A stretch of DNA of 41,577 nucleotides from a virus, in the IMG/VR virus record IMGVR_UViG_3300020131_000076, positions 1 to 41,577 of that record; one strand, written 5' to 3'. Below the pieces are notes generated by a model. It was given only the letters and a program-made list of their open reading frames with translations, made no database searches and was not told the DNA's origin. Every line of letters starts with the position of its first letter. The first letter of the stretch is position 1. A program made the translations under genes and the position numbers. Below are positions 1-41,577 of the stretch, one piece after another.

Positions 1-2
1 GT

Positions 3-191
3 CTTGTTGCATTGGTGATTGCTTCACACTTCCTAACGGTGGTGACTAATCTAAAGAACGCTTTTTTGCCTACTGAGTCAGCTTCCAGGGTAGAAAACCA
101 TTACTTTGGGAATGTCACTTACATAACTCATACTGATTGCACACATAAAGAAGAACGCAACTCTTTAGTTTGTTCTTTATATGAAAGGTGA
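3..191 (+). CDS. C-terminal part of junction-spanning small membrane protein
   Basis: This is the continuation of the frame that starts at 41370 and leaves the right end mid-codon; base 132 here equals base 41577. Unique sequence from 133 adds a hydrophilic tail with two cysteines (near TDC and LVC) and stops at TGA 189-191. On the circle the protein has 88 residues. Bases 1-6 are one nucleotide shorter than the matching right-end sequence, so the 5' part must be read from the right end. The tail beyond the membrane segment probably lies outside the cytoplasm, and its two cysteines could form a disulfide (inference). No family recognised. Confidence 0.7.
   Translation, partial: LVALVIASHFLTVVTNLKNAFLPTESASRVENHYFGNVTYITHTDCTHKEERNSLVCSLYER
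7..132. repeat. Left copy of 126-bp terminal direct repeat
   Basis: These 126 bases are identical to 41452-41577, the last 126 bases of the window. Just outside the repeat, the left end reads gtcttgTTgc and the right end gtcttgTTTgc, so one T is missing at the left. The reading frame crossing the repeat joins cleanly through the right-hand version. The repeat shows that the sequence closes on itself. It may be an assembly overlap of a circular molecule or a true short terminal redundancy; sequence alone cannot separate these. Confidence 0.93.
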
Positions 192-196
192 TATTT

Positions 197-268
197 ATGT
201 TAGTGAAAGATCTGATCAATGTGTCTACTTGGCAACAGTTGTGGAAGTATTCTAAGGATCTTGATTAA
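197..268 (+). CDS. 23-residue ORF downstream of the membrane protein
   Basis: A short frame, MLVKDLINVSTWQQL onward, begins five bases after the stop of the membrane protein and is preceded by GAAAGGTG, a usable ribosome site at 183-190. It stops with TAA at 266-268 and overlaps the end of the convergent HNH gene by 4 bases. It may be a real micro-protein translated with the upstream gene, or chance. It looks amphipathic with no membrane segment. Confidence 0.4.
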   Translation: MLVKDLINVSTWQQLWKYSKDLD

Positions 269-531
269 CTCAAGAATTCCATAATCAGTCTAACATCTAA
301 ATCCTGCCGAGTTCGTTCAGTGTCGCAACCTTTTTCCGAGTTGCATTTCCAACAAAGGGGCTGAATATTTGTTGAGACATTTTTACCACCTATTGACTGG
401 GGCACTATATGGTCTGGAGTTAAAAAGCTTTCTGACATGCTAGGCAGCAAACCCTGCAACTCTCCGCTAACCCCACAGTAGGCACATCTGTAGTTGTAAA
501 TTCTCTTAACTTTCTCGAATGCTATTGCCAC
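265..531 (-). CDS. HNH endonuclease, small
   Basis: The 88-residue protein has a compact HNH fold: CAYC zinc knuckle (about residues 16-19), the DHIVPQSIGG catalytic block (about 40-49), and a second knuckle CWKC followed by NSEKG (about 59-67). HNH enzymes cut DNA with a metal bound in a beta-beta-alpha finger. In phages they act in packaging, as homing enzymes, or in early DNA metabolism. Start is GTG at 531 with AGGAG just upstream, overlapping the end of the preceding gene by 10 bases. On the circle it lies about 9 kb from TerS/TerL with the glycan cassette in between, so a packaging role is possible but not supported by adjacency. Confidence 0.85.
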   Translation of the reverse strand: MAIAFEKVKRIYNYRCAYCGVSGELQGLLPSMSESFLTPDHIVPQSIGGKNVSTNIQPLCWKCNSEKGCDTERTRQDLDVRLIMEFLS

Positions 532-713
532 AACACTCCTAAATAATTTTTATTAAGAACTAATGGGGAGAGGCAAGGATTTGACGAGAGTCTTTTTAGG
601 TAGGACTTCCACCTACTCAGGTCTTTAACTCGTATAGTCACCTTGCATAAGTCGTCAGTCATCCGACTATCTTTATCATGGACGCTGCGCAGAAACTCGT
701 GGACTCTTACCAT
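522..713 (-). CDS. Hypothetical 63-residue protein over a tRNA-Leu-like region
   Basis: The frame opens with ATG at 713 and ends in TAG overlapping the GTG start of the HNH gene, the tight packing seen throughout this operon. The product is basic, with no recognisable domain. It is unusual because the same strand shows tRNA-Leu-like pieces: a D-arm just upstream, a TAA anticodon-like loop, a variable-arm-like hairpin and an acceptor-like end. The stretch may therefore be a gene grown over a tRNA relic, or a structured RNA that happens to be open. The ribosome site is weak. Confidence 0.5.
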   Translation of the reverse strand: MVRVHEFLRSVHDKDSRMTDDLCKVTIRVKDLSRWKSYLKRLSSNPCLSPLVLNKNYLGVLWQ

Positions 714-750
714 CTAAGCGTCTACCTATTCCGCCACTCTCACCCCATTA
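561..750 (-). other. tRNA-Leu-like relic or structured element
   Basis: Read on the minus strand, bases 737-719 are TGGCGGAATAGGTAGACGC, the hallmark D-arm of bacterial tRNA-Leu. The ends pair: CCCCATTA at 743-750 complements TAATGGGG at 561-568, extended by AGAG/CTCT across a 2-base bulge. Between them are a GTTAAAG loop (anticodon TAA), a GTAGG/CCTAC hairpin like a Leu variable arm, and TCAAATCC like a T-loop 3' half. However, the anticodon and T stems do not pair, and about 90 extra bases separate the D-arm from the anticodon loop. It is not a functional tRNA as written; it could be a relic or a mimic. Confidence 0.35.
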
Positions 751-754
751 ATCC

Positions 755-970
755 TCAAAGACCTACTGTTATACCATCACCTTGAATCACCTTAATTTTG
801 ATATTTGGTACAAGATATTGAGAAGGGGCTGTAGTAATTTGCCAACCTTCGCATTCCTCATAATCACAGTCACAGGGTGCTACATCACTATCTACTAGAA
901 CAGCACGATATCCATGTTTAAGTGCATTCTGTTGAGCTTTTTTAACAAATTGTTGTTTAGTAATTTTCAT
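755..970 (-). CDS. Hypothetical small acidic protein, Cys cluster
   Basis: 71 residues with a basic N-terminus and a central CDCDYEEC cluster that could bind a metal. Start ATG at 970 is preceded by AAAGGACTAAC, a good ribosome site. It follows the upstream overlapping pair by one base and belongs to the early accessory operon. No family recognised. Confidence 0.7.
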   Translation of the reverse strand: MKITKQQFVKKAQQNALKHGYRAVLVDSDVAPCDCDYEECEGWQITTAPSQYLVPNIKIKVIQGDGITVGL

Positions 971-971
971 G

Positions 972-1232
972 TTAGTCCTTTAAGTAGTCTGCATCACTAA
1001 TTCTAGTATACCCGTTTACTTCAGGTTTAATTAATTGTGTTCGTTGTTTAGAGTTTTTGATGCGCTCTTTGAGCTTGGCTTTGTAGTCTTGCCAGGTTTC
1101 ACTCGAACATTTATCAGTTGGTAATAATCTTTTGGTAATGGATACCCCAGGCTTTCCTCCCCGTCCTTGAATAGGATTATCGTTTCGTTGGTCTTTGGAA
1201 ACACTTTGTATCGCATAAGCACAGTCACACAT
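972..1232 (-). CDS. Hypothetical protein, frame A of an overlapping pair
   Basis: 86 residues: MCDCAYAIQS at the start, a charged helical C-terminal half, ending DADYLKD one base before the next gene. Codon third positions are AT-rich as in neighbouring genes, which favours this frame as the original one. An in-frame TGA sits immediately before ATG 1232, so the start is fixed there. The nearest ribosome site, GGAG at about 1251-1248, is better spaced for the other frame. No family recognised. Confidence 0.6.
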   Translation of the reverse strand: MCDCAYAIQSVSKDQRNDNPIQGRGGKPGVSITKRLLPTDKCSSETWQDYKAKLKERIKNSKQRTQLIKPEVNGYTRISDADYLKD

Positions 1233-1240
1233 TCAGACAT
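1031..1240 (-). CDS. Hypothetical protein, frame B of an overlapping pair
   Basis: 69 residues starting at ATG 1240, which has the well-spaced ribosome site GGAGTAGTACA. It overlaps frame A (972-1232) for about 200 bases in another phase. The product looks protein-like (KVFPKTNETIILF, then a Lys/Ser-rich tail) but its third codon positions are richer in G/C than those of its neighbours. It is either a second real product made by overprinting, or the translated frame with A as its shadow. No family recognised. Confidence 0.5.
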   Translation of the reverse strand: MSECVTVLMRYKVFPKTNETIILFKDGEESLGYPLPKDYYQLINVRVKPGKTTKPSSKSASKTLNNEHN

Positions 1241-1244
1241 TGTA

Positions 1245-1460
1245 CTACTCCTTATTCGGGTTTTGTTCTGAAAGTATCTTAAGTGACTGAGCAATGCTCT
1301 CTAACGCTTCAACTTTCCGAACTTCTAAGCTTTTTGGAAAGGGGTCAAAACCTGTGCCACCTGTGCCAGCACCACCTTTTCCTGCAGATCCAGCAGCACT
1401 TCCCCCACCATTACAATAGCCGCAATTCTGTGAGTTGTGACAATAGTGATCGCTATTCAT
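1245..1460 (-). CDS. Hypothetical Gly-rich protein with Cys knuckle
   Basis: 71 residues. The N-terminus holds CHNSQNCGYC, then a low-complexity Gly/Ala/Ser linker (about residues 18-36), then a charged helical tail. The pattern suggests a small metal knuckle on a flexible linker. Start ATG 1460 follows AGAAAGGCAACA and overlaps the upstream gene by 8 bases. Function unknown. Confidence 0.65.
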   Translation of the reverse strand: MNSDHYCHNSQNCGYCNGGGSAAGSAGKGGAGTGGTGFDPFPKSLEVRKVEALESIAQSLKILSEQNPNKE

Positions 1461-1713
1461 TGTTGCCTTTCTCTTCTGTGAGGATAGCTAGCTCATCCCT
1501 TTGAACATCTTTAACCATGTTAACAACATCAGCACCATCTCGTGTTTCTGGCCAATTACTACCAATCACCTGCTTCTCAACCTCTTTTGCAAAGTCTTTA
1601 AGGGTTTGGAGAAGAAAGGCTTCTACTTCTTCTGGCGTGTTTTCAACATGTCCCCAGTCATGGATGGATAACTGTTTTCTAAACCTTTTTAGTGTTTTTT
1701 GAGTAAATGTCAC
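1453..1713 (-). CDS. Hypothetical 86-residue helical protein
   Basis: Starts with GTG at 1713, directly after the previous stop, with AAAGGACTAA as ribosome site. The product is charged and predicted helical, with a basic N-terminus (KTLKRFRKQL) and an acidic middle. No domain recognised. Part of the early accessory operon. Confidence 0.65.
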   Translation of the reverse strand: MTFTQKTLKRFRKQLSIHDWGHVENTPEEVEAFLLQTLKDFAKEVEKQVIGSNWPETRDGADVVNMVKDVQRDELAILTEEKGNNE

Positions 1714-2073
1714 TTAGTCCTTTGGTTGAGTAAGAGACATCATAATGTCAAAACAGTGGCGTATTCCTTCTAACTTGCCCTTGAAATACTCAAATGGAAT
1801 AGTTCCCACTCTTTCATCATCCTGCATGGTTTTGCAAATGTTGTAGGCTTCATGAGCTTGTGACTCAAATTGTTTCCAAAGGTCTCTACAAGCCTCCTCC
1901 ACTAGTCGTTGAGATTCAGCATCCTTTTCATCAAGAGCTTTCTTTATCTTGTACTCAATTTCAGTTTCTACTAAATCAAACTCCATAGTATTGGTGTGTA
2001 AATTAATGTTTTGTACGTGACTAGCAATAACTCTAGCTTTTTTTTCGTTTGGCAATTCGGTAGGGTTAGTCAT
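1714..2073 (-). CDS. Hypothetical 119-residue helical protein
   Basis: I place the start at ATG 2073 (MTNPTELPN), which overlaps the upstream stop as TAATG and has AAGGAG nine bases upstream. A TTG 6 bases earlier is less likely. The sequence is rich in Glu, Lys and Gln and looks like a long helical or coiled-coil segment (about residues 38-90). No family recognised. Confidence 0.7.
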   Translation of the reverse strand: MTNPTELPNEKKARVIASHVQNINLHTNTMEFDLVETEIEYKIKKALDEKDAESQRLVEEACRDLWKQFESQAHEAYNICKTMQDDERVGTIPFEYFKGKLEGIRHCFDIMMSLTQPKD

Positions 2074-2417
2074 TAGCAATGCTCCTTACATACTGGACAT
2101 AGTCTATTGTCATCTAGTGGGGAGTTACAGCAGGGAGAAACATTTTCTTGAGCTTTTGTTTCCCATAAATTATTAGTGTCAGGCTTAGAGTTTAGTTTCT
2201 CTAGGTATTTTTGAGCTTCCTCATTATTTATAAACTGCAAATATCCCCCATCTTTTGAATTGGCTATGAGGTTTCCTAGCAGCTTTAGTAACTCAACCTC
2301 ACTAATGAACCAGTCTCTGCCTTTTTTGAATGCTTTAAGAGTTTTACGAGCTATCCTTTGGCGTAAGTTGTCTGCTTTGATACCTGTTAGTTGTTCAACT
2401 TCTTTAAGAGATTTCAT
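2073..2417 (-). CDS. HTH DNA-binding protein with C-terminal zinc ribbon
   Basis: 114 residues. The N-terminus SLKEVEQLTGIKADNLRQRI followed by W-F-I-S-E is typical of MerR/excisionase-type helix-turn-helix proteins that read short operators. The C-terminus holds CC and CPVC-x3-C cysteines consistent with a zinc ribbon. It could be the excisionase or a transcription regulator; it is far from attP, so the excisionase role is only a guess. ATG 2417 lacks a clear ribosome site. A GC-rich hairpin (2444-2471) separates it from the gene upstream. Confidence 0.65.
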   Translation of the reverse strand: MKSLKEVEQLTGIKADNLRQRIARKTLKAFKKGRDWFISEVELLKLLGNLIANSKDGGYLQFINNEEAQKYLEKLNSKPDTNNLWETKAQENVSPCCNSPLDDNRLCPVCKEHC

Positions 2418-2443
2418 AGTGGTTTTGTCATATACTGTTATTG

Positions 2444-2471
2444 CCCCCGCCAGTCTCTCAACAAGCGGGGG
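2444..2471. terminator. GC-rich hairpin between genes
   Basis: CCCCCGC (2444-2450) and GCGGGGG (2465-2471) form a 7-bp stem. The plus-strand 3' side is TATTTTAT, a weak T-tract; the minus-strand side is not T-rich. It lies just after the stop of the minus gene ending at 2482. It is probably a partial terminator or mRNA-end hairpin. Confidence 0.5.
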
Positions 2472-2481
2472 TATTTTATAC

Positions 2482-2784
2482 TTATAAACTTAAATACATT
2501 CCGGTGTTTTGTTCTATTACTTGATGTAATTCCTCAACATGCACGTCTTCAATATGTGCAATTTCTTTGATTTCAATACCTCTGATATTAAAAAAGGTGA
2601 CGTTATAGAGATCAGCCATGTTTAAAGAGACTCTAATTTTACTAACTCTTTTGTCATTCTTACCTACTGAGATTATTAATTCTCGATAACCCGCTACTAA
2701 CTGTTTTGCTCCTAACATTTTTAAGCCACGTGCTCCAATTTGGTGAGCTATCTCTAGTGCTATTTGATTTGTTGATTCTTGCAT
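2482..2784 (-). CDS. Conserved phage protein of unknown function
   Basis: 100 residues. The layout MLGAK near residue 25, LNMADLYNVTF in the middle, and a C-terminal LHQVIEQNTGMYLSL matches, from memory, a widespread family of small phage and plasmid proteins with no known function. Start ATG 2784 has a strong GGAGGAG site. Its own promoter lies upstream (2820-2848). Confidence 0.75.
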   Translation of the reverse strand: MQESTNQIALEIAHQIGARGLKMLGAKQLVAGYRELIISVGKNDKRVSKIRVSLNMADLYNVTFFNIRGIEIKEIAHIEDVHVEELHQVIEQNTGMYLSL

Positions 2785-2819
2785 TGGGTCTCTCCTCCAC
2801 TGCTTTATTACTAAGCATT

Positions 2820-2848
2820 AGTATAATACGTTATCGTATTGTTTGCAA
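2820..2848 (-). promoter_or_regulatory. Sigma70-like promoter, minus strand
   Basis: Read on the minus strand: TTGCAA (2848-2843), 17-base spacer, TATACT (2825-2820). It would drive the gene at 2784 and the rest of the early accessory operon. TTGCAA is its own reverse complement and also serves the plus-strand promoter beside it. Confidence 0.5.
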
Positions 2849-2871
2849 TAGGCATTTTACTCAAGTATAAA
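2843..2871 (+). promoter_or_regulatory. Divergent plus-strand promoter sharing the -35 box
   Basis: TTGCAA (2843-2848), 17-base spacer, TATAAA (2866-2871). It points at the plus-strand ORF at 2931. The same palindromic hexamer is the -35 box of the minus promoter, so the two may exclude each other. Confidence 0.45.
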
Positions 2872-2930
2872 GCTTTCTATCTAGCCAGCGGAGAACGTTA
2901 GACCTATTATAAACCCAGAGGTAAAGGAAC

Positions 2931-3140
2931 ATGAGAAAGTATTTCATGACTCTATTCTCTGCTACTTTCCTTACAATAAGTGTGATCTTTAACTTTTGGT
3001 TTCTGGGTTATTTTCTCCCTATACTTAAATCTTCTAATTTGCCTAAGACCTCCTTAACTTGCGCCGAAATGTCTTCTTGTTTACCTTCGATCTCCAGCTC
3101 CTCTGTTCTGTTTTTCAAATACACGGTTACAAGCCAATGA
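2931..3140 (+). CDS. Possible small membrane protein, antisense overlap
   Basis: A plus-strand frame with a good ribosome site (AAAGGAAC before ATG 2931) and a promoter at 2843-2871. The first about 33 residues are strongly hydrophobic (FMTLFSATFLTISVIF, FWFLGYFLP) and mostly lie outside any minus gene. The rest is the antisense of the gene at 3008-3226 and looks like shadow coding, rich in Ser. It may be a real membrane peptide or an antisense RNA that happens to be open. Confidence 0.35.
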   Translation: MRKYFMTLFSATFLTISVIFNFWFLGYFLPILKSSNLPKTSLTCAEMSSCLPSISSSSVLFFKYTVTSQ

Positions 3141-3226
3141 TCTATAAACTCATATTCGACAGGCTCAGAAATGCCAATAATTTCGCTTAATAAAAATGTG
3201 TGATTGCCAATTGAGATCGTTGCCAT
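3008..3226 (-). CDS. Hypothetical 72-residue protein
   Basis: Starts at ATG 3226 after a strong AAAGGAGATAT site. Beta-rich N-terminal half (ISIGNHTFLLSEIIGI) and an acidic helical C-terminal half (EELEIEGKQED onward). No family recognised. The plus-strand ORF at 2931 overlaps its 3' half. Confidence 0.7.
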   Translation of the reverse strand: MATISIGNHTFLLSEIIGISEPVEYEFIDHWLVTVYLKNRTEELEIEGKQEDISAQVKEVLGKLEDLSIGRK

Positions 3227-3255
3227 ATATCTCCTTTACGTACTATGGTTGGTAG

Positions 3256-3423
3256 TTAGATTCTTTCCAAATAACAAATCAAGTAATAATCTTCCCCTTC
3301 AATAATTCTTTGATCAAAACCTGGTCCTATCCTCCATGTTCCAGTAATTTTTATTCCTCTTTTCTTTTTAAATTCCTGAAGCTCTCTTTTTGTTTTAAAA
3401 GATTTTGCTCCAGCAATTGTCAT
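3256..3423 (-). CDS. Hypothetical basic 55-residue protein
   Basis: A short gene with ATG 3423 after AAAGGAACT and stop TAA at 3256-3258. The product is MTIAGAKSFKTKRELQEF onward: a Lys/Arg-rich helix, then a beta-like segment with WRIGPGF and YYLICYLERI. It fills the gap between two minus-strand neighbours exactly, which supports it. No family recognised. Confidence 0.65.
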   Translation of the reverse strand: MTIAGAKSFKTKRELQEFKKKRGIKITGTWRIGPGFDQRIIEGEDYYLICYLERI

Positions 3424-3430
3424 AGTTCCT

Positions 3431-3724
3431 TTAGGTGGTAGTGGAGTGGTTAGGCTTGATAGTCATTTCTTCACTGCAATAACTACATCGTCTTTTGTTC
3501 TCAAATAATTCTTTTGGATAACCATGGATAGGCTGCCAATCATGAGGTTTTTCACCGTTTAAACATGGTGTTTCAAAAGCCCACAAGTTAATTGAAAAAC
3601 TGGCATTGTACATAAAATATTTGTCACACTCTTGACACTGGGTTTCATAGTTCACGTCTTGCTCCCAACCTTCATGGTTTTCTTTTTGCGTGTGTCCACA
3701 ATAAGGACAGTCAACTTCTTCCAT
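3431..3724 (-). CDS. Zinc-ribbon protein
   Basis: 97 residues with three CxxC pairs: CPYC (about 6-9), CQEC (about 30-33) and CSYC (about 80-83), which is typical of a double zinc ribbon. The middle is aromatic-rich (WAFETPCLNG). Start ATG 3724 has AAAGGAATTAT. Such proteins bind nucleic acid or partner proteins; no specific function can be assigned. Confidence 0.7.
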   Translation of the reverse strand: MEEVDCPYCGHTQKENHEGWEQDVNYETQCQECDKYFMYNASFSINLWAFETPCLNGEKPHDWQPIHGYPKELFENKRRCSYCSEEMTIKPNHSTTT

Positions 3725-3734
3725 ATAATTCCTT

Positions 3735-4097
3735 TCACTCTTCTACGGGTAGAGAGTCATCATTAGTTAGTAAATTAAGAACATCATCACGATTTATTTG
3801 AGTATTAAATCCGTACTCATCACGGTCTATCACTGGTATTTCAAGTACTTCTCCATATAGTTCTTTTTCACGCTCTTCCACTGCCTTGGTGATTTCAGCT
3901 TTGATGAAGTTTTCAATATCATAGGCACAACCTACTTCATGAACATTAATCATTGCTCCAGAAGATTGGTATATCACTCCTAGGGACTTAATATAAGCTG
4001 ACCCAAACTTCTCCCTAAACCGTTCTTCCCAACTCTCTGTGGATGTGTTTACATTAGAGGTTACATTCTCCTTGGTGGGGTTTACATTCTTTGTCAT
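3735..4097 (-). CDS. Hypothetical 120-residue acidic protein
   Basis: The N-terminus is Asn/Thr/Ser-rich (about residues 3-20) with repeated NV motifs, followed by a charged helical region and an acidic C-terminus. Start ATG 4097 is 15 bases after the previous stop. No family recognised. Confidence 0.65.
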   Translation of the reverse strand: MTKNVNPTKENVTSNVNTSTESWEERFREKFGSAYIKSLGVIYQSSGAMINVHEVGCAYDIENFIKAEITKAVEEREKELYGEVLEIPVIDRDEYGFNTQINRDDVLNLLTNDDSLPVEE

Positions 4098-4112
4098 ATA
4101 TTTCTCTCAAAA

Positions 4113-4316
4113 TTAACTTCTTAATTTCCCTTTTGTGTACAAATAGGACAACACTACGTAAATCTCCTCAAGTCTTTCCTCATGTTTTTCTGGCTCGAGA
4201 ATCAGTCTTGTGATTTCCTGTGCGGTTACCATACCTGGTAAGTACGGTTCCTGGTTTTCATCTTTTGGCAGCTTAACTTTTTGCCACAAAGTAACTATTT
4301 CGTTTTCAATATTCAT
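4113..4316 (-). CDS. Hypothetical 67-residue helical protein
   Basis: Starts at ATG 4316 after the strong site AGGAGGAGTTT. The product (LWQKVKLPKDENQEPYLPG, then TAQEITRLILEPEKHEERLEEIYVV split over two helices) looks like a compact helical protein. No function can be assigned. Confidence 0.7.
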   Translation of the reverse strand: MNIENEIVTLWQKVKLPKDENQEPYLPGMVTAQEITRLILEPEKHEERLEEIYVVLSYLYTKGKLRS

Positions 4317-4357
4317 AAACTCCTCCTAGCCCCCTTTTTTTGGTGTCAAAATATATG

Positions 4358-4714
4358 TTATTTAAGCGGTCTTAGACGGCTAAATTGTGCTTCTGTTTCA
4401 TCTCGATCATTTTCTACAAGTTCATGGTGGCCAATACAAAGCAAGAGTGTGTCGTTGACGCTGTCTAGCTCTCCAGGCTCTAAGTTTCTCCTTTTGTTTC
4501 GGTGAGCAAAGGTTAAATAGTAGGTACTGTTACATCGAGAGCCATCAGCGTTTATGTACTCGCAACTCTCTATTTTGAGACTTCGATATAAAGCTTTAAG
4601 TGCCAGCCTTGCTTTATTCCACTCTTCAACCCTACCCACTGACTGGCCATTTATCTTCTTCTTTTTGGGGTTTACGACTTTACCTAGCTGATGTGATTTT
4701 GAGTATTCATTCAT
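4358..4714 (-). CDS. HNH-like nuclease, second copy type
   Basis: 118 residues from ATG 4714, chosen over an upstream ATG because it gives a short overlap with the previous gene, as usual here. A basic N-terminus (NPKKKKI) precedes a zinc/HNH-like core: C-x9-C (CEYINADGSRC), FAHRNKRR, and LLCIGHHELVEN. The order Cys pair, AH-x-N/K, C-x2-HH fits a divergent HNH finger. It may cut or bind DNA in replication or recombination with the RecT protein. Less certain than the HNH at 265. Confidence 0.6.
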   Translation of the reverse strand: MNEYSKSHQLGKVVNPKKKKINGQSVGRVEEWNKARLALKALYRSLKIESCEYINADGSRCNSTYYLTFAHRNKRRNLEPGELDSVNDTLLLCIGHHELVENDRDETEAQFSRLRPLK

Positions 4715-4976
4715 TTTGTAATTCCTGAATTTTGGTGATAATTGATGCTTTATCAATCAAAATCTTGGTGTTTTTAATCGAAATGTAGGCGTCTGGCTCA
4801 TCTAAAATGATGTTTTCAACCCGTTTTAAGGTCTTTGAAATTGCTTGCTGTAGCTCGTTTTCCAACTCCTGAAGGGTAAGGTAGTGACTACTAATGTAGG
4901 TTCCATTTTCATCAAAATAGACCTTTCTCACTCCATGTCCATTTTTTGGTTCAATTAATTTGTACCTGTTGGCCAT
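4707..4976 (-). CDS. Hypothetical 89-residue protein
   Basis: ATG 4976 overlaps the previous stop as TAATG. The N-terminus is beta-like (KVYFDENGTYIS) and the C-terminal two thirds form a charged helix (ELENELQQAISKTLKRVE). No family recognised. It shares an 8-base overlap with the HNH-like gene that follows. Confidence 0.65.
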   Translation of the reverse strand: MANRYKLIEPKNGHGVRKVYFDENGTYISSHYLTLQELENELQQAISKTLKRVENIILDEPDAYISIKNTKILIDKASIITKIQELQNE

Positions 4977-5179
4977 TATGAGTTTCCCTTTAAAGCTATT
5001 AGTTTTCTAATTCTGTCCCAGTTTGGTGACCTTCCGGATATTGACGCCTTCTTATTCCAGATGCGTAATATAGCGATGCTTACCTTGAAATCATGTGCTA
5101 TATCCTTTTTTGACTCACCACTCCGTATCCTTTGTAGTGCTTCAATAATTAGATCGTCAGAGATGCTAAACCGTCTCAC
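4976..5179 (-). CDS. Small helix-turn-helix protein
   Basis: 67 residues with GTG start at 5179 and AAGG five bases upstream. IRSGESKKDIAHDFKVS followed by RIWNKKAS is a homeodomain-like helix-turn-helix of the kind used by transposase N-termini and small phage regulators. It probably binds DNA; operator unknown. The next gene overlaps it by one base. Confidence 0.65.
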   Translation of the reverse strand: MRRFSISDDLIIEALQRIRSGESKKDIAHDFKVSIAILRIWNKKASISGRSPNWDRIRKLIALKGNS

Positions 5180-5186
5180 TAGTACC

Positions 5187-5405
5187 TTATTCCTTCCACA
5201 CTATCTCTAGTGCTATTTCAAGAGGATTTTTAGGATCTCCTGGCAACTTGTCTCGTGTTTCTAGCTCTTCTTTACTGGGATCTGCTATATAACCATCTGA
5301 AAACTCAACTCCATACTGGTGGGGGGCATAGTAATTGTCATGCCAAACGGCGCTATCCCACTCACCTGTTACTGGATGTTTAGTCATTCTTGAATAGGTG
5401 CTCAT
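5187..5405 (-). CDS. Hypothetical 72-residue protein
   Basis: I chose ATG 5405 (MSTYSRMTKHP) because AAAGGAAAAA stands right before it. An in-frame ATG at 5492 would add 29 basic residues and overlap the upstream gene. The product has a Trp/Tyr-rich middle (EWDSAVWHDNYYAPHQYG) and an acidic C-terminus. No family recognised. Confidence 0.65.
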   Translation of the reverse strand: MSTYSRMTKHPVTGEWDSAVWHDNYYAPHQYGVEFSDGYIADPSKEELETRDKLPGDPKNPLEIALEIVWKE

Positions 5406-5478
5406 TTTTTCCTTTCTTTTTTGTATATTGCTCCAAAACAAAAACCTTTGTAGTAATTTGATATAGTCTTTATATTGT

Positions 5479-5649
5479 TTATCTCTTTGCATCTGGGTTT
5501 TCTTCTATAAAGGTTGCTAACCAAAGCATGGCTTGCACTACGATCCTTTCTAACTCTGTAAGTTCTTCCTCCCTTTTGTCCTTTAACCTGTCATATTTCT
5601 GAGCTAACTCAGGGTGATCTTCTTTAGCTCGGGCAGAGAGCTCTTTCAT
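5479..5649 (-). CDS. Hypothetical 56-residue coiled-coil protein
   Basis: A short gene: ATG 5649 after GAAAGGAT, stop TAA at 5479-5481. The product is almost one long charged helix (LAQKYDRLKDKREEELTELE) ending in a hydrophobic face (VVQAMLWLATFIEE). It lies between two other small genes with minimal spacing. Function unknown. Confidence 0.65.
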   Translation of the reverse strand: MKELSARAKEDHPELAQKYDRLKDKREEELTELERIVVQAMLWLATFIEENPDAKR

Positions 5650-5653
5650 AGCA

Positions 5654-5794
5654 CTATCCTTTCAACACTACCTTGAGGTAGTACAAAATTGCTTTTCCAA
5701 AACCGCCATATGTTTGACGACCAAAGTAGAGAACGGGCAGAAGTAACGGAAAGAGTAATACTGCTGTTGCCCTTTCAACTAATGACAGTTTCAT
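5654..5794 (-). CDS. Hypothetical 46-residue membrane protein
   Basis: ATG 5794 after AAAGGATTTT, stop TAG at 5654-5656. One hydrophobic segment (AVLLFPLLLPVLYFG, about residues 11-25) is flanked by positive residues, so it is a single-span membrane peptide. It could be an early host-directed or superinfection-immunity peptide; no family evidence. Confidence 0.65.
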   Translation of the reverse strand: MKLSLVERATAVLLFPLLLPVLYFGRQTYGGFGKAILYYLKVVLKG

Positions 5795-5803
5795 AAAATC
5801 CTT

Positions 5804-5995
5804 TCACCCAACTCTGTTAAACTGGAATTTGCTGTTGGGTAATAACTGGGTGATAAGTGGCTTTTTCTTGGGTTTTGAGTATTTCCTTTTGATACAGGAC
5901 TGACATAATTTTGATCTGAATGTTAGGAAGATGTCTCCACAGTCGATACACATGGCCTCGTGCTTTGGCCTATGTGAGGCAGATCTTCTGAACAT
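5804..5995 (-). CDS. Basic zinc-ribbon protein
   Basis: 63 residues with CIDC (about 16-19) and CQSC (about 32-35) spaced as in a zinc ribbon, followed by a Lys-rich stretch (KRKYSKPKKKP). Start ATG 5995 with GGAGAAAGGTTAT. Likely binds nucleic acid; exact role unknown. Confidence 0.7.
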   Translation of the reverse strand: MFRRSASHRPKHEAMCIDCGDIFLTFRSKLCQSCIKRKYSKPKKKPLITQLLPNSKFQFNRVG

Positions 5996-6011
5996 ATAAC
6001 CTTTCTCCTCA

Positions 6012-6488
6012 TTAAGATAAGTAACCTTGTAAATTGTTCATAAATTCTGATTTTGGGTTTTCTCTCTCAATGCCTTTAAGAAGTGCTTTGTAATTCACAA
6101 TAATTTCGGAGTGATAGAACTCATAAGGGTCTCGGAATGGTGGTTTGGGAATGGTGTCAGCGTCTTCTTGCATCATGACTCGAGCTCGTAAACCGTTTTG
6201 TTTTATCTGCTCTATGAGCTCTTTTTGCAGCTCGAGACTTGCTCTGCTCATTTTCTTAAGCAAATCTCTCTGCTCCATATACAACGCAAATGCTTTTCCG
6301 CTGCGTATTGATTGATAGTAGTGAGTCCAGGCTCTGGATCGTCTGTTTACTTCATCAATGCCTAAAGCTTCAAATTGCCACCACTCTCTAATTAACTTTC
6401 CCATTACTGGGTGCTGCTCCATTTTTGCTTTTGCTGCCATCAATGACTCATGCCTGTTTTCTTTTGCCTTACGTTGACTGAATTGCAT
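6012..6488 (-). CDS. Hypothetical 158-residue protein beside the replication protein
   Basis: Starts at ATG 6488 with AGAGGAACC and overlaps the replication protein gene by 20 bases, so the two are probably translated together. It is rich in Arg, Lys and Met and mainly helical, with no metal or nucleotide motif. Position suggests a replication accessory factor, such as a helicase loader substitute, but there is no P-loop, so this is only inference. Confidence 0.6.
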   Translation of the reverse strand: MQFSQRKAKENRHESLMAAKAKMEQHPVMGKLIREWWQFEALGIDEVNRRSRAWTHYYQSIRSGKAFALYMEQRDLLKKMSRASLELQKELIEQIKQNGLRARVMMQEDADTIPKPPFRDPYEFYHSEIIVNYKALLKGIERENPKSEFMNNLQGYLS

Positions 6489-7311
6489 GGTTCCTCTCTT
6501 GTGGCTTCTCTAAGTGCTTTGATCTAAAGTAATCAAAGTTATTAACGATCACCTCCATGTTCTTTGCTCCCTCTAGGGATTTTTCTTGGGCAACCCAGCC
6601 AAAATAGGCTTCTAGAATGCCTTTAGCTCGTTCTTCAAGAGACTTCTTTTTAAGATCAAGATTTCTTTTCTTGATGAGGGTGGTTATGGTTTGTACAAGA
6701 TTCCAGGCTCTTTTCCTCGCGAACCGCTTATCGATTGGCTGAAAACCGTACGTTGATTCAAAAAGCTCTAAACTGAAATTAACTAACGGGTGACCATACT
6801 TGGGCTCCAATTTATCGTTAGATAAATTACTGTCTGTTTGTTTTGTATGTTCTGTATGTATGTTATGTATAGCATTGCCTTCGCTATGCGTTTGCAATGC
6901 GTTCGCAGCAGTATCAAGTTTCGATCGCATTGCGGTAGTAATGCGCTCTGCAGGTTTTACTTCTTGCTCTTGAGGTGAATCTTTCCAACGTCTTTCAGCA
7001 GACTTACGTGCTTTGTCCCTTTTTTCTTGTGTTATCTCAATTCTTTTTAATACACCATCACTCCAGAAACGAGTTTCGTCAGTCTCAAATGCTATTTCAA
7101 CAATCCTTCTGATTTTCTTTTCGTCACATCGTAATGCGAAGGCATAGCTAGGACATTTGTCTAAAAGTAAGTACCCATCCTGTTCATACAGAAGCTCAAC
7201 TAAACACCAGTAAATTCCTACCCCTTCCATGCCGAACTCCATAGTGATCTCTTGAAGCTTAGGATCATTTCTGGCGCCCAAATCATGATTGAAGTAAAAA
7301 CTTGTCTTCAT
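6469..7311 (-). CDS. Replication protein, DUF4373 (Lin1244/Lin1753-like) N-terminal domain
   Basis: 280 residues. The N-terminus (YFNHDLGARNDPKLQEI, then GMEGVGIYWCLVELLYEQDG) matches the DUF4373 winged-helix domain found in phage replisome organisers, which bind the origin. A charged linker (about 105-170) follows, then a helical C-terminal domain (FESTYGF, then FARKRAWNLVQ), where such proteins usually recruit helicase or its loader. A 350-bp palindrome-rich non-coding segment sits directly upstream, a plausible origin or operator. No separate helicase or polymerase is present, so the phage depends on the host replisome. Confidence 0.75.
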   Translation of the reverse strand: MKTSFYFNHDLGARNDPKLQEITMEFGMEGVGIYWCLVELLYEQDGYLLLDKCPSYAFALRCDEKKIRRIVEIAFETDETRFWSDGVLKRIEITQEKRDKARKSAERRWKDSPQEQEVKPAERITTAMRSKLDTAANALQTHSEGNAIHNIHTEHTKQTDSNLSNDKLEPKYGHPLVNFSLELFESTYGFQPIDKRFARKRAWNLVQTITTLIKKRNLDLKKKSLEERAKGILEAYFGWVAQEKSLEGAKNMEVIVNNFDYFRSKHLEKPQERNHAIQST

Positions 7312-7452
7312 ATTACAGTGACCTTTATTAACTACTCAAAGCTGGGGGCAATTCTTAGGCGTATGGTCAACCAATTGCCGGCGATTAAGAGAGTTCAGAA
7401 GGAAACTCGCCATACTTGCTACAGGAACCCAGCTTTCAATAATTAAAGTGCG

Positions 7453-7470
7453 ACCGACATTTATGTCGGT
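7453..7470. promoter_or_regulatory. Perfect 18-bp palindrome, operator or origin site
   Basis: ACCGACAT and ATGTCGGT are separated by TT. A dyad of this length is typical of a homodimer binding site. It lies about 140 bp upstream of the replication gene and could bind the replication protein or the HTH regulator. No second copy was noticed in the window. Confidence 0.5.
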
Positions 7471-7624
7471 GCCAGCAAGTGCTGAGTTAGAGAGAGGTAT
7501 TCAGCTTCCATCAAGCAACTCTGTGATGGACAAAGGTTTTACCCCTCTCCGACTCAATACTCGCTGTTCTCTTTTTCTTGGCTTGATGCCTGGCTCAGTC
7601 TCACTTTTTAAAACCCAGCCAGAT

Positions 7625-7646
7625 ATCAGGCCAAGAACGGCCTGAT
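7625..7646 (-). terminator. Hairpin downstream of recT
   Basis: ATCAGGCC (7625-7632) and GGCCTGAT (7639-7646) form an 8-bp GC-rich stem with a 6-base loop, starting 17 bases after the recT stop. The minus-strand T-tract (GGGTTTT) is delayed by about 10 bases, so it is an imperfect terminator or an mRNA 3' end. Confidence 0.5.
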
Positions 7647-7662
7647 CTGTCCAGCTAAGACG

Positions 7663-8634
7663 CTAGGTCATAGCGTCAGCTACGTTTTGAGCTATCTCAG
7701 CAGCTTCTTCTGTACTCATGGGAGCCTCACCTTCAGGGATCTGTGATTGAGCAAACTCTTCAAAGGACTGCTCAGTTTCTTGAGTCTCTTCTCCAACAGC
7801 TTCAACAACTGGCTTATCCTTTAGCTTTTTAAGTTCCTTAATAAGGTGGTCAGCCTGAGCTCTGTTTAAGCCCTTAACCTTTTCGACTTTGTAGGTAGTA
7901 CGAATGTAGTCAGCCATTTTGTCTTTGTCGTACTCTTTAGACTCTGCTAGCTGCTTTATTTCGGTAGCTTGGTCTAATGTCATGGGTAAGGGTTTCTTTT
8001 GCCCAGCACTCGTTGAGGTCGCTTGATCCATTTCGTCTTGTGTATAAATACCGCTAAGATCTTGTGGAAAGGCTTTGCGGAGTGCGTGAGCCTCGGCCAC
8101 TTTGGCAATCATGGTTTCAGGTTTAGATGTCCACAGGTTTTTTCCCGTTGAATACTCGGTAAATTTGACTTTAGCGGTAAACCCAACTCTAATACCTTGA
8201 ACCAAACGGTAGACAGTAACCGTGCAATGAGAAACAAAACCCTTTTTGTCATACTCATATTTAGGCTCATCAGTTCCGGCAAACTCACCTGTTCTGGCTG
8301 CGATAATGCGGTAACCATCGATGGAAGTGACATAACTTACCTTCTGTCTGTCACCCTGACCGTACTTAATGAAATACAGCTGATTCATGAGTGGGTCTAG
8401 GCGAGTTCTATAAGCCATCATTAAAAAGAGCTCAAACTCTTGTTGAGTTGCCTCTTTTGCGATCTGGGTCTTAATAAGCTCAATGTGCTTATTGGTTAAA
8501 ATAAGTTGGCCGCTCTTATCAATTTCTGCAGGCTTTACTACCTCTAACTCGCTTGTCTTTTGTTCAGTCTGCTTAGGTTCAGTGTTATTAATGGTTTTCT
8601 CCTCTGGAGGAGTAGTTTTATTTGTATCGTTCAT
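7663..8634 (-). CDS. recT: RecT/Bet-family single-strand annealing protein
   Basis: 323 residues. The core (about 55-210) carries the Bet/RecT pattern: EFELFLMMAYRTRLDPLMNQ, YVTSIDGYRIIAARTGEFAG, a W-SKPETMIAKVAEAHALRKAFP block, and SGIYTQDEM. These proteins anneal single strands and promote phage recombination and replication restart. The N-terminal 50 residues are a Pro/Glu/Thr-rich linker, and the C-terminal tail is acidic, a likely site for SSB contact. No RecE/exonuclease partner is visible nearby. Start ATG 8634 overlaps the end of the small gene upstream. Confidence 0.9.
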   Translation of the reverse strand: MNDTNKTTPPEEKTINNTEPKQTEQKTSELEVVKPAEIDKSGQLILTNKHIELIKTQIAKEATQQEFELFLMMAYRTRLDPLMNQLYFIKYGQGDRQKVSYVTSIDGYRIIAARTGEFAGTDEPKYEYDKKGFVSHCTVTVYRLVQGIRVGFTAKVKFTEYSTGKNLWTSKPETMIAKVAEAHALRKAFPQDLSGIYTQDEMDQATSTSAGQKKPLPMTLDQATEIKQLAESKEYDKDKMADYIRTTYKVEKVKGLNRAQADHLIKELKKLKDKPVVEAVGEETQETEQSFEEFAQSQIPEGEAPMSTEEAAEIAQNVADAMT

Positions 8635-8635
8635 A

Positions 8636-8803
8636 TTAATTTGACCCTATCTCGACATTCATTGAGTTAACAAACCCAACAAACAGCGTGATTAAGCGGT
8701 CACTTTCTTCTTTAGTGAGCAAGTTTTCAGACTCTAGCGTTGAGTGAGTTTGTCTTAAGACTTGCCATACTTTGTCTTCCTTTGTTGTATTTACTTTTTG
8801 CAT
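8636..8803 (-). CDS. Hypothetical 55-residue protein before recT
   Basis: ATG 8803, stop TAA 8636-8638, next to the recT start. The product (MQKVNTTKEDKVWQVLRQ onward) is helical and acidic, with a hydrophobic C-terminal helix (LITLFVGFVNSM). No clear ribosome site; an AT-rich TATATC sits 6-11 bases upstream of the ATG. It could be a RecT partner by position only. Confidence 0.65.
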   Translation of the reverse strand: MQKVNTTKEDKVWQVLRQTHSTLESENLLTKEESDRLITLFVGFVNSMNVEIGSN

Positions 8804-8838
8804 ATTGTTGATATATTTTGGATGTACTTGATTCTCAC

Positions 8839-9000
8839 TTAACCCTGATCTGCTTGGTCAGGGTTTTGTTTTTCGTGCGTGGGGGAGGGATGAATTCTTT
8901 TTCGTCCACCTTTACGTTGAGCACCACGAGTTCTGTTGCCAGAACTTTTTCGTCCTGCAGCAGCGTGCTGATCATGTCGCCCCCAATTACCTCTTGGCAT
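8839..9000 (-). CDS. Small highly basic Gly/Arg protein, KGG-like
   Basis: 53 residues, ATG 9000 after AAGGAACCA, stop TAA 8839-8841. It is very rich in Arg, Gly, His and Lys (RKSSGNRTRGAQRKGGRKR) and resembles small KGG-repeat or nucleic-acid-binding proteins, though I cannot place it in a family. It overlaps the upstream small gene by 14 bases. Its last codons form the stem of a plus-strand terminator hairpin. Possible role: binding DNA or RNA early in infection. Confidence 0.6.
   Translation of the reverse strand: MPRGNWGRHDQHAAAGRKSSGNRTRGAQRKGGRKRIHPSPTHEKQNPDQADQG
8841..8873 (+). terminator. Intrinsic terminator for plus-strand transcription
   Basis: AACCCTGA (8841-8848) pairs with TCAGGGTT (8858-8865) around a 9-base loop, followed by TTGTTTTT. 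It is oriented against the genes here and would stop rightward (antisense) transcripts arriving from the recT region. Confidence 0.65.
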
Positions 9001-9130
9001 TGGTTCCTTTCTTTCGCAAATTGCGAAGAAAATTTTTATACATACCGCTTACGTCGTGCTTCTCAAAAAGATCTTCTACGAACGATGCGGTCAAAACAAA
9101 TATTCCCAAACAAACCATAGCTATGATCAT
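8987..9130 (-). CDS. Hypothetical 47-residue membrane protein
   Basis: ATG 9130 follows TGAGGTACTC, where the TGA is the stop of the previous gene; ribosome site GAGG. A hydrophobic segment at residues 2-17 (IIAMVCLGIFVLTASF) is followed by a basic tail (RNLRKKGTNAKR). Single-span, tail probably cytoplasmic. Function unknown. Confidence 0.65.
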   Translation of the reverse strand: MIIAMVCLGIFVLTASFVEDLFEKHDVSGMYKNFLRNLRKKGTNAKR

Positions 9131-9137
9131 GAGTACC

Positions 9138-9389
9138 TCAAATGGCACTGCTCACTTTCTGCATTGAATACTGCAATGCGCTACATTCATGTTTGTTAAT
9201 ATCCTGTTTTGCAATTTGGAGGTTTAGAAACTCATGTGGTTTAGTTAGTAGCGTCAGGCTTAAGCCAAGAGCCAGCCCAGCAGCTGCGACGTACCACAAA
9301 TACGTGAAATCTAAGCAATAGCTTTTTCGTATAAACTCTCTAGTCTTTGCGTTGTATTCGAGAAAAAATGATGGTGTTACTGTTTTCAT
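9138..9389 (-). CDS. Single-span membrane protein
   Basis: 83 residues with one hydrophobic segment, TYLWYVAAAGLALGLSLTLL (about 29-48), after a basic N-terminal domain. ATG 9389 follows AGAGGAATCCAGTC. First gene after the HTH regulator; it could be an immunity or exclusion function, by position only. Confidence 0.7.
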   Translation of the reverse strand: MKTVTPSFFLEYNAKTREFIRKSYCLDFTYLWYVAAAGLALGLSLTLLTKPHEFLNLQIAKQDINKHECSALQYSMQKVSSAI

Positions 9390-9410
9390 GACTGGATTCC
9401 TCTCTTCAAA

Positions 9411-9596
9411 TTACTTTGATTCCCCCATCCACTTACTAATGGTCTGTCTATGCACGCCAAGAAGTCTTGCTAAAGAAGACTTAGATTCAAATTTATTTGA
9501 GATCAAATGATTGAGGAGAGTTACAGCGACACGTTGCCAATCGACAATACTGGCGATGCGTAACGGTTGTGTATCACTATGATATACTTTGTCCAT
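9411..9596 (-). CDS. Small HTH regulator (Cro/Fis-like)
   Basis: 61 residues. The C-terminus KSSLARLLGVHRQTISKWMG is a classic helix-turn-helix, with the recognition helix around HRQTISKW. I place the start at ATG 9596; an in-frame TTG at 9614 would lie inside the palindrome. The gene heads the leftward early operon, across from the plus-strand integrase, with a 10+10 bp palindrome (9598-9619) touching its start. It is therefore likely autoregulated and controls the lysis/lysogeny choice or integrase. No larger CI-type repressor is seen. Confidence 0.75.
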   Translation of the reverse strand: MDKVYHSDTQPLRIASIVDWQRVAVTLLNHLISNKFESKSSLARLLGVHRQTISKWMGESK

Positions 9597-9597
9597 A

Positions 9598-9619
9598 TTG
9601 GCTTGAAGATTCAAGCCAA
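9598..9619. promoter_or_regulatory. Perfect inverted repeat, probable operator of the HTH gene
   Basis: TTGGCTTGAA and its reverse complement TTCAAGCCAA are separated by 2 bases, one base upstream of ATG 9596. It is placed where a bound repressor would block transcription start or translation. GGCTTGAA recurs once near attP (9738-9745). Confidence 0.6.
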
Positions 9620-9650
9620 AATATTCTTGATAGGACTTTGGAGAGAAAGA

Positions 9651-9695
9651 CTAAACTTGGTTGTGATGCCCCGCTTGGATTCGAACCAAGTTTAG
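9651..9695. other. attP core: tRNA 3' end with inverted core sites
   Basis: Read on the minus strand, 9690-9674 is a perfect tRNA T-arm (CTTGG, loop TTCGAAT, CCAAG) followed by CGGGGCA (9673-9667), the 3' side of an acceptor stem, then T and no CCA. It is flanked by 12-base inverted repeats: CTAAACTTGGTT (9651-9662) and AACCAAGTTTAG (9684-9695). The tyrosine integrase gene starts 150 bp away. This is the expected layout of an attP that recombines into a host tRNA gene and restores its 3' end. The tRNA identity cannot be told from this fragment. Confidence 0.8.
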
Positions 9696-9774
9696 CAAAA
9701 TGAACGAAGTTAAAGCATTTCTGCAGCAAAGCCAGGTGGCTTGAATTTCGCTTTAAAGTATTTCACTTCTGCCA

Positions 9775-9831
9775 AACTGTGTCAACAGTTAAAATTTTCT
9801 TCTCCTCAAGTGTCCAGATTAAGAGTGTCCA
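9775..9831. promoter_or_regulatory. Repeats between attP core and integrase
   Basis: A palindrome AACTGT/ACAGTT with a 4-base spacer (9775-9790) is followed by two direct AGTGTCCA copies (9809-9816 and 9824-9831, 15 bases apart). They may be arm-type integrase sites, excisionase sites, or integrase operators. Confidence 0.45.
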
Positions 9832-9843
9832 AGGTATGCAGCA

Positions 9844-10860
9844 ATGACACATGGTATTAAACCAGATCAAAGCGTATCATGCACACGTTCCATGAGCAGT
9901 GATGATTTTGTGTTGAGATTGTACGCTGAGGGAGCCAGTGATTACACCGTCCAACAATGTCTTTATCGTTTTAATAAACTACTCGCGTGCCAGCCATTTA
10001 CAGAGCAGACAGTACGAGCATTCTTAGCACAACTAACTAGGGAAGGTAAGTCGGCATCAGCAGTGAATAAGTACATTCAGGTGCTTAAGAAAATGGGCAG
10101 ATTCTATGACTACTCCTGGGTAGATAAGTTTAGAAAGCTCCGAGAGCATAACAAAACGAAGATTATCTTATCTGTACAACAACTTAATGATTTCTTCTCA
10201 GCAAGAATTGAAAATAAAAACTACCATTCAGAACACAAAAAGTACGATATGTTTTGGAGGCTTGTAGCGATGACTGGCGCTAGATCCTCAGAAATTAGAA
10301 AACTTACACAATCTGACATTGATCTTATAGGTGGTTTCATTTACATTAACAAAACTAAGACGTACGTAGGGAGGCCATTCCCTATACATGGAGAATTGAA
10401 TAAACTGCTAACACAGTATGTGAGCACACTTAAAGGTGAGCTTCTTTTCCCAACGAGGTATAAAGAACATGAGCCAATTTCATCCGCATCACTTAGAAAA
10501 AACTTTCTCCAAAGAAAAAACCTCTTAGGCATTAAGACAAATATAACTCCGCACTCGCTAAGACATAGCTTTGTAACAAGAATGGCTCTTGATGCGGGAA
10601 TACCTTTGTCCGTAGTACAAAGTTTGGTAGGTCACAAAAAACTTGACACCACTCAAAAATACATTCATAACAATATCTACGCGATGATTGACGCTGTGAA
10701 AAAAGATCCGATTCTACGCGATAACTTAACTGACGATGAAAAAGCAAAGTTGGGAGAAGATGCCCTTCTATCTCTGTATGCCAAGGACAAAAAGGTAAAC
10801 AAGGCTAAGCTACATAAAATAATAGCTGAACTCTATCACCTGTACGACGAGAATGACTAA
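9844..10860 (+). CDS. int: Tyrosine recombinase (integrase)
   Basis: 338 residues. An N-terminal SAM-like core-binding domain (about 19-100) precedes the catalytic domain. Visible catalytic residues: R147 in TGARSSEIR, K172 region, H237-x-x-R240 in HSLRHSF, H264 in GHKKLD, and nucleophile Y273 in QKYIHN. It cuts and joins attP and attB through a covalent tyrosine link. It is the only large plus-strand gene, with attP directly upstream, and it overlaps the endolysin gene tail-to-tail by 4 bases. A C-terminal tail of about 55 charged residues extends beyond the usual end. Confidence 0.93.
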   Translation: MTHGIKPDQSVSCTRSMSSDDFVLRLYAEGASDYTVQQCLYRFNKLLACQPFTEQTVRAFLAQLTREGKSASAVNKYIQVLKKMGRFYDYSWVDKFRKLREHNKTKIILSVQQLNDFFSARIENKNYHSEHKKYDMFWRLVAMTGARSSEIRKLTQSDIDLIGGFIYINKTKTYVGRPFPIHGELNKLLTQYVSTLKGELLFPTRYKEHEPISSASLRKNFLQRKNLLGIKTNITPHSLRHSFVTRMALDAGIPLSVVQSLVGHKKLDTTQKYIHNNIYAMIDAVKKDPILRDNLTDDEKAKLGEDALLSLYAKDKKVNKAKLHKIIAELYHLYDEND

Positions 10861-11897
10861 GTAGTTTGATTTCTAATATCTTTCCAACCTTCAGCTCCAA
10901 TAAATAACATAACTGGTGCTAAACCTGTAAGAATTTGTTCCTGAGTTAGTCCAAGACTTAACCATTGATTGATGAGTGGCAGCAACAGAGCTAATACTGC
11001 TAAGACGAATTTTCTTGATGTATAGCGCTGTATAAGTTCTTGCCATCCTTTTGGCGCTTGAGTTTGCAGAGTGCTAATTGCATCCTCTAACTCCTTAATG
11101 CGAGTGTTTTTTTTCGTTACCATGTCGTTAAATTCTGTTAAAGCACTAGACTCTGTCTCTTTGAGCTTCCGATCCATATAGTCTTTGGTCACTAAACTCT
11201 TTCGTTCTTCTTCCATTTCTGAGACCTTTTTGGTCAACGTATCAATAGTTTTTCCTAGGCCAGTCACTTTTCTTCTGTCATTAGCTAAATATCCCCCACC
11301 TGCTTTATCTTCTGCACCCCATGTTGTACCAACATGCTCGTCAATTTTTTTATCTAGTTCATCTAAAGATGAAGTACTGTATTTCTTAAGAAGTGCTACT
11401 ACTTCCATAGTATCCTTGTCTGGCTCGAGATCTTCGGTTGCCGTAAACGTTACTGATACACATATGTTTGATGAATTTCTATACTCAGTATGAGTATGCC
11501 CTCCCGTAGAGTTTCCAGTGTCATCTGCATTACCAGGGGCAAAACCAAGGACTTGACCTTTTTTAACCGTTTGGCCTACTTTCACAATAATTTTGTCTTT
11601 GGGAAAATGGGCAGCTAACTGTTTATAACCGTTATTGCCTCTAAGAATCAGAAAATTTCCATAGTCTTCTGTTCTCAAAGCTCGCTTAGGTTTGTTATCT
11701 CCTGGGTAGTAAGGATCAGAGTTCTTAAGGTTTGCAATCCAAGATCTTGTAAAGCTATTTACCACTTTCTCAATTACACCGTCAAATGACGCAAAATATT
11801 CTTTAACAGGGACGTCATCAAAGTCATAGCCCTTGTGTGAACTGGAAAAACCTTGGTGAATCTTATTTTTCGATGGGAAACCAACCGACAAACTCAT
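10857..11897 (-). CDS. M23 endopeptidase endolysin fused to a membrane module
   Basis: 346 residues. Residues 1-150 form an M23 (LytM-type) zinc peptidase: H21-x3-D25, H97 in AAHF, and H134-x-H136 in GGHTHTEY. These enzymes cut peptide cross-bridges in peptidoglycan. A coiled-coil linker (about 205-290) leads to two hydrophobic spans (about 296-317 and 322-337) near the C-terminus. There is no signal peptide, so release needs the holin-like protein next door or the enzyme's own C-terminal spans. The membrane part resembles small phage holins in layout. Fusion of lysin and membrane hairpin is unusual. Confidence 0.88.
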   Translation of the reverse strand: MSLSVGFPSKNKIHQGFSSSHKGYDFDDVPVKEYFASFDGVIEKVVNSFTRSWIANLKNSDPYYPGDNKPKRALRTEDYGNFLILRGNNGYKQLAAHFPKDKIIVKVGQTVKKGQVLGFAPGNADDTGNSTGGHTHTEYRNSSNICVSVTFTATEDLEPDKDTMEVVALLKKYSTSSLDELDKKIDEHVGTTWGAEDKAGGGYLANDRRKVTGLGKTIDTLTKKVSEMEEERKSLVTKDYMDRKLKETESSALTEFNDMVTKKNTRIKELEDAISTLQTQAPKGWQELIQRYTSRKFVLAVLALLLPLINQWLSLGLTQEQILTGLAPVMLFIGAEGWKDIRNQTT

Positions 11898-11941
11898 AGT
11901 AGGGCTATCTTAATATCGCTCTAACTTGAGTCTAGTCCTAA

Positions 11942-12277
11942 TTATCTATCAACGTTAAATACCTTCAAAATCCATCTTTCAATTAAAAATGCAGCTGAAG
12001 AAACAATAATTGATATTGCTGCTAAATATCCCATTCCTTTATTCTTGAAATCCCAAAGCCAATTTGTTCTTTCTTCTATAATTTCAACTTTGTTTTTTAT
12101 ATCAGTCAATTCGTTCCTTTTGTCCCACAATGTATCAATTCGTGATTGCATTGTTTTATATGTTTCATCGTGATTCACCTTCCTATCGAGTGCATCGGAA
12201 AGGTTTTTTACCATACCAAATAGTTGTTCTTGTCTCTCGTCAATTCTAATTAATAGCTCTTGGTTGTTTACTTTCAT
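11942..12277 (-). CDS. XhlA-like coiled-coil membrane protein (holin-associated)
   Basis: 111 residues from ATG 12277, which overlaps the previous stop (ATGA). A long coiled coil (DERQEQLFGMVKNLSDAL onward, about residues 13-75) ends in one membrane span (YLAAISIIVSSAAFLIERW, about 87-105). This is the plan of XhlA/hemolysin-type proteins that work with holin and lysin in phage lysis. Located directly upstream of the endolysin gene. An upstream in-frame start 90 bases earlier would overlap the tip protein and lacks support. Confidence 0.75.
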   Translation of the reverse strand: MKVNNQELLIRIDERQEQLFGMVKNLSDALDRKVNHDETYKTMQSRIDTLWDKRNELTDIKNKVEIIEERTNWLWDFKNKGMGYLAAISIIVSSAAFLIERWILKVFNVDR

Positions 12278-13347
12278 AGGAGCAGTCCAGATATAGAAGA
12301 TGAACAATAAGAAAAACCTCCTCGTTGGAAGTAAGCAGCTGGATTGGTAGTAATCTCGCCTGAGCATATATCTAAGGCTATTCTGCCATCTCCGCCCTTG
12401 CCACCACCACCACCAGTTGTTTGACCAGTAGTGTTACTTATGCCGCCTAAGGCTGACAAAATAGCACTAGGACTAATACCTCGAGCTTTACCAGAAATGG
12501 AGCCACCAGTTCCAGAACCACCGTTGTAGGTTGATGTACTTCCGATTTCACCATCCACATTAATAATAGCTGTACTTCCAATATACCCAGCATAGATACG
12601 TGCTAAAGCACCTCCTGGTCCACCGTTTCCTCCAGTTGCAACATTACCGTTATCAAATGCACCACCGCCACCTGAACCCATAAAGAGCTCGACAAGGGTT
12701 TGAATTCCGTATGTACTTCCTTTAGTTCCTCCGACTAAGCCACCACCATAACCATCATCACCTAGGGTGCCATAACTACCACCGCCACCATTCCCTGAGG
12801 TAATGGCGAGCACACCCGCACCACCACCCGCACCATCATTAGCAGCGTTTGAAGAGGTTCCTACACCATTGTACGATTCGCCTTGAACACCAATAACCCC
12901 GTCGGATCGTTTGTGCCCAGCACCTCCTCTAAAACCTTTACCAGCCCCATATACTTGACCATTAAATTGACCGCTGCATGCAGCTACAAAAATACCGTTA
13001 ATATTTCCATCCCAAGCGTCAACGTTAATGCTTCCCGTTATAGAAGCAGCTTCTGGAACTACAACTACCTGAGCTTGCGATGTCCCTGAATCTGTATAAG
13101 TGAACTCTAGGGAGTAAAGCGTTGTAATCGTTCCAGCTGAGTACGACACAACATAATTGTCTTCAAAGTTAGTTCCAGCCCCAGTGCCAGTCATTTGAAT
13201 GATGAAAATTCTTTGTCCTGCCACAAATGATCCAGTTGCAGAAAGCGATTTTGAGCCAGAAGAGCCACTACAGCTAGCTAGGATTGGGGTATAGCTACTT
13301 AAGTCTAAGATACCTGTCCCTCTACCGAGGCCTAAAAATCTTGGCAT
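12274..13347 (-). CDS. Glycine-rich tail tip / receptor-binding protein
   Basis: 357 residues. Residues 1-125 form a Ser/Thr-rich beta domain. From about 130 to 325 the protein is full of glycine clusters (GAGGGAG, GNGGGG, GSGGGGA, TGGGGGKGGDG), as in gp38-type adhesins and other phage tip proteins whose polyglycine helices hold receptor-binding loops. It is the last tail gene before lysis, the usual place of receptor-binding proteins. The loops between glycine runs are the likely host-range determinants. Confidence 0.75.
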   Translation of the reverse strand: MPRFLGLGRGTGILDLSSYTPILASCSGSSGSKSLSATGSFVAGQRIFIIQMTGTGAGTNFEDNYVVSYSAGTITTLYSLEFTYTDSGTSQAQVVVVPEAASITGSINVDAWDGNINGIFVAACSGQFNGQVYGAGKGFRGGAGHKRSDGVIGVQGESYNGVGTSSNAANDGAGGGAGVLAITSGNGGGGSYGTLGDDGYGGGLVGGTKGSTYGIQTLVELFMGSGGGGAFDNGNVATGGNGGPGGALARIYAGYIGSTAIINVDGEIGSTSTYNGGSGTGGSISGKARGISPSAILSALGGISNTTGQTTGGGGGKGGDGRIALDICSGEITTNPAAYFQRGGFSYCSSSISGLLL

Positions 13348-13349
13348 AT

Positions 13350-13796
13350 CTAGATAGCAAACACTAAAGTAATTGTTAAGTCAGAGCCTGCAACTGTTGA
13401 ACCAATTTGATCCACATCTACAGTTAGCACATCAGAATCAGTCACAGTTGCGGGTGATGCGAAAACGGCACTACTACCACCAGATGTAGCTCCAGCAGCA
13501 ATTTGGGGACGGGTGGTAAAAATACTTGATCCATTCTTATTAATATCCACAATCAAAGCAGCGCCTGTGGGAGCAGTTTTTACACTTAAAATAACCTCGC
13601 TCATTGTGAGATTCGCAGCAAGCCCTAAAGGTATCTGAGGAGTAAGATTAGTGCCAGTTACCAAGTTTCCAACAATGGGGATAAAGATTTGAGGTCTTAA
13701 GTTGTTAATGGCGTTTTCAAGTTGAGTAAAGTTACTATTTATTAGCGAGGATCTAATTAATGTAGTTGGAGCAAATAGATTCATTGTTACAGACAT
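13350..13796 (-). CDS. Small structural tail protein
   Basis: 148 residues from ATG 13796, preceded by AAAGGAACT; a longer in-frame start would overlap the Tal gene. The pattern (short helix with LENAINNLRPQI, then a beta sandwich of alternating hydrophobics, ending DLTITLVFAI) fits a small fibre or baseplate attachment protein. Position between the hub and the tip protein supports that. Confidence 0.6.
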   Translation of the reverse strand: MSVTMNLFAPTTLIRSSLINSNFTQLENAINNLRPQIFIPIVGNLVTGTNLTPQIPLGLAANLTMSEVILSVKTAPTGAALIVDINKNGSSIFTTRPQIAAGATSGGSSAVFASPATVTDSDVLTVDVDQIGSTVAGSDLTITLVFAI

Positions 13797-13803
13797 AGTT
13801 CCT

Positions 13804-15762
13804 TTAACTTGGTGCGGATGGGTTATCCTTCGTTTGAGTATCAATAAGGTTTCTGTTTATATCTTCAATTCGCTTTGCTACTTCAGGAAAGCGACTACTT
13901 GTTTCAATCTCGATGTAAGACGGGTGGTACGTAGTCTTCACAATCAAGAGGCCTTGGCCTGCAACTGATTGCAATGTGTAGTCCCATACGTCAACATCCC
14001 AAATCGCAACATCCCACAAACTTTGTCCACTTACTCCACTATTCAAGTTTTTAATTTGTAGAGTTTGACCTACTTTGATAGATTCAATGTCATAGCCTCT
14101 TAAACTATTTGAGCCATTGTTATCTATTATTCTGATTTTTAATCGAGTTTCAGGTTCTTGTTTTTCGTCAAGCTCTTTCGTAGCTATTGTTTCAGCAGTT
14201 GCTGCTAGTTCAACCCTCTGATCGACAATTTTTTTTGCATACCTACCATATACTGCAACAGATCCGGAACGTTCATATTTTCTGAATAGTGGGGGTTCAC
14301 CACCGCCTGTAAAGTACACTTCATTAACAATATTCTCTAATCGCCTTTGTGCCTCAAAATACGTAACTTCATTGCCAATGTTTACACTATGATTAGTGGT
14401 TGAGGGTTTTTGCTTGAAGGAAATAACTCCATTTGGTTCAACACGGTAAAACCAATTTAAAGGTGCTAATTGAACACACTTGTCGATAGCTTCTTTAACA
14501 GTATTTGTGTTAAACGAGTAACTAACAGTGCTGTTAGTCGCATCAATTTCTCTTGGCAAAGCCTGCTGACTATATGCCCCATCTCCCAAAAATTTGTTGA
14601 GAATGTCATTGAAGATCGAGCTAGGATCCTGCGAATTATAGGTAACAGTAGTAGCTGATCCGTTTCTCAAAACGTAGTTTGATGCTTGAGTGAAGTATGG
14701 AAGAATAACTACATCAACGCTTTCTTTACCGCCATCTATTTTGGGTTGATAACTTGAAATGTAACCTCTGTACAGCAAAAGACCCTGAGGTTCGTCAACA
14801 TCAAAAACATAACAATCAACTCGGTTATTTAACTTTACATCTTCGTTTTCACCAAAATCGTCAAATGCGCGGGCTAATCCAACTACAAGTTGACCAGCTG
14901 ACCCGTTAATGACTGAAGAAAAAGAAGGCAACGTTATAACATCGGAAGACCAGACTTTGACTAAACTATTCTGGTCGTAGACTTTGTAAATATATCTTTT
15001 TAAATTATAGCCCTGTACAGCTGCTGGTGTTTCTTCTTCTACCTCTTCAAGCCCATCGTCAATAGTAGGCGCAAACGTTGTGGATGTTAAGACAACTGGA
15101 TCAGGTGAAACAGTTGAACCACTTGATGCCGTTTTAAAAGCGGCTGTGCAGATAATCCAGTCTGCTGAAGCATCCAAAGCCCATCCCTGAGTATATGAAC
15201 CAGCTGCACCTACTACTTCATAGCCGCCAGCTGCACGGAGTTGACCAGCATTTTGAACATTATATGTTTGTGTTTGCCCTGAGTTGGTCGTTAATGTTCT
15301 GCTTGAGGAAAGTGTTTGAGCAGCATCAACAATAAGCTCGTTATCCTCTGCTGTAGTCAAAGCGACCTGTGCTGGACCAAGACTAGTAGTGGTGAATGAT
15401 GCACTAGTATCAAGAGGTGAGGTTTGTGAAACTCCCGTATAACTTTCAGCTGCAACAACACACCCGTCAACGGCATCAGTAAAGTTTATTACAACATTGT
15501 TTGTGCCAGTGCTTGGAGCTATCAAATACCAAATTTCTGTACGGTCATTCTCGGCTGCTGTATCTTCTTTGTGAAGTATTTTTGTTAGAGCAACACCATT
15601 GTAAGTAATGCCTGTAACCGGTAGGTGTGATGGGTTAGCGTTATCCTCAGCATGTGTTTTTACTACCAGTAACCTATCACTACCACTAACTGTATGAGCG
15701 AGTGTTATGGAAGCTTGCCCGTCATTCTGTCCGCTAGTAGCTGCATCAAATGCAATTGGCAT
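13804..15762 (-). CDS. Tal-like baseplate hub with extra N-terminal beta domain
   Basis: 652 residues. About 1-215 is a Ser/Thr-rich beta sandwich (SITLAHTVSGSDRLLVV, then EIWYLIAPSTGTNNVVI) resembling carbohydrate-binding or adhesin modules. A short acidic linker (about 240-252) leads to about 255-620, which looks like a siphovirus tail-associated hub (YIYKVYDQNSLVKVW, then LLYRGYISSY, EAIDKCVQLAPLNWFYRV), similar in plan to Gp37-like proteins of Gram-positive phages. The C-terminus is a helical tail. The fusion would place a binding domain on the hub itself. Gene order after Dit supports this. Confidence 0.7.
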   Translation of the reverse strand: MPIAFDAATSGQNDGQASITLAHTVSGSDRLLVVKTHAEDNANPSHLPVTGITYNGVALTKILHKEDTAAENDRTEIWYLIAPSTGTNNVVINFTDAVDGCVVAAESYTGVSQTSPLDTSASFTTTSLGPAQVALTTAEDNELIVDAAQTLSSSRTLTTNSGQTQTYNVQNAGQLRAAGGYEVVGAAGSYTQGWALDASADWIICTAAFKTASSGSTVSPDPVVLTSTTFAPTIDDGLEEVEEETPAAVQGYNLKRYIYKVYDQNSLVKVWSSDVITLPSFSSVINGSAGQLVVGLARAFDDFGENEDVKLNNRVDCYVFDVDEPQGLLLYRGYISSYQPKIDGGKESVDVVILPYFTQASNYVLRNGSATTVTYNSQDPSSIFNDILNKFLGDGAYSQQALPREIDATNSTVSYSFNTNTVKEAIDKCVQLAPLNWFYRVEPNGVISFKQKPSTTNHSVNIGNEVTYFEAQRRLENIVNEVYFTGGGEPPLFRKYERSGSVAVYGRYAKKIVDQRVELAATAETIATKELDEKQEPETRLKIRIIDNNGSNSLRGYDIESIKVGQTLQIKNLNSGVSGQSLWDVAIWDVDVWDYTLQSVAGQGLLIVKTTYHPSYIEIETSSRFPEVAKRIEDINRNLIDTQTKDNPSAPS

Positions 15763-15763
15763 A

Positions 15764-16192
15764 TTAATTTAGCGACAATATGCCACTACTGTTCCAGGCA
15801 ATGGTCAAAGTTGTACTTGAAGAAGTAATATTAGAACCAAAATCAATGTATCCAATCAGCTCATCAGCACTTGAAGCACCACCCCTACTTTTGTAAATGA
15901 CGCCATATCTGGCTGTTATTGTGGAAGATGCCCAAGAAACATCATCTGCATCAAACACAGCCTTATCATTGGTGTTATCTTGCGTCAGAGATTTGTTTGC
16001 TAAGGTCGCTCCCCCGCTTGTGTAACCAGTTCCAGAAACCTCATTAGTAACATCAGATCTTTTTGTGTGAGAATCGATGTTAGGAGTATATGAGCTCGTG
16101 GTCAGCATTACCTTAATGGTGTCTGCAGATAAATCTATATTTCCGTCTAACAAATCTTTTTTAAAGGAGTTGTAAAGAACTATTGAAGCCAT
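15764..16192 (-). CDS. Conserved phage structural protein (tail/baseplate)
   Basis: 142 residues. The N-terminus LYNSFKKDLLDGNIDLS, then IKVMLTTSSYTPNID and NEVSGTGYTSGGATL, is a pattern I recognise from many phage structural genes of unknown exact role. Ser/Thr make up a large share of the C-terminal half. Start ATG 16192 with AAGGAAAAT. It sits between Dit and hub genes. Confidence 0.7.
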   Translation of the reverse strand: MASIVLYNSFKKDLLDGNIDLSADTIKVMLTTSSYTPNIDSHTKRSDVTNEVSGTGYTSGGATLANKSLTQDNTNDKAVFDADDVSWASSTITARYGVIYKSRGGASSADELIGYIDFGSNITSSSTTLTIAWNSSGILSLN

Positions 16193-16199
16193 ATTTTCC

Positions 16200-16964
16200 T
16201 TAGTAATATCTGGGGTTATAAAGCAGATTTACTTGAGTGCCGGTATTGTTACCAGATGCAGTAGCAGTAAACTGGTTAGAACCTGGCTCAATATCATCCA
16301 TAGAGCCAACATAGTCATAGATACTTCCACTACGCGTAACCTGAAAGTTATCAAAATCCATAGTTATTTCATCTCCAAAACTGAAAGTACCACTAACAGT
16401 TACGCTGTTACCGGTAGTGATATTGGTGAGCTGTATTCTTGATATAGGAGCTGTACCAGTTCCAGAAGGTAGTACAAATCTGAACTGAGGTCTATTGGTA
16501 ACACTTCCTGAGATTGTTACGCCAAATGTTTTTGTATTGGTTCCAGAAGGTATTACAACAATTGCACTGAGCTGGCTATCTTCTGAAAAGCCTTCAGAAC
16601 AAACAAATTGAACGTCAAATGGGACAATAGTCTGATTGTAGGCCTGATCTGGAATGCTCAGCCTTTCAACGGTAGCCGTATATGCTCTAGAGCCTTCAAT
16701 GATCAATTGCTTCTCGTTTTGCGAAAGCTGTAGGTGAAATTGATCTATTGCTGATTGAAGATCACTTTGTGTATCTGCCAGAATTCTGCCACTTATTTGA
16801 ATGACTTTTTCCTGCAGCTGATTAGCTATAAGCTTTTTACCCATTCTTCTAGCCATTTCAGCTAGCTCTAAACGTTTTTTTGCACGAGTTCTAAATTCTA
16901 TACGTTCTGTAATGACGTTCTCAGATTGAAGTGAATAGCCGTTAAAGGAAGGATTGATTGCCAT
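16200..16964 (-). CDS. Distal tail protein (Dit-like)
   Basis: 254 residues, directly after the tape measure, where siphoviruses encode Dit. The N-terminal half has alternating beta strands and a basic helix (RTRAKKRLELAEMARRMGKK); the C-terminal half is a beta-sandwich with a galectin-like feel (FRFVLPSGTGTAPISRIQL). Dit forms the ring joining tail tube to baseplate. Assignment is mostly by position and size. Confidence 0.65.
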   Translation of the reverse strand: MAINPSFNGYSLQSENVITERIEFRTRAKKRLELAEMARRMGKKLIANQLQEKVIQISGRILADTQSDLQSAIDQFHLQLSQNEKQLIIEGSRAYTATVERLSIPDQAYNQTIVPFDVQFVCSEGFSEDSQLSAIVVIPSGTNTKTFGVTISGSVTNRPQFRFVLPSGTGTAPISRIQLTNITTGNSVTVSGTFSFGDEITMDFDNFQVTRSGSIYDYVGSMDDIEPGSNQFTATASGNNTGTQVNLLYNPRYY

Positions 16965-16965
16965 A

Positions 16966-18879
16966 TTAAAGTGACACTCCTAACTGAGCTAGCTCATTAT
17001 CCCTACCAAGTGATTCTTTAACCGCTTGAACGATCATTTCCACTGTGTCCATACTGTGAACATCACCTTCAATAACGACATTAACAACGGTTCCACCTCC
17101 AGAAGATCCTGAGTTAACGTCAACACCTGTTCTTGGTACAACCCGCTCACCTCCGTGCAAAATCGCTGGTACTTCTTGGTTGAATGAGCCAGGAATTACA
17201 CCGCCGTGCTGAAAACCCAATTTGCCTTTTATGTTAGCTCCTGCGCTACTTACAGCCTCTCTGGCAGCTGATAGGGCATTGCGAGCAGCTTCAGCCATCG
17301 CATTGAAGGCTGAAATGACTGTATTTATGGCTCCCACTAATGTTTGGAAAATAGCTTTCATTGCAGACACACCAATTCGTACATTTTCCGTAGATTCATC
17401 TATCTTTTGTTTTATATATGCTCCGAGAAGGTTAAGAATTGCCATTACTATGGAAGATATTGCATTCCATACAGTTTGCACTACTGTTTTCATTACATTT
17501 AGGACACTTGTCAAATGATCACGGATACTATTCCAGTTGTTCATAAATATCGTTCTTATTGTGGTTAGTACAGCTGACAAATAGCCATTGATATAACTCA
17601 TTACTGAATTAACAATAGCCATGATCACATACATGACTGTTTGCACTATTAGACTAATAACTTCCCAAGCTAGTCTGAACACTTCTACAGCAATCATCAG
17701 CAGGTTGTAGATTAAAGTAATGAAGTTCATGAACAATTGAAAAAATATGTTTTGAGTCAAATTCGTCCAAAACATGACAAACCATTCTTGAATTGAAGTC
17801 CACACAGTTATAAATATGGTCTTTATTTGCTCAAGGTACCCAAGAATTGTTGTTGCTACAGTTTGCCAAACTTGCATAGCAAAAGCTGCGATTTGCTGCC
17901 AATGAGACATTAGAATGGCTCCGACTGCAATTAGTGCAGCAATGGCAACACCTATCGCTAGCAATGGAAGCATTAAAGTAAACAACCCAGTTTGAAGAGC
18001 TATAACTACCGGTAGTAGGGTTAGCATGATTCCACCTAATACCCCAAGAGCAAGGCCAAACGCCACGAAAAGCTGAATCAAGAGGGGGTGCTCTTTAGCA
18101 AAGTTTGCAAAAGACTGGATTAAGGGTAGTAAAGCTTCAAGAATGCTATTTAAAGCTGGGAGGAGAGCTTCTCCCAAGGTAGCTTTGAGTTTATACACGT
18201 TGTCATTAAAGTTACTAATCTTCCCCGCAGTCGTGCCTGCTTGCTGTTCCATCATTCCAAAAAATCTACCACCTTCTGCGGTTACGCCCATAAAGGCATT
18301 TTTAACATCCTCAAAACTTACCTCTCCATTAGAAACCATTTCGACCAATTCTTGGTTAGTTACTCCCATAGCATCAGCTAAGTTAAAACCTGCTTCTGTT
18401 AACTGCCTTAACTCAGTTCCCATTAAGCGCCCTGTTGCTTGAATTTGACCAAAAGCTAAAACAATTTGTGGCAGTTTTTCCATACCAACACCTGAAGCAA
18501 CATCACCCAACATTCTAAAAGTATCAATTAGATCACTTGCATTAGTTCCCATGGCAAGCAATCTTTTTGACTGTTCTAGTATCTGAGGAATTTCAAAAGG
18601 AGTCTGAGCTGCAAATGAAACTAAATCCTGAAATGTTTTTCTTCCAGTTTCAACACTGCCAGTAAGGGTTTCAAAAGCAACTCTTTGTTGCTCCATTTCC
18701 GAAGCAGATTGCACGAAAGATCTAGCCGCTAAACCAGTTGCTGCACCAACCGCAGCAAAGGCGGCTCCCACAGCTAGCATTTGTTTTTGGAGACCACCAA
18801 TACCAGCACCAACATTTTGAATGGTATCTGAAGCTCTATCCTCTGCATCAATGACAACTGTAATATTCTTATCTACCAC
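16966..18879 (-). CDS. Tape measure protein
   Basis: 637 residues, starting at GTG 18879 with AAAGG five bases upstream and overlapping the frameshifted chaperone. N-terminal alpha-helical TMP domain (DRASDTIQNVGAGIGGLQ, then FETLTGSVETGRKTFQDLV), followed by many hydrophobic helices (about 265-480) and a C-terminal Gly-rich part (FQHGGVIPG, then LHGGERVVPRTG) typical of siphovirus TMPs. By the usual 0.15 nm per residue it would set a tail of about 95 nm. It is short for the family. Confidence 0.9.
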   Translation of the reverse strand: MVDKNITVVIDAEDRASDTIQNVGAGIGGLQKQMLAVGAAFAAVGAATGLAARSFVQSASEMEQQRVAFETLTGSVETGRKTFQDLVSFAAQTPFEIPQILEQSKRLLAMGTNASDLIDTFRMLGDVASGVGMEKLPQIVLAFGQIQATGRLMGTELRQLTEAGFNLADAMGVTNQELVEMVSNGEVSFEDVKNAFMGVTAEGGRFFGMMEQQAGTTAGKISNFNDNVYKLKATLGEALLPALNSILEALLPLIQSFANFAKEHPLLIQLFVAFGLALGVLGGIMLTLLPVVIALQTGLFTLMLPLLAIGVAIAALIAVGAILMSHWQQIAAFAMQVWQTVATTILGYLEQIKTIFITVWTSIQEWFVMFWTNLTQNIFFQLFMNFITLIYNLLMIAVEVFRLAWEVISLIVQTVMYVIMAIVNSVMSYINGYLSAVLTTIRTIFMNNWNSIRDHLTSVLNVMKTVVQTVWNAISSIVMAILNLLGAYIKQKIDESTENVRIGVSAMKAIFQTLVGAINTVISAFNAMAEAARNALSAAREAVSSAGANIKGKLGFQHGGVIPGSFNQEVPAILHGGERVVPRTGVDVNSGSSGGGTVVNVVIEGDVHSMDTVEMIVQAVKESLGRDNELAQLGVSL

Positions 18880-19108
18880 GCTTACCTTTCAGTCTTGAAA
18901 GTTTTGATTTCTGCTTTTCTGACTCTTCCTGTTCAACCTTGTTTTTAGCCCATAGATACATTTCAAACAACTCCAAGAATCTCACTGGCTGAGCCATGAG
19001 AGTCCAGTAATCACAGTGTAGAGCCATGCAAAGCTCCACAACCCTAAATTCAGAAGGAATTGTGTTTTTCTTACCCTTAAAAGCTAAATAGAGGTCTTGC
19101 CTGTATTT
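18869..19108 (-). CDS. Tail chaperone frameshift extension (gpGT-type)
   Basis: After a -1 slip on the 9-A run (19114-19106), reading continues KYRQDLYLAFKGKKN and stays open for 79 codons to TAA 18869-18871, overlapping the TMP start. The extension is well formed (ELCMALHCDYWTLMAQPVR, then a Lys-rich end). This matches the gpG/gpGT rule of siphoviruses, where a small share of ribosomes shift to make a longer chaperone that loads the tape measure. It has no start codon of its own; the product is 185 residues when joined to gpG. Confidence 0.8.
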   Translation of the reverse strand, partial: KYRQDLYLAFKGKKNTIPSEFRVVELCMALHCDYWTLMAQPVRFLELFEMYLWAKNKVEQEESEKQKSKLSRLKGKRGR

Positions 19109-19425
19109 TTTTTTACGTCGTCGCCTAAGTTATTTACCTTCGTAACCTTTTCAATTTCCTGCATTAAAACTGTGAAGTCCTTAACAGGAATAAATTTAGC
19201 ATTTTCGTTAGTTATAGGGAGTAAATTTCCAGCGGCATCTGTAAAGTCCCATTCTGCAATAGCAGAGACAATCACATCTAGAGGACTTACTTTTTTATTA
19301 GTGTTGCTAAAATCCATGCCAGCAGATAAATCACCTGCAAGCATAGTATCCCAAATGTATACAGTTGCTTCTGTTTGTGGAAGTTTAACTTCGATCTTAC
19401 CTCGCTGGGTATTTAAAATTGGCAT
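19084..19425 (-). CDS. Tail assembly chaperone (gpG-like)
   Basis: 113 residues, ATG 19425 after AAAAAGGGGGGCT. It lies between tail tube and tape measure genes and ends in the A9 slippery run (AAA AAA AAT at 19113-19105), where ribosomes can shift -1. In frame 0 the product ends NTGKTSI. It coats and guides the tape measure during tail assembly. Confidence 0.8.
   Translation of the reverse strand: MPILNTQRGKIEVKLPQTEATVYIWDTMLAGDLSAGMDFSNTNKKVSPLDVIVSAIAEWDFTDAAGNLLPITNENAKFIPVKDFTVLMQEIEKVTKVNNLGDDVKKNTGKTSI
19106..19114 (-). other. -1 programmed frameshift site
   Basis: Nine A residues on the minus strand at codon phase gtA AAA AAA AAt give the A-AAA-AAA heptamer. It lies seven codons before the frame-0 stop, and the -1 frame is open for 79 codons. 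This placement is the known one for tail chaperones. Confidence 0.75.
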
Positions 19426-19445
19426 AGCCCCCCTTTTTACGACTA

Positions 19446-19468
19446 ATGTCGCAAGAGAAGGGCGACAT
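19446..19468 (-). terminator. Hairpin after the PH-domain gene
   Basis: ATGTCGC (19446-19452) pairs with GCGACAT (19462-19468) around a 9-base loop, just after the stop of the PH-domain gene and before the chaperone ribosome site. No T-tract follows, so it is a weak terminator or an mRNA end. Confidence 0.4.
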
Positions 19469-19469
19469 A

Positions 19470-19802
19470 TTAATCGTTAGTTAATATTTTTTGCTGAATA
19501 ATTTTCGCAATTTCTTCAGCCTCTTCCTGTTTTTTCTTTGATCGTGATGTGTAGGTGACTGCATTCTCACTATAAGCTGTCTGCATATATGAACCGCCAC
19601 CTTCAAAACCACCTCGCAAGGTTATCTGAATAAATCCAGGTATAAATCCAGATTTCTTATGTTGTACAGCTACAATATGTTTAAAAGGAATTAATTTTTC
19701 TCCATGAAGCCCAGAAAGTGCTCCAAAAATATTCCTTTTAATTAATATGTGGTCATTCTCGACTATTAACTGACCGTTATAGCCTTTAAATATCTGACCC
19801 AT
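19470..19802 (-). CDS. PH-domain (DUF4429-like) protein, probable moron
   Basis: 110 residues. Residues 7-65 (GYNGQLIVENDHILIKR, then GEKLIPFKHIVAVQHKKSG and GFIQITLRGG) follow the DUF4429/bacterial PH-like pattern; the C-terminus is a charged helix. It sits between tail tube and tail chaperone, where tail genes are normally contiguous. It has its own consensus promoter, a very strong ribosome site (AAGGAGG) and hairpins on both sides. These are marks of a moron expressed independently, perhaps in the lysogen. Possible role: altering the host envelope or excluding other phages. Confidence 0.7.
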   Translation of the reverse strand: MGQIFKGYNGQLIVENDHILIKRNIFGALSGLHGEKLIPFKHIVAVQHKKSGFIPGFIQITLRGGFEGGGSYMQTAYSENAVTYTSRSKKKQEEAEEIAKIIQQKILTND

Positions 19803-19828
19803 ATATCCTCCTTTTTTATCTCTCCCCT

Positions 19829-19857
19829 ATTATACCATAATCAACCCGGAGAGTCAG
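19829..19857 (-). promoter_or_regulatory. Promoter of the PH-domain gene
   Basis: Minus strand: CTGACT (19857-19852), 17-base spacer, TATAAT (19834-19829) with TG just upstream (extended -10). Transcription would start near 19822, about 20 bases before the ATG at 19802. It is the best consensus promoter in the structural block. Confidence 0.7.
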
Positions 19858-19896
19858 AAATGAGGAAAACTGACTCCCCGAGTTGCCTCATTTTTT
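19843..19896. terminator. Overlapping hairpins after the tail tube gene
   Basis: A 15-bp arm pair (19843-19857 with 19870-19884, two wobble or mismatch positions) overlaps a second pair AAATGAGG/CCTCATTT (19858-19865 with 19886-19893) that ends in T6 on the plus strand. It would end or trim tail tube mRNA on the minus strand and fully stop plus-strand transcription. The -35 box of the next promoter lies inside it. Confidence 0.6.
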
Positions 19897-19903
19897 AATT
19901 AGG

Positions 19904-20899
19904 TTAATACACGCTAGTTTTTGCGTTTCTTAACGTAATATCAACGTAGCCAGGATTAAGCGGTGATCCTTGAATTGCTTTGAATGTCTGGTTAATTGCA
20001 AAGAATCCGTCTAGATCTGTCTCTGGCTCATGATCCTCAAGAATCATTCTGTGAATAACTATGCGTAGTCTCTCAGTTAGCCCATTACCTAGACCAGCGC
20101 CTGTAAGAGTTACAACCATGCATCGCTTATCAAGGTTTCTGTAGGCATCAATCTCTGCATCACTCTCGAGGAATAAGCTGTATTCACCAGTTACTTGAGC
20201 TTCGCCCATTGCGAAAGTATCAGGCTCGTTATTACCTGAGCGATAAATAGCTTCAACGTTATTGGCAAGTTGCATGCTGAAACTGGTTAGTTTAGTAGCT
20301 GTAGCTGAAAGTGCGGCATTGAAGTTAGCCCCAAATTGAACTGTCATATCCTTCCAGGTAAAGACCGTTCCACTCACAGTTGTGAGGGTTGGAGCTGTTG
20401 CTGTGGCTGGAAATCCAGTGATAAAGGAGGCTGTGAGAGTGGCTAAATCCTCGTTGTTAACCTCTAGCTCTAGTTGATCAACACATGCAAAAGCGTGTCT
20501 GCGGACACTTAGACTAGGTGAATCTCCTCTGAAGTTCCACAAAGTTGCTGACTTGGGGGTATTTCCCGAAGTAGTCAAGTAAAACAAATGATCATACACG
20601 TTTGCAGAGGGAGGAACCAATGTGGACGCTTCATTTCCAAAAGCAAGCTTAAAAAGATAACCAGACTGGGTTCCGTCCAAGTAGATACCTACGTCACCCT
20701 CTCCCCACTTCTTTCCTGTTACTGCATCAAAATCTGCAACCCGACTAGCACGACTACTAATATCCATTAGAGGTTCATGCTTGTCCTGCAAACTATTTTC
20801 AGTAAAGGGCAAAAAAGTACTTGGGGTGCTTTCAGGGGTTCCAGAAGTCGCTTCAACTGCTAACCCTAAATACCCTTGGCGTCCAATTTCTAATGCCAT
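19904..20899 (-). CDS. Major tail tube protein
   Basis: 331 residues, ATG 20899 after a strong AGGAGGAAAT. Beta-rich with a LGLAVEATSGTPESTPSTFLP N-terminus (split by one loop) and a C-terminal GYVDITLRNAKTSVY, as in siphovirus tail tube proteins. It lies between the tail terminator and chaperone genes and is followed by strong hairpins, as expected for an abundant virion protein. Confidence 0.8.
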   Translation of the reverse strand: MALEIGRQGYLGLAVEATSGTPESTPSTFLPFTENSLQDKHEPLMDISSRASRVADFDAVTGKKWGEGDVGIYLDGTQSGYLFKLAFGNEASTLVPPSANVYDHLFYLTTSGNTPKSATLWNFRGDSPSLSVRRHAFACVDQLELEVNNEDLATLTASFITGFPATATAPTLTTVSGTVFTWKDMTVQFGANFNAALSATATKLTSFSMQLANNVEAIYRSGNNEPDTFAMGEAQVTGEYSLFLESDAEIDAYRNLDKRCMVVTLTGAGLGNGLTERLRIVIHRMILEDHEPETDLDGFFAINQTFKAIQGSPLNPGYVDITLRNAKTSVY

Positions 20900-20907
20900 A
20901 TTTCCTC

Positions 20908-21339
20908 CTACTTACTATTAACTACTGCTACTGTTTCAATTTCTAATTGCACTGTTCTCACCACTTGATCACTTATTTCATAACCCATTGACCATCTTCT
21001 GGGGAGCTGCCACTTCACCGTTCCAGAAAGAGTTGCATCGTTATGAAACGCTGTGAGTAGTTCATCTAAGACTTCCACGGCTACTCTTTCCGCTTTCTCT
21101 GGTCCAAACGCATCTTGTTCTCTTTCTTGAAACACCCTAACCAAAAACGTATTGTTTTCAATGTTGTATCCAGAATTAATGCCAGCACTTGATCCAACCT
21201 CTGCATCTCCTTGAGACAAGGTAACAGTGGCATATGGAAAGCCAGTAGGTTTGCCAGTGGCATAATCAAATACCCCATGCAAAGTTTGGGCTTCATTAAC
21301 CTTAGATACAATTGCTTGCCATGTTGTATGTATGCTCAT
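20908..21339 (-). CDS. Tail completion / terminator protein
   Basis: 143 residues. The overall plan (helix WQAIVSKVNEAQ, then strand-rich core, YNIENNTFLVRVFQER, then VAVEVLDELLTAF and a final strand VRTVQLEIETV) matches tail-terminator (gp17/gpU-like) proteins that cap the tube and join it to the head. Gene order supports it. ATG overlaps the gp10-like stop (ATGA). Confidence 0.7.
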   Translation of the reverse strand: MSIHTTWQAIVSKVNEAQTLHGVFDYATGKPTGFPYATVTLSQGDAEVGSSAGINSGYNIENNTFLVRVFQEREQDAFGPEKAERVAVEVLDELLTAFHNDATLSGTVKWQLPRRWSMGYEISDQVVRTVQLEIETVAVVNSK

Positions 21340-21809
21340 AATCTTTTCATTACAGTCTCTATAGCACTTTCAAAAATTCTTTGTATTTCTGCAATGCTTT
21401 CTTTTACTGCTGGCTCAAAGTAAGGTTGTGCTTTGGTTCCTTTTTGTTTTATCTTTCTCGCTATTACAAAGCCTAACCCGCTTTGTCCTAGTTTCGATCG
21501 CGCCCACCGCTCAATTGGCTCAACAGGTGGCATCTTTCCAGGACTTCTCCCATACTCAACAACACCAGCGTATTTTTGAGCACTACTGTCTGCTCCTACT
21601 TCTCCCCTTAATCCACTAATTTTCGTATTAATTGACCTAGCAAGGTTGCCAGTATTAACTATTGGCGGGCTCCCTGCTTTTCTTCTAGCCCTTTGCTTTA
21701 TGATCTCAGTTGACTGCCTGATACCCTCTTGCAAAACATCCCTGATCAAATTTTTGGAGTTGCCAAATGATCTCTGCAATTCCTCAACTCCCTTTATTGT
21801 TATTTTCAT
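21336..21809 (-). CDS. HK97-gp10-like head-tail protein
   Basis: 157 residues: KITIKGVEELQRSFGN at the N-terminus, a basic helix, NTGNLARSI, then a VEYGRSPGKMPPVEPIERWA block, and a C-terminal PYFEPAVKES helix. This is the recognisable HK97 gp10 family plan. The protein joins tail completion factors to the connector. Overlaps its neighbours by 4 bases on each side. Confidence 0.8.
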   Translation of the reverse strand: MKITIKGVEELQRSFGNSKNLIRDVLQEGIRQSTEIIKQRARRKAGSPPIVNTGNLARSINTKISGLRGEVGADSSAQKYAGVVEYGRSPGKMPPVEPIERWARSKLGQSGLGFVIARKIKQKGTKAQPYFEPAVKESIAEIQRIFESAIETVMKRL

Positions 21810-22144
21810 GACTCAATCTCGAGAGCAGTAATTTCAAAATGGGGCATTGGAGGAAATGACCAGTTTCCCACATTTGCCACTCTTAGCTGCTTGTTTTGAC
21901 TCAGTCCGTCCACAAATGTCCCTGACACCGTGACAAGATCACCGTCCCTGATACCTGAAATAGTTGTATAGATCGTGTACGTCTTACCAAAGACGCCCTC
22001 TACTAAAGCTACAGTTTCAGCGTTTGAGGGCTGAATATTGGCTCTTACAGCCTGCAAACCAGTAATAACTTGAAAGTCCTCTTTGTCAGAATTATTTTGA
22101 AGAGGTGTAAGTCTTTTAACAGAGATGTACTTATCTAATAACAT
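21806..22144 (-). CDS. Head closure protein (gp16/Hc1-like)
   Basis: 112 residues from ATG 22144 with AGGTGG five bases upstream. Beta-barrel-like (DFQVITGLQAVRANIQPS, then GKTYTIYTTISGIRDGDLV). Position between the connector adaptor and gp10-like genes matches head-closure proteins that plug the portal channel. Confidence 0.65.
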   Translation of the reverse strand: MLLDKYISVKRLTPLQNNSDKEDFQVITGLQAVRANIQPSNAETVALVEGVFGKTYTIYTTISGIRDGDLVTVSGTFVDGLSQNKQLRVANVGNWSFPPMPHFEITALEIES

Positions 22145-22146
22145 GG

Positions 22147-22791
22147 TTACCACCTCGACCATCTTTTGTAGTCAGATAACAAGCTCTCAGCATCTTGTAC
22201 AAAATCACTTTTACCGTCTCTTTGTGAATACTCGATAGACACAGAGCCCTGGCTTATTTTCTTGGCTCCAGATGAATTTAAGGCTCTTGAGAAGGTATCT
22301 TGAGCATAAAGAATTACTGCTTCTACAATGTCTTGAGGTCTGTCATAGGGATAGTACCCAGCTGTGTAGGTGAGATTAACGTAAAAGCGCTGGTGTCTTA
22401 ATGAGTGAAAGTCCAAAACTGACACACTAGTTAAACTGATGCGAGAACCAGAAAGTCTAATGCTTCTCCCATCTTCTTCAATATCAAAATAGTCTTGACC
22501 ACCGCTTGAAATAGTTAGATCAATTTCTGTACCAGCTTTGACAATTTGAATACCAGAAACGCTTCGAATGGGGCGTTTAGTTGGGAATATAACGATGTCC
22601 AAGCTAGGATCACAAAACGCTTCTAACTTCTCGGTTTTGGTTTCAACAATTAAGGAGTAATTTAAAAAGTTTTCAGCTTTTGCTGTTGCCCGTACTAGGA
22701 TCCCTGAAATGGTAGGAGAATCGTACCGCGATAAGTCTATTTCTGGACAAGCGGCTCTAAACTCATTCTCTGAAATAAATGCGGTAGTCAT
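22147..22791 (-). CDS. Head-tail connector adaptor (gp6/gp15-like)
   Basis: 214 residues from ATG 22791; a GTG 15 bases upstream would start inside the hairpin. N-terminus FISENEFRAACPEIDLSRY and C-terminal helices (PQDIVEAVILYAQDTFSRAL) follow the adaptor family, which forms a ring under the portal. Directly after the capsid gene, as in many HK97-type phages. Confidence 0.7.
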   Translation of the reverse strand: MTTAFISENEFRAACPEIDLSRYDSPTISGILVRATAKAENFLNYSLIVETKTEKLEAFCDPSLDIVIFPTKRPIRSVSGIQIVKAGTEIDLTISSGGQDYFDIEEDGRSIRLSGSRISLTSVSVLDFHSLRHQRFYVNLTYTAGYYPYDRPQDIVEAVILYAQDTFSRALNSSGAKKISQGSVSIEYSQRDGKSDFVQDAESLLSDYKRWSRW

Positions 22792-22799
22792 AAGCTCAT

Positions 22800-22823
22800 C
22801 TTGCACCCCCTCAAGGGTGCAAG
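22800..22823 (-). terminator. Perfect hairpin after the capsid gene
   Basis: CTTGCACCC (22800-22808) pairs with GGGTGCAAG (22815-22823) around a 6-base loop. On the minus strand it lies 11 bases after the capsid stop and 8 bases before the adaptor ATG. There is no T-tract, so it probably sets an mRNA 3' end or protects the capsid message, and may limit translation of the next gene. Confidence 0.65.
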
Positions 22824-22834
22824 TGATCTGACGA

Positions 22835-23845
22835 CTAGACAGCTAGTCCAGTGATCTTGTAGTTCCAAGGTTCTGCAATGACTTTCAATACAGTTGCCTC
22901 GACCACAAAGCCTTGAACACTGAAGTTGCTTGAAGGTACATCCACACGACTCATTGGAATTAAATCTTCCATTTCGATCATTGGCATACCTGAGCTATCT
23001 CTCTCAGTGAGCAAGAAGGCTAATGGACCAACATAGCGAGAAGCAGCTACGTCGATCATTGTGCCGGTGATTGAGTTAACAATCTTTGCTAAGCGGACAC
23101 CGCCAATTCCGTTACCTTGGTTGTCAACCATGATACGTTGAATTGAACCAGTACCCTGCAGCTCATCAGCTAAGGCTCCAACCTGACGTGGGTTAGCTAC
23201 TAACAAGGTAGCGTTACCACCTTCGTTAAAGATTGAACGGTTGTAAACGTTCACACCTGAAGCACTAAGCAATGAAGCAGTACCTGAGTAGGTGGTGATT
23301 TGTTTGGCTAAACCGTCAAACTCTAAGCTGTTAGAAGCTGAATCACCAGAAATGATCATTTCTTCTTCACCCAACATTACCTCAACAAGCTTGTGATCTA
23401 AGCGTTGTTCAAATTTATTTTGGGCTACACCTGGACGACCTTGTGAAGCAGCAACTGCTAAACCACCGACCTCTAACTTACGACCTAGCAATTTGTAGGC
23501 AGCAGAGGTGACCACGAATGATTGGCTCGTTTCATTAGGAGCACCACCATCTGCAAAAGCGATACTGGTGTTTGTACCGTTACCGGCGTGACCTGAACGA
23601 CTGTGCAGCTTCGACACTAAGCGTTCCCAAGCAGTAGCTTGACCTAAGCCAGGAGTACGAGCAAAGCGGTTACGCAGTGGCGTGTCCATGGGTACGGTAA
23701 GTTTAATGCGGTAGTCTAAGTTCTCTGGTGAGAAGATAGAACGAGTGGCAGGACTAAAGGTATAAGATGAAACAGTTTCAGCAGCTTTCTGAAAATCTTG
23801 AAGCGTTGCTGAACTAGATTCACCAAAGATTTTGGCCATTTCCAT
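22835..23845 (-). CDS. Major capsid protein (HK97 fold)
   Basis: 336 residues, ATG 23845 with AAAGGAAAACTAGAT. It lies right after the protease-scaffold gene. N-terminal helical region (DFQKAAETVSSYTF), extended loop (TPLRNRFARTPGLGQA), spine-helix region with LDHKLVEVMLGEEEMIISG, and a C-terminal VLKVIAEPWNYKITG. Codon choice is more uniform and GC-richer than neighbours, as in highly expressed genes. An HK97-type capsid built with protease and scaffold is likely. Confidence 0.85.
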   Translation of the reverse strand: MEMAKIFGESSSATLQDFQKAAETVSSYTFSPATRSIFSPENLDYRIKLTVPMDTPLRNRFARTPGLGQATAWERLVSKLHSRSGHAGNGTNTSIAFADGGAPNETSQSFVVTSAAYKLLGRKLEVGGLAVAASQGRPGVAQNKFEQRLDHKLVEVMLGEEEMIISGDSASNSLEFDGLAKQITTYSGTASLLSASGVNVYNRSIFNEGGNATLLVANPRQVGALADELQGTGSIQRIMVDNQGNGIGGVRLAKIVNSITGTMIDVAASRYVGPLAFLLTERDSSGMPMIEMEDLIPMSRVDVPSSNFSVQGFVVEATVLKVIAEPWNYKITGLAV

Positions 23846-23882
23846 ATCTAGTTTTCCTTTGTTAATTGTTAATAATTACTAC

Positions 23883-25247
23883 TTACCCCAAACGAGAAAG
23901 TTCAGAGATTAATTGCTTAGCTTCCATAGCGTGATCTTGTTGAAATTTCTCTAAATTCTTTTCACGAATAAGAGATAACTCATCAAGACGAGCTTTAATT
24001 TCCGCTTTTCTCTTGGAAACTTCTGAGCTAGGAGCTGAAACTCCTTCACTCTTCTGAGTCACAAAAGAAGCAACTGTTTTTGGTGCAGCTGGTTCTGCTT
24101 CTAAAACCTTGATTCGATCAACTAACTTCTCTACAACAGAAGTCAGAACATCGACTGTTTTCTCAAGGCTGTCGAGCTTTTCAACAGACGCCATATCTTT
24201 TTTCTCTACTGGAGTTTCAAGTGATTTCTCAAGGGATTGAAGCTTTTCTAAAGTCGAAGGCATAGCTGATGCTTGTTTGGCTTCATCAACAACAGTGTTT
24301 GGAGGAGCGACTGGCTGCTCTACTTGAGCTTCAACAGTCTCTGGTTTTTGCTCATCTGAAGATTTTGTCTCAGTTACTTCAGTAACTTCTGTCTTTGGTG
24401 CTTCTGCAGCAGCTTCTACTTTTTCGTCTTTTTTGGCTTTTTCCATTTCTTGTGCCATGGTGACCCCCTTAGTTAAGGAATAATTACTCATTGTGTTTTT
24501 AAAGGCTTTCTCGAGAACGTTAATAGAGTTATCGAACTTTGCAATATCCATTAAGTCGTTAAACTTTTTAGTATCGTCGTCTGAAAGAATCTGCATTGCG
24601 AGTTGCTTGAGGTTCCTCAGAGTACTCTCAATTAGACTGGTGTCTTTAGCTTCATAGCTGTAAGTGATGTAAAGCCAGATCAACTGACAAGCTACGCTTA
24701 AGACATCCATGGAGTCGCTAATTTGGGTAGTTAAAATTGTGTTGTACTCTGCAGTATCAACAGCCATTTCGTCCATGTATTTTTGAAGCAACTTTGGAAT
24801 AGGGAATTGTTTTGTTGGGCTCTGCTCTGATTTGAAGACTGTGATCACAGCTTCAGGGTTAGCAGGTCTATCTACCAGACTAATCTCAGTCAGCATCAAG
24901 TCTTTGATGGTGTTGTCTACCTTTTGACGCACTGCTCCACCAATTGAAAAAGCTCGATACACACCCTCTTTGACCTTTAGCCACGCATCCTTGTCAACAA
25001 TCTTTGCTCCTATAAATAAGCCCTTGCCACTCTCAATCTTTGTTTCCTTAGTTATTCCTATAGCTTTAGCTTGGTGCATTTCTCTGATCGTAGGAAACTT
25101 GAGGTACTCCGGTAATGCCTTTTCTAAAGCTGAAACCTCAACAACCTCACCTTGAGAGTCAAGCGCTGGAGTAGAAGCAAAGCCATAAACCATCTGCTCT
25201 TCTTCATCTACTTTGCTAATTGGTACGAATCGGTTAAATTTTTGCAT
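23883..25247 (-). CDS. Prohead protease (XkdF-like) fused to scaffold
   Basis: 454 residues. Residues 1-140 are an XkdF/S78-type protease: VYGFASTPALDSQGEVV, REMHQAK (likely catalytic His), AFSIGGAV (likely Ser) and EISLVDRPANPEA. The rest (about 145-454) is charged and coiled-coil-rich with Lys/Glu/Ala repeats, ending SELSRLG, like a scaffold core. Such fusions shape the prohead and then cut scaffold and capsid N-termini. A long leader with a terminator-like hairpin ends at its start codon. Confidence 0.82.
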   Translation of the reverse strand: MQKFNRFVPISKVDEEEQMVYGFASTPALDSQGEVVEVSALEKALPEYLKFPTIREMHQAKAIGITKETKIESGKGLFIGAKIVDKDAWLKVKEGVYRAFSIGGAVRQKVDNTIKDLMLTEISLVDRPANPEAVITVFKSEQSPTKQFPIPKLLQKYMDEMAVDTAEYNTILTTQISDSMDVLSVACQLIWLYITYSYEAKDTSLIESTLRNLKQLAMQILSDDDTKKFNDLMDIAKFDNSINVLEKAFKNTMSNYSLTKGVTMAQEMEKAKKDEKVEAAAEAPKTEVTEVTETKSSDEQKPETVEAQVEQPVAPPNTVVDEAKQASAMPSTLEKLQSLEKSLETPVEKKDMASVEKLDSLEKTVDVLTSVVEKLVDRIKVLEAEPAAPKTVASFVTQKSEGVSAPSSEVSKRKAEIKARLDELSLIREKNLEKFQQDHAMEAKQLISELSRLG

Positions 25248-25298
25248 AAAAAAACACTAGACACTCCAGCCCTAAGGCTTTAACGGAAATATCTAGTG
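25248..25298 (-). terminator. Leader hairpin with T7 tract ending at the protease ATG
   Basis: Minus strand: CACTAGA (25298-25292) pairs with TCTAGTG (25261-25255), with an inner AGCC/GGCT stem, followed directly by seven T (25254-25248) and the ATG at 25247. This is an intrinsic-terminator shape placed so that it would end transcription at the start codon. It could be an attenuator controlling the protease-capsid transcript. Confidence 0.65.
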
Positions 25299-25339
25299 CT
25301 TCTCAACTTCTTAATAAGTGACGAACACTACTGGTCTAG

Positions 25340-25367
25340 AAGATAACAAACCTTGATGTTATGTCAA
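25340..25367 (-). promoter_or_regulatory. Promoter upstream of the protease-capsid genes
   Basis: Minus strand: TTGACA (25367-25362), 16-base spacer, TATCTT (25345-25340). It would start a transcript with a leader of about 85 bases containing the T7 hairpin before the protease gene. Confidence 0.6.
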
Positions 25368-25373
25368 CTCTAT

Positions 25374-27821
25374 TTATTGGATAAGTTTCTCACTAAGAAT
25401 AATTGAAGGGTTTCTAAGTGATTTTAACTTCAGACCAGCCATACCCGATGTGTTAAATGGATCTAAGTCCGTGCCCCAAATATCAGCAGCCGACAAAACC
25501 AGTGGGGTCATGACACCTGTTGGTTTTCCATCCTTCCATACATCCAAACCAGTTACAGCATCGGTGGTGGTAGTGAGTGCATTCCCAGCGTTGTAGAAAT
25601 CATCAAAAAACACCTTTGCTCCCACTGCACTAGAGATAGCGAACACTTTGATGCTTGCTAAACCTGATACATCCTCTGAGTTTTCAGCAGAAAGTGTTAT
25701 GGCTTGCCAAGCATCTGTCGTATTTGTCAGGGTTTGACTGGAGCTTGCAGAAGTTGCACCAGGCAGCCAAAGTTCAATACGACATACATCTGAACCAAAG
25801 GCAGCATTTTTATAAGCATAGCCAGTAAAGGTAATCACTGAGTTTGCGCGGGCATTAATATTGAAGTCCCACTCAAAGCCTGAGGTGGCATCTTCTGGAG
25901 CTAAATAACAAGAGAGTGAGCCAGACGTTCTTACTGTGGTATTGGTCAAGCCTGTTCCAGCAGAGCCTGCAATTCCAAAGGGGGTGTACCAAAAGTGATA
26001 GTTGTCTGTCTGATTGTACTTTTGAAAGGCAAGTTCTGAACCTGTGACCATACTTGTATAGGCGTTCACAAACGTAGCCGACCCGTCATCAAAAAGTGAG
26101 TTCTCAAAGACTACAGTGTTGTAGGTAGACGAGGCTGGGTCAATGAGACTTCCAGCAATTTTTCCTTTTGTTCCAAAATCACTATTTACAAAGCGTGTTA
26201 CGGTCATACCAGAGGGCTGGAATCCTCCTGCTCTTCCAGACTGAATGCTTGCGCCGGTAAAGGTAATATTGCCTGAATTTAGACCTATCAATGCCCATCT
26301 GCTTGCAGCTGCTCCGGTGGATGTTCCATGTAAATTCAAATTGTTGATGTTGATACCATAGCTTGAAGTAAAGTACATTCCATGACCAAGTGTATTCATG
26401 ATCAAAGGATTATTAAGTGTAATGTTGCGAGCTGATGAAAACGCCATACCGGCCAGGGCTCCTGAGGACGAACTTGCATATCGTGATACTGCCAAGTTGG
26501 TAAAAGTGCGTTGAGATGATATAGAAGTGAAGTTGAAGCCCGCAATAGTGAGAGTAGTCTCACTGTAAGCCGTACAGTAGTCAATGTTGACATAGTCCCC
26601 TATTGAAACACCAAAGCCATTGAACCTAACCCAATCAACATCGACATTTCCATTGTTTGTACTGGGTGTTGTTCCAAGTAGGATATAAGCAGTACGAGTT
26701 AGGTCAGTATTGGTGAAGATAAGGTTGCAAGATCTATTGAGAATTATCGAGCTTGTGGTATGTGTGTTTGATAGCCCTGACTCTGCACCACCAGCGGTTG
26801 CTGAAAGGGTGACAGAAGTTGCAGAGTTTATTGAACGAATAAACCTATATTCTGTTTCATTATAGTTCGTAGCTGTGTCTGATGTTGCTGATATAGCAAT
26901 TGGATCGTTCACAGCCAAGCCAAGGTCTGCTGCTAACTGGAGTGGACTTGCAGCAGTACCTAAGCCTGAAACAAACGTTGTCTGTTGGTTTGGCAATGTT
27001 CTACCATGCAGTTGAAGTGTATAAGTTCCAATGCAGTATAGCCCTACATTTCCACTCGTATTTGTAAACTCGAATTCGCTTGTGTAGCTTGAAGAAAGCG
27101 GAGAGCCTGAAGTTGCATCTAAAATTTTTCCTCCAGAACTTACCCCAATCTTTCCTTTAATTGCCAACTTTGTACTTGCTGAAGTATCTACAGAAAGAGT
27201 TCCGCCTCCTCCAATGGTGAGTGCTGCAGTAGCAGTTCGAAGTGAGGTGGATGAGGTAGTGGTAAGCGTATCTGCATCGGTACCTACGCCCTGGCTGGTT
27301 CCTGTGAGTGCAACAACTGGAGCAAAGCCCACAGTACTTCCAAAGATACTGGCATCATCAACGTTAAAGGTAGGAACTCCCGTGCGAGTATCCGCGACTT
27401 TATATTGAAAGTTCGTTCCAGCGGCATTTGCGGCTAGTGAAGCAGCACCAGCAGAACAGACACATTTCCAACGATATGCTCCGGCTGAAGTTGTAGCATA
27501 GGTATAGGGTGAGGAAACTTCAAAAGAGTACCACCCCGGCCCCCCAGTAAGTGTGGAAACATCAATCACAACGGTACAGGATTTGTCTACAGTATTTTCT
27601 TGAAGGGTAAAAGTTAATGTTCTAGAAGTAGGAATGGCGGTGATGTTGAACGCCAAATGTGTGACTTGATCAGTGGTGTTTGGAGCTGTCCAGGTATCGC
27701 TGAAAGAACCGGTTGTAACGGAAACAGTACTTGTAGCGTGAGCGGATGGGGTGTTAGCTATACGTGCCCAAGTACTTGAGTCTGACCAGTCGCCGGAGGC
27801 TTTAGCGAGATATTGTGGCAT
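25374..27821 (-). CDS. Large Ser/Thr-rich beta-helix surface protein
   Basis: 815 residues, extraordinarily rich in Thr and Ser. About 1-130 forms a beta-sandwich module (WSDSSTWARIANTPSA). About 150-330 has a G8-like region (LAADLGLAVNDPIAIS, then RFIRSINSATSVTL). About 370-560 looks like a right-handed parallel beta-helix (short repeats with N/I ladders such as ININNLNLHGTSTG), and the C-terminal part (about 600-730) is a jelly-roll-like carbohydrate-binding module. It lies among head genes, not tail genes, so it may be a head fibre or decoration. It is an attractive substrate for the phage glycosyltransferases (inference). Confidence 0.75.
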   Translation of the reverse strand: MPQYLAKASGDWSDSSTWARIANTPSAHATSTVSVTTGSFSDTWTAPNTTDQVTHLAFNITAIPTSRTLTFTLQENTVDKSCTVVIDVSTLTGGPGWYSFEVSSPYTYATTSAGAYRWKCVCSAGAASLAANAAGTNFQYKVADTRTGVPTFNVDDASIFGSTVGFAPVVALTGTSQGVGTDADTLTTTSSTSLRTATAALTIGGGGTLSVDTSASTKLAIKGKIGVSSGGKILDATSGSPLSSSYTSEFEFTNTSGNVGLYCIGTYTLQLHGRTLPNQQTTFVSGLGTAASPLQLAADLGLAVNDPIAISATSDTATNYNETEYRFIRSINSATSVTLSATAGGAESGLSNTHTTSSIILNRSCNLIFTNTDLTRTAYILLGTTPSTNNGNVDVDWVRFNGFGVSIGDYVNIDYCTAYSETTLTIAGFNFTSISSQRTFTNLAVSRYASSSSGALAGMAFSSARNITLNNPLIMNTLGHGMYFTSSYGININNLNLHGTSTGAAASRWALIGLNSGNITFTGASIQSGRAGGFQPSGMTVTRFVNSDFGTKGKIAGSLIDPASSTYNTVVFENSLFDDGSATFVNAYTSMVTGSELAFQKYNQTDNYHFWYTPFGIAGSAGTGLTNTTVRTSGSLSCYLAPEDATSGFEWDFNINARANSVITFTGYAYKNAAFGSDVCRIELWLPGATSASSSQTLTNTTDAWQAITLSAENSEDVSGLASIKVFAISSAVGAKVFFDDFYNAGNALTTTTDAVTGLDVWKDGKPTGVMTPLVLSAADIWGTDLDPFNTSGMAGLKLKSLRNPSIILSEKLIQ

Positions 27822-28057
27822 TACTCAAGCTCTACCACTTCCCCAACTTGAATAGTATTCATTTCATCTCTCAAGAACTTAAGTTGGTTTGCTCTTGAGG
27901 CCATTTTTTCAATAGCGTCTGCCTTTGAGGTAGCAACACCTCGCAGGGATGAGTAGAGAGTCTGATTTAATTGATCATCGAAAATGTCGTACAAAAACTC
28001 AAAGCGACCTGTGCTATCGACTTCAGATAATGTAATAAAGCGCCCTCGCCATGCCAT
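27821..28057 (-). CDS. Hypothetical 78-residue head-region protein
   Basis: ATG 28057 after AAAGGCTTT; overlaps the next gene by one base (TAATG). N-terminal beta part (RGRFITLSEVDSTGRFEF) and a C-terminal helix (ATSKADAIEKMASRANQL). Possibly a partner of the beta-helix protein, by position. No family recognised. Confidence 0.65.
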   Translation of the reverse strand: MAWRGRFITLSEVDSTGRFEFLYDIFDDQLNQTLYSSLRGVATSKADAIEKMASRANQLKFLRDEMNTIQVGEVVELE

Positions 28058-28072
28058 AAAGCCTTTCTCAGT

Positions 28073-28750
28073 CTACTGTCCTATTTGAGCAACAGGCTCT
28101 AAGAGTCTGTTTTTAATTGATACGTTATAGTCATTGTTGTATTCAAAAGTCTCTGTCATTTTGTATTGATCGTTCCATTTCTCAACCTTTGTCACTTTTT
28201 GCTCACCGTTAATTGTTGAGTAGCTATATTGCTCACGCAACCAGATCATGTTGTCTGTATTTCGTGAACCACCGCCTCCGCCCTCAGAATGTTGCCAGTT
28301 AGTGATCTTTACTGGAATTACAGAAGGTAGTTTTTGAGGGTTGTTATTCATCAATGATTTTTGAAGTTTCTTCAAAGATTCAAGCAAGCCGTCCACTCTA
28401 ACTACACCAGAAATTTCATAAGGATTGTTCTGAATAATTTCAGTTTTAACCACATTTTTGACAGTGACTTCCTCTGGAATGTTTACAACAGGGGCAGGTA
28501 ATGTTACTGGAGTTTCGCTTTTGTTCAGTGTCTTCTCCAGACTAACAAGATATTTTGAAAGGTGATCAATAGACGAAGAGATTCTAGAAACTTCGTTCTC
28601 AAGCTTTTCAATATTTAAAGGCTTAGCGGGCGGGGTTTTTTGTTCATTAATTGCAGCAACAACCTTATCTATCAAATCTGAAAAGATAGGAATGATTGCC
28701 TTGCGAGCCGTGCTTACTGTTTGTAGTTCTTCTTTTATATCTTTTGACAT
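28073..28750 (-). CDS. Hypothetical coiled-coil head-region protein
   Basis: 225 residues from ATG 28750, just after the MuF stop, with GGAGTGGATC upstream; a longer in-frame start would overlap MuF. About 35-85 is coiled coil, about 85-130 is Pro/Val/Thr-rich, and a GGGGG linker (about 160) leads to a C-terminal beta domain (LREQYSYSTINGEQK). Coiled coil plus C-terminal domain resembles a trimeric fibre attachment protein. It may link the beta-helix protein to the capsid (inference). Confidence 0.6.
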   Translation of the reverse strand: MSKDIKEELQTVSTARKAIIPIFSDLIDKVVAAINEQKTPPAKPLNIEKLENEVSRISSSIDHLSKYLVSLEKTLNKSETPVTLPAPVVNIPEEVTVKNVVKTEIIQNNPYEISGVVRVDGLLESLKKLQKSLMNNNPQKLPSVIPVKITNWQHSEGGGGGSRNTDNMIWLREQYSYSTINGEQKVTKVEKWNDQYKMTETFEYNNDYNVSIKNRLLEPVAQIGQ

Positions 28751-28751
28751 A

Positions 28752-29585
28752 TTATGATCCACTCCAAATAAGAGTGTTATTTCTAGGGAATAAACCATCA
28801 ATAACTTCTTCCAAAAAACACCGGCAGCGAATATGTGCTGGTGGTCTTAAATACACATTTGCAAAAAGAGAATCTGTGTTAACTATGGTGTTGTGCAATG
28901 GCTCACAGATTTGACACACTCTTTCATCCATGACTGTTACCCAGCGCAGTTGTCGAACCCCATTTCTCTTAAAAGTTTCATACTCCACAGCATTTACTGC
29001 ATTTGCCAATTCTGTTTGAGCTATCATTTCTGCGCGTACTGGTGAAATAGATTTAAATTCAGCTTCAATCAGTTTTGCAGTCTCGTAACTTGTTAATAAA
29101 TCTTCTCTGGCTTGAGTAATGAGCTTTGAAAGTGTTGCCTTTGTAGTGTTGTCCACACTTGCTATGAGAAGGTTTGTGTGGTCAGCTAGGAAAGCAGTAA
29201 CACCTTCATTAGTTAACTCAAAGCTGGCATCAATTCCCATCTTTTCTAACGCTGCTTGACCGCCTTCTTTACCTGACCAAATCAGAAAATCTAGTACAGT
29301 ACTTCCGTTTTCTTCTTCAAAAACGATATTAAAGGCACGAAACACTTTTCCTAGCAAAGTCACAATCAACGGATTAGCTTCTGACTTGGCTGTTAAGTTA
29401 AACGCCTCCTCAATAATGGTTGGATGTTCAATCACCTCTCTTACTTGTCTTAGTATGGTTTTCTCAACTCCACGCAAAAACTTTTTGTACTCTTGTTTAG
29501 CCTCAGCTTCATCAAGAGCAACATTCTGACCAAGCTCATAGCGAGCTCTTTTAGCTAGAATGAGTGCTGAACTGATTAAGGACAT
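28752..29585 (-). CDS. MuF-like minor head protein
   Basis: 277 residues. The C-terminal domain carries the MuF/SPP1 gp7 signature: RAEMIAQTELANAVNAVEYE, then RWVTVMDERVCQICEPLHN and PPAHIRCRC, with zinc-binding-like Cys/His. These proteins ride on the portal and enter with DNA. Overlaps the portal gene by 35 bases. Confidence 0.88.
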   Translation of the reverse strand: MSLISSALILAKRARYELGQNVALDEAEAKQEYKKFLRGVEKTILRQVREVIEHPTIIEEAFNLTAKSEANPLIVTLLGKVFRAFNIVFEEENGSTVLDFLIWSGKEGGQAALEKMGIDASFELTNEGVTAFLADHTNLLIASVDNTTKATLSKLITQAREDLLTSYETAKLIEAEFKSISPVRAEMIAQTELANAVNAVEYETFKRNGVRQLRWVTVMDERVCQICEPLHNTIVNTDSLFANVYLRPPAHIRCRCFLEEVIDGLFPRNNTLIWSGS

Positions 29586-31224
29586 GCGTTAGTTTTTCTA
29601 ATGTTTTTAACGTTTGAGCTTTCTTAGTAAGATAGGGGTCGAATACTGCATTAACCTGATCTTTGGTCTTAGCTACTTCAAGCTGCTTAAAAATCTCTTC
29701 TACCATCCAAGCATCAAGATATTCACTTTCAAACTTTTTGAAGGGCTTGTTATCTTTTAGACATTTCTTGGAGTTTTTAAACCACTTAATAAGGTCTGCT
29801 TTTTGAGCTTCATCTAGCTCAACTTCTTCATCCTTTTCCTCTTTATCTGGCGCTACCTTTTCTTCCTCAACATCATTTGTTTCTTCAGGAGGATTTAAAA
29901 GTTGTGAAACCAACTTGACGTTGCCCTCTACATAGTGACCAAGGCCGATAGGATCTAACCCTTCCTCAGCTCGAACTTCATCAACACTTAACACACCACT
30001 TCGCAGCTTAATTTCCATTACTTCTGCTTCAAGCTTTGCGTCAATGGGATCTAAGTCTTTAAACTTAAAGCGAATATCTGTAAAACCAAAATCATATTGG
30101 ATAATGTCAGTAAAGACTTCCTCAAGCATGGTGGCTAATGGCCTCATACCTCTTTCTTCACCTAAATTCTGCTGAGTTTGCCCATTTGCTTTAGTCACCT
30201 TGTCGGTGTCACCAATGTCCTGAGGTGGTACACCAAATACTGCACATGTCTGTAAAAGGAGCCATTTTTCAAACCGTTCAAATCCTATGTCTTGAGGCTT
30301 CTTAGCTGCAGTGTAGTTGAACCCTTTAGGTACCATTTTGATACCTTGCTGCATTATGGTATTACCCGCCATCATGGCATTAAAGTATTCTTGAAACTCT
30401 TTAATCTGATTTACCGTCCAACCTTCTGGTAGTTCTCCAAAACCTTCTGGAACGCTGCCATCGGTAAAGAATGCCCTAGTGTACAAAGCTTCTTTGAGTG
30501 CTGATTCAACCTGAATAATGAGTGATTCAAGAGGTGACAAACCGTACAAAGAGTTAGTTCTATACCCTCTCGTTATGTAAATCAGCTCATCCTGTGTGAG
30601 CTCAGCTTTTTTTTGACCATTTATGATTTGGATGAAAGCAGGAGTGGGCGGAAGTGGTAACCTACCATACTCATCTGAGAGAACTTGGATAGTTGCAGAA
30701 TCTACTAGCTTTAACTCACTTAAAAACTGACCACCTCGAGTTCGCAATCTCTCTAATGCGAAACTCCCAACTACCAGGTAATCTTCAAGAACCGCTTCAA
30801 TGAGTTGACGATATTTGGTTCGGTAACCAAGGGGGCTTTTGAAAAACTGTTTGAGTACGTACACTTTAGGATCGTCTTGACTAAGCTTTTTCTGTTGATC
30901 CTCTGGAACGAAAACATAATCTAATTTAATGATTTTGCTTTTAAGGTAGTCAATACAAGCTCTGGCAATAGAGTAGGTAACTGAGAAACCTCTTAGCACA
31001 TCATAGGCTATTCTGCCTTCAGGCTTTTCTTTGACTCGAGCATCGGAGTAGAGCTGATTAACGTAAGGGACGTTGAACTGAAAAGTTTTTGAGTCCTGTT
31101 TAGGCTTCAAGGGTTCTAGCTGTTTTGCGATCTCTAATTTAACTGTTTTGCGTAAGTCTTTGGAGAGCTGTTTGAAGATCAGTTCCGGTGGATAGTTGTT
31201 TAATGAGGGAATCTGGTTGGCCAT
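29551..31224 (-). CDS. Portal protein (HK97-type)
   Basis: 557 residues. Core features: FSVTYSIARACIDYLKSKI, LVVGSFALERLR, GLSPLESLIIQVESALK, FGVPPQDIGDTDKV, typical of HK97-family portals, the 12-subunit ring through which DNA is packed. A long acidic C-terminal extension (about 440-485) is followed by a helical tail. Start ATG 31224 has AAGGAAAACC; the gene overlaps TerL by 86 bases, an unusually long overlap. Confidence 0.9.
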   Translation of the reverse strand: MANQIPSLNNYPPELIFKQLSKDLRKTVKLEIAKQLEPLKPKQDSKTFQFNVPYVNQLYSDARVKEKPEGRIAYDVLRGFSVTYSIARACIDYLKSKIIKLDYVFVPEDQQKKLSQDDPKVYVLKQFFKSPLGYRTKYRQLIEAVLEDYLVVGSFALERLRTRGGQFLSELKLVDSATIQVLSDEYGRLPLPPTPAFIQIINGQKKAELTQDELIYITRGYRTNSLYGLSPLESLIIQVESALKEALYTRAFFTDGSVPEGFGELPEGWTVNQIKEFQEYFNAMMAGNTIMQQGIKMVPKGFNYTAAKKPQDIGFERFEKWLLLQTCAVFGVPPQDIGDTDKVTKANGQTQQNLGEERGMRPLATMLEEVFTDIIQYDFGFTDIRFKFKDLDPIDAKLEAEVMEIKLRSGVLSVDEVRAEEGLDPIGLGHYVEGNVKLVSQLLNPPEETNDVEEEKVAPDKEEKDEEVELDEAQKADLIKWFKNSKKCLKDNKPFKKFESEYLDAWMVEEIFKQLEVAKTKDQVNAVFDPYLTKKAQTLKTLEKLTHVLNQFSTHSS

Positions 31225-32605
31225 GGCTTTGGTTTTCCTTGTAGAAGTCTAGAATGCTGTTTCTCGTCCCATAGGTTGCATAATGTGCTATGACTAATGC
31301 GTCAGCATAGTCTGGAGAGTGCAGACCAAGCTTTTTCATCTTGTCTTTACCTACTATCTTGAGCCTACCCTTGCTTGTTACCTCATAAAGTATGGTTGGT
31401 AACTCAGCCATTAGCTGATGGTAAGCGCCAATATTTATTTGACTTTGTTCAAAGTCCTCTCTCAAAGACCAAAATATTTCGCTTTTTAGATTTTCAAATC
31501 TTTCACCGTCTTTTGCTGATTCCCCAAAATTAACAGGCAAAACATTTTTCTTTTGTTCTTGCAGCATGTCTACTACACCACCACCAACACCTGAGTCATC
31601 AACAGCTATTAACGAGACATTAAAATCACTTGCTAACTTGTTTATCACTCCTACGGTTGTTGTTGTGTTCTTACCCTGGTAACCCTCTAAGTGAATTACC
31701 TGTTTGCCTTCCATTACAACAAAAGCCGTATGATCATCCCCATACCTAGCAACGTCCACGCCTAAAACTCTTTTATCTTGATCACTATGAGATATAGCAG
31801 TTTGCTGCGCTCGTTCAACCCAGAAAAGTGGGATCAAAGTATCATTTCCCTCTTCTGGAAAATCACCTGCAACACGAGACTTAAAAATAGGAGAATTTTC
31901 ACCCCATTCAATTTTTCTTTCATCAATCCATTCCTTGGTGACAAGTCCTGGGTAAAGCAACTCACCCGAGGTGACATTAGGGCAGTCATAACAGCTAATC
32001 TTGATCTTTTCCCAGATTGGAGATTTAAAAGCGTCATAAAAGTTACCAATAGGAATAGTAGGATTACCTATTGCTAGAAAACGAGTCATTCCTGAGGTAA
32101 GTAAACCTTCTGCAGCTTCCCATATAAATGGCTGAATACCCATAGCTTCATCAAAAATAACAAGGATGTGAGGCGAGTGATGACCTTGAAACTTGGTTGG
32201 GTCATCGGTGCTATAACCAATAGCAAAATGGTCAGCTGTTATTTTCCATTCAGTTTGGAGAAGCTTTCCCCCTAACGGATACTTTGAAGTGGCATATTGA
32301 GTTGCTATTTCAGTCCACAATAGCTTCTCGACTTGTTGCCAGGTGGGTGCAGTAGTTATGACTTTTGATGGACGAAAGGCAGTTAAGAACCAGATAGCGA
32401 TTCGTGCAGCTGTCCATGTCTTGCCAACACCATGACCAGAACGTACAGCCACACGTTTGTGGTTTTTAACAGCATTCATTACCTGGGCTTGCTTGTCCCA
32501 AGGTTTAGACCCACCCAATATGTTTTCACAAAACCATACGGGATCTTCAATCTGTTTGCTCAGCTGTTGAATCTGAGCCTGAGTTAAGTTGAGCAAGGAG
32601 TCCAT
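31139..32605 (-). CDS. terL: Terminase large subunit
   Basis: 488 residues. Walker A at about 56-63 (SGHGVGKT), Walker B ILVIFDEAMG (about 147-156), coupling motif AIGNPT, then a nuclease domain with acidic residues in GVDVARYGDD, AVDDSGVGGG and HSPDYADALV. It pumps and cuts DNA into proheads through the portal. The start ATG lies inside the TerS gene, a 59-base overlap, so the two are co-translated. It belongs to the group with an RNase H-like nuclease; packaging strategy (cos or pac) is not visible. Confidence 0.93.
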   Translation of the reverse strand: MDSLLNLTQAQIQQLSKQIEDPVWFCENILGGSKPWDKQAQVMNAVKNHKRVAVRSGHGVGKTWTAARIAIWFLTAFRPSKVITTAPTWQQVEKLLWTEIATQYATSKYPLGGKLLQTEWKITADHFAIGYSTDDPTKFQGHHSPHILVIFDEAMGIQPFIWEAAEGLLTSGMTRFLAIGNPTIPIGNFYDAFKSPIWEKIKISCYDCPNVTSGELLYPGLVTKEWIDERKIEWGENSPIFKSRVAGDFPEEGNDTLIPLFWVERAQQTAISHSDQDKRVLGVDVARYGDDHTAFVVMEGKQVIHLEGYQGKNTTTTVGVINKLASDFNVSLIAVDDSGVGGGVVDMLQEQKKNVLPVNFGESAKDGERFENLKSEIFWSLREDFEQSQINIGAYHQLMAELPTILYEVTSKGRLKIVGKDKMKKLGLHSPDYADALVIAHYATYGTRNSILDFYKENQSHGQPDSLIKQLSTGTDLQTALQRLTQNS

Positions 32606-32963
32606 GAATAGTATCTAAGCGCTTTCCGTCACTAGTGACATCAACGTTATCTTTCCATTTAAATCTATTTTTCATGTTGAAAATCCACGCGGTTGGGTTA
32701 AATGCTTTTCCACCCCACATACCATCTATACCTTGCTTCTCCCAATACAAAAGATTACAACGCTCTGCTTGTTCTATTGCCTCAATATCAAAATCTTTTG
32801 GATACAGCTTGAGGTAACGTCTAAAGGTTTGGGGATCACAGTAAGGGAAACTCTCTTTACTTAATCCGTTAGAAAGATGTTCACACCACTTATTGCAAAG
32901 CTCACGTCTAGATTGCTTGGTCTTAAATTTTTCTTTGTTTTTTGAGCCCTTTGGAGCTGGCAT
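32547..32963 (-). CDS. terS: Terminase small subunit
   Basis: 138 residues. Basic N-terminus (PKGSKNKEKFKTKQSRREL), HTH-like middle (YCDPQTFRRYLKLYPKDF), and the block NPTAWIFNMKNRFKWKD, common in small terminase proteins. It recognises phage DNA and gives it to TerL. There is no ribosome site; a promoter-like pair (ATGACA, 16 bp, TATACC) ends 9 bases before the ATG. Confidence 0.8.
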   Translation of the reverse strand: MPAPKGSKNKEKFKTKQSRRELCNKWCEHLSNGLSKESFPYCDPQTFRRYLKLYPKDFDIEAIEQAERCNLLYWEKQGIDGMWGGKAFNPTAWIFNMKNRFKWKDNVDVTSDGKRLDTIHGLLAQLNSGSDSTAEQTD

Positions 32964-32972
32964 ACTTAAGCA

Positions 32973-33000
32973 GGTATACCAGAAGTAGGTGTTATGTCAT
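32973..33000 (-). promoter_or_regulatory. Promoter-like site before terS (leaderless geometry)
   Basis: Minus strand: ATGACA (33000-32995), 16-base spacer, TATACC (32978-32973), then 9 bases to ATG 32963 and no ribosome site. The spacer length and distance match the sites before 38861 and 41108. Confidence 0.4.
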
Positions 33001-33158
33001 CACCGCTTTTTGTTTCTATAGTCCCGATTGTAGGCGTTCACAGCGTCTTTGTTTCTTTTTCGGTATAAGCTTTTTAAATGAAGTTTTGAATGTTCAGCAC
33101 TACAATAACTCTTCTGTTTTCCATGGAGTGGTTTTCCGCATTTCTTACATCTGAGCAT
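33000..33158 (-). CDS. Small zinc-finger protein before terminase
   Basis: 52 residues: ATG 33158, stop TGA 33000-33002. CKKCGKPL (Cys pair) and YCSAEHSKLH (Cys then His) fit a single zinc finger, followed by a very basic tail (YRKRNKDAVNAYNRDYRNKKR, split over two helices). Zinc-finger proteins next to terminase are common in phages and may help packaging. TATGAT lies 9-14 bases upstream and there is no ribosome site. Confidence 0.65.
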   Translation of the reverse strand: MLRCKKCGKPLHGKQKSYCSAEHSKLHLKSLYRKRNKDAVNAYNRDYRNKKR

Positions 33159-33188
33159 AGGTGCATATCATAACAAAGTTAGGCTCTA

Positions 33189-33258
33189 CTCTCCCCTATC
33201 AAAAATTGAGCCACTCTCTTTAGCCTGGAGAGACTTCAAAAATGACAGTAGGGGAGAG
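33189..33258. repeat. Long inverted repeat upstream of the packaging genes
   Basis: CTCTCCCCTA (33189-33198) and TAGGGGAGAG (33249-33258) are perfect 10-base arms around 50 bases that hold a second smaller hairpin (CTCTC/GAGAG). It stands between the glycan cassette and the zinc-finger/terminase genes. It may fold as an RNA cruciform-like terminator or processing site, or act as a packaging or regulatory site. Confidence 0.55.
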
Positions 33259-33283
33259 CAGCTATAAGGGATTTTTGCAATTG

Positions 33284-34762
33284 TTACAAATATTTTTGCT
33301 GATGAAGTTTACACTTTTTAATCTTCTTGCTGATGCCTGTTTGAAGACATTCTGGACACAGATTGTTTCGTCCTAGTTTCAATTCTCCAGAGGTAGGTGC
33401 AACATTAAGGATTCTCAACTGATCATTTACTAGGCAAGCTTCTTCAAATACTTTAGTCCACTTTCGGTTTTCATTCGCCCATGTGTGTTCTTGAGCCCAA
33501 GTATACGCATTTTCGGTTATTGTTCGGACAATGCTCGGGTTTTCGTAGCCCCATACCAAAGCCTTTACAGCACTCTCTACGTTAGTAATGGGACGAGGTA
33601 CTTCGTTATCATCTCTGCCTAAACAAATGTATTCTGTATCAGTAGTCCCTGCATAAAAAGGAATTCCTCTCATTGTTTCTAGATCCTGACCTTCATTTTC
33701 AAGTCCAAATATTTCTTTAATTGACGTGTGAGCCGGAGCGTAAATAGGAGTCTTACACGCCATAGCTTCCGTAATTGATAACCCCCACCCTTCACCAAGG
33801 GATGTAGAAATGACAGCATCTGCCATGTTGTAAACCTCATTAACAACAGACAAAGGATAGCCGACAGCAGGGTTAAACTTTCTAGGTACTGCAAAGTCTC
33901 CTAGCTCCAAGCCAATCATTTTAGCCATGTCAAATATATTGCCGCCAACATCATTGGGGTTACAGTGAAGGTATAAGAAAGCACTGGGGACTTTTTCTTT
34001 AAATGCTTTGTACACTTGCAGTGTTCTGAAGAGATCTTTTCTAGGCTGGTTGCGATTAACATTGACCAATAGGTAACTGTCTTCTTTCCCTAGCTTTCCG
34101 AGAAACTTCTTTTTTAACTCTCTGCGTTTTTCAGGTGGCAGAGGGTAAAAGTCACTGACATTAGTCCCATGATAAATGACGTTAGTTCTTTTTTCTAAAT
34201 CTTGATCCTTTGTATCAAAACGTATCATTTCACTTAGGCCATAGTCACAGTAAGCAACGGGAAAATCACTTAATGCAATTGACTCAGTAACCCATTCTTG
34301 TTTCAGTCTTCCATCAACTGGGAAATACCCTACCCATACAAAATGATTATGCTTATGCTCCTTACTGCTAAGCGTATTCTTCTGCATCTCCTTTATGGCA
34401 GTGGCAAGACTTCTATTTGAATCTGCAGCCTTAGTTCCAATAATAAAGTGATCTTGAATAGTAAAAAGTATGTCATACGGAGGGAATAACACGGGATGAG
34501 AGCCATTTAAAACGCTCAAAAGCACGTCTCTGCCAAACATATCACCCGTCATAGGGCTTCTAGCAGGGATAATCTTATTTATATAAGGAAATTCAGTATC
34601 AAACTTCTCACGATCAAAAGCACCATCGAAATTAATACCCACCATATCAAACTCGTATAAACCGGTTGCATAAAGTTCCTTTAGTATGTTTCTGGAAACC
34701 TGTGCAAAACCAGTTGCAACTGTAGGTGAGTCTGCCCACACCAAAACACGGCGCTTATTCAT
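33284..34762 (-). CDS. GT4-type glycosyltransferase
   Basis: 492 residues from ATG 34762, overlapping the previous gene by 8 bases, with GGAGGGGAG upstream. N-terminal Rossmann half (VLVWADSPTVATGFAQVSRNI) and C-terminal half with the retaining GT4 signature (MADAVISTSLGEGWGLSITEAMA), where the EGWG-x5-E motif binds the sugar nucleotide. A C-terminal zinc-knuckle-like tail (CPEC, then KCKLHQQ, last 26 residues) is added, an unusual extension. Last gene of the cassette; it would transfer a sugar from an NDP or UDP donor. Acceptor unknown. Confidence 0.88.
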   Translation of the reverse strand: MNKRRVLVWADSPTVATGFAQVSRNILKELYATGLYEFDMVGINFDGAFDREKFDTEFPYINKIIPARSPMTGDMFGRDVLLSVLNGSHPVLFPPYDILFTIQDHFIIGTKAADSNRSLATAIKEMQKNTLSSKEHKHNHFVWVGYFPVDGRLKQEWVTESIALSDFPVAYCDYGLSEMIRFDTKDQDLEKRTNVIYHGTNVSDFYPLPPEKRRELKKKFLGKLGKEDSYLLVNVNRNQPRKDLFRTLQVYKAFKEKVPSAFLYLHCNPNDVGGNIFDMAKMIGLELGDFAVPRKFNPAVGYPLSVVNEVYNMADAVISTSLGEGWGLSITEAMACKTPIYAPAHTSIKEIFGLENEGQDLETMRGIPFYAGTTDTEYICLGRDDNEVPRPITNVESAVKALVWGYENPSIVRTITENAYTWAQEHTWANENRKWTKVFEEACLVNDQLRILNVAPTSGELKLGRNNLCPECLQTGISKKIKKCKLHQQKYL

Positions 34763-35561
34763 ATTTATCTGCTCCCCTCCAATGTTTCCAACTCTTTTCA
34801 GCTTCGTTATAAGGGGCTGAGTACCCTTGCCCGTCCATAACATCTGCTGGCATCGCACCCCACTTAAGAATGAAGTAGGATTGGTTTTTTCTAAAACCAT
34901 CGCTAATGATGGGTTGAAGTTGAGGGTTATTTCTGATGGTCTGTGAGGCTAAATGATAGTAGGGGGCTTTGCTAAGTCTTTTAGCATGTAAACCAGCCTT
35001 CAAAATCCTGATATGGCAATCGTTATCTTCAAAATACGCAGGGTAAAAGTTTTCGTCAAAGTAACCTACTTTCTCCACAAAATCTCTTTTGATCATAAAA
35101 CAGCTAAAGTCGGGACCTTCTTCTCTCCAGTTAGTAATTGGCCTTGAGTCATGGTCGGTATCACCTGGATTCTGTAACTGCCTAAATTCTTCAAGCGAGA
35201 GTTTAGGACACACATTATCACCGGTAACCATGGCATACCCCAATGTATCAATGCCTTCAATCAAGGCGTCAATTGTTGCTGTATGAAAAATCACATCATT
35301 GTTAGGAACGAAAATATACTCGCACTCAGGATCTAACAATGCTTCCCGAATTGCCAAGTTCCACGCTTCTGATAAGGCAACCTGTGGTGAGAATCGTTTA
35401 TACAGTACAGCTGGGTTGTGTTTAGCCCACTCTTCAGTACCGTCTGTACTATTTTGATCCATTACATGCAAAGCGTATGAATACCGCGTTGTGATAGAGC
35501 TAATAGCTTGTTTAGTTAGATCAAGGTTGTTGAGCACAACCATTATGATGTGTAGCTTCAT
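34755..35561 (-). CDS. GT2-type glycosyltransferase
   Basis: 268 residues from ATG 35561, four bases after the previous stop. GT-A fold signs: LHIIMVVLNNLDLTKQAI, DQNSTDGTEEW, IFVPNNDVIF (DxD-like NND), FSCFMIKRDFVEKVGYFDE, and FEDNDCHIRI (catalytic ED region). Resembles rhamnosyl- or related GT2 enzymes. Works in the cytoplasm with nucleotide sugar. Part of the cassette. Confidence 0.87.
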   Translation of the reverse strand: MKLHIIMVVLNNLDLTKQAISSITTRYSYALHVMDQNSTDGTEEWAKHNPAVLYKRFSPQVALSEAWNLAIREALLDPECEYIFVPNNDVIFHTATIDALIEGIDTLGYAMVTGDNVCPKLSLEEFRQLQNPGDTDHDSRPITNWREEGPDFSCFMIKRDFVEKVGYFDENFYPAYFEDNDCHIRILKAGLHAKRLSKAPYYHLASQTIRNNPQLQPIISDGFRKNQSYFILKWGAMPADVMDGQGYSAPYNEAEKSWKHWRGADKYE

Positions 35562-35565
35562 AGGC

Positions 35566-35769
35566 TTACTCTTCAATATTTTTTTGGGCGTCAAATTCAA
35601 CTGAGTAACTGAATGGCAGACCTCTGAACAAAATCAGTTTCGATGATTTCTTGATTTTCACAAACAGTTCACCATCTTGCTTTGAATAGAAAATGTCTTG
35701 GACATCGTCTTGCCCAACAGTAAAACTATCTATTTCACCGCTTGGATAAATGACTGAAATACTTTTCAT
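35566..35769 (-). CDS. Hypothetical 67-residue protein in the glycan cassette
   Basis: ATG 35769 overlaps the methyltransferase stop as ATGA, which decides the start. Short beta-rich protein (SISVIYPSGEIDSFTVG, then GELFVKIKKSSKLILF). No domain recognised. Conserved tight coupling to its neighbours suggests it works with them. Confidence 0.65.
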   Translation of the reverse strand: MKSISVIYPSGEIDSFTVGQDDVQDIFYSKQDGELFVKIKKSSKLILFRGLPFSYSVEFDAQKNIEE

Positions 35770-36314
35770 TTCACAAACTCCATTTCTAATATCCACCAGT
35801 CCCGTGCTATGTTGGCACCAGAGTAACGGGGATCTGCGTAATTTGGTAACTGAATAACTGACCAATCAATTGACTTCTGCCTACCATCCCATCCGCTCAA
35901 CCTGTCTCGAAGCTCATCATTGTCATATCCCCACTTGTGGAGGTCTTCAACGTGGCCTTGGAATGCTCCATAGGTATTTACGTTATGAATGTAGGTATCA
36001 ATTCTTCCATCTAACCAGGCTTTGTTAATTTCCTTTAGGTTAGGTACAAAGACAGCAAGCAACCCGCCTTTCTTTAAGACCCTGTGCCACTCACCTGCAT
36101 ATCTTGCAATGTCATGAAGAGCGATATGCTCCACTAGGTGATGAGCAACAATAATATCGACGCTCTCGTTGTCAAACATACTAAGATCGCCAGCGTCAGT
36201 TTTGATGTCCAATGGATATTGCTTACCTTCACCGTCAAACTGTTCGATTAGATCGATGTTGACCCAAGGTTTAGGAAATGGACGCTGACCAGAAGCTAAA
36301 TTAATTTTAATCAT
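35766..36314 (-). CDS. Class I SAM methyltransferase A
   Basis: 182 residues. Motif I is LASGQRPFP, then WVNIDL, the acidic SVDIIVAHHLVEHI (motif IV), and WHRVLKKGGLLAVFVP (motif V/VI), of the Methyltransf_11 type. It lacks an added acceptor domain; C-terminal half is Trp/Tyr-rich. Probably methylates sugar or a lipid-linked or protein-linked glycan in this cassette. Confidence 0.85.
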   Translation of the reverse strand: MIKINLASGQRPFPKPWVNIDLIEQFDGEGKQYPLDIKTDAGDLSMFDNESVDIIVAHHLVEHIALHDIARYAGEWHRVLKKGGLLAVFVPNLKEINKAWLDGRIDTYIHNVNTYGAFQGHVEDLHKWGYDNDELRDRLSGWDGRQKSIDWSVIQLPNYADPRYSGANIARDWWILEMEFVK

Positions 36315-36910
36315 TAAGCCCTTTCCAGTAAGAAGAGAGATAAGTCTTGATTTCTTGAGGCAGCTACTTCTTTTAAGCCAGCTTCATCAAATATTCTCCT
36401 CCACTCTAAATCCGTATGGGTGGTTTCATGAGGTTGATCAAAATGCTGCCATTGCTCATTAGGGACAAGGGCAAAGAATAAGCCATTAGGCTTGAGCATA
36501 TTCTTTATATTTGATAAAGCGCTTTGAATTGAAATGCAGTGCTCAACGGAGCCTACACTTGTGATGTAATCAAACTGACCGAGCTCTTTATCTTGAACTT
36601 CTATGTCTGCCACTTTAAACTCTGAGCCTGGGCATCTTTTTTTAGCTAATTCAATTCCCACCGAACTTAGATCAATACCAACACAACTTACTAACTCTTC
36701 AGCAGTTTTAATAAAATGTCCTGCTCCACACCCCACATCAAGAAGTCTTTTTTCTTTATTAGCTTGGGTTACACCCATAAATCCAAGATAGCTCAAGGCA
36801 ACTTCCCGAGGACAATCCCAGCCGTCTGTCATATCGGTATATTTGTTGTCGTACCAGTGCCCTAGATCTGAGCTGTTAGTAAATGCTTCCAGTTGGTGTG
36901 TATCTGTCAT
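36314..36910 (-). CDS. Class I SAM methyltransferase B
   Basis: 198 residues. Clear motif I RLLDVGCGAGHF (about 54-65), GIDLSSVGIELAKKR, then QFDYITSVGSVEHC and LKPNGLFFALVPN. Starts at ATG 36910 overlapping the previous gene (ATGA) and ends by TAATG. A small-molecule or sugar O-methyltransferase by family; exact target unknown. Confidence 0.87.
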   Translation of the reverse strand: MTDTHQLEAFTNSSDLGHWYDNKYTDMTDGWDCPREVALSYLGFMGVTQANKEKRLLDVGCGAGHFIKTAEELVSCVGIDLSSVGIELAKKRCPGSEFKVADIEVQDKELGQFDYITSVGSVEHCISIQSALSNIKNMLKPNGLFFALVPNEQWQHFDQPHETTHTDLEWRRIFDEAGLKEVAASRNQDLSLFLLERA

Positions 36911-37476
36911 GCAAGCCTTTGAAAGATGCCGAGCTTATTACCGTATCGACCAACAAACTTCCATTGGCCGTAATGTTTTTCCATATATTCTGTGACTGCT
37001 GCATAAACACCAGGGAGTGAGTCATGACCATAATCATCAAAGAGTGCATAACCATTTGCTTTAACTCGAGGTAACCAAGTATCACAATCAACTAAAACAG
37101 CTTCTTTTTCATGATCACCATCGATATGAACTAAATCTAAATTTCCTTTTAGCTTCTTACCAGCTTCTACTGAGGATGTCGAAAGCAAGGTGAATTCCCA
37201 GCCATACTTGTTCATTTGGGACTCAACATGTGCTTTTGCTTGTGCTGAATACTCTCCCACCCACGCATCAACTGCCGTGAATGAAAACTTACGCTCCTTT
37301 GCTACCTCAGCAATGACGCTGGTTGATCTGCCAAACTCAACCCCAACTTCAACGATCTTTGAGCCCACAGACAAAGAAATAAGCGTGTTATAGAGCGCCA
37401 ATGCTTCTTCACGATTAAATGCTGTTTCGTGACTGCTTTCTTCTACTATTTGATACACTTCATCAAAGGTTCTCAT
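36907..37476 (-). CDS. Class I SAM methyltransferase C (Methyltransf_24-like)
   Basis: 189 residues. KIVEVGVEFGRSTSVIAEVA is motif I, LDLVHIDGDHEKEAVLVD is the metal/SAM block, and VKANGYALFDDYGHDSLPG follows. This is the Methyltransf_24 plan found in metal-dependent O-methyltransferases that work on sugars in glycan and natural-product clusters. Start ATG 37476 has AAAAGGTAAAAAGT. Confidence 0.85.
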   Translation of the reverse strand: MRTFDEVYQIVEESSHETAFNREEALALYNTLISLSVGSKIVEVGVEFGRSTSVIAEVAKERKFSFTAVDAWVGEYSAQAKAHVESQMNKYGWEFTLLSTSSVEAGKKLKGNLDLVHIDGDHEKEAVLVDCDTWLPRVKANGYALFDDYGHDSLPGVYAAVTEYMEKHYGQWKFVGRYGNKLGIFQRLA

Positions 37477-38134
37477 ACTTTTTACCTTTTCTGCTGATAA
37501 CTGTTACTGGTTTCTGAGCTTGAACAAAGTGATCGCCACCAATAGAGGTGTGTTCATAGCACCCTGACATACCTGCCTGATCTAAAAACTGAATAAGCTT
37601 CTTGGTAGTTAGCCCCTCATAGTGTTCACTGCCACCTCCAAGTTCACCGTGTGGTTCATGCTTGTCATTTGAGCAGGTAAGTAAAAACGTTCCGCCCTTT
37701 TCGAGTACTCTCCAAGCTTCCTTTAAGGTAGAAAGAGGATCGCTGTCATGCTCCATCATGTTTAAACACATAACTAAATCAAAGCTTTCATTTTCAAACC
37801 TGAGTGAGTGGGAATCCATAACCTCATCCACGTTATTGCCTGGGAGAAGGTCAACACCAACATAGTTTTGAGTTGATGAAACTCTTTGAAGCCAAGTAGG
37901 GGGATGGCCTAAGAAGTCATAAGTCCGCATATTGCCATTAATATCAAGCGAGCCGATGTCCAATATTTTCTTGTAATCTCTCTGAGTAACCGGAAAACTA
38001 AAGCCTGCCTTCTTAAATTCTTTGTAAACCTCAAACTCACTAATTTGACCTGCTCCCCATGCCTCGCCACTAAAACAGTTCTGACCATCCTTGATGGTGA
38101 GTAATACTACGAAATCATGTGCTGCTCCGTGCAT
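37463..38134 (-). CDS. Class I SAM methyltransferase D
   Basis: 223 residues. I chose ATG 38134 with AAAGGA just before it; an in-frame ATG at 38164 would overlap the previous gene by 23 bases. KILDIGSLDINGNMRTYDF is a motif I variant, followed by YVGVDLLPGNNVD, SFDLVMCLNMMEHDSDP and VLEKGGTFLLTCSND. The C-terminus has GGGSEHYEGLTTKKLIQFL. Fourth methyltransferase of the cassette; target unknown. Confidence 0.83.
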   Translation of the reverse strand: MHGAAHDFVVLLTIKDGQNCFSGEAWGAGQISEFEVYKEFKKAGFSFPVTQRDYKKILDIGSLDINGNMRTYDFLGHPPTWLQRVSSTQNYVGVDLLPGNNVDEVMDSHSLRFENESFDLVMCLNMMEHDSDPLSTLKEAWRVLEKGGTFLLTCSNDKHEPHGELGGGSEHYEGLTTKKLIQFLDQAGMSGCYEHTSIGGDHFVQAQKPVTVISRKGKKYENL

Positions 38135-38141
38135 ATGTCCT

Positions 38142-38861
38142 TTAGGTAACAATAACCCCTTCATGATTTTTGAATGTTTCTGGACCCACAGCTATATCCC
38201 CATAGCTATCAGTCTTGCCACAAGGAATAACCACTTCAGGTTCTAAAGAAGCAACTTCTAAACCAATTGATTTCATTCTCTGACAGTACTCCCAGTCATC
38301 AGATCTACCTGTTTTCTTCTCCATGTCTTCTTGTGTGTGGAAAACTCCAAGTCTATCCCACAATTCCCAGGTAATAAGATGTGAATAACCACTTACAGCA
38401 TCCTTCAAGCCAACAGAGTAACCTGGTAAGCTCGTTAATTCCCATGTTTGATTCGATCTCAAATAGGGATGGCAAGAGCCACCAAGCAGACCAATAGATC
38501 TTTTACTCACCTCTTTGTATGCCTGAAGTAAAGTGGGAAGCCAGTTAGCTTTAAAGTACACATCATTGTCACTGAAGTAGAGATAATGGCCTCTTTTGCC
38601 AGACTTTGAGATATAGTCACAGGCGTGGTTTCTTGATCCTCCTGGTCCAATGTTTTTCTCATTGTGCAACAGTGTGAATTTGTATTGGTTGCTTAATTCC
38701 TTAAGAAGCAGGTGGGTTTCTTCGGAGGAGCAGTCGTTAACGACTGTAAGGGAAAAGATGTCAGTGTCGGTGTTAGAAAACAAAGAGTCGATACATTGTT
38801 TTGTATGCTCTGGACGGTTAAAAACAGGGATCACAATATCAACAATCGGCCTCATATTCAT
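38142..38861 (-). CDS. GT2-type glycosyltransferase
   Basis: 239 residues. IVDIVIPVFNRPEHTKQCI, VVNDCSSEETHLL, NIGPGGSRNHAC and LYFSDNDVYF (DND metal site) are standard GT-A features. Later TGRSDDWEYCQRM gives the likely catalytic acids. It starts a sub-block: the previous gene stops 40 bases upstream and a promoter-like site lies between, so ATG 38861 may begin a leaderless mRNA. Confidence 0.87.
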   Translation of the reverse strand: MNMRPIVDIVIPVFNRPEHTKQCIDSLFSNTDTDIFSLTVVNDCSSEETHLLLKELSNQYKFTLLHNEKNIGPGGSRNHACDYISKSGKRGHYLYFSDNDVYFKANWLPTLLQAYKEVSKRSIGLLGGSCHPYLRSNQTWELTSLPGYSVGLKDAVSGYSHLITWELWDRLGVFHTQEDMEKKTGRSDDWEYCQRMKSIGLEVASLEPEVVIPCGKTDSYGDIAVGPETFKNHEGVIVT

Positions 38862-38866
38862 AGCTG

Positions 38867-38900
38867 ACTATACTAACCACCCTACTTAGATCAAGCCCTA
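38867..38900 (-). promoter_or_regulatory. Promoter-like site with shared 16-bp element (copy B)
   Basis: Minus strand: TAGGGCTTGATCTAAG (38900-38885) includes TTGATC (38894-38889), then a 16-base spacer and TATAGT (38872-38867), 5 bases before ATG 38861 and without a ribosome site. The 16-mer matches the site before 41108 at 15 of 16 positions. Confidence 0.55.
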
Positions 38901-38901
38901 C

Positions 38902-39594
38902 TTACTCGAGATGTGCTATATTTTCTCTTCTCCACTTTTCGTAAAAGAACTCCATTTTCTGTGCATTTGGATCTCCCCCTTTGGGACCGCTAAAATGAAT
39001 TGAGCACGGCTTAATTTTTGTCTCTTGGTACACCCAACTCTCGTCTACCTCCTCTTGATTAACGTTAGTCATGTTTAGAAACAATCTGGCTTGATGGTCG
39101 ATTACCATATCAACCATTCTGTTTACATAGAGTAAATGCCACCCTTCTTGATCTGTTGTGCCTTTATATGTTTCCTTCATGACGGTTAATAGTTCAATGA
39201 TCTTTTCTCTTGGTCCGATGAATTGACTCGAGCAAATATGTCTCAGTGAGGTGGGAGCCTCTGGAAACTTTGTCATGTCGTAAAGGTCCGTAGCGGGATA
39301 GTGATCTCTATTGCCTGAAACCACAACTCTATTCCAGTAGTTACATTTGTAGACATTAAAAAGATTGTTCTTGAGTATCCAGCTATCCCAGGCATCTGTG
39401 AACATCACATATTTGTGCTTAACGTTGGGTAAGTATTCCAAAATAGAATCAATTTTTACCTGCCTATAGTCTCTAAACCACTTTGCTTGTCCATAAAAGG
39501 CAAGTTCTAAACCGTGGTACTCACACGATGTCACTAGCTTTGTTGCATTAGCTCTACCACCAAAATCTGGAGTGATGATCAAAAAGTCAGACAT
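38902..39594 (-). CDS. PLOD-type glycosyltransferase
   Basis: 230 residues. It has the layout of the GT domain of lysyl hydroxylase/PLOD-like and procollagen-type transferases: LIITPDFGGRANATKLVTSC, KIDSILEYLPN, YVMFTDAWDSWIL (metal-binding D-A-x-D site), VVVSGNRDHYP, FIGPREKIIELL and CSIHFSGPKGGDPN near the end. In eukaryotes these use UDP-Glc or UDP-Gal on protein hydroxylysine; viral and bacterial members are less known. Presence beside GT2 enzymes suggests protein-linked sugar building. Confidence 0.75.
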   Translation of the reverse strand: MSDFLIITPDFGGRANATKLVTSCEYHGLELAFYGQAKWFRDYRQVKIDSILEYLPNVKHKYVMFTDAWDSWILKNNLFNVYKCNYWNRVVVSGNRDHYPATDLYDMTKFPEAPTSLRHICSSQFIGPREKIIELLTVMKETYKGTTDQEGWHLLYVNRMVDMVIDHQARLFLNMTNVNQEEVDESWVYQETKIKPCSIHFSGPKGGDPNAQKMEFFYEKWRRENIAHLE

Positions 39595-40027
39595 TCTTTA
39601 TCCTTTGTTTGATGTCAGTGGTTGAGTTCTTCGTTACTCGTGGTACGTAACATAAGGACAAACCCATGCTATCTAACCATTCCCAAGTGAAATTCATTTG
39701 CTTTAAGTAATCCTTCTCATGCCAGTCTGATCCTATAACGACCAGCTTCACGTCCTTTAGAGTCTTAATGAAAACGTCAAAGTTTTTAGTGCTATCTGCA
39801 CCTCCTACATTCTTAATTACTTTCGAAACATATCTACAGTTTAGTAGCATTTGCTTTCGCTCTTCAAAGTTCATAATGGGAGCTCTTCCTTTAAACTGCT
39901 GAATGAATTCATCGGTATTTAAAGCAACAATGACTTCACCTTCACCAGCTAATTGCTTGCACTTTTTTAAAAGCTCTAAGTGTCCTGGGTGAAAGAGGTC
40001 AAATGTACCACCTGTGTATACGTTCAT
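39587..40027 (-). CDS. Glycerol-3-phosphate cytidylyltransferase-like (TagD-like)
   Basis: 146 residues. GGTFDLFHPGH carries the HxGH nucleotide-binding site (H13, H16), GSDWHEKDYL matches the TagD GDDWEGKFD block, and RVTKNSTTDIKQRI is the second signature (ISTT-like). TagD makes CDP-glycerol from CTP and glycerol-3-phosphate for teichoic acids. No glycerophosphate polymerase is present, so the phage may make CDP-glycerol, or a related activated alcohol, to decorate a glycan. Other members use phosphoethanolamine or other sugars, so substrate is a best guess. Confidence 0.82.
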   Translation of the reverse strand: MNVYTGGTFDLFHPGHLELLKKCKQLAGEGEVIVALNTDEFIQQFKGRAPIMNFEERKQMLLNCRYVSKVIKNVGGADSTKNFDVFIKTLKDVKLVVIGSDWHEKDYLKQMNFTWEWLDSMGLSLCYVPRVTKNSTTDIKQRIKNV

Positions 40028-40809
40028 AGGTAGAAGGGTAAACTGATATTGTGATTACCTGGTCTCCACTTTTCATAAAGTGGTAAATGTGACTCTGCGT
40101 GTATCTCTGCCTTGGTCTTACCAAATGCTGTAGCCCAGTCCTCCCCCACATCAGTTCTACCGCCATAGTGAATAACATCCATGTTTATCACAATGTTTTG
40201 ATACCCTTGATCTAAAGAGTCTAAACAAAGGTTGTTGTCATAGTTGTGGTGCACTGATTCATTCCAAAACTCTAGGCTGTGGCGAGCAATTAAACTAAAG
40301 CCGTCTAACACTGCACATCTTTGAAATTCTTCCGCAAACTGTCTGTGTCCATGAACTTGTGGGTCTAGTCTGCACCTATCCCCAGCCATAGTTCCGACTC
40401 TAACTAGTTGTTGCATCCTGTAAGGGGATCTATAGATATCAGGGGTTCCAATGCCTGAAGCTCCAAAGAAACCGGCTACTCCTACACTTCCAAGTGCTCC
40501 TAAAATCTTTTTGATTTTTGTATCCCAACCCTGCTCAAACATCTCGATATCTGAATGAGTGTAGAAGAGGTAGTCAGCAGTACTAAACTCTCTTGCTTGG
40601 TTGTAAGCGTGGGGTAGGCCAACATTGTGCTCATTTCTAATTATGTGAATGTTGGACAGTGTGCTGAAATACTCACTTAATGGTGGGTTTGATCCATTGT
40701 CGATCAGAATGTATGTGTTTAAATCATCTTCTGTACACAGCAGCGATTCTAACGTTTTCCTAGCTGACTCGTGTTGATTTAGAATTGGAATTACAATGTC
40801 CATTCTCAT
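40024..40809 (-). CDS. GT2-type glycosyltransferase
   Basis: 261 residues. MDIVIPILNQHESARKTLES, LIDNGSNPPLSEYF, NVGLPHAYNQA, LFYTHSDIEMF (SD metal site), a central insertion, CAVLDGFSLIARHSLEFW and VIHYGGRTD. GT-A fold of the GT2 family. It is the first glycosyltransferase of the cassette and overlaps its neighbours by 4 bases on each side. Confidence 0.87.
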   Translation of the reverse strand: MRMDIVIPILNQHESARKTLESLLCTEDDLNTYILIDNGSNPPLSEYFSTLSNIHIIRNEHNVGLPHAYNQAREFSTADYLFYTHSDIEMFEQGWDTKIKKILGALGSVGVAGFFGASGIGTPDIYRSPYRMQQLVRVGTMAGDRCRLDPQVHGHRQFAEEFQRCAVLDGFSLIARHSLEFWNESVHHNYDNNLCLDSLDQGYQNIVINMDVIHYGGRTDVGEDWATAFGKTKAEIHAESHLPLYEKWRPGNHNISLPFYL

Positions 40810-41108
40810 ATGAACTTCCTTTGTTTATCCATACCTGCTCTTTTTCTCCCTGACGGATCAGCAGTGTATTTGTCGTTATGAATGACGTTACCTTTTTCAT
40901 TTGTTTGGATTAGTGCTCCGCTAGGGTGTTGCCACATTGCATGTGGTTGATTTGAACCCATGCTATAGCGGCTATCGTAGATTCGGACAAGGTGAAACTC
41001 GAGGCAATGAGGGCATTGATATATGGAGTAACGTCTATTATCTAGACCAACTACTTCACCAATAAGGCTCCACTTCGTGGCAATTGGATAATGATCACAT
41101 TCACTCAT
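40806..41108 (-). CDS. Small zinc-ribbon-like protein heading the cassette
   Basis: 100 residues. C4 and H6 near the start and CPHC (about 32-35) with EFH form a probable zinc site. The C-terminal half is polar (GALIQTNEKGNVIHNDKY) and basic. No family recognised. First gene of the glycan block. ATG 41108 has no ribosome site; a promoter-like pair ends 9 bases upstream. Confidence 0.65.
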   Translation of the reverse strand: MSECDHYPIATKWSLIGEVVGLDNRRYSIYQCPHCLEFHLVRIYDSRYSMGSNQPHAMWQHPSGALIQTNEKGNVIHNDKYTADPSGRKRAGMDKQRKFI

Positions 41109-41117
41109 TTGACGCTA

Positions 41118-41151
41118 ATCATTACCGATTAAAGTCTTAGATCAAGCCTTA
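41118..41151 (-). promoter_or_regulatory. Promoter-like site with shared 16-bp element (copy A)
   Basis: Minus strand: TAAGGCTTGATCTAAG (41151-41136) with TTGATC (41145-41140), 16-base spacer, AATGAT (41123-41118), 9 bases before ATG 41108. The 16-mer recurs before 38861 with one change. It probably drives the whole glycan cassette, perhaps under a shared activator. Confidence 0.5.
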
Positions 41152-41155
41152 TTTA

Positions 41156-41183
41156 TTGACATTCATTTTCATTGTGCTATATT
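41156..41183 (+). promoter_or_regulatory. Plus-strand promoter of the junction unit
   Basis: TTGACA (41156-41161), 16-base spacer, TATATT (41178-41183), very near consensus. It drives the leader and the membrane protein gene at 41370, opposite to the glycan cassette. Confidence 0.7.
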
Positions 41184-41202
41184 GTTTGCACAACTAGCTC
41201 GT

Positions 41203-41259
41203 AAAACGGATATCCCGTCTCTCAAGTAATTTTGGGGCACATTAAGGATCCGTTTTTTT
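41203..41259 (+). terminator. Terminator-like leader structure (attenuator candidate)
   Basis: AAAACGGAT (41203-41211) and ATCCGTTTT (41248-41256) pair perfectly over 9 bases and the T-tract runs to 41259. A second, exclusive hairpin uses the same 5' arm (ACGG-ATATC-CCGT). It lies about 20 bases after the promoter, so transcription of the membrane protein must pass it. Confidence 0.5.
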
Positions 41260-41369
41260 GCGTTCTGAGCGATTTGCATACTTTGAAGCTGCAGTTGCAA
41301 ACCCCTCTCTAGCATGGGGTACAAAGTGAAAGTAGTAAGCGAGTTGTAAATAAAGTGAGCTAAAAGACT

Positions 41370-41577
41370 ATGTGTGATATGTTTGGATTGAGTTTGATCA
41401 AGTTCTTCTTAAGGCAGACAGAGCCTTGGAGAAGCATTTTTTTTGTCTTGTTTGCATTGGTGATTGCTTCACACTTCCTAACGGTGGTGACTAATCTAAA
41501 GAACGCTTTTTTGCCTACTGAGTCAGCTTCCAGGGTAGAAAACCATTACTTTGGGAATGTCACTTACATAACTCATA
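41370..41577 (+). CDS. Junction-spanning small membrane protein, N-terminal part
   Basis: ATG 41370 (MCDMFGLSLIKFFLRQTEPW) opens a frame that reaches the right end without a stop and continues at base 132 of the left end, for 88 residues in all. A positive N-terminus (KFFLRQTEPWR) is followed by a membrane span FFVLFALVIASHFLTVV (about 25-41), then a polar tail with two cysteines near the end, so it is probably a signal-anchor protein with the tail outside. A promoter and a structured leader precede it. Lone plus-strand gene: a candidate lysogenic-conversion or superinfection-exclusion protein (inference). Ribosome site weak (AAGTGAG). Confidence 0.72.
   Translation, partial: MCDMFGLSLIKFFLRQTEPWRSIFFVLFALVIASHFLTVVTNLKNAFLPTESASRVENHYFGNVTYITH
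41452..41577. repeat. Right copy of 126-bp terminal direct repeat
   Basis: Exact duplicate of positions 7-132. Removing one copy leaves a circular unit of about 41.44 kb. It lies inside the plus-strand membrane-protein gene that starts at 41370, not beside the terminase genes, so it is not an obvious packaging signal. Confidence 0.93.

Follow-up and report, generated by a model that had tools for sequence, protein, structure and literature searches.

This locus raises the question of why a phage carries a compact block of glycosyltransferase and methyltransferase genes next to its packaging genes. The window analysed here, 41,577 nucleotides in length, comprises positions 1 to 41,577 of the IMG/VR virus record IMGVR_UViG_3300020131_000076. 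A 127-bp terminal repeat indicates a complete circular genome, and the absence of a gene from it is therefore informative. The cassette occupies positions 33284–41108 on the minus strand. Of its twelve genes, five code for glycosyltransferases (three GT2, a PLOD-type and a GT4), four for class I methyltransferases, one for a nucleotidyltransferase and two for small proteins. Profile searches confirmed this inventory as originally proposed, every enzyme class passing a Pfam cut-off, the nucleotidyltransferase at superfamily level only. No flippase, sugar-nucleotide gene or DNA-base-hypermodification gene was found in the complete genome, nor was any lipid-carrier enzyme or polymerase recognised, and none of the cassette proteins displays a convincing membrane segment. 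The predicted reliance on host sugar donors agrees with the lack of sugar-nucleotide genes. From an integrase gene identified by Pfam, the phage is probably temperate, so that expression from a lysogen is possible.

On the minus strand, the cassette opens with sm100 (40806–41108), a small Cys/His-containing protein with no Pfam match and absent from relatives. It is followed by GT2a (40024–40809; PF00535, 53.0 bits; PF13712, 52.8 bits), the nucleotidyltransferase NT (39587–40027), the PLOD-type enzyme (38902–39594) and GT2b (38142–38861). The methyltransferases come next: MTa (37463–38164; Methyltransf_11, with a GSLDINGN motif), MTb24 (36907–37476; Methyltransf_24, sugar O-methyltransferase-like), MTc (36314–36910; Methyltransf_23, motif I intact) and MTd (35766–36314; Methyltransf_11). 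For MTd and MTa, recognition came mainly from the C-terminal portion of the class I fold. The small protein sm67 (35566–35769), GT2c (34755–35561; AYFEDND motif) and GT4 (33284–34762; Cys-rich C-terminus) complete the block. Beyond GT4, on the same strand, lie a small zinc-ribbon-like ORF, a TerS-like gene (32547–32963; assigned from its position and a 28% match in L173), the large terminase subunit TerL (31139–32605) and the portal protein (29551–31224). As predicted, the genes share one strand ahead of terminase and structural genes, and nearly all overlap, by 1–23 bp, with a single gap of 40 bp between GT2b and PLOD. Alignment with relatives and the overlap pattern made corrected starts more likely for GT4 (34762), GT2c (35561) and sm67 (moved from 35865 to 35769, giving an ATGA overlap with MTd), and apparent overlaps of 146 and 100 bp thereby become 8 and 4 bp. 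A promoter and terminator scan of the DNA scored below the shuffle mean and gave no support for either element.

The nucleotidyltransferase had been described as TagD-like. Superfamily membership (TagD/ECT; PF01467) is supported by intact HxGH and STT motifs, but the protein scored 71.8 bits against TIGR01518 (TagD), far below the equivalog cut-off of 165.4, and 56.3 bits against RfaE domain II (cut-off 181.5). Its best PDB relative is ethanolamine-phosphate cytidylyltransferase, followed by GCT. Assignment as glycerol-3-phosphate cytidylyltransferase is therefore not supported beyond superfamily level, and neither is the proposed glycerol-phosphate, as the genome has no phosphotransferase either.

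The PLOD-type enzyme was recognised by PF25342 with 43.3 bits (cut-off 27), and residues D67, D70 and H200, the conserved DxxD and His, are invariant across four sequences. Whereas AlphaFold prediction from the single sequence was unusable (pLDDT 34.7), the model obtained from four sequences (pLDDT 67.3) matched Mimivirus R699, the human LH3 glycosyltransferase domain and PBCV-1 A064R-D1. Single-sequence searches yielded no relatives, and a three-sequence query matched only L188, L180 and L284. Among 50 records, a set that did not include L180 and L188, PF25342 matched in this genome only. The longest Gly-X-Y run in the genome is 6, which speaks against a collagen-like acceptor, and no lysyl hydroxylase was recognised; the acceptor is therefore probably not collagen hydroxylysine. 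The presence of this enzyme places PLOD glycosyltransferases of the animal and giant-virus type in bacterial viruses. On a separate phage contig, an LH3-like hydroxylase/glycosyltransferase fusion was observed adjoining a collagen-like fibre gene.

In order to follow the cassette in relatives, the portal protein was used as query. The backbone GT2a...GT2b...MTd-GT2c-GT4 was found in six viral contigs (L172, L180, L182, L183, L184 and L188), its order unchanged and with terminase and portal again following it; two of these contigs, L172 and L183, are incomplete at the 5' side. MTd (48–58%), GT2c (43–58%) and GT4 (39–51%) are present in all six, GT2b (32–54%) in all except L183, and GT2a (42–58%) in L180, L182, L184 and L188, where it stands at the start of the cassette. 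Order and overlap are thus kept at 32–58% protein identity, in line with the idea of one functional unit. In L182, L183 and L184, TerL is only 22–26% identical to that of the window while cassette and portal (40–46%) are retained; judged from these sequences, the terminase has been replaced in three of the six relatives. Across L180, L182, L184 and L188, the 28 genes that directly precede the cassette on its 5' side are all unmatched in this genome, showing that the cassette tracks the late block.

Methyltransferases, PLOD enzyme and nucleotidyltransferase vary in their presence among the relatives. NT, MTc, sm100 and sm67 have no homologue in the close relatives, and MTa has one match of 31%. 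Homologues of MTb24 occur in L180, L182, L184 and L188 at differing positions; that of L180 also scores above the TylF cut-off, and together with the Methyltransf_24 assignment this makes the predicted sugar O-methylation probable. The claim that sugar-nucleotide genes are lacking holds for the complete genome but not for more distant relatives, whose cassettes include a DegT aminotransferase (L108) or an epimerase (L099, L108 and L114). A near-DNA search of GenBank phages gave no match, and searching 84,980 genomes with the portal protein revealed no prophage host. A 40% GT2c match on contig L265 of a Candidatus Omnitrophota MAG was too weak for a host assignment.

Genes of the GT4 and NT types occur widely across viral contigs, NT adjoining glycosyltransferases in phages. 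MCP, GT4, GT2 and nucleotidyltransferase follow each other in 38 of 80 viral contigs picked by NT alone, a set of related contigs forming 26 clusters at 80% identity. In NT-selected contigs of at least 9 kb, GT2c lies within 3 kb of NT for 35 of 35 genes (18.0 expected). In the GT4-selected control contigs, neither methyltransferases nor GT2 within 3 kb of GT4 were enriched compared with genes more than 6 kb away, and the argument consequently rests on the close relatives and the NT set rather than on GT4 neighbourhoods in general. Synechococcus phage S-CBS4 and Pontimonas phage phiPsal1 carry homologues of the trio GT4, GT2c and MTa inside their structural blocks, MTa adjoining GT4 in both.

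We consider it probable that the cassette is a virion-glycosylation module, whose soluble enzymes synthesise on virion proteins a short glycan bearing O-methyl groups. Encoded at the start of the late operon, these enzymes would use host sugar nucleotides to assemble a short heteroglycan stepwise on new virion proteins in the cytosol. At least one of the conserved GT2 and GT4 enzymes would initiate and lengthen the chain, to which the PLOD-type enzyme may contribute another single residue; as many as four methyltransferases would cap or tailor the glycan by O-methylation. The nucleotidyltransferase may supply one activated donor, CDP- or other NDP-linked, that the host may lack. The backbone is inherited together with the portal and capsid block. 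Relatives exchange the tailoring enzymes, which would alter the exposed cap and hence the particle surface. Capsid, tail tube or fibre are candidate acceptors, the Ser/Thr-rich proteins encoded at 25374–27821 and 13804–15762 being only suggestive, and the benefit could be shielding from binding proteins, tuning of adsorption or particle stability.

The original prediction had left the target open between virion proteins and the host envelope. Virion decoration is favoured by the lack of a convincing membrane segment, flippase or lipid-carrier enzyme and by similar genes among the late genes of unrelated phages, where comparable cassettes lie between MCP and neck genes. Soluble phage glycosyltransferases that modify envelope polymers do exist, such as TarM-like enzymes, and PHROGs files the present types under 'moron, auxiliary metabolic gene and host takeover'. 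With an integrase in the genome, remodelling of a host surface polymer, during infection or in a lysogen, for receptor masking or superinfection exclusion is conceivable, but the cassette is distant from the integrase and joined to packaging genes, a virion-linked location, and the complete genome has no recognised polymerase; we regard this explanation as unlikely.

That several genes were acquired independently and act on separate targets would fit the patchy occurrence of NT, MTc, MTa and the two small genes and the shifting position of MTb24. The conserved order and overlap of the backbone across six contigs argue against it: by its gene order the cassette is no chance accumulation of morons, and such an origin is very improbable. 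Still less credible is decoration of a modified DNA base. It was suggested by a TAGT-family (TET-associated) glycosyltransferase between cassette and TerS in L172 and L180 (sub-threshold in L182), a further TAGT-family match in the L023 record, ParB-like genes seen by eye in the same interval of relatives, and a C5-cytosine methylase adjoining the cassette of L108. The TAGT gene, however, sits outside the conserved backbone, and no cassette protein matches a DNA-modifying family. TAGT, C5-cytosine methylase and thymidylate synthase/hydroxymethylase were unmatched in the complete genome (PF00145, PF00303 and PF20691; positive controls matched), as was Tet_JBP (PF12851) in a search without positive control.

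A bolder extension of virion glycosylation, which we put forward tentatively and hold to be rather doubtful, is a modular 'glyco-barcode', where a conserved glycosyltransferase backbone with swappable methyltransferase, PLOD and nucleotidyltransferase genes would give the particle a tailored, possibly phosphate-bearing, multiply O-methylated glycan. The MCP-GT4-GT2-nucleotidyltransferase arrangement of many environmental phages would in that case represent a common but so far undescribed type of capsid glycosylation, drawing on an activated donor made by the phage. As a rule, phage particles are regarded as protein without further decoration. If the cassette functions as proposed under virion glycosylation, it would be common for uncultured environmental phages to make glycans for their own capsids, the caps differing between relatives, with effects on adsorption, on the survival of particles and on recognition. 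Both GT4-GT2-NT and the larger cassette would then be gene-defined pathways, reconstitutable and readable by mass spectrometry.

Among known systems, O-antigen conversion by GtrABC relies on a membrane flippase (GtrA), a bactoprenol glycosyltransferase (GtrB) and a multi-pass Gtr; the cassette proteins have no clear membrane segments, and GT2b matches a GtrB-like PHROG weakly. The PLOD-type enzyme shares Pfam family, fold and the conserved DxxD and His with the galactosylhydroxylysine glucosyltransferase of PLOD/LH3 and Mimivirus R699, but in this genome neither a lysyl hydroxylase nor a collagen repeat was found. In chlorovirus PBCV-1, the capsid glycan ends in a rhamnose that two virus-encoded O-methyltransferases cap (PMC9614988). 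Virus-encoded soluble glycosyltransferases and O-methyltransferases (A064R, A061L in PBCV-1; O-methylation being probable here) are common to both systems, whereas PBCV-1 is a eukaryotic virus with N-glycans, other glycosyltransferase families and no single compact cassette. The phiPsal1-like cassettes (MCP-GT4-GT2-MT/NT), for which no description as a system was found in a literature search, share homologues of GT4 and GT2c together with one of either MTa or NT, but place three genes after the capsid gene instead of twelve before the terminase.

Close parallels are offered by mycobacteriophages. Covalent glycan is reported on the capsids of Che8 and Rita (cluster F1; PMC11256854), and Corndog (cluster O) carries an O-methyltransferase and three glycosyltransferases between portal and protease (PMC4351075). 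Such late-block cassettes are thus already known and, with the wide spread of the GT4 and NT types, the rarity originally claimed was overstated. On the circularised Che8 map, the three glycosyltransferase genes gp108–110 immediately precede TerS, an equivalent slot; gp108 was judged by eye to be a GT2-methyltransferase fusion, and gp109 matches the GT2c profile weakly (1e-6), the other seven cassette profiles having no Che8 match. Che8 and Corndog have fewer genes (three and four), weak sequence similarity and, among their reported genes, no PLOD-type glycosyltransferase or nucleotidyltransferase. Here as there, the virion gene block contains or adjoins a cluster of at least two glycosyltransferases, and methyltransferase activity is encoded within the virion operon or at its border. 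Most likely the cassette makes a custom, methyl-capped sugar coat for the virus's own particles, as an enlarged version of the mycobacteriophage system.

The analysed sequence, an entire virus record, carries an exact terminal repeat of 127 bp (bases 6-132 and 41451-41577). As an overlap of this size is a typical assembler remnant on circular genomes, the genome is most likely complete, with a length of about 41.45 kb. An ORF on the plus strand, containing a hydrophobic segment, spans the circle junction. Terminase, portal, capsid, tape measure and Dit genes mark a siphovirus-like phage, which is probably temperate, given its tyrosine integrase; it also encodes RecT and an M23 peptidase. Along the minus strand of the circular map come an early block (8634 to 265), the cassette (41108 to 33284), the small (TerS) and large (TerL) terminase subunits and the portal, in this order. 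A Gly-rich tail-region protein (12274-13347) without Pfam or PHROG match is a possible adhesin candidate.

The gene classes named in the original prediction (three GT2, one PLOD-type and one GT4 glycosyltransferase (GT), four methyltransferases) were recovered with Pfam, PHROGs and NCBIfam. The transcription order is sm100 (a small protein), GT2a, NT (a nucleotidyltransferase), PLOD-type GT, GT2b, the methyltransferases MTa, MTb24, MTc and MTd, a small protein, GT2c and GT4. Adjoining genes share 1-23 bp; the exceptions are GT2b and the PLOD-type GT, which lie 40 bp apart, and GT2c, preceded by a gap of a few bases. Starts were revised after alignment with relatives for GT4 (34762), GT2c (35561) and the second small protein (35769).

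Six related viral contigs were obtained, L172 by portal search and five others via GT4 and MTd pair alignments. Their gene orders, with % identity to the window protein after each name and x for other genes, are GT2b54-MTd56-GT2c52-GT4 51-...-TerL56-portal49 in L172, which starts within GT2b; GT2a58-x-MTb24 29-x-PLOD29-GT2b52-MTd58-x-GT2c51-GT4 51-...-TerL57-portal49 in L180; GT2a46-two Methyltransf_24 (37, 27)-PLOD33-radical SAM-GT2b48-x-MTd55-x-GT2c43-x-GT4 39-...-portal38 in L188; GT2a53-MTb24 32-GT2b32-MTd54-GT2c58-GT4 40-...-portal43 in L182; GT2a42-GT2b33-MTb24 52-MTd48-GT2c49-x-GT4 40-...-portal42 in L184; and MTd55-GT2c56-GT4 42-...-portal40 in the truncated L183. The content, order, slot and conservation of the cassette are directly observed. 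Judged from these orders and identities, GT2a, GT2b, MTd, GT2c and GT4 make up a backbone kept in related phages, while MTa, MTc, NT, MTb24 and PLOD vary. TerL of L182, L183 and L184 is just 22-26% identical to that of the window and cassette and portal remain together, suggesting that the terminase was replaced between them. The 28 genes directly 5' of the cassette in L180, L182, L184 and L188 had no match to the window. Cpn60/GroEL-family chaperonin genes lie upstream of the cassette in L188 (623-2236) and in the more distant L108 (1769-3427). TAGT-family (TET-associated) GTs and, judged by eye, genes resembling ParB are inserted between the cassette and TerS in L172 (3797-5330), L180 (12178-13579) and L182 (10253-12561); the window lacks both.

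The PLOD-type GT scored 43.3 bits against a Pfam cut-off of 27. Its residues D67, D70 and H200, invariant in an alignment of four phage sequences, are the counterparts of the LH3 metal ligands. In structure comparison its predicted model, of moderate confidence (mean pLDDT 67), fits Mimivirus R699, the human LH3 glucosyltransferase domain and PBCV-1 A064R-D1, a capsid-glycan enzyme (PMC9614988). MTb24, of the Methyltransf_24 family, is a candidate for sugar O-methylation, as its counterpart in L180 additionally passes the cut-off of TylF, a macrocin O-methyltransferase. The predicted TagD-like cytidylyltransferase, NT, carries the nucleotidyltransferase superfamily motifs but falls below the family cut-offs for TagD and RfaE. 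A 19-residue hydropathy scan gave no convincing membrane segment in any cassette protein; GT2a attains 1.68 within a Gly/Ala-rich stretch. GT4 (34755-33284) has a Cys-rich C-terminal tail, LGRNxLCPxCLQxG...KKCKxH, conserved in L172 and similar by eye to the SEC-C zinc motif.

Another phage contig, L284 (IMGVR_UViG_3300012920_000604), encodes a collagen-like fibre of 886 aa (3-2663) with up to 193 consecutive Gly-X-Y triplets, 53 Lys at the Y position only and 62 Pro at the X position only. Next come genes for a 2OG-Fe(II) oxygenase, for an FkbM methyltransferase and for a 610-aa protein (5344-7176) in which GT25 and PLOD-GT are fused with a region weakly matching 2OG-Fe(II) oxygenases. This set, adjoining head-tail genes, has an LH3/ColGalT-like arrangement, of which no phage example was found in a limited literature search.

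In more distant contigs with portal and major capsid protein (MCP) of the window's type (L099, L108, L114/L116), this slot still holds GT2a, GT2c and GT4. FkbM methyltransferase (L099; homologous-looking gene in L108 and L114), epimerase (L099, L108, L114) and DegT aminotransferase (L108) genes also occur there. Synechococcus phage S-CBS4 and Pontimonas phage phiPsal1 have homologues of GT4, GT2c and MTa within their structural blocks; in Tetrasphaera phage TJE1, a methyltransferase, an epimerase, a kinase and a nucleotidyltransferase accompany GT4 upstream of terL. Among 80 viral contigs picked by NT similarity alone, which cannot be counted as independent, NT falling into 26 clusters at 80% identity and into 5 at 70%, GT4 was present in 52, GT2c in 57 and the order MCP-GT4-GT2-NT in 38. 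In those of at least 9 kb, 35/35 GT2c and 30/33 GT4 lay no more than 3 kb from NT, against expectations of 18.0 and 16.3 based on all genes. In Streptomyces phages, NT overlaps a GT gene. A limited literature search found no description of the MCP-GT4-GT2-NT arrangement. GT4 does not, as a general rule, predict a cassette of this kind, since in GT4-selected contigs methyltransferases and GT2 were no commoner within 3 kb of GT4 than more than 6 kb away.

The best-supported reading of the cassette, and a likely one, is virion glycosylation with O-methyl tailoring; we infer its enzymatic activity, glycan, acceptor and benefit. That the GTs glycosylate DNA is worth testing because L172 and L180 have TAGT-family GTs in the interval from cassette to TerS, but it is very improbable: profile searches of the window matched neither TAGT nor C5-cytosine methylase nor the thymidylate synthase family, and a Tet_JBP search, which had no positive control, likewise gave no match. 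Modification of the host envelope, conceivable for a temperate phage, is less likely, and the conserved gene order speaks against a loose set of morons.

Virion glycosylation by phage-encoded enzymes is already known as a kind. A capsid glycan was reported for mycobacteriophages Che8 and Rita (PMC11256854), such enzymes are reported to modify capsid and tail tube (PMC11600133, citing earlier work), and in mycobacteriophage Corndog the genes between portal and protease include an O-methyltransferase and three GTs (PMC4351075). On the circularised Che8 map, the GT genes gp108-110 lie directly before TerS and so occupy the slot of the cassette. Che8 gp109 matches the GT2c profile (1e-6), gp108 appears by eye to be a GT2-methyltransferase fusion, and gp110 shows weak similarity to a GT from a Streptomyces phage. 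New with respect to these systems are the cassette size, the PLOD-type enzyme, the presence of four methyltransferases, a conserved backbone combined with exchangeable tailoring genes, and the connection with the widespread MCP-GT4-GT2-NT arrangement.
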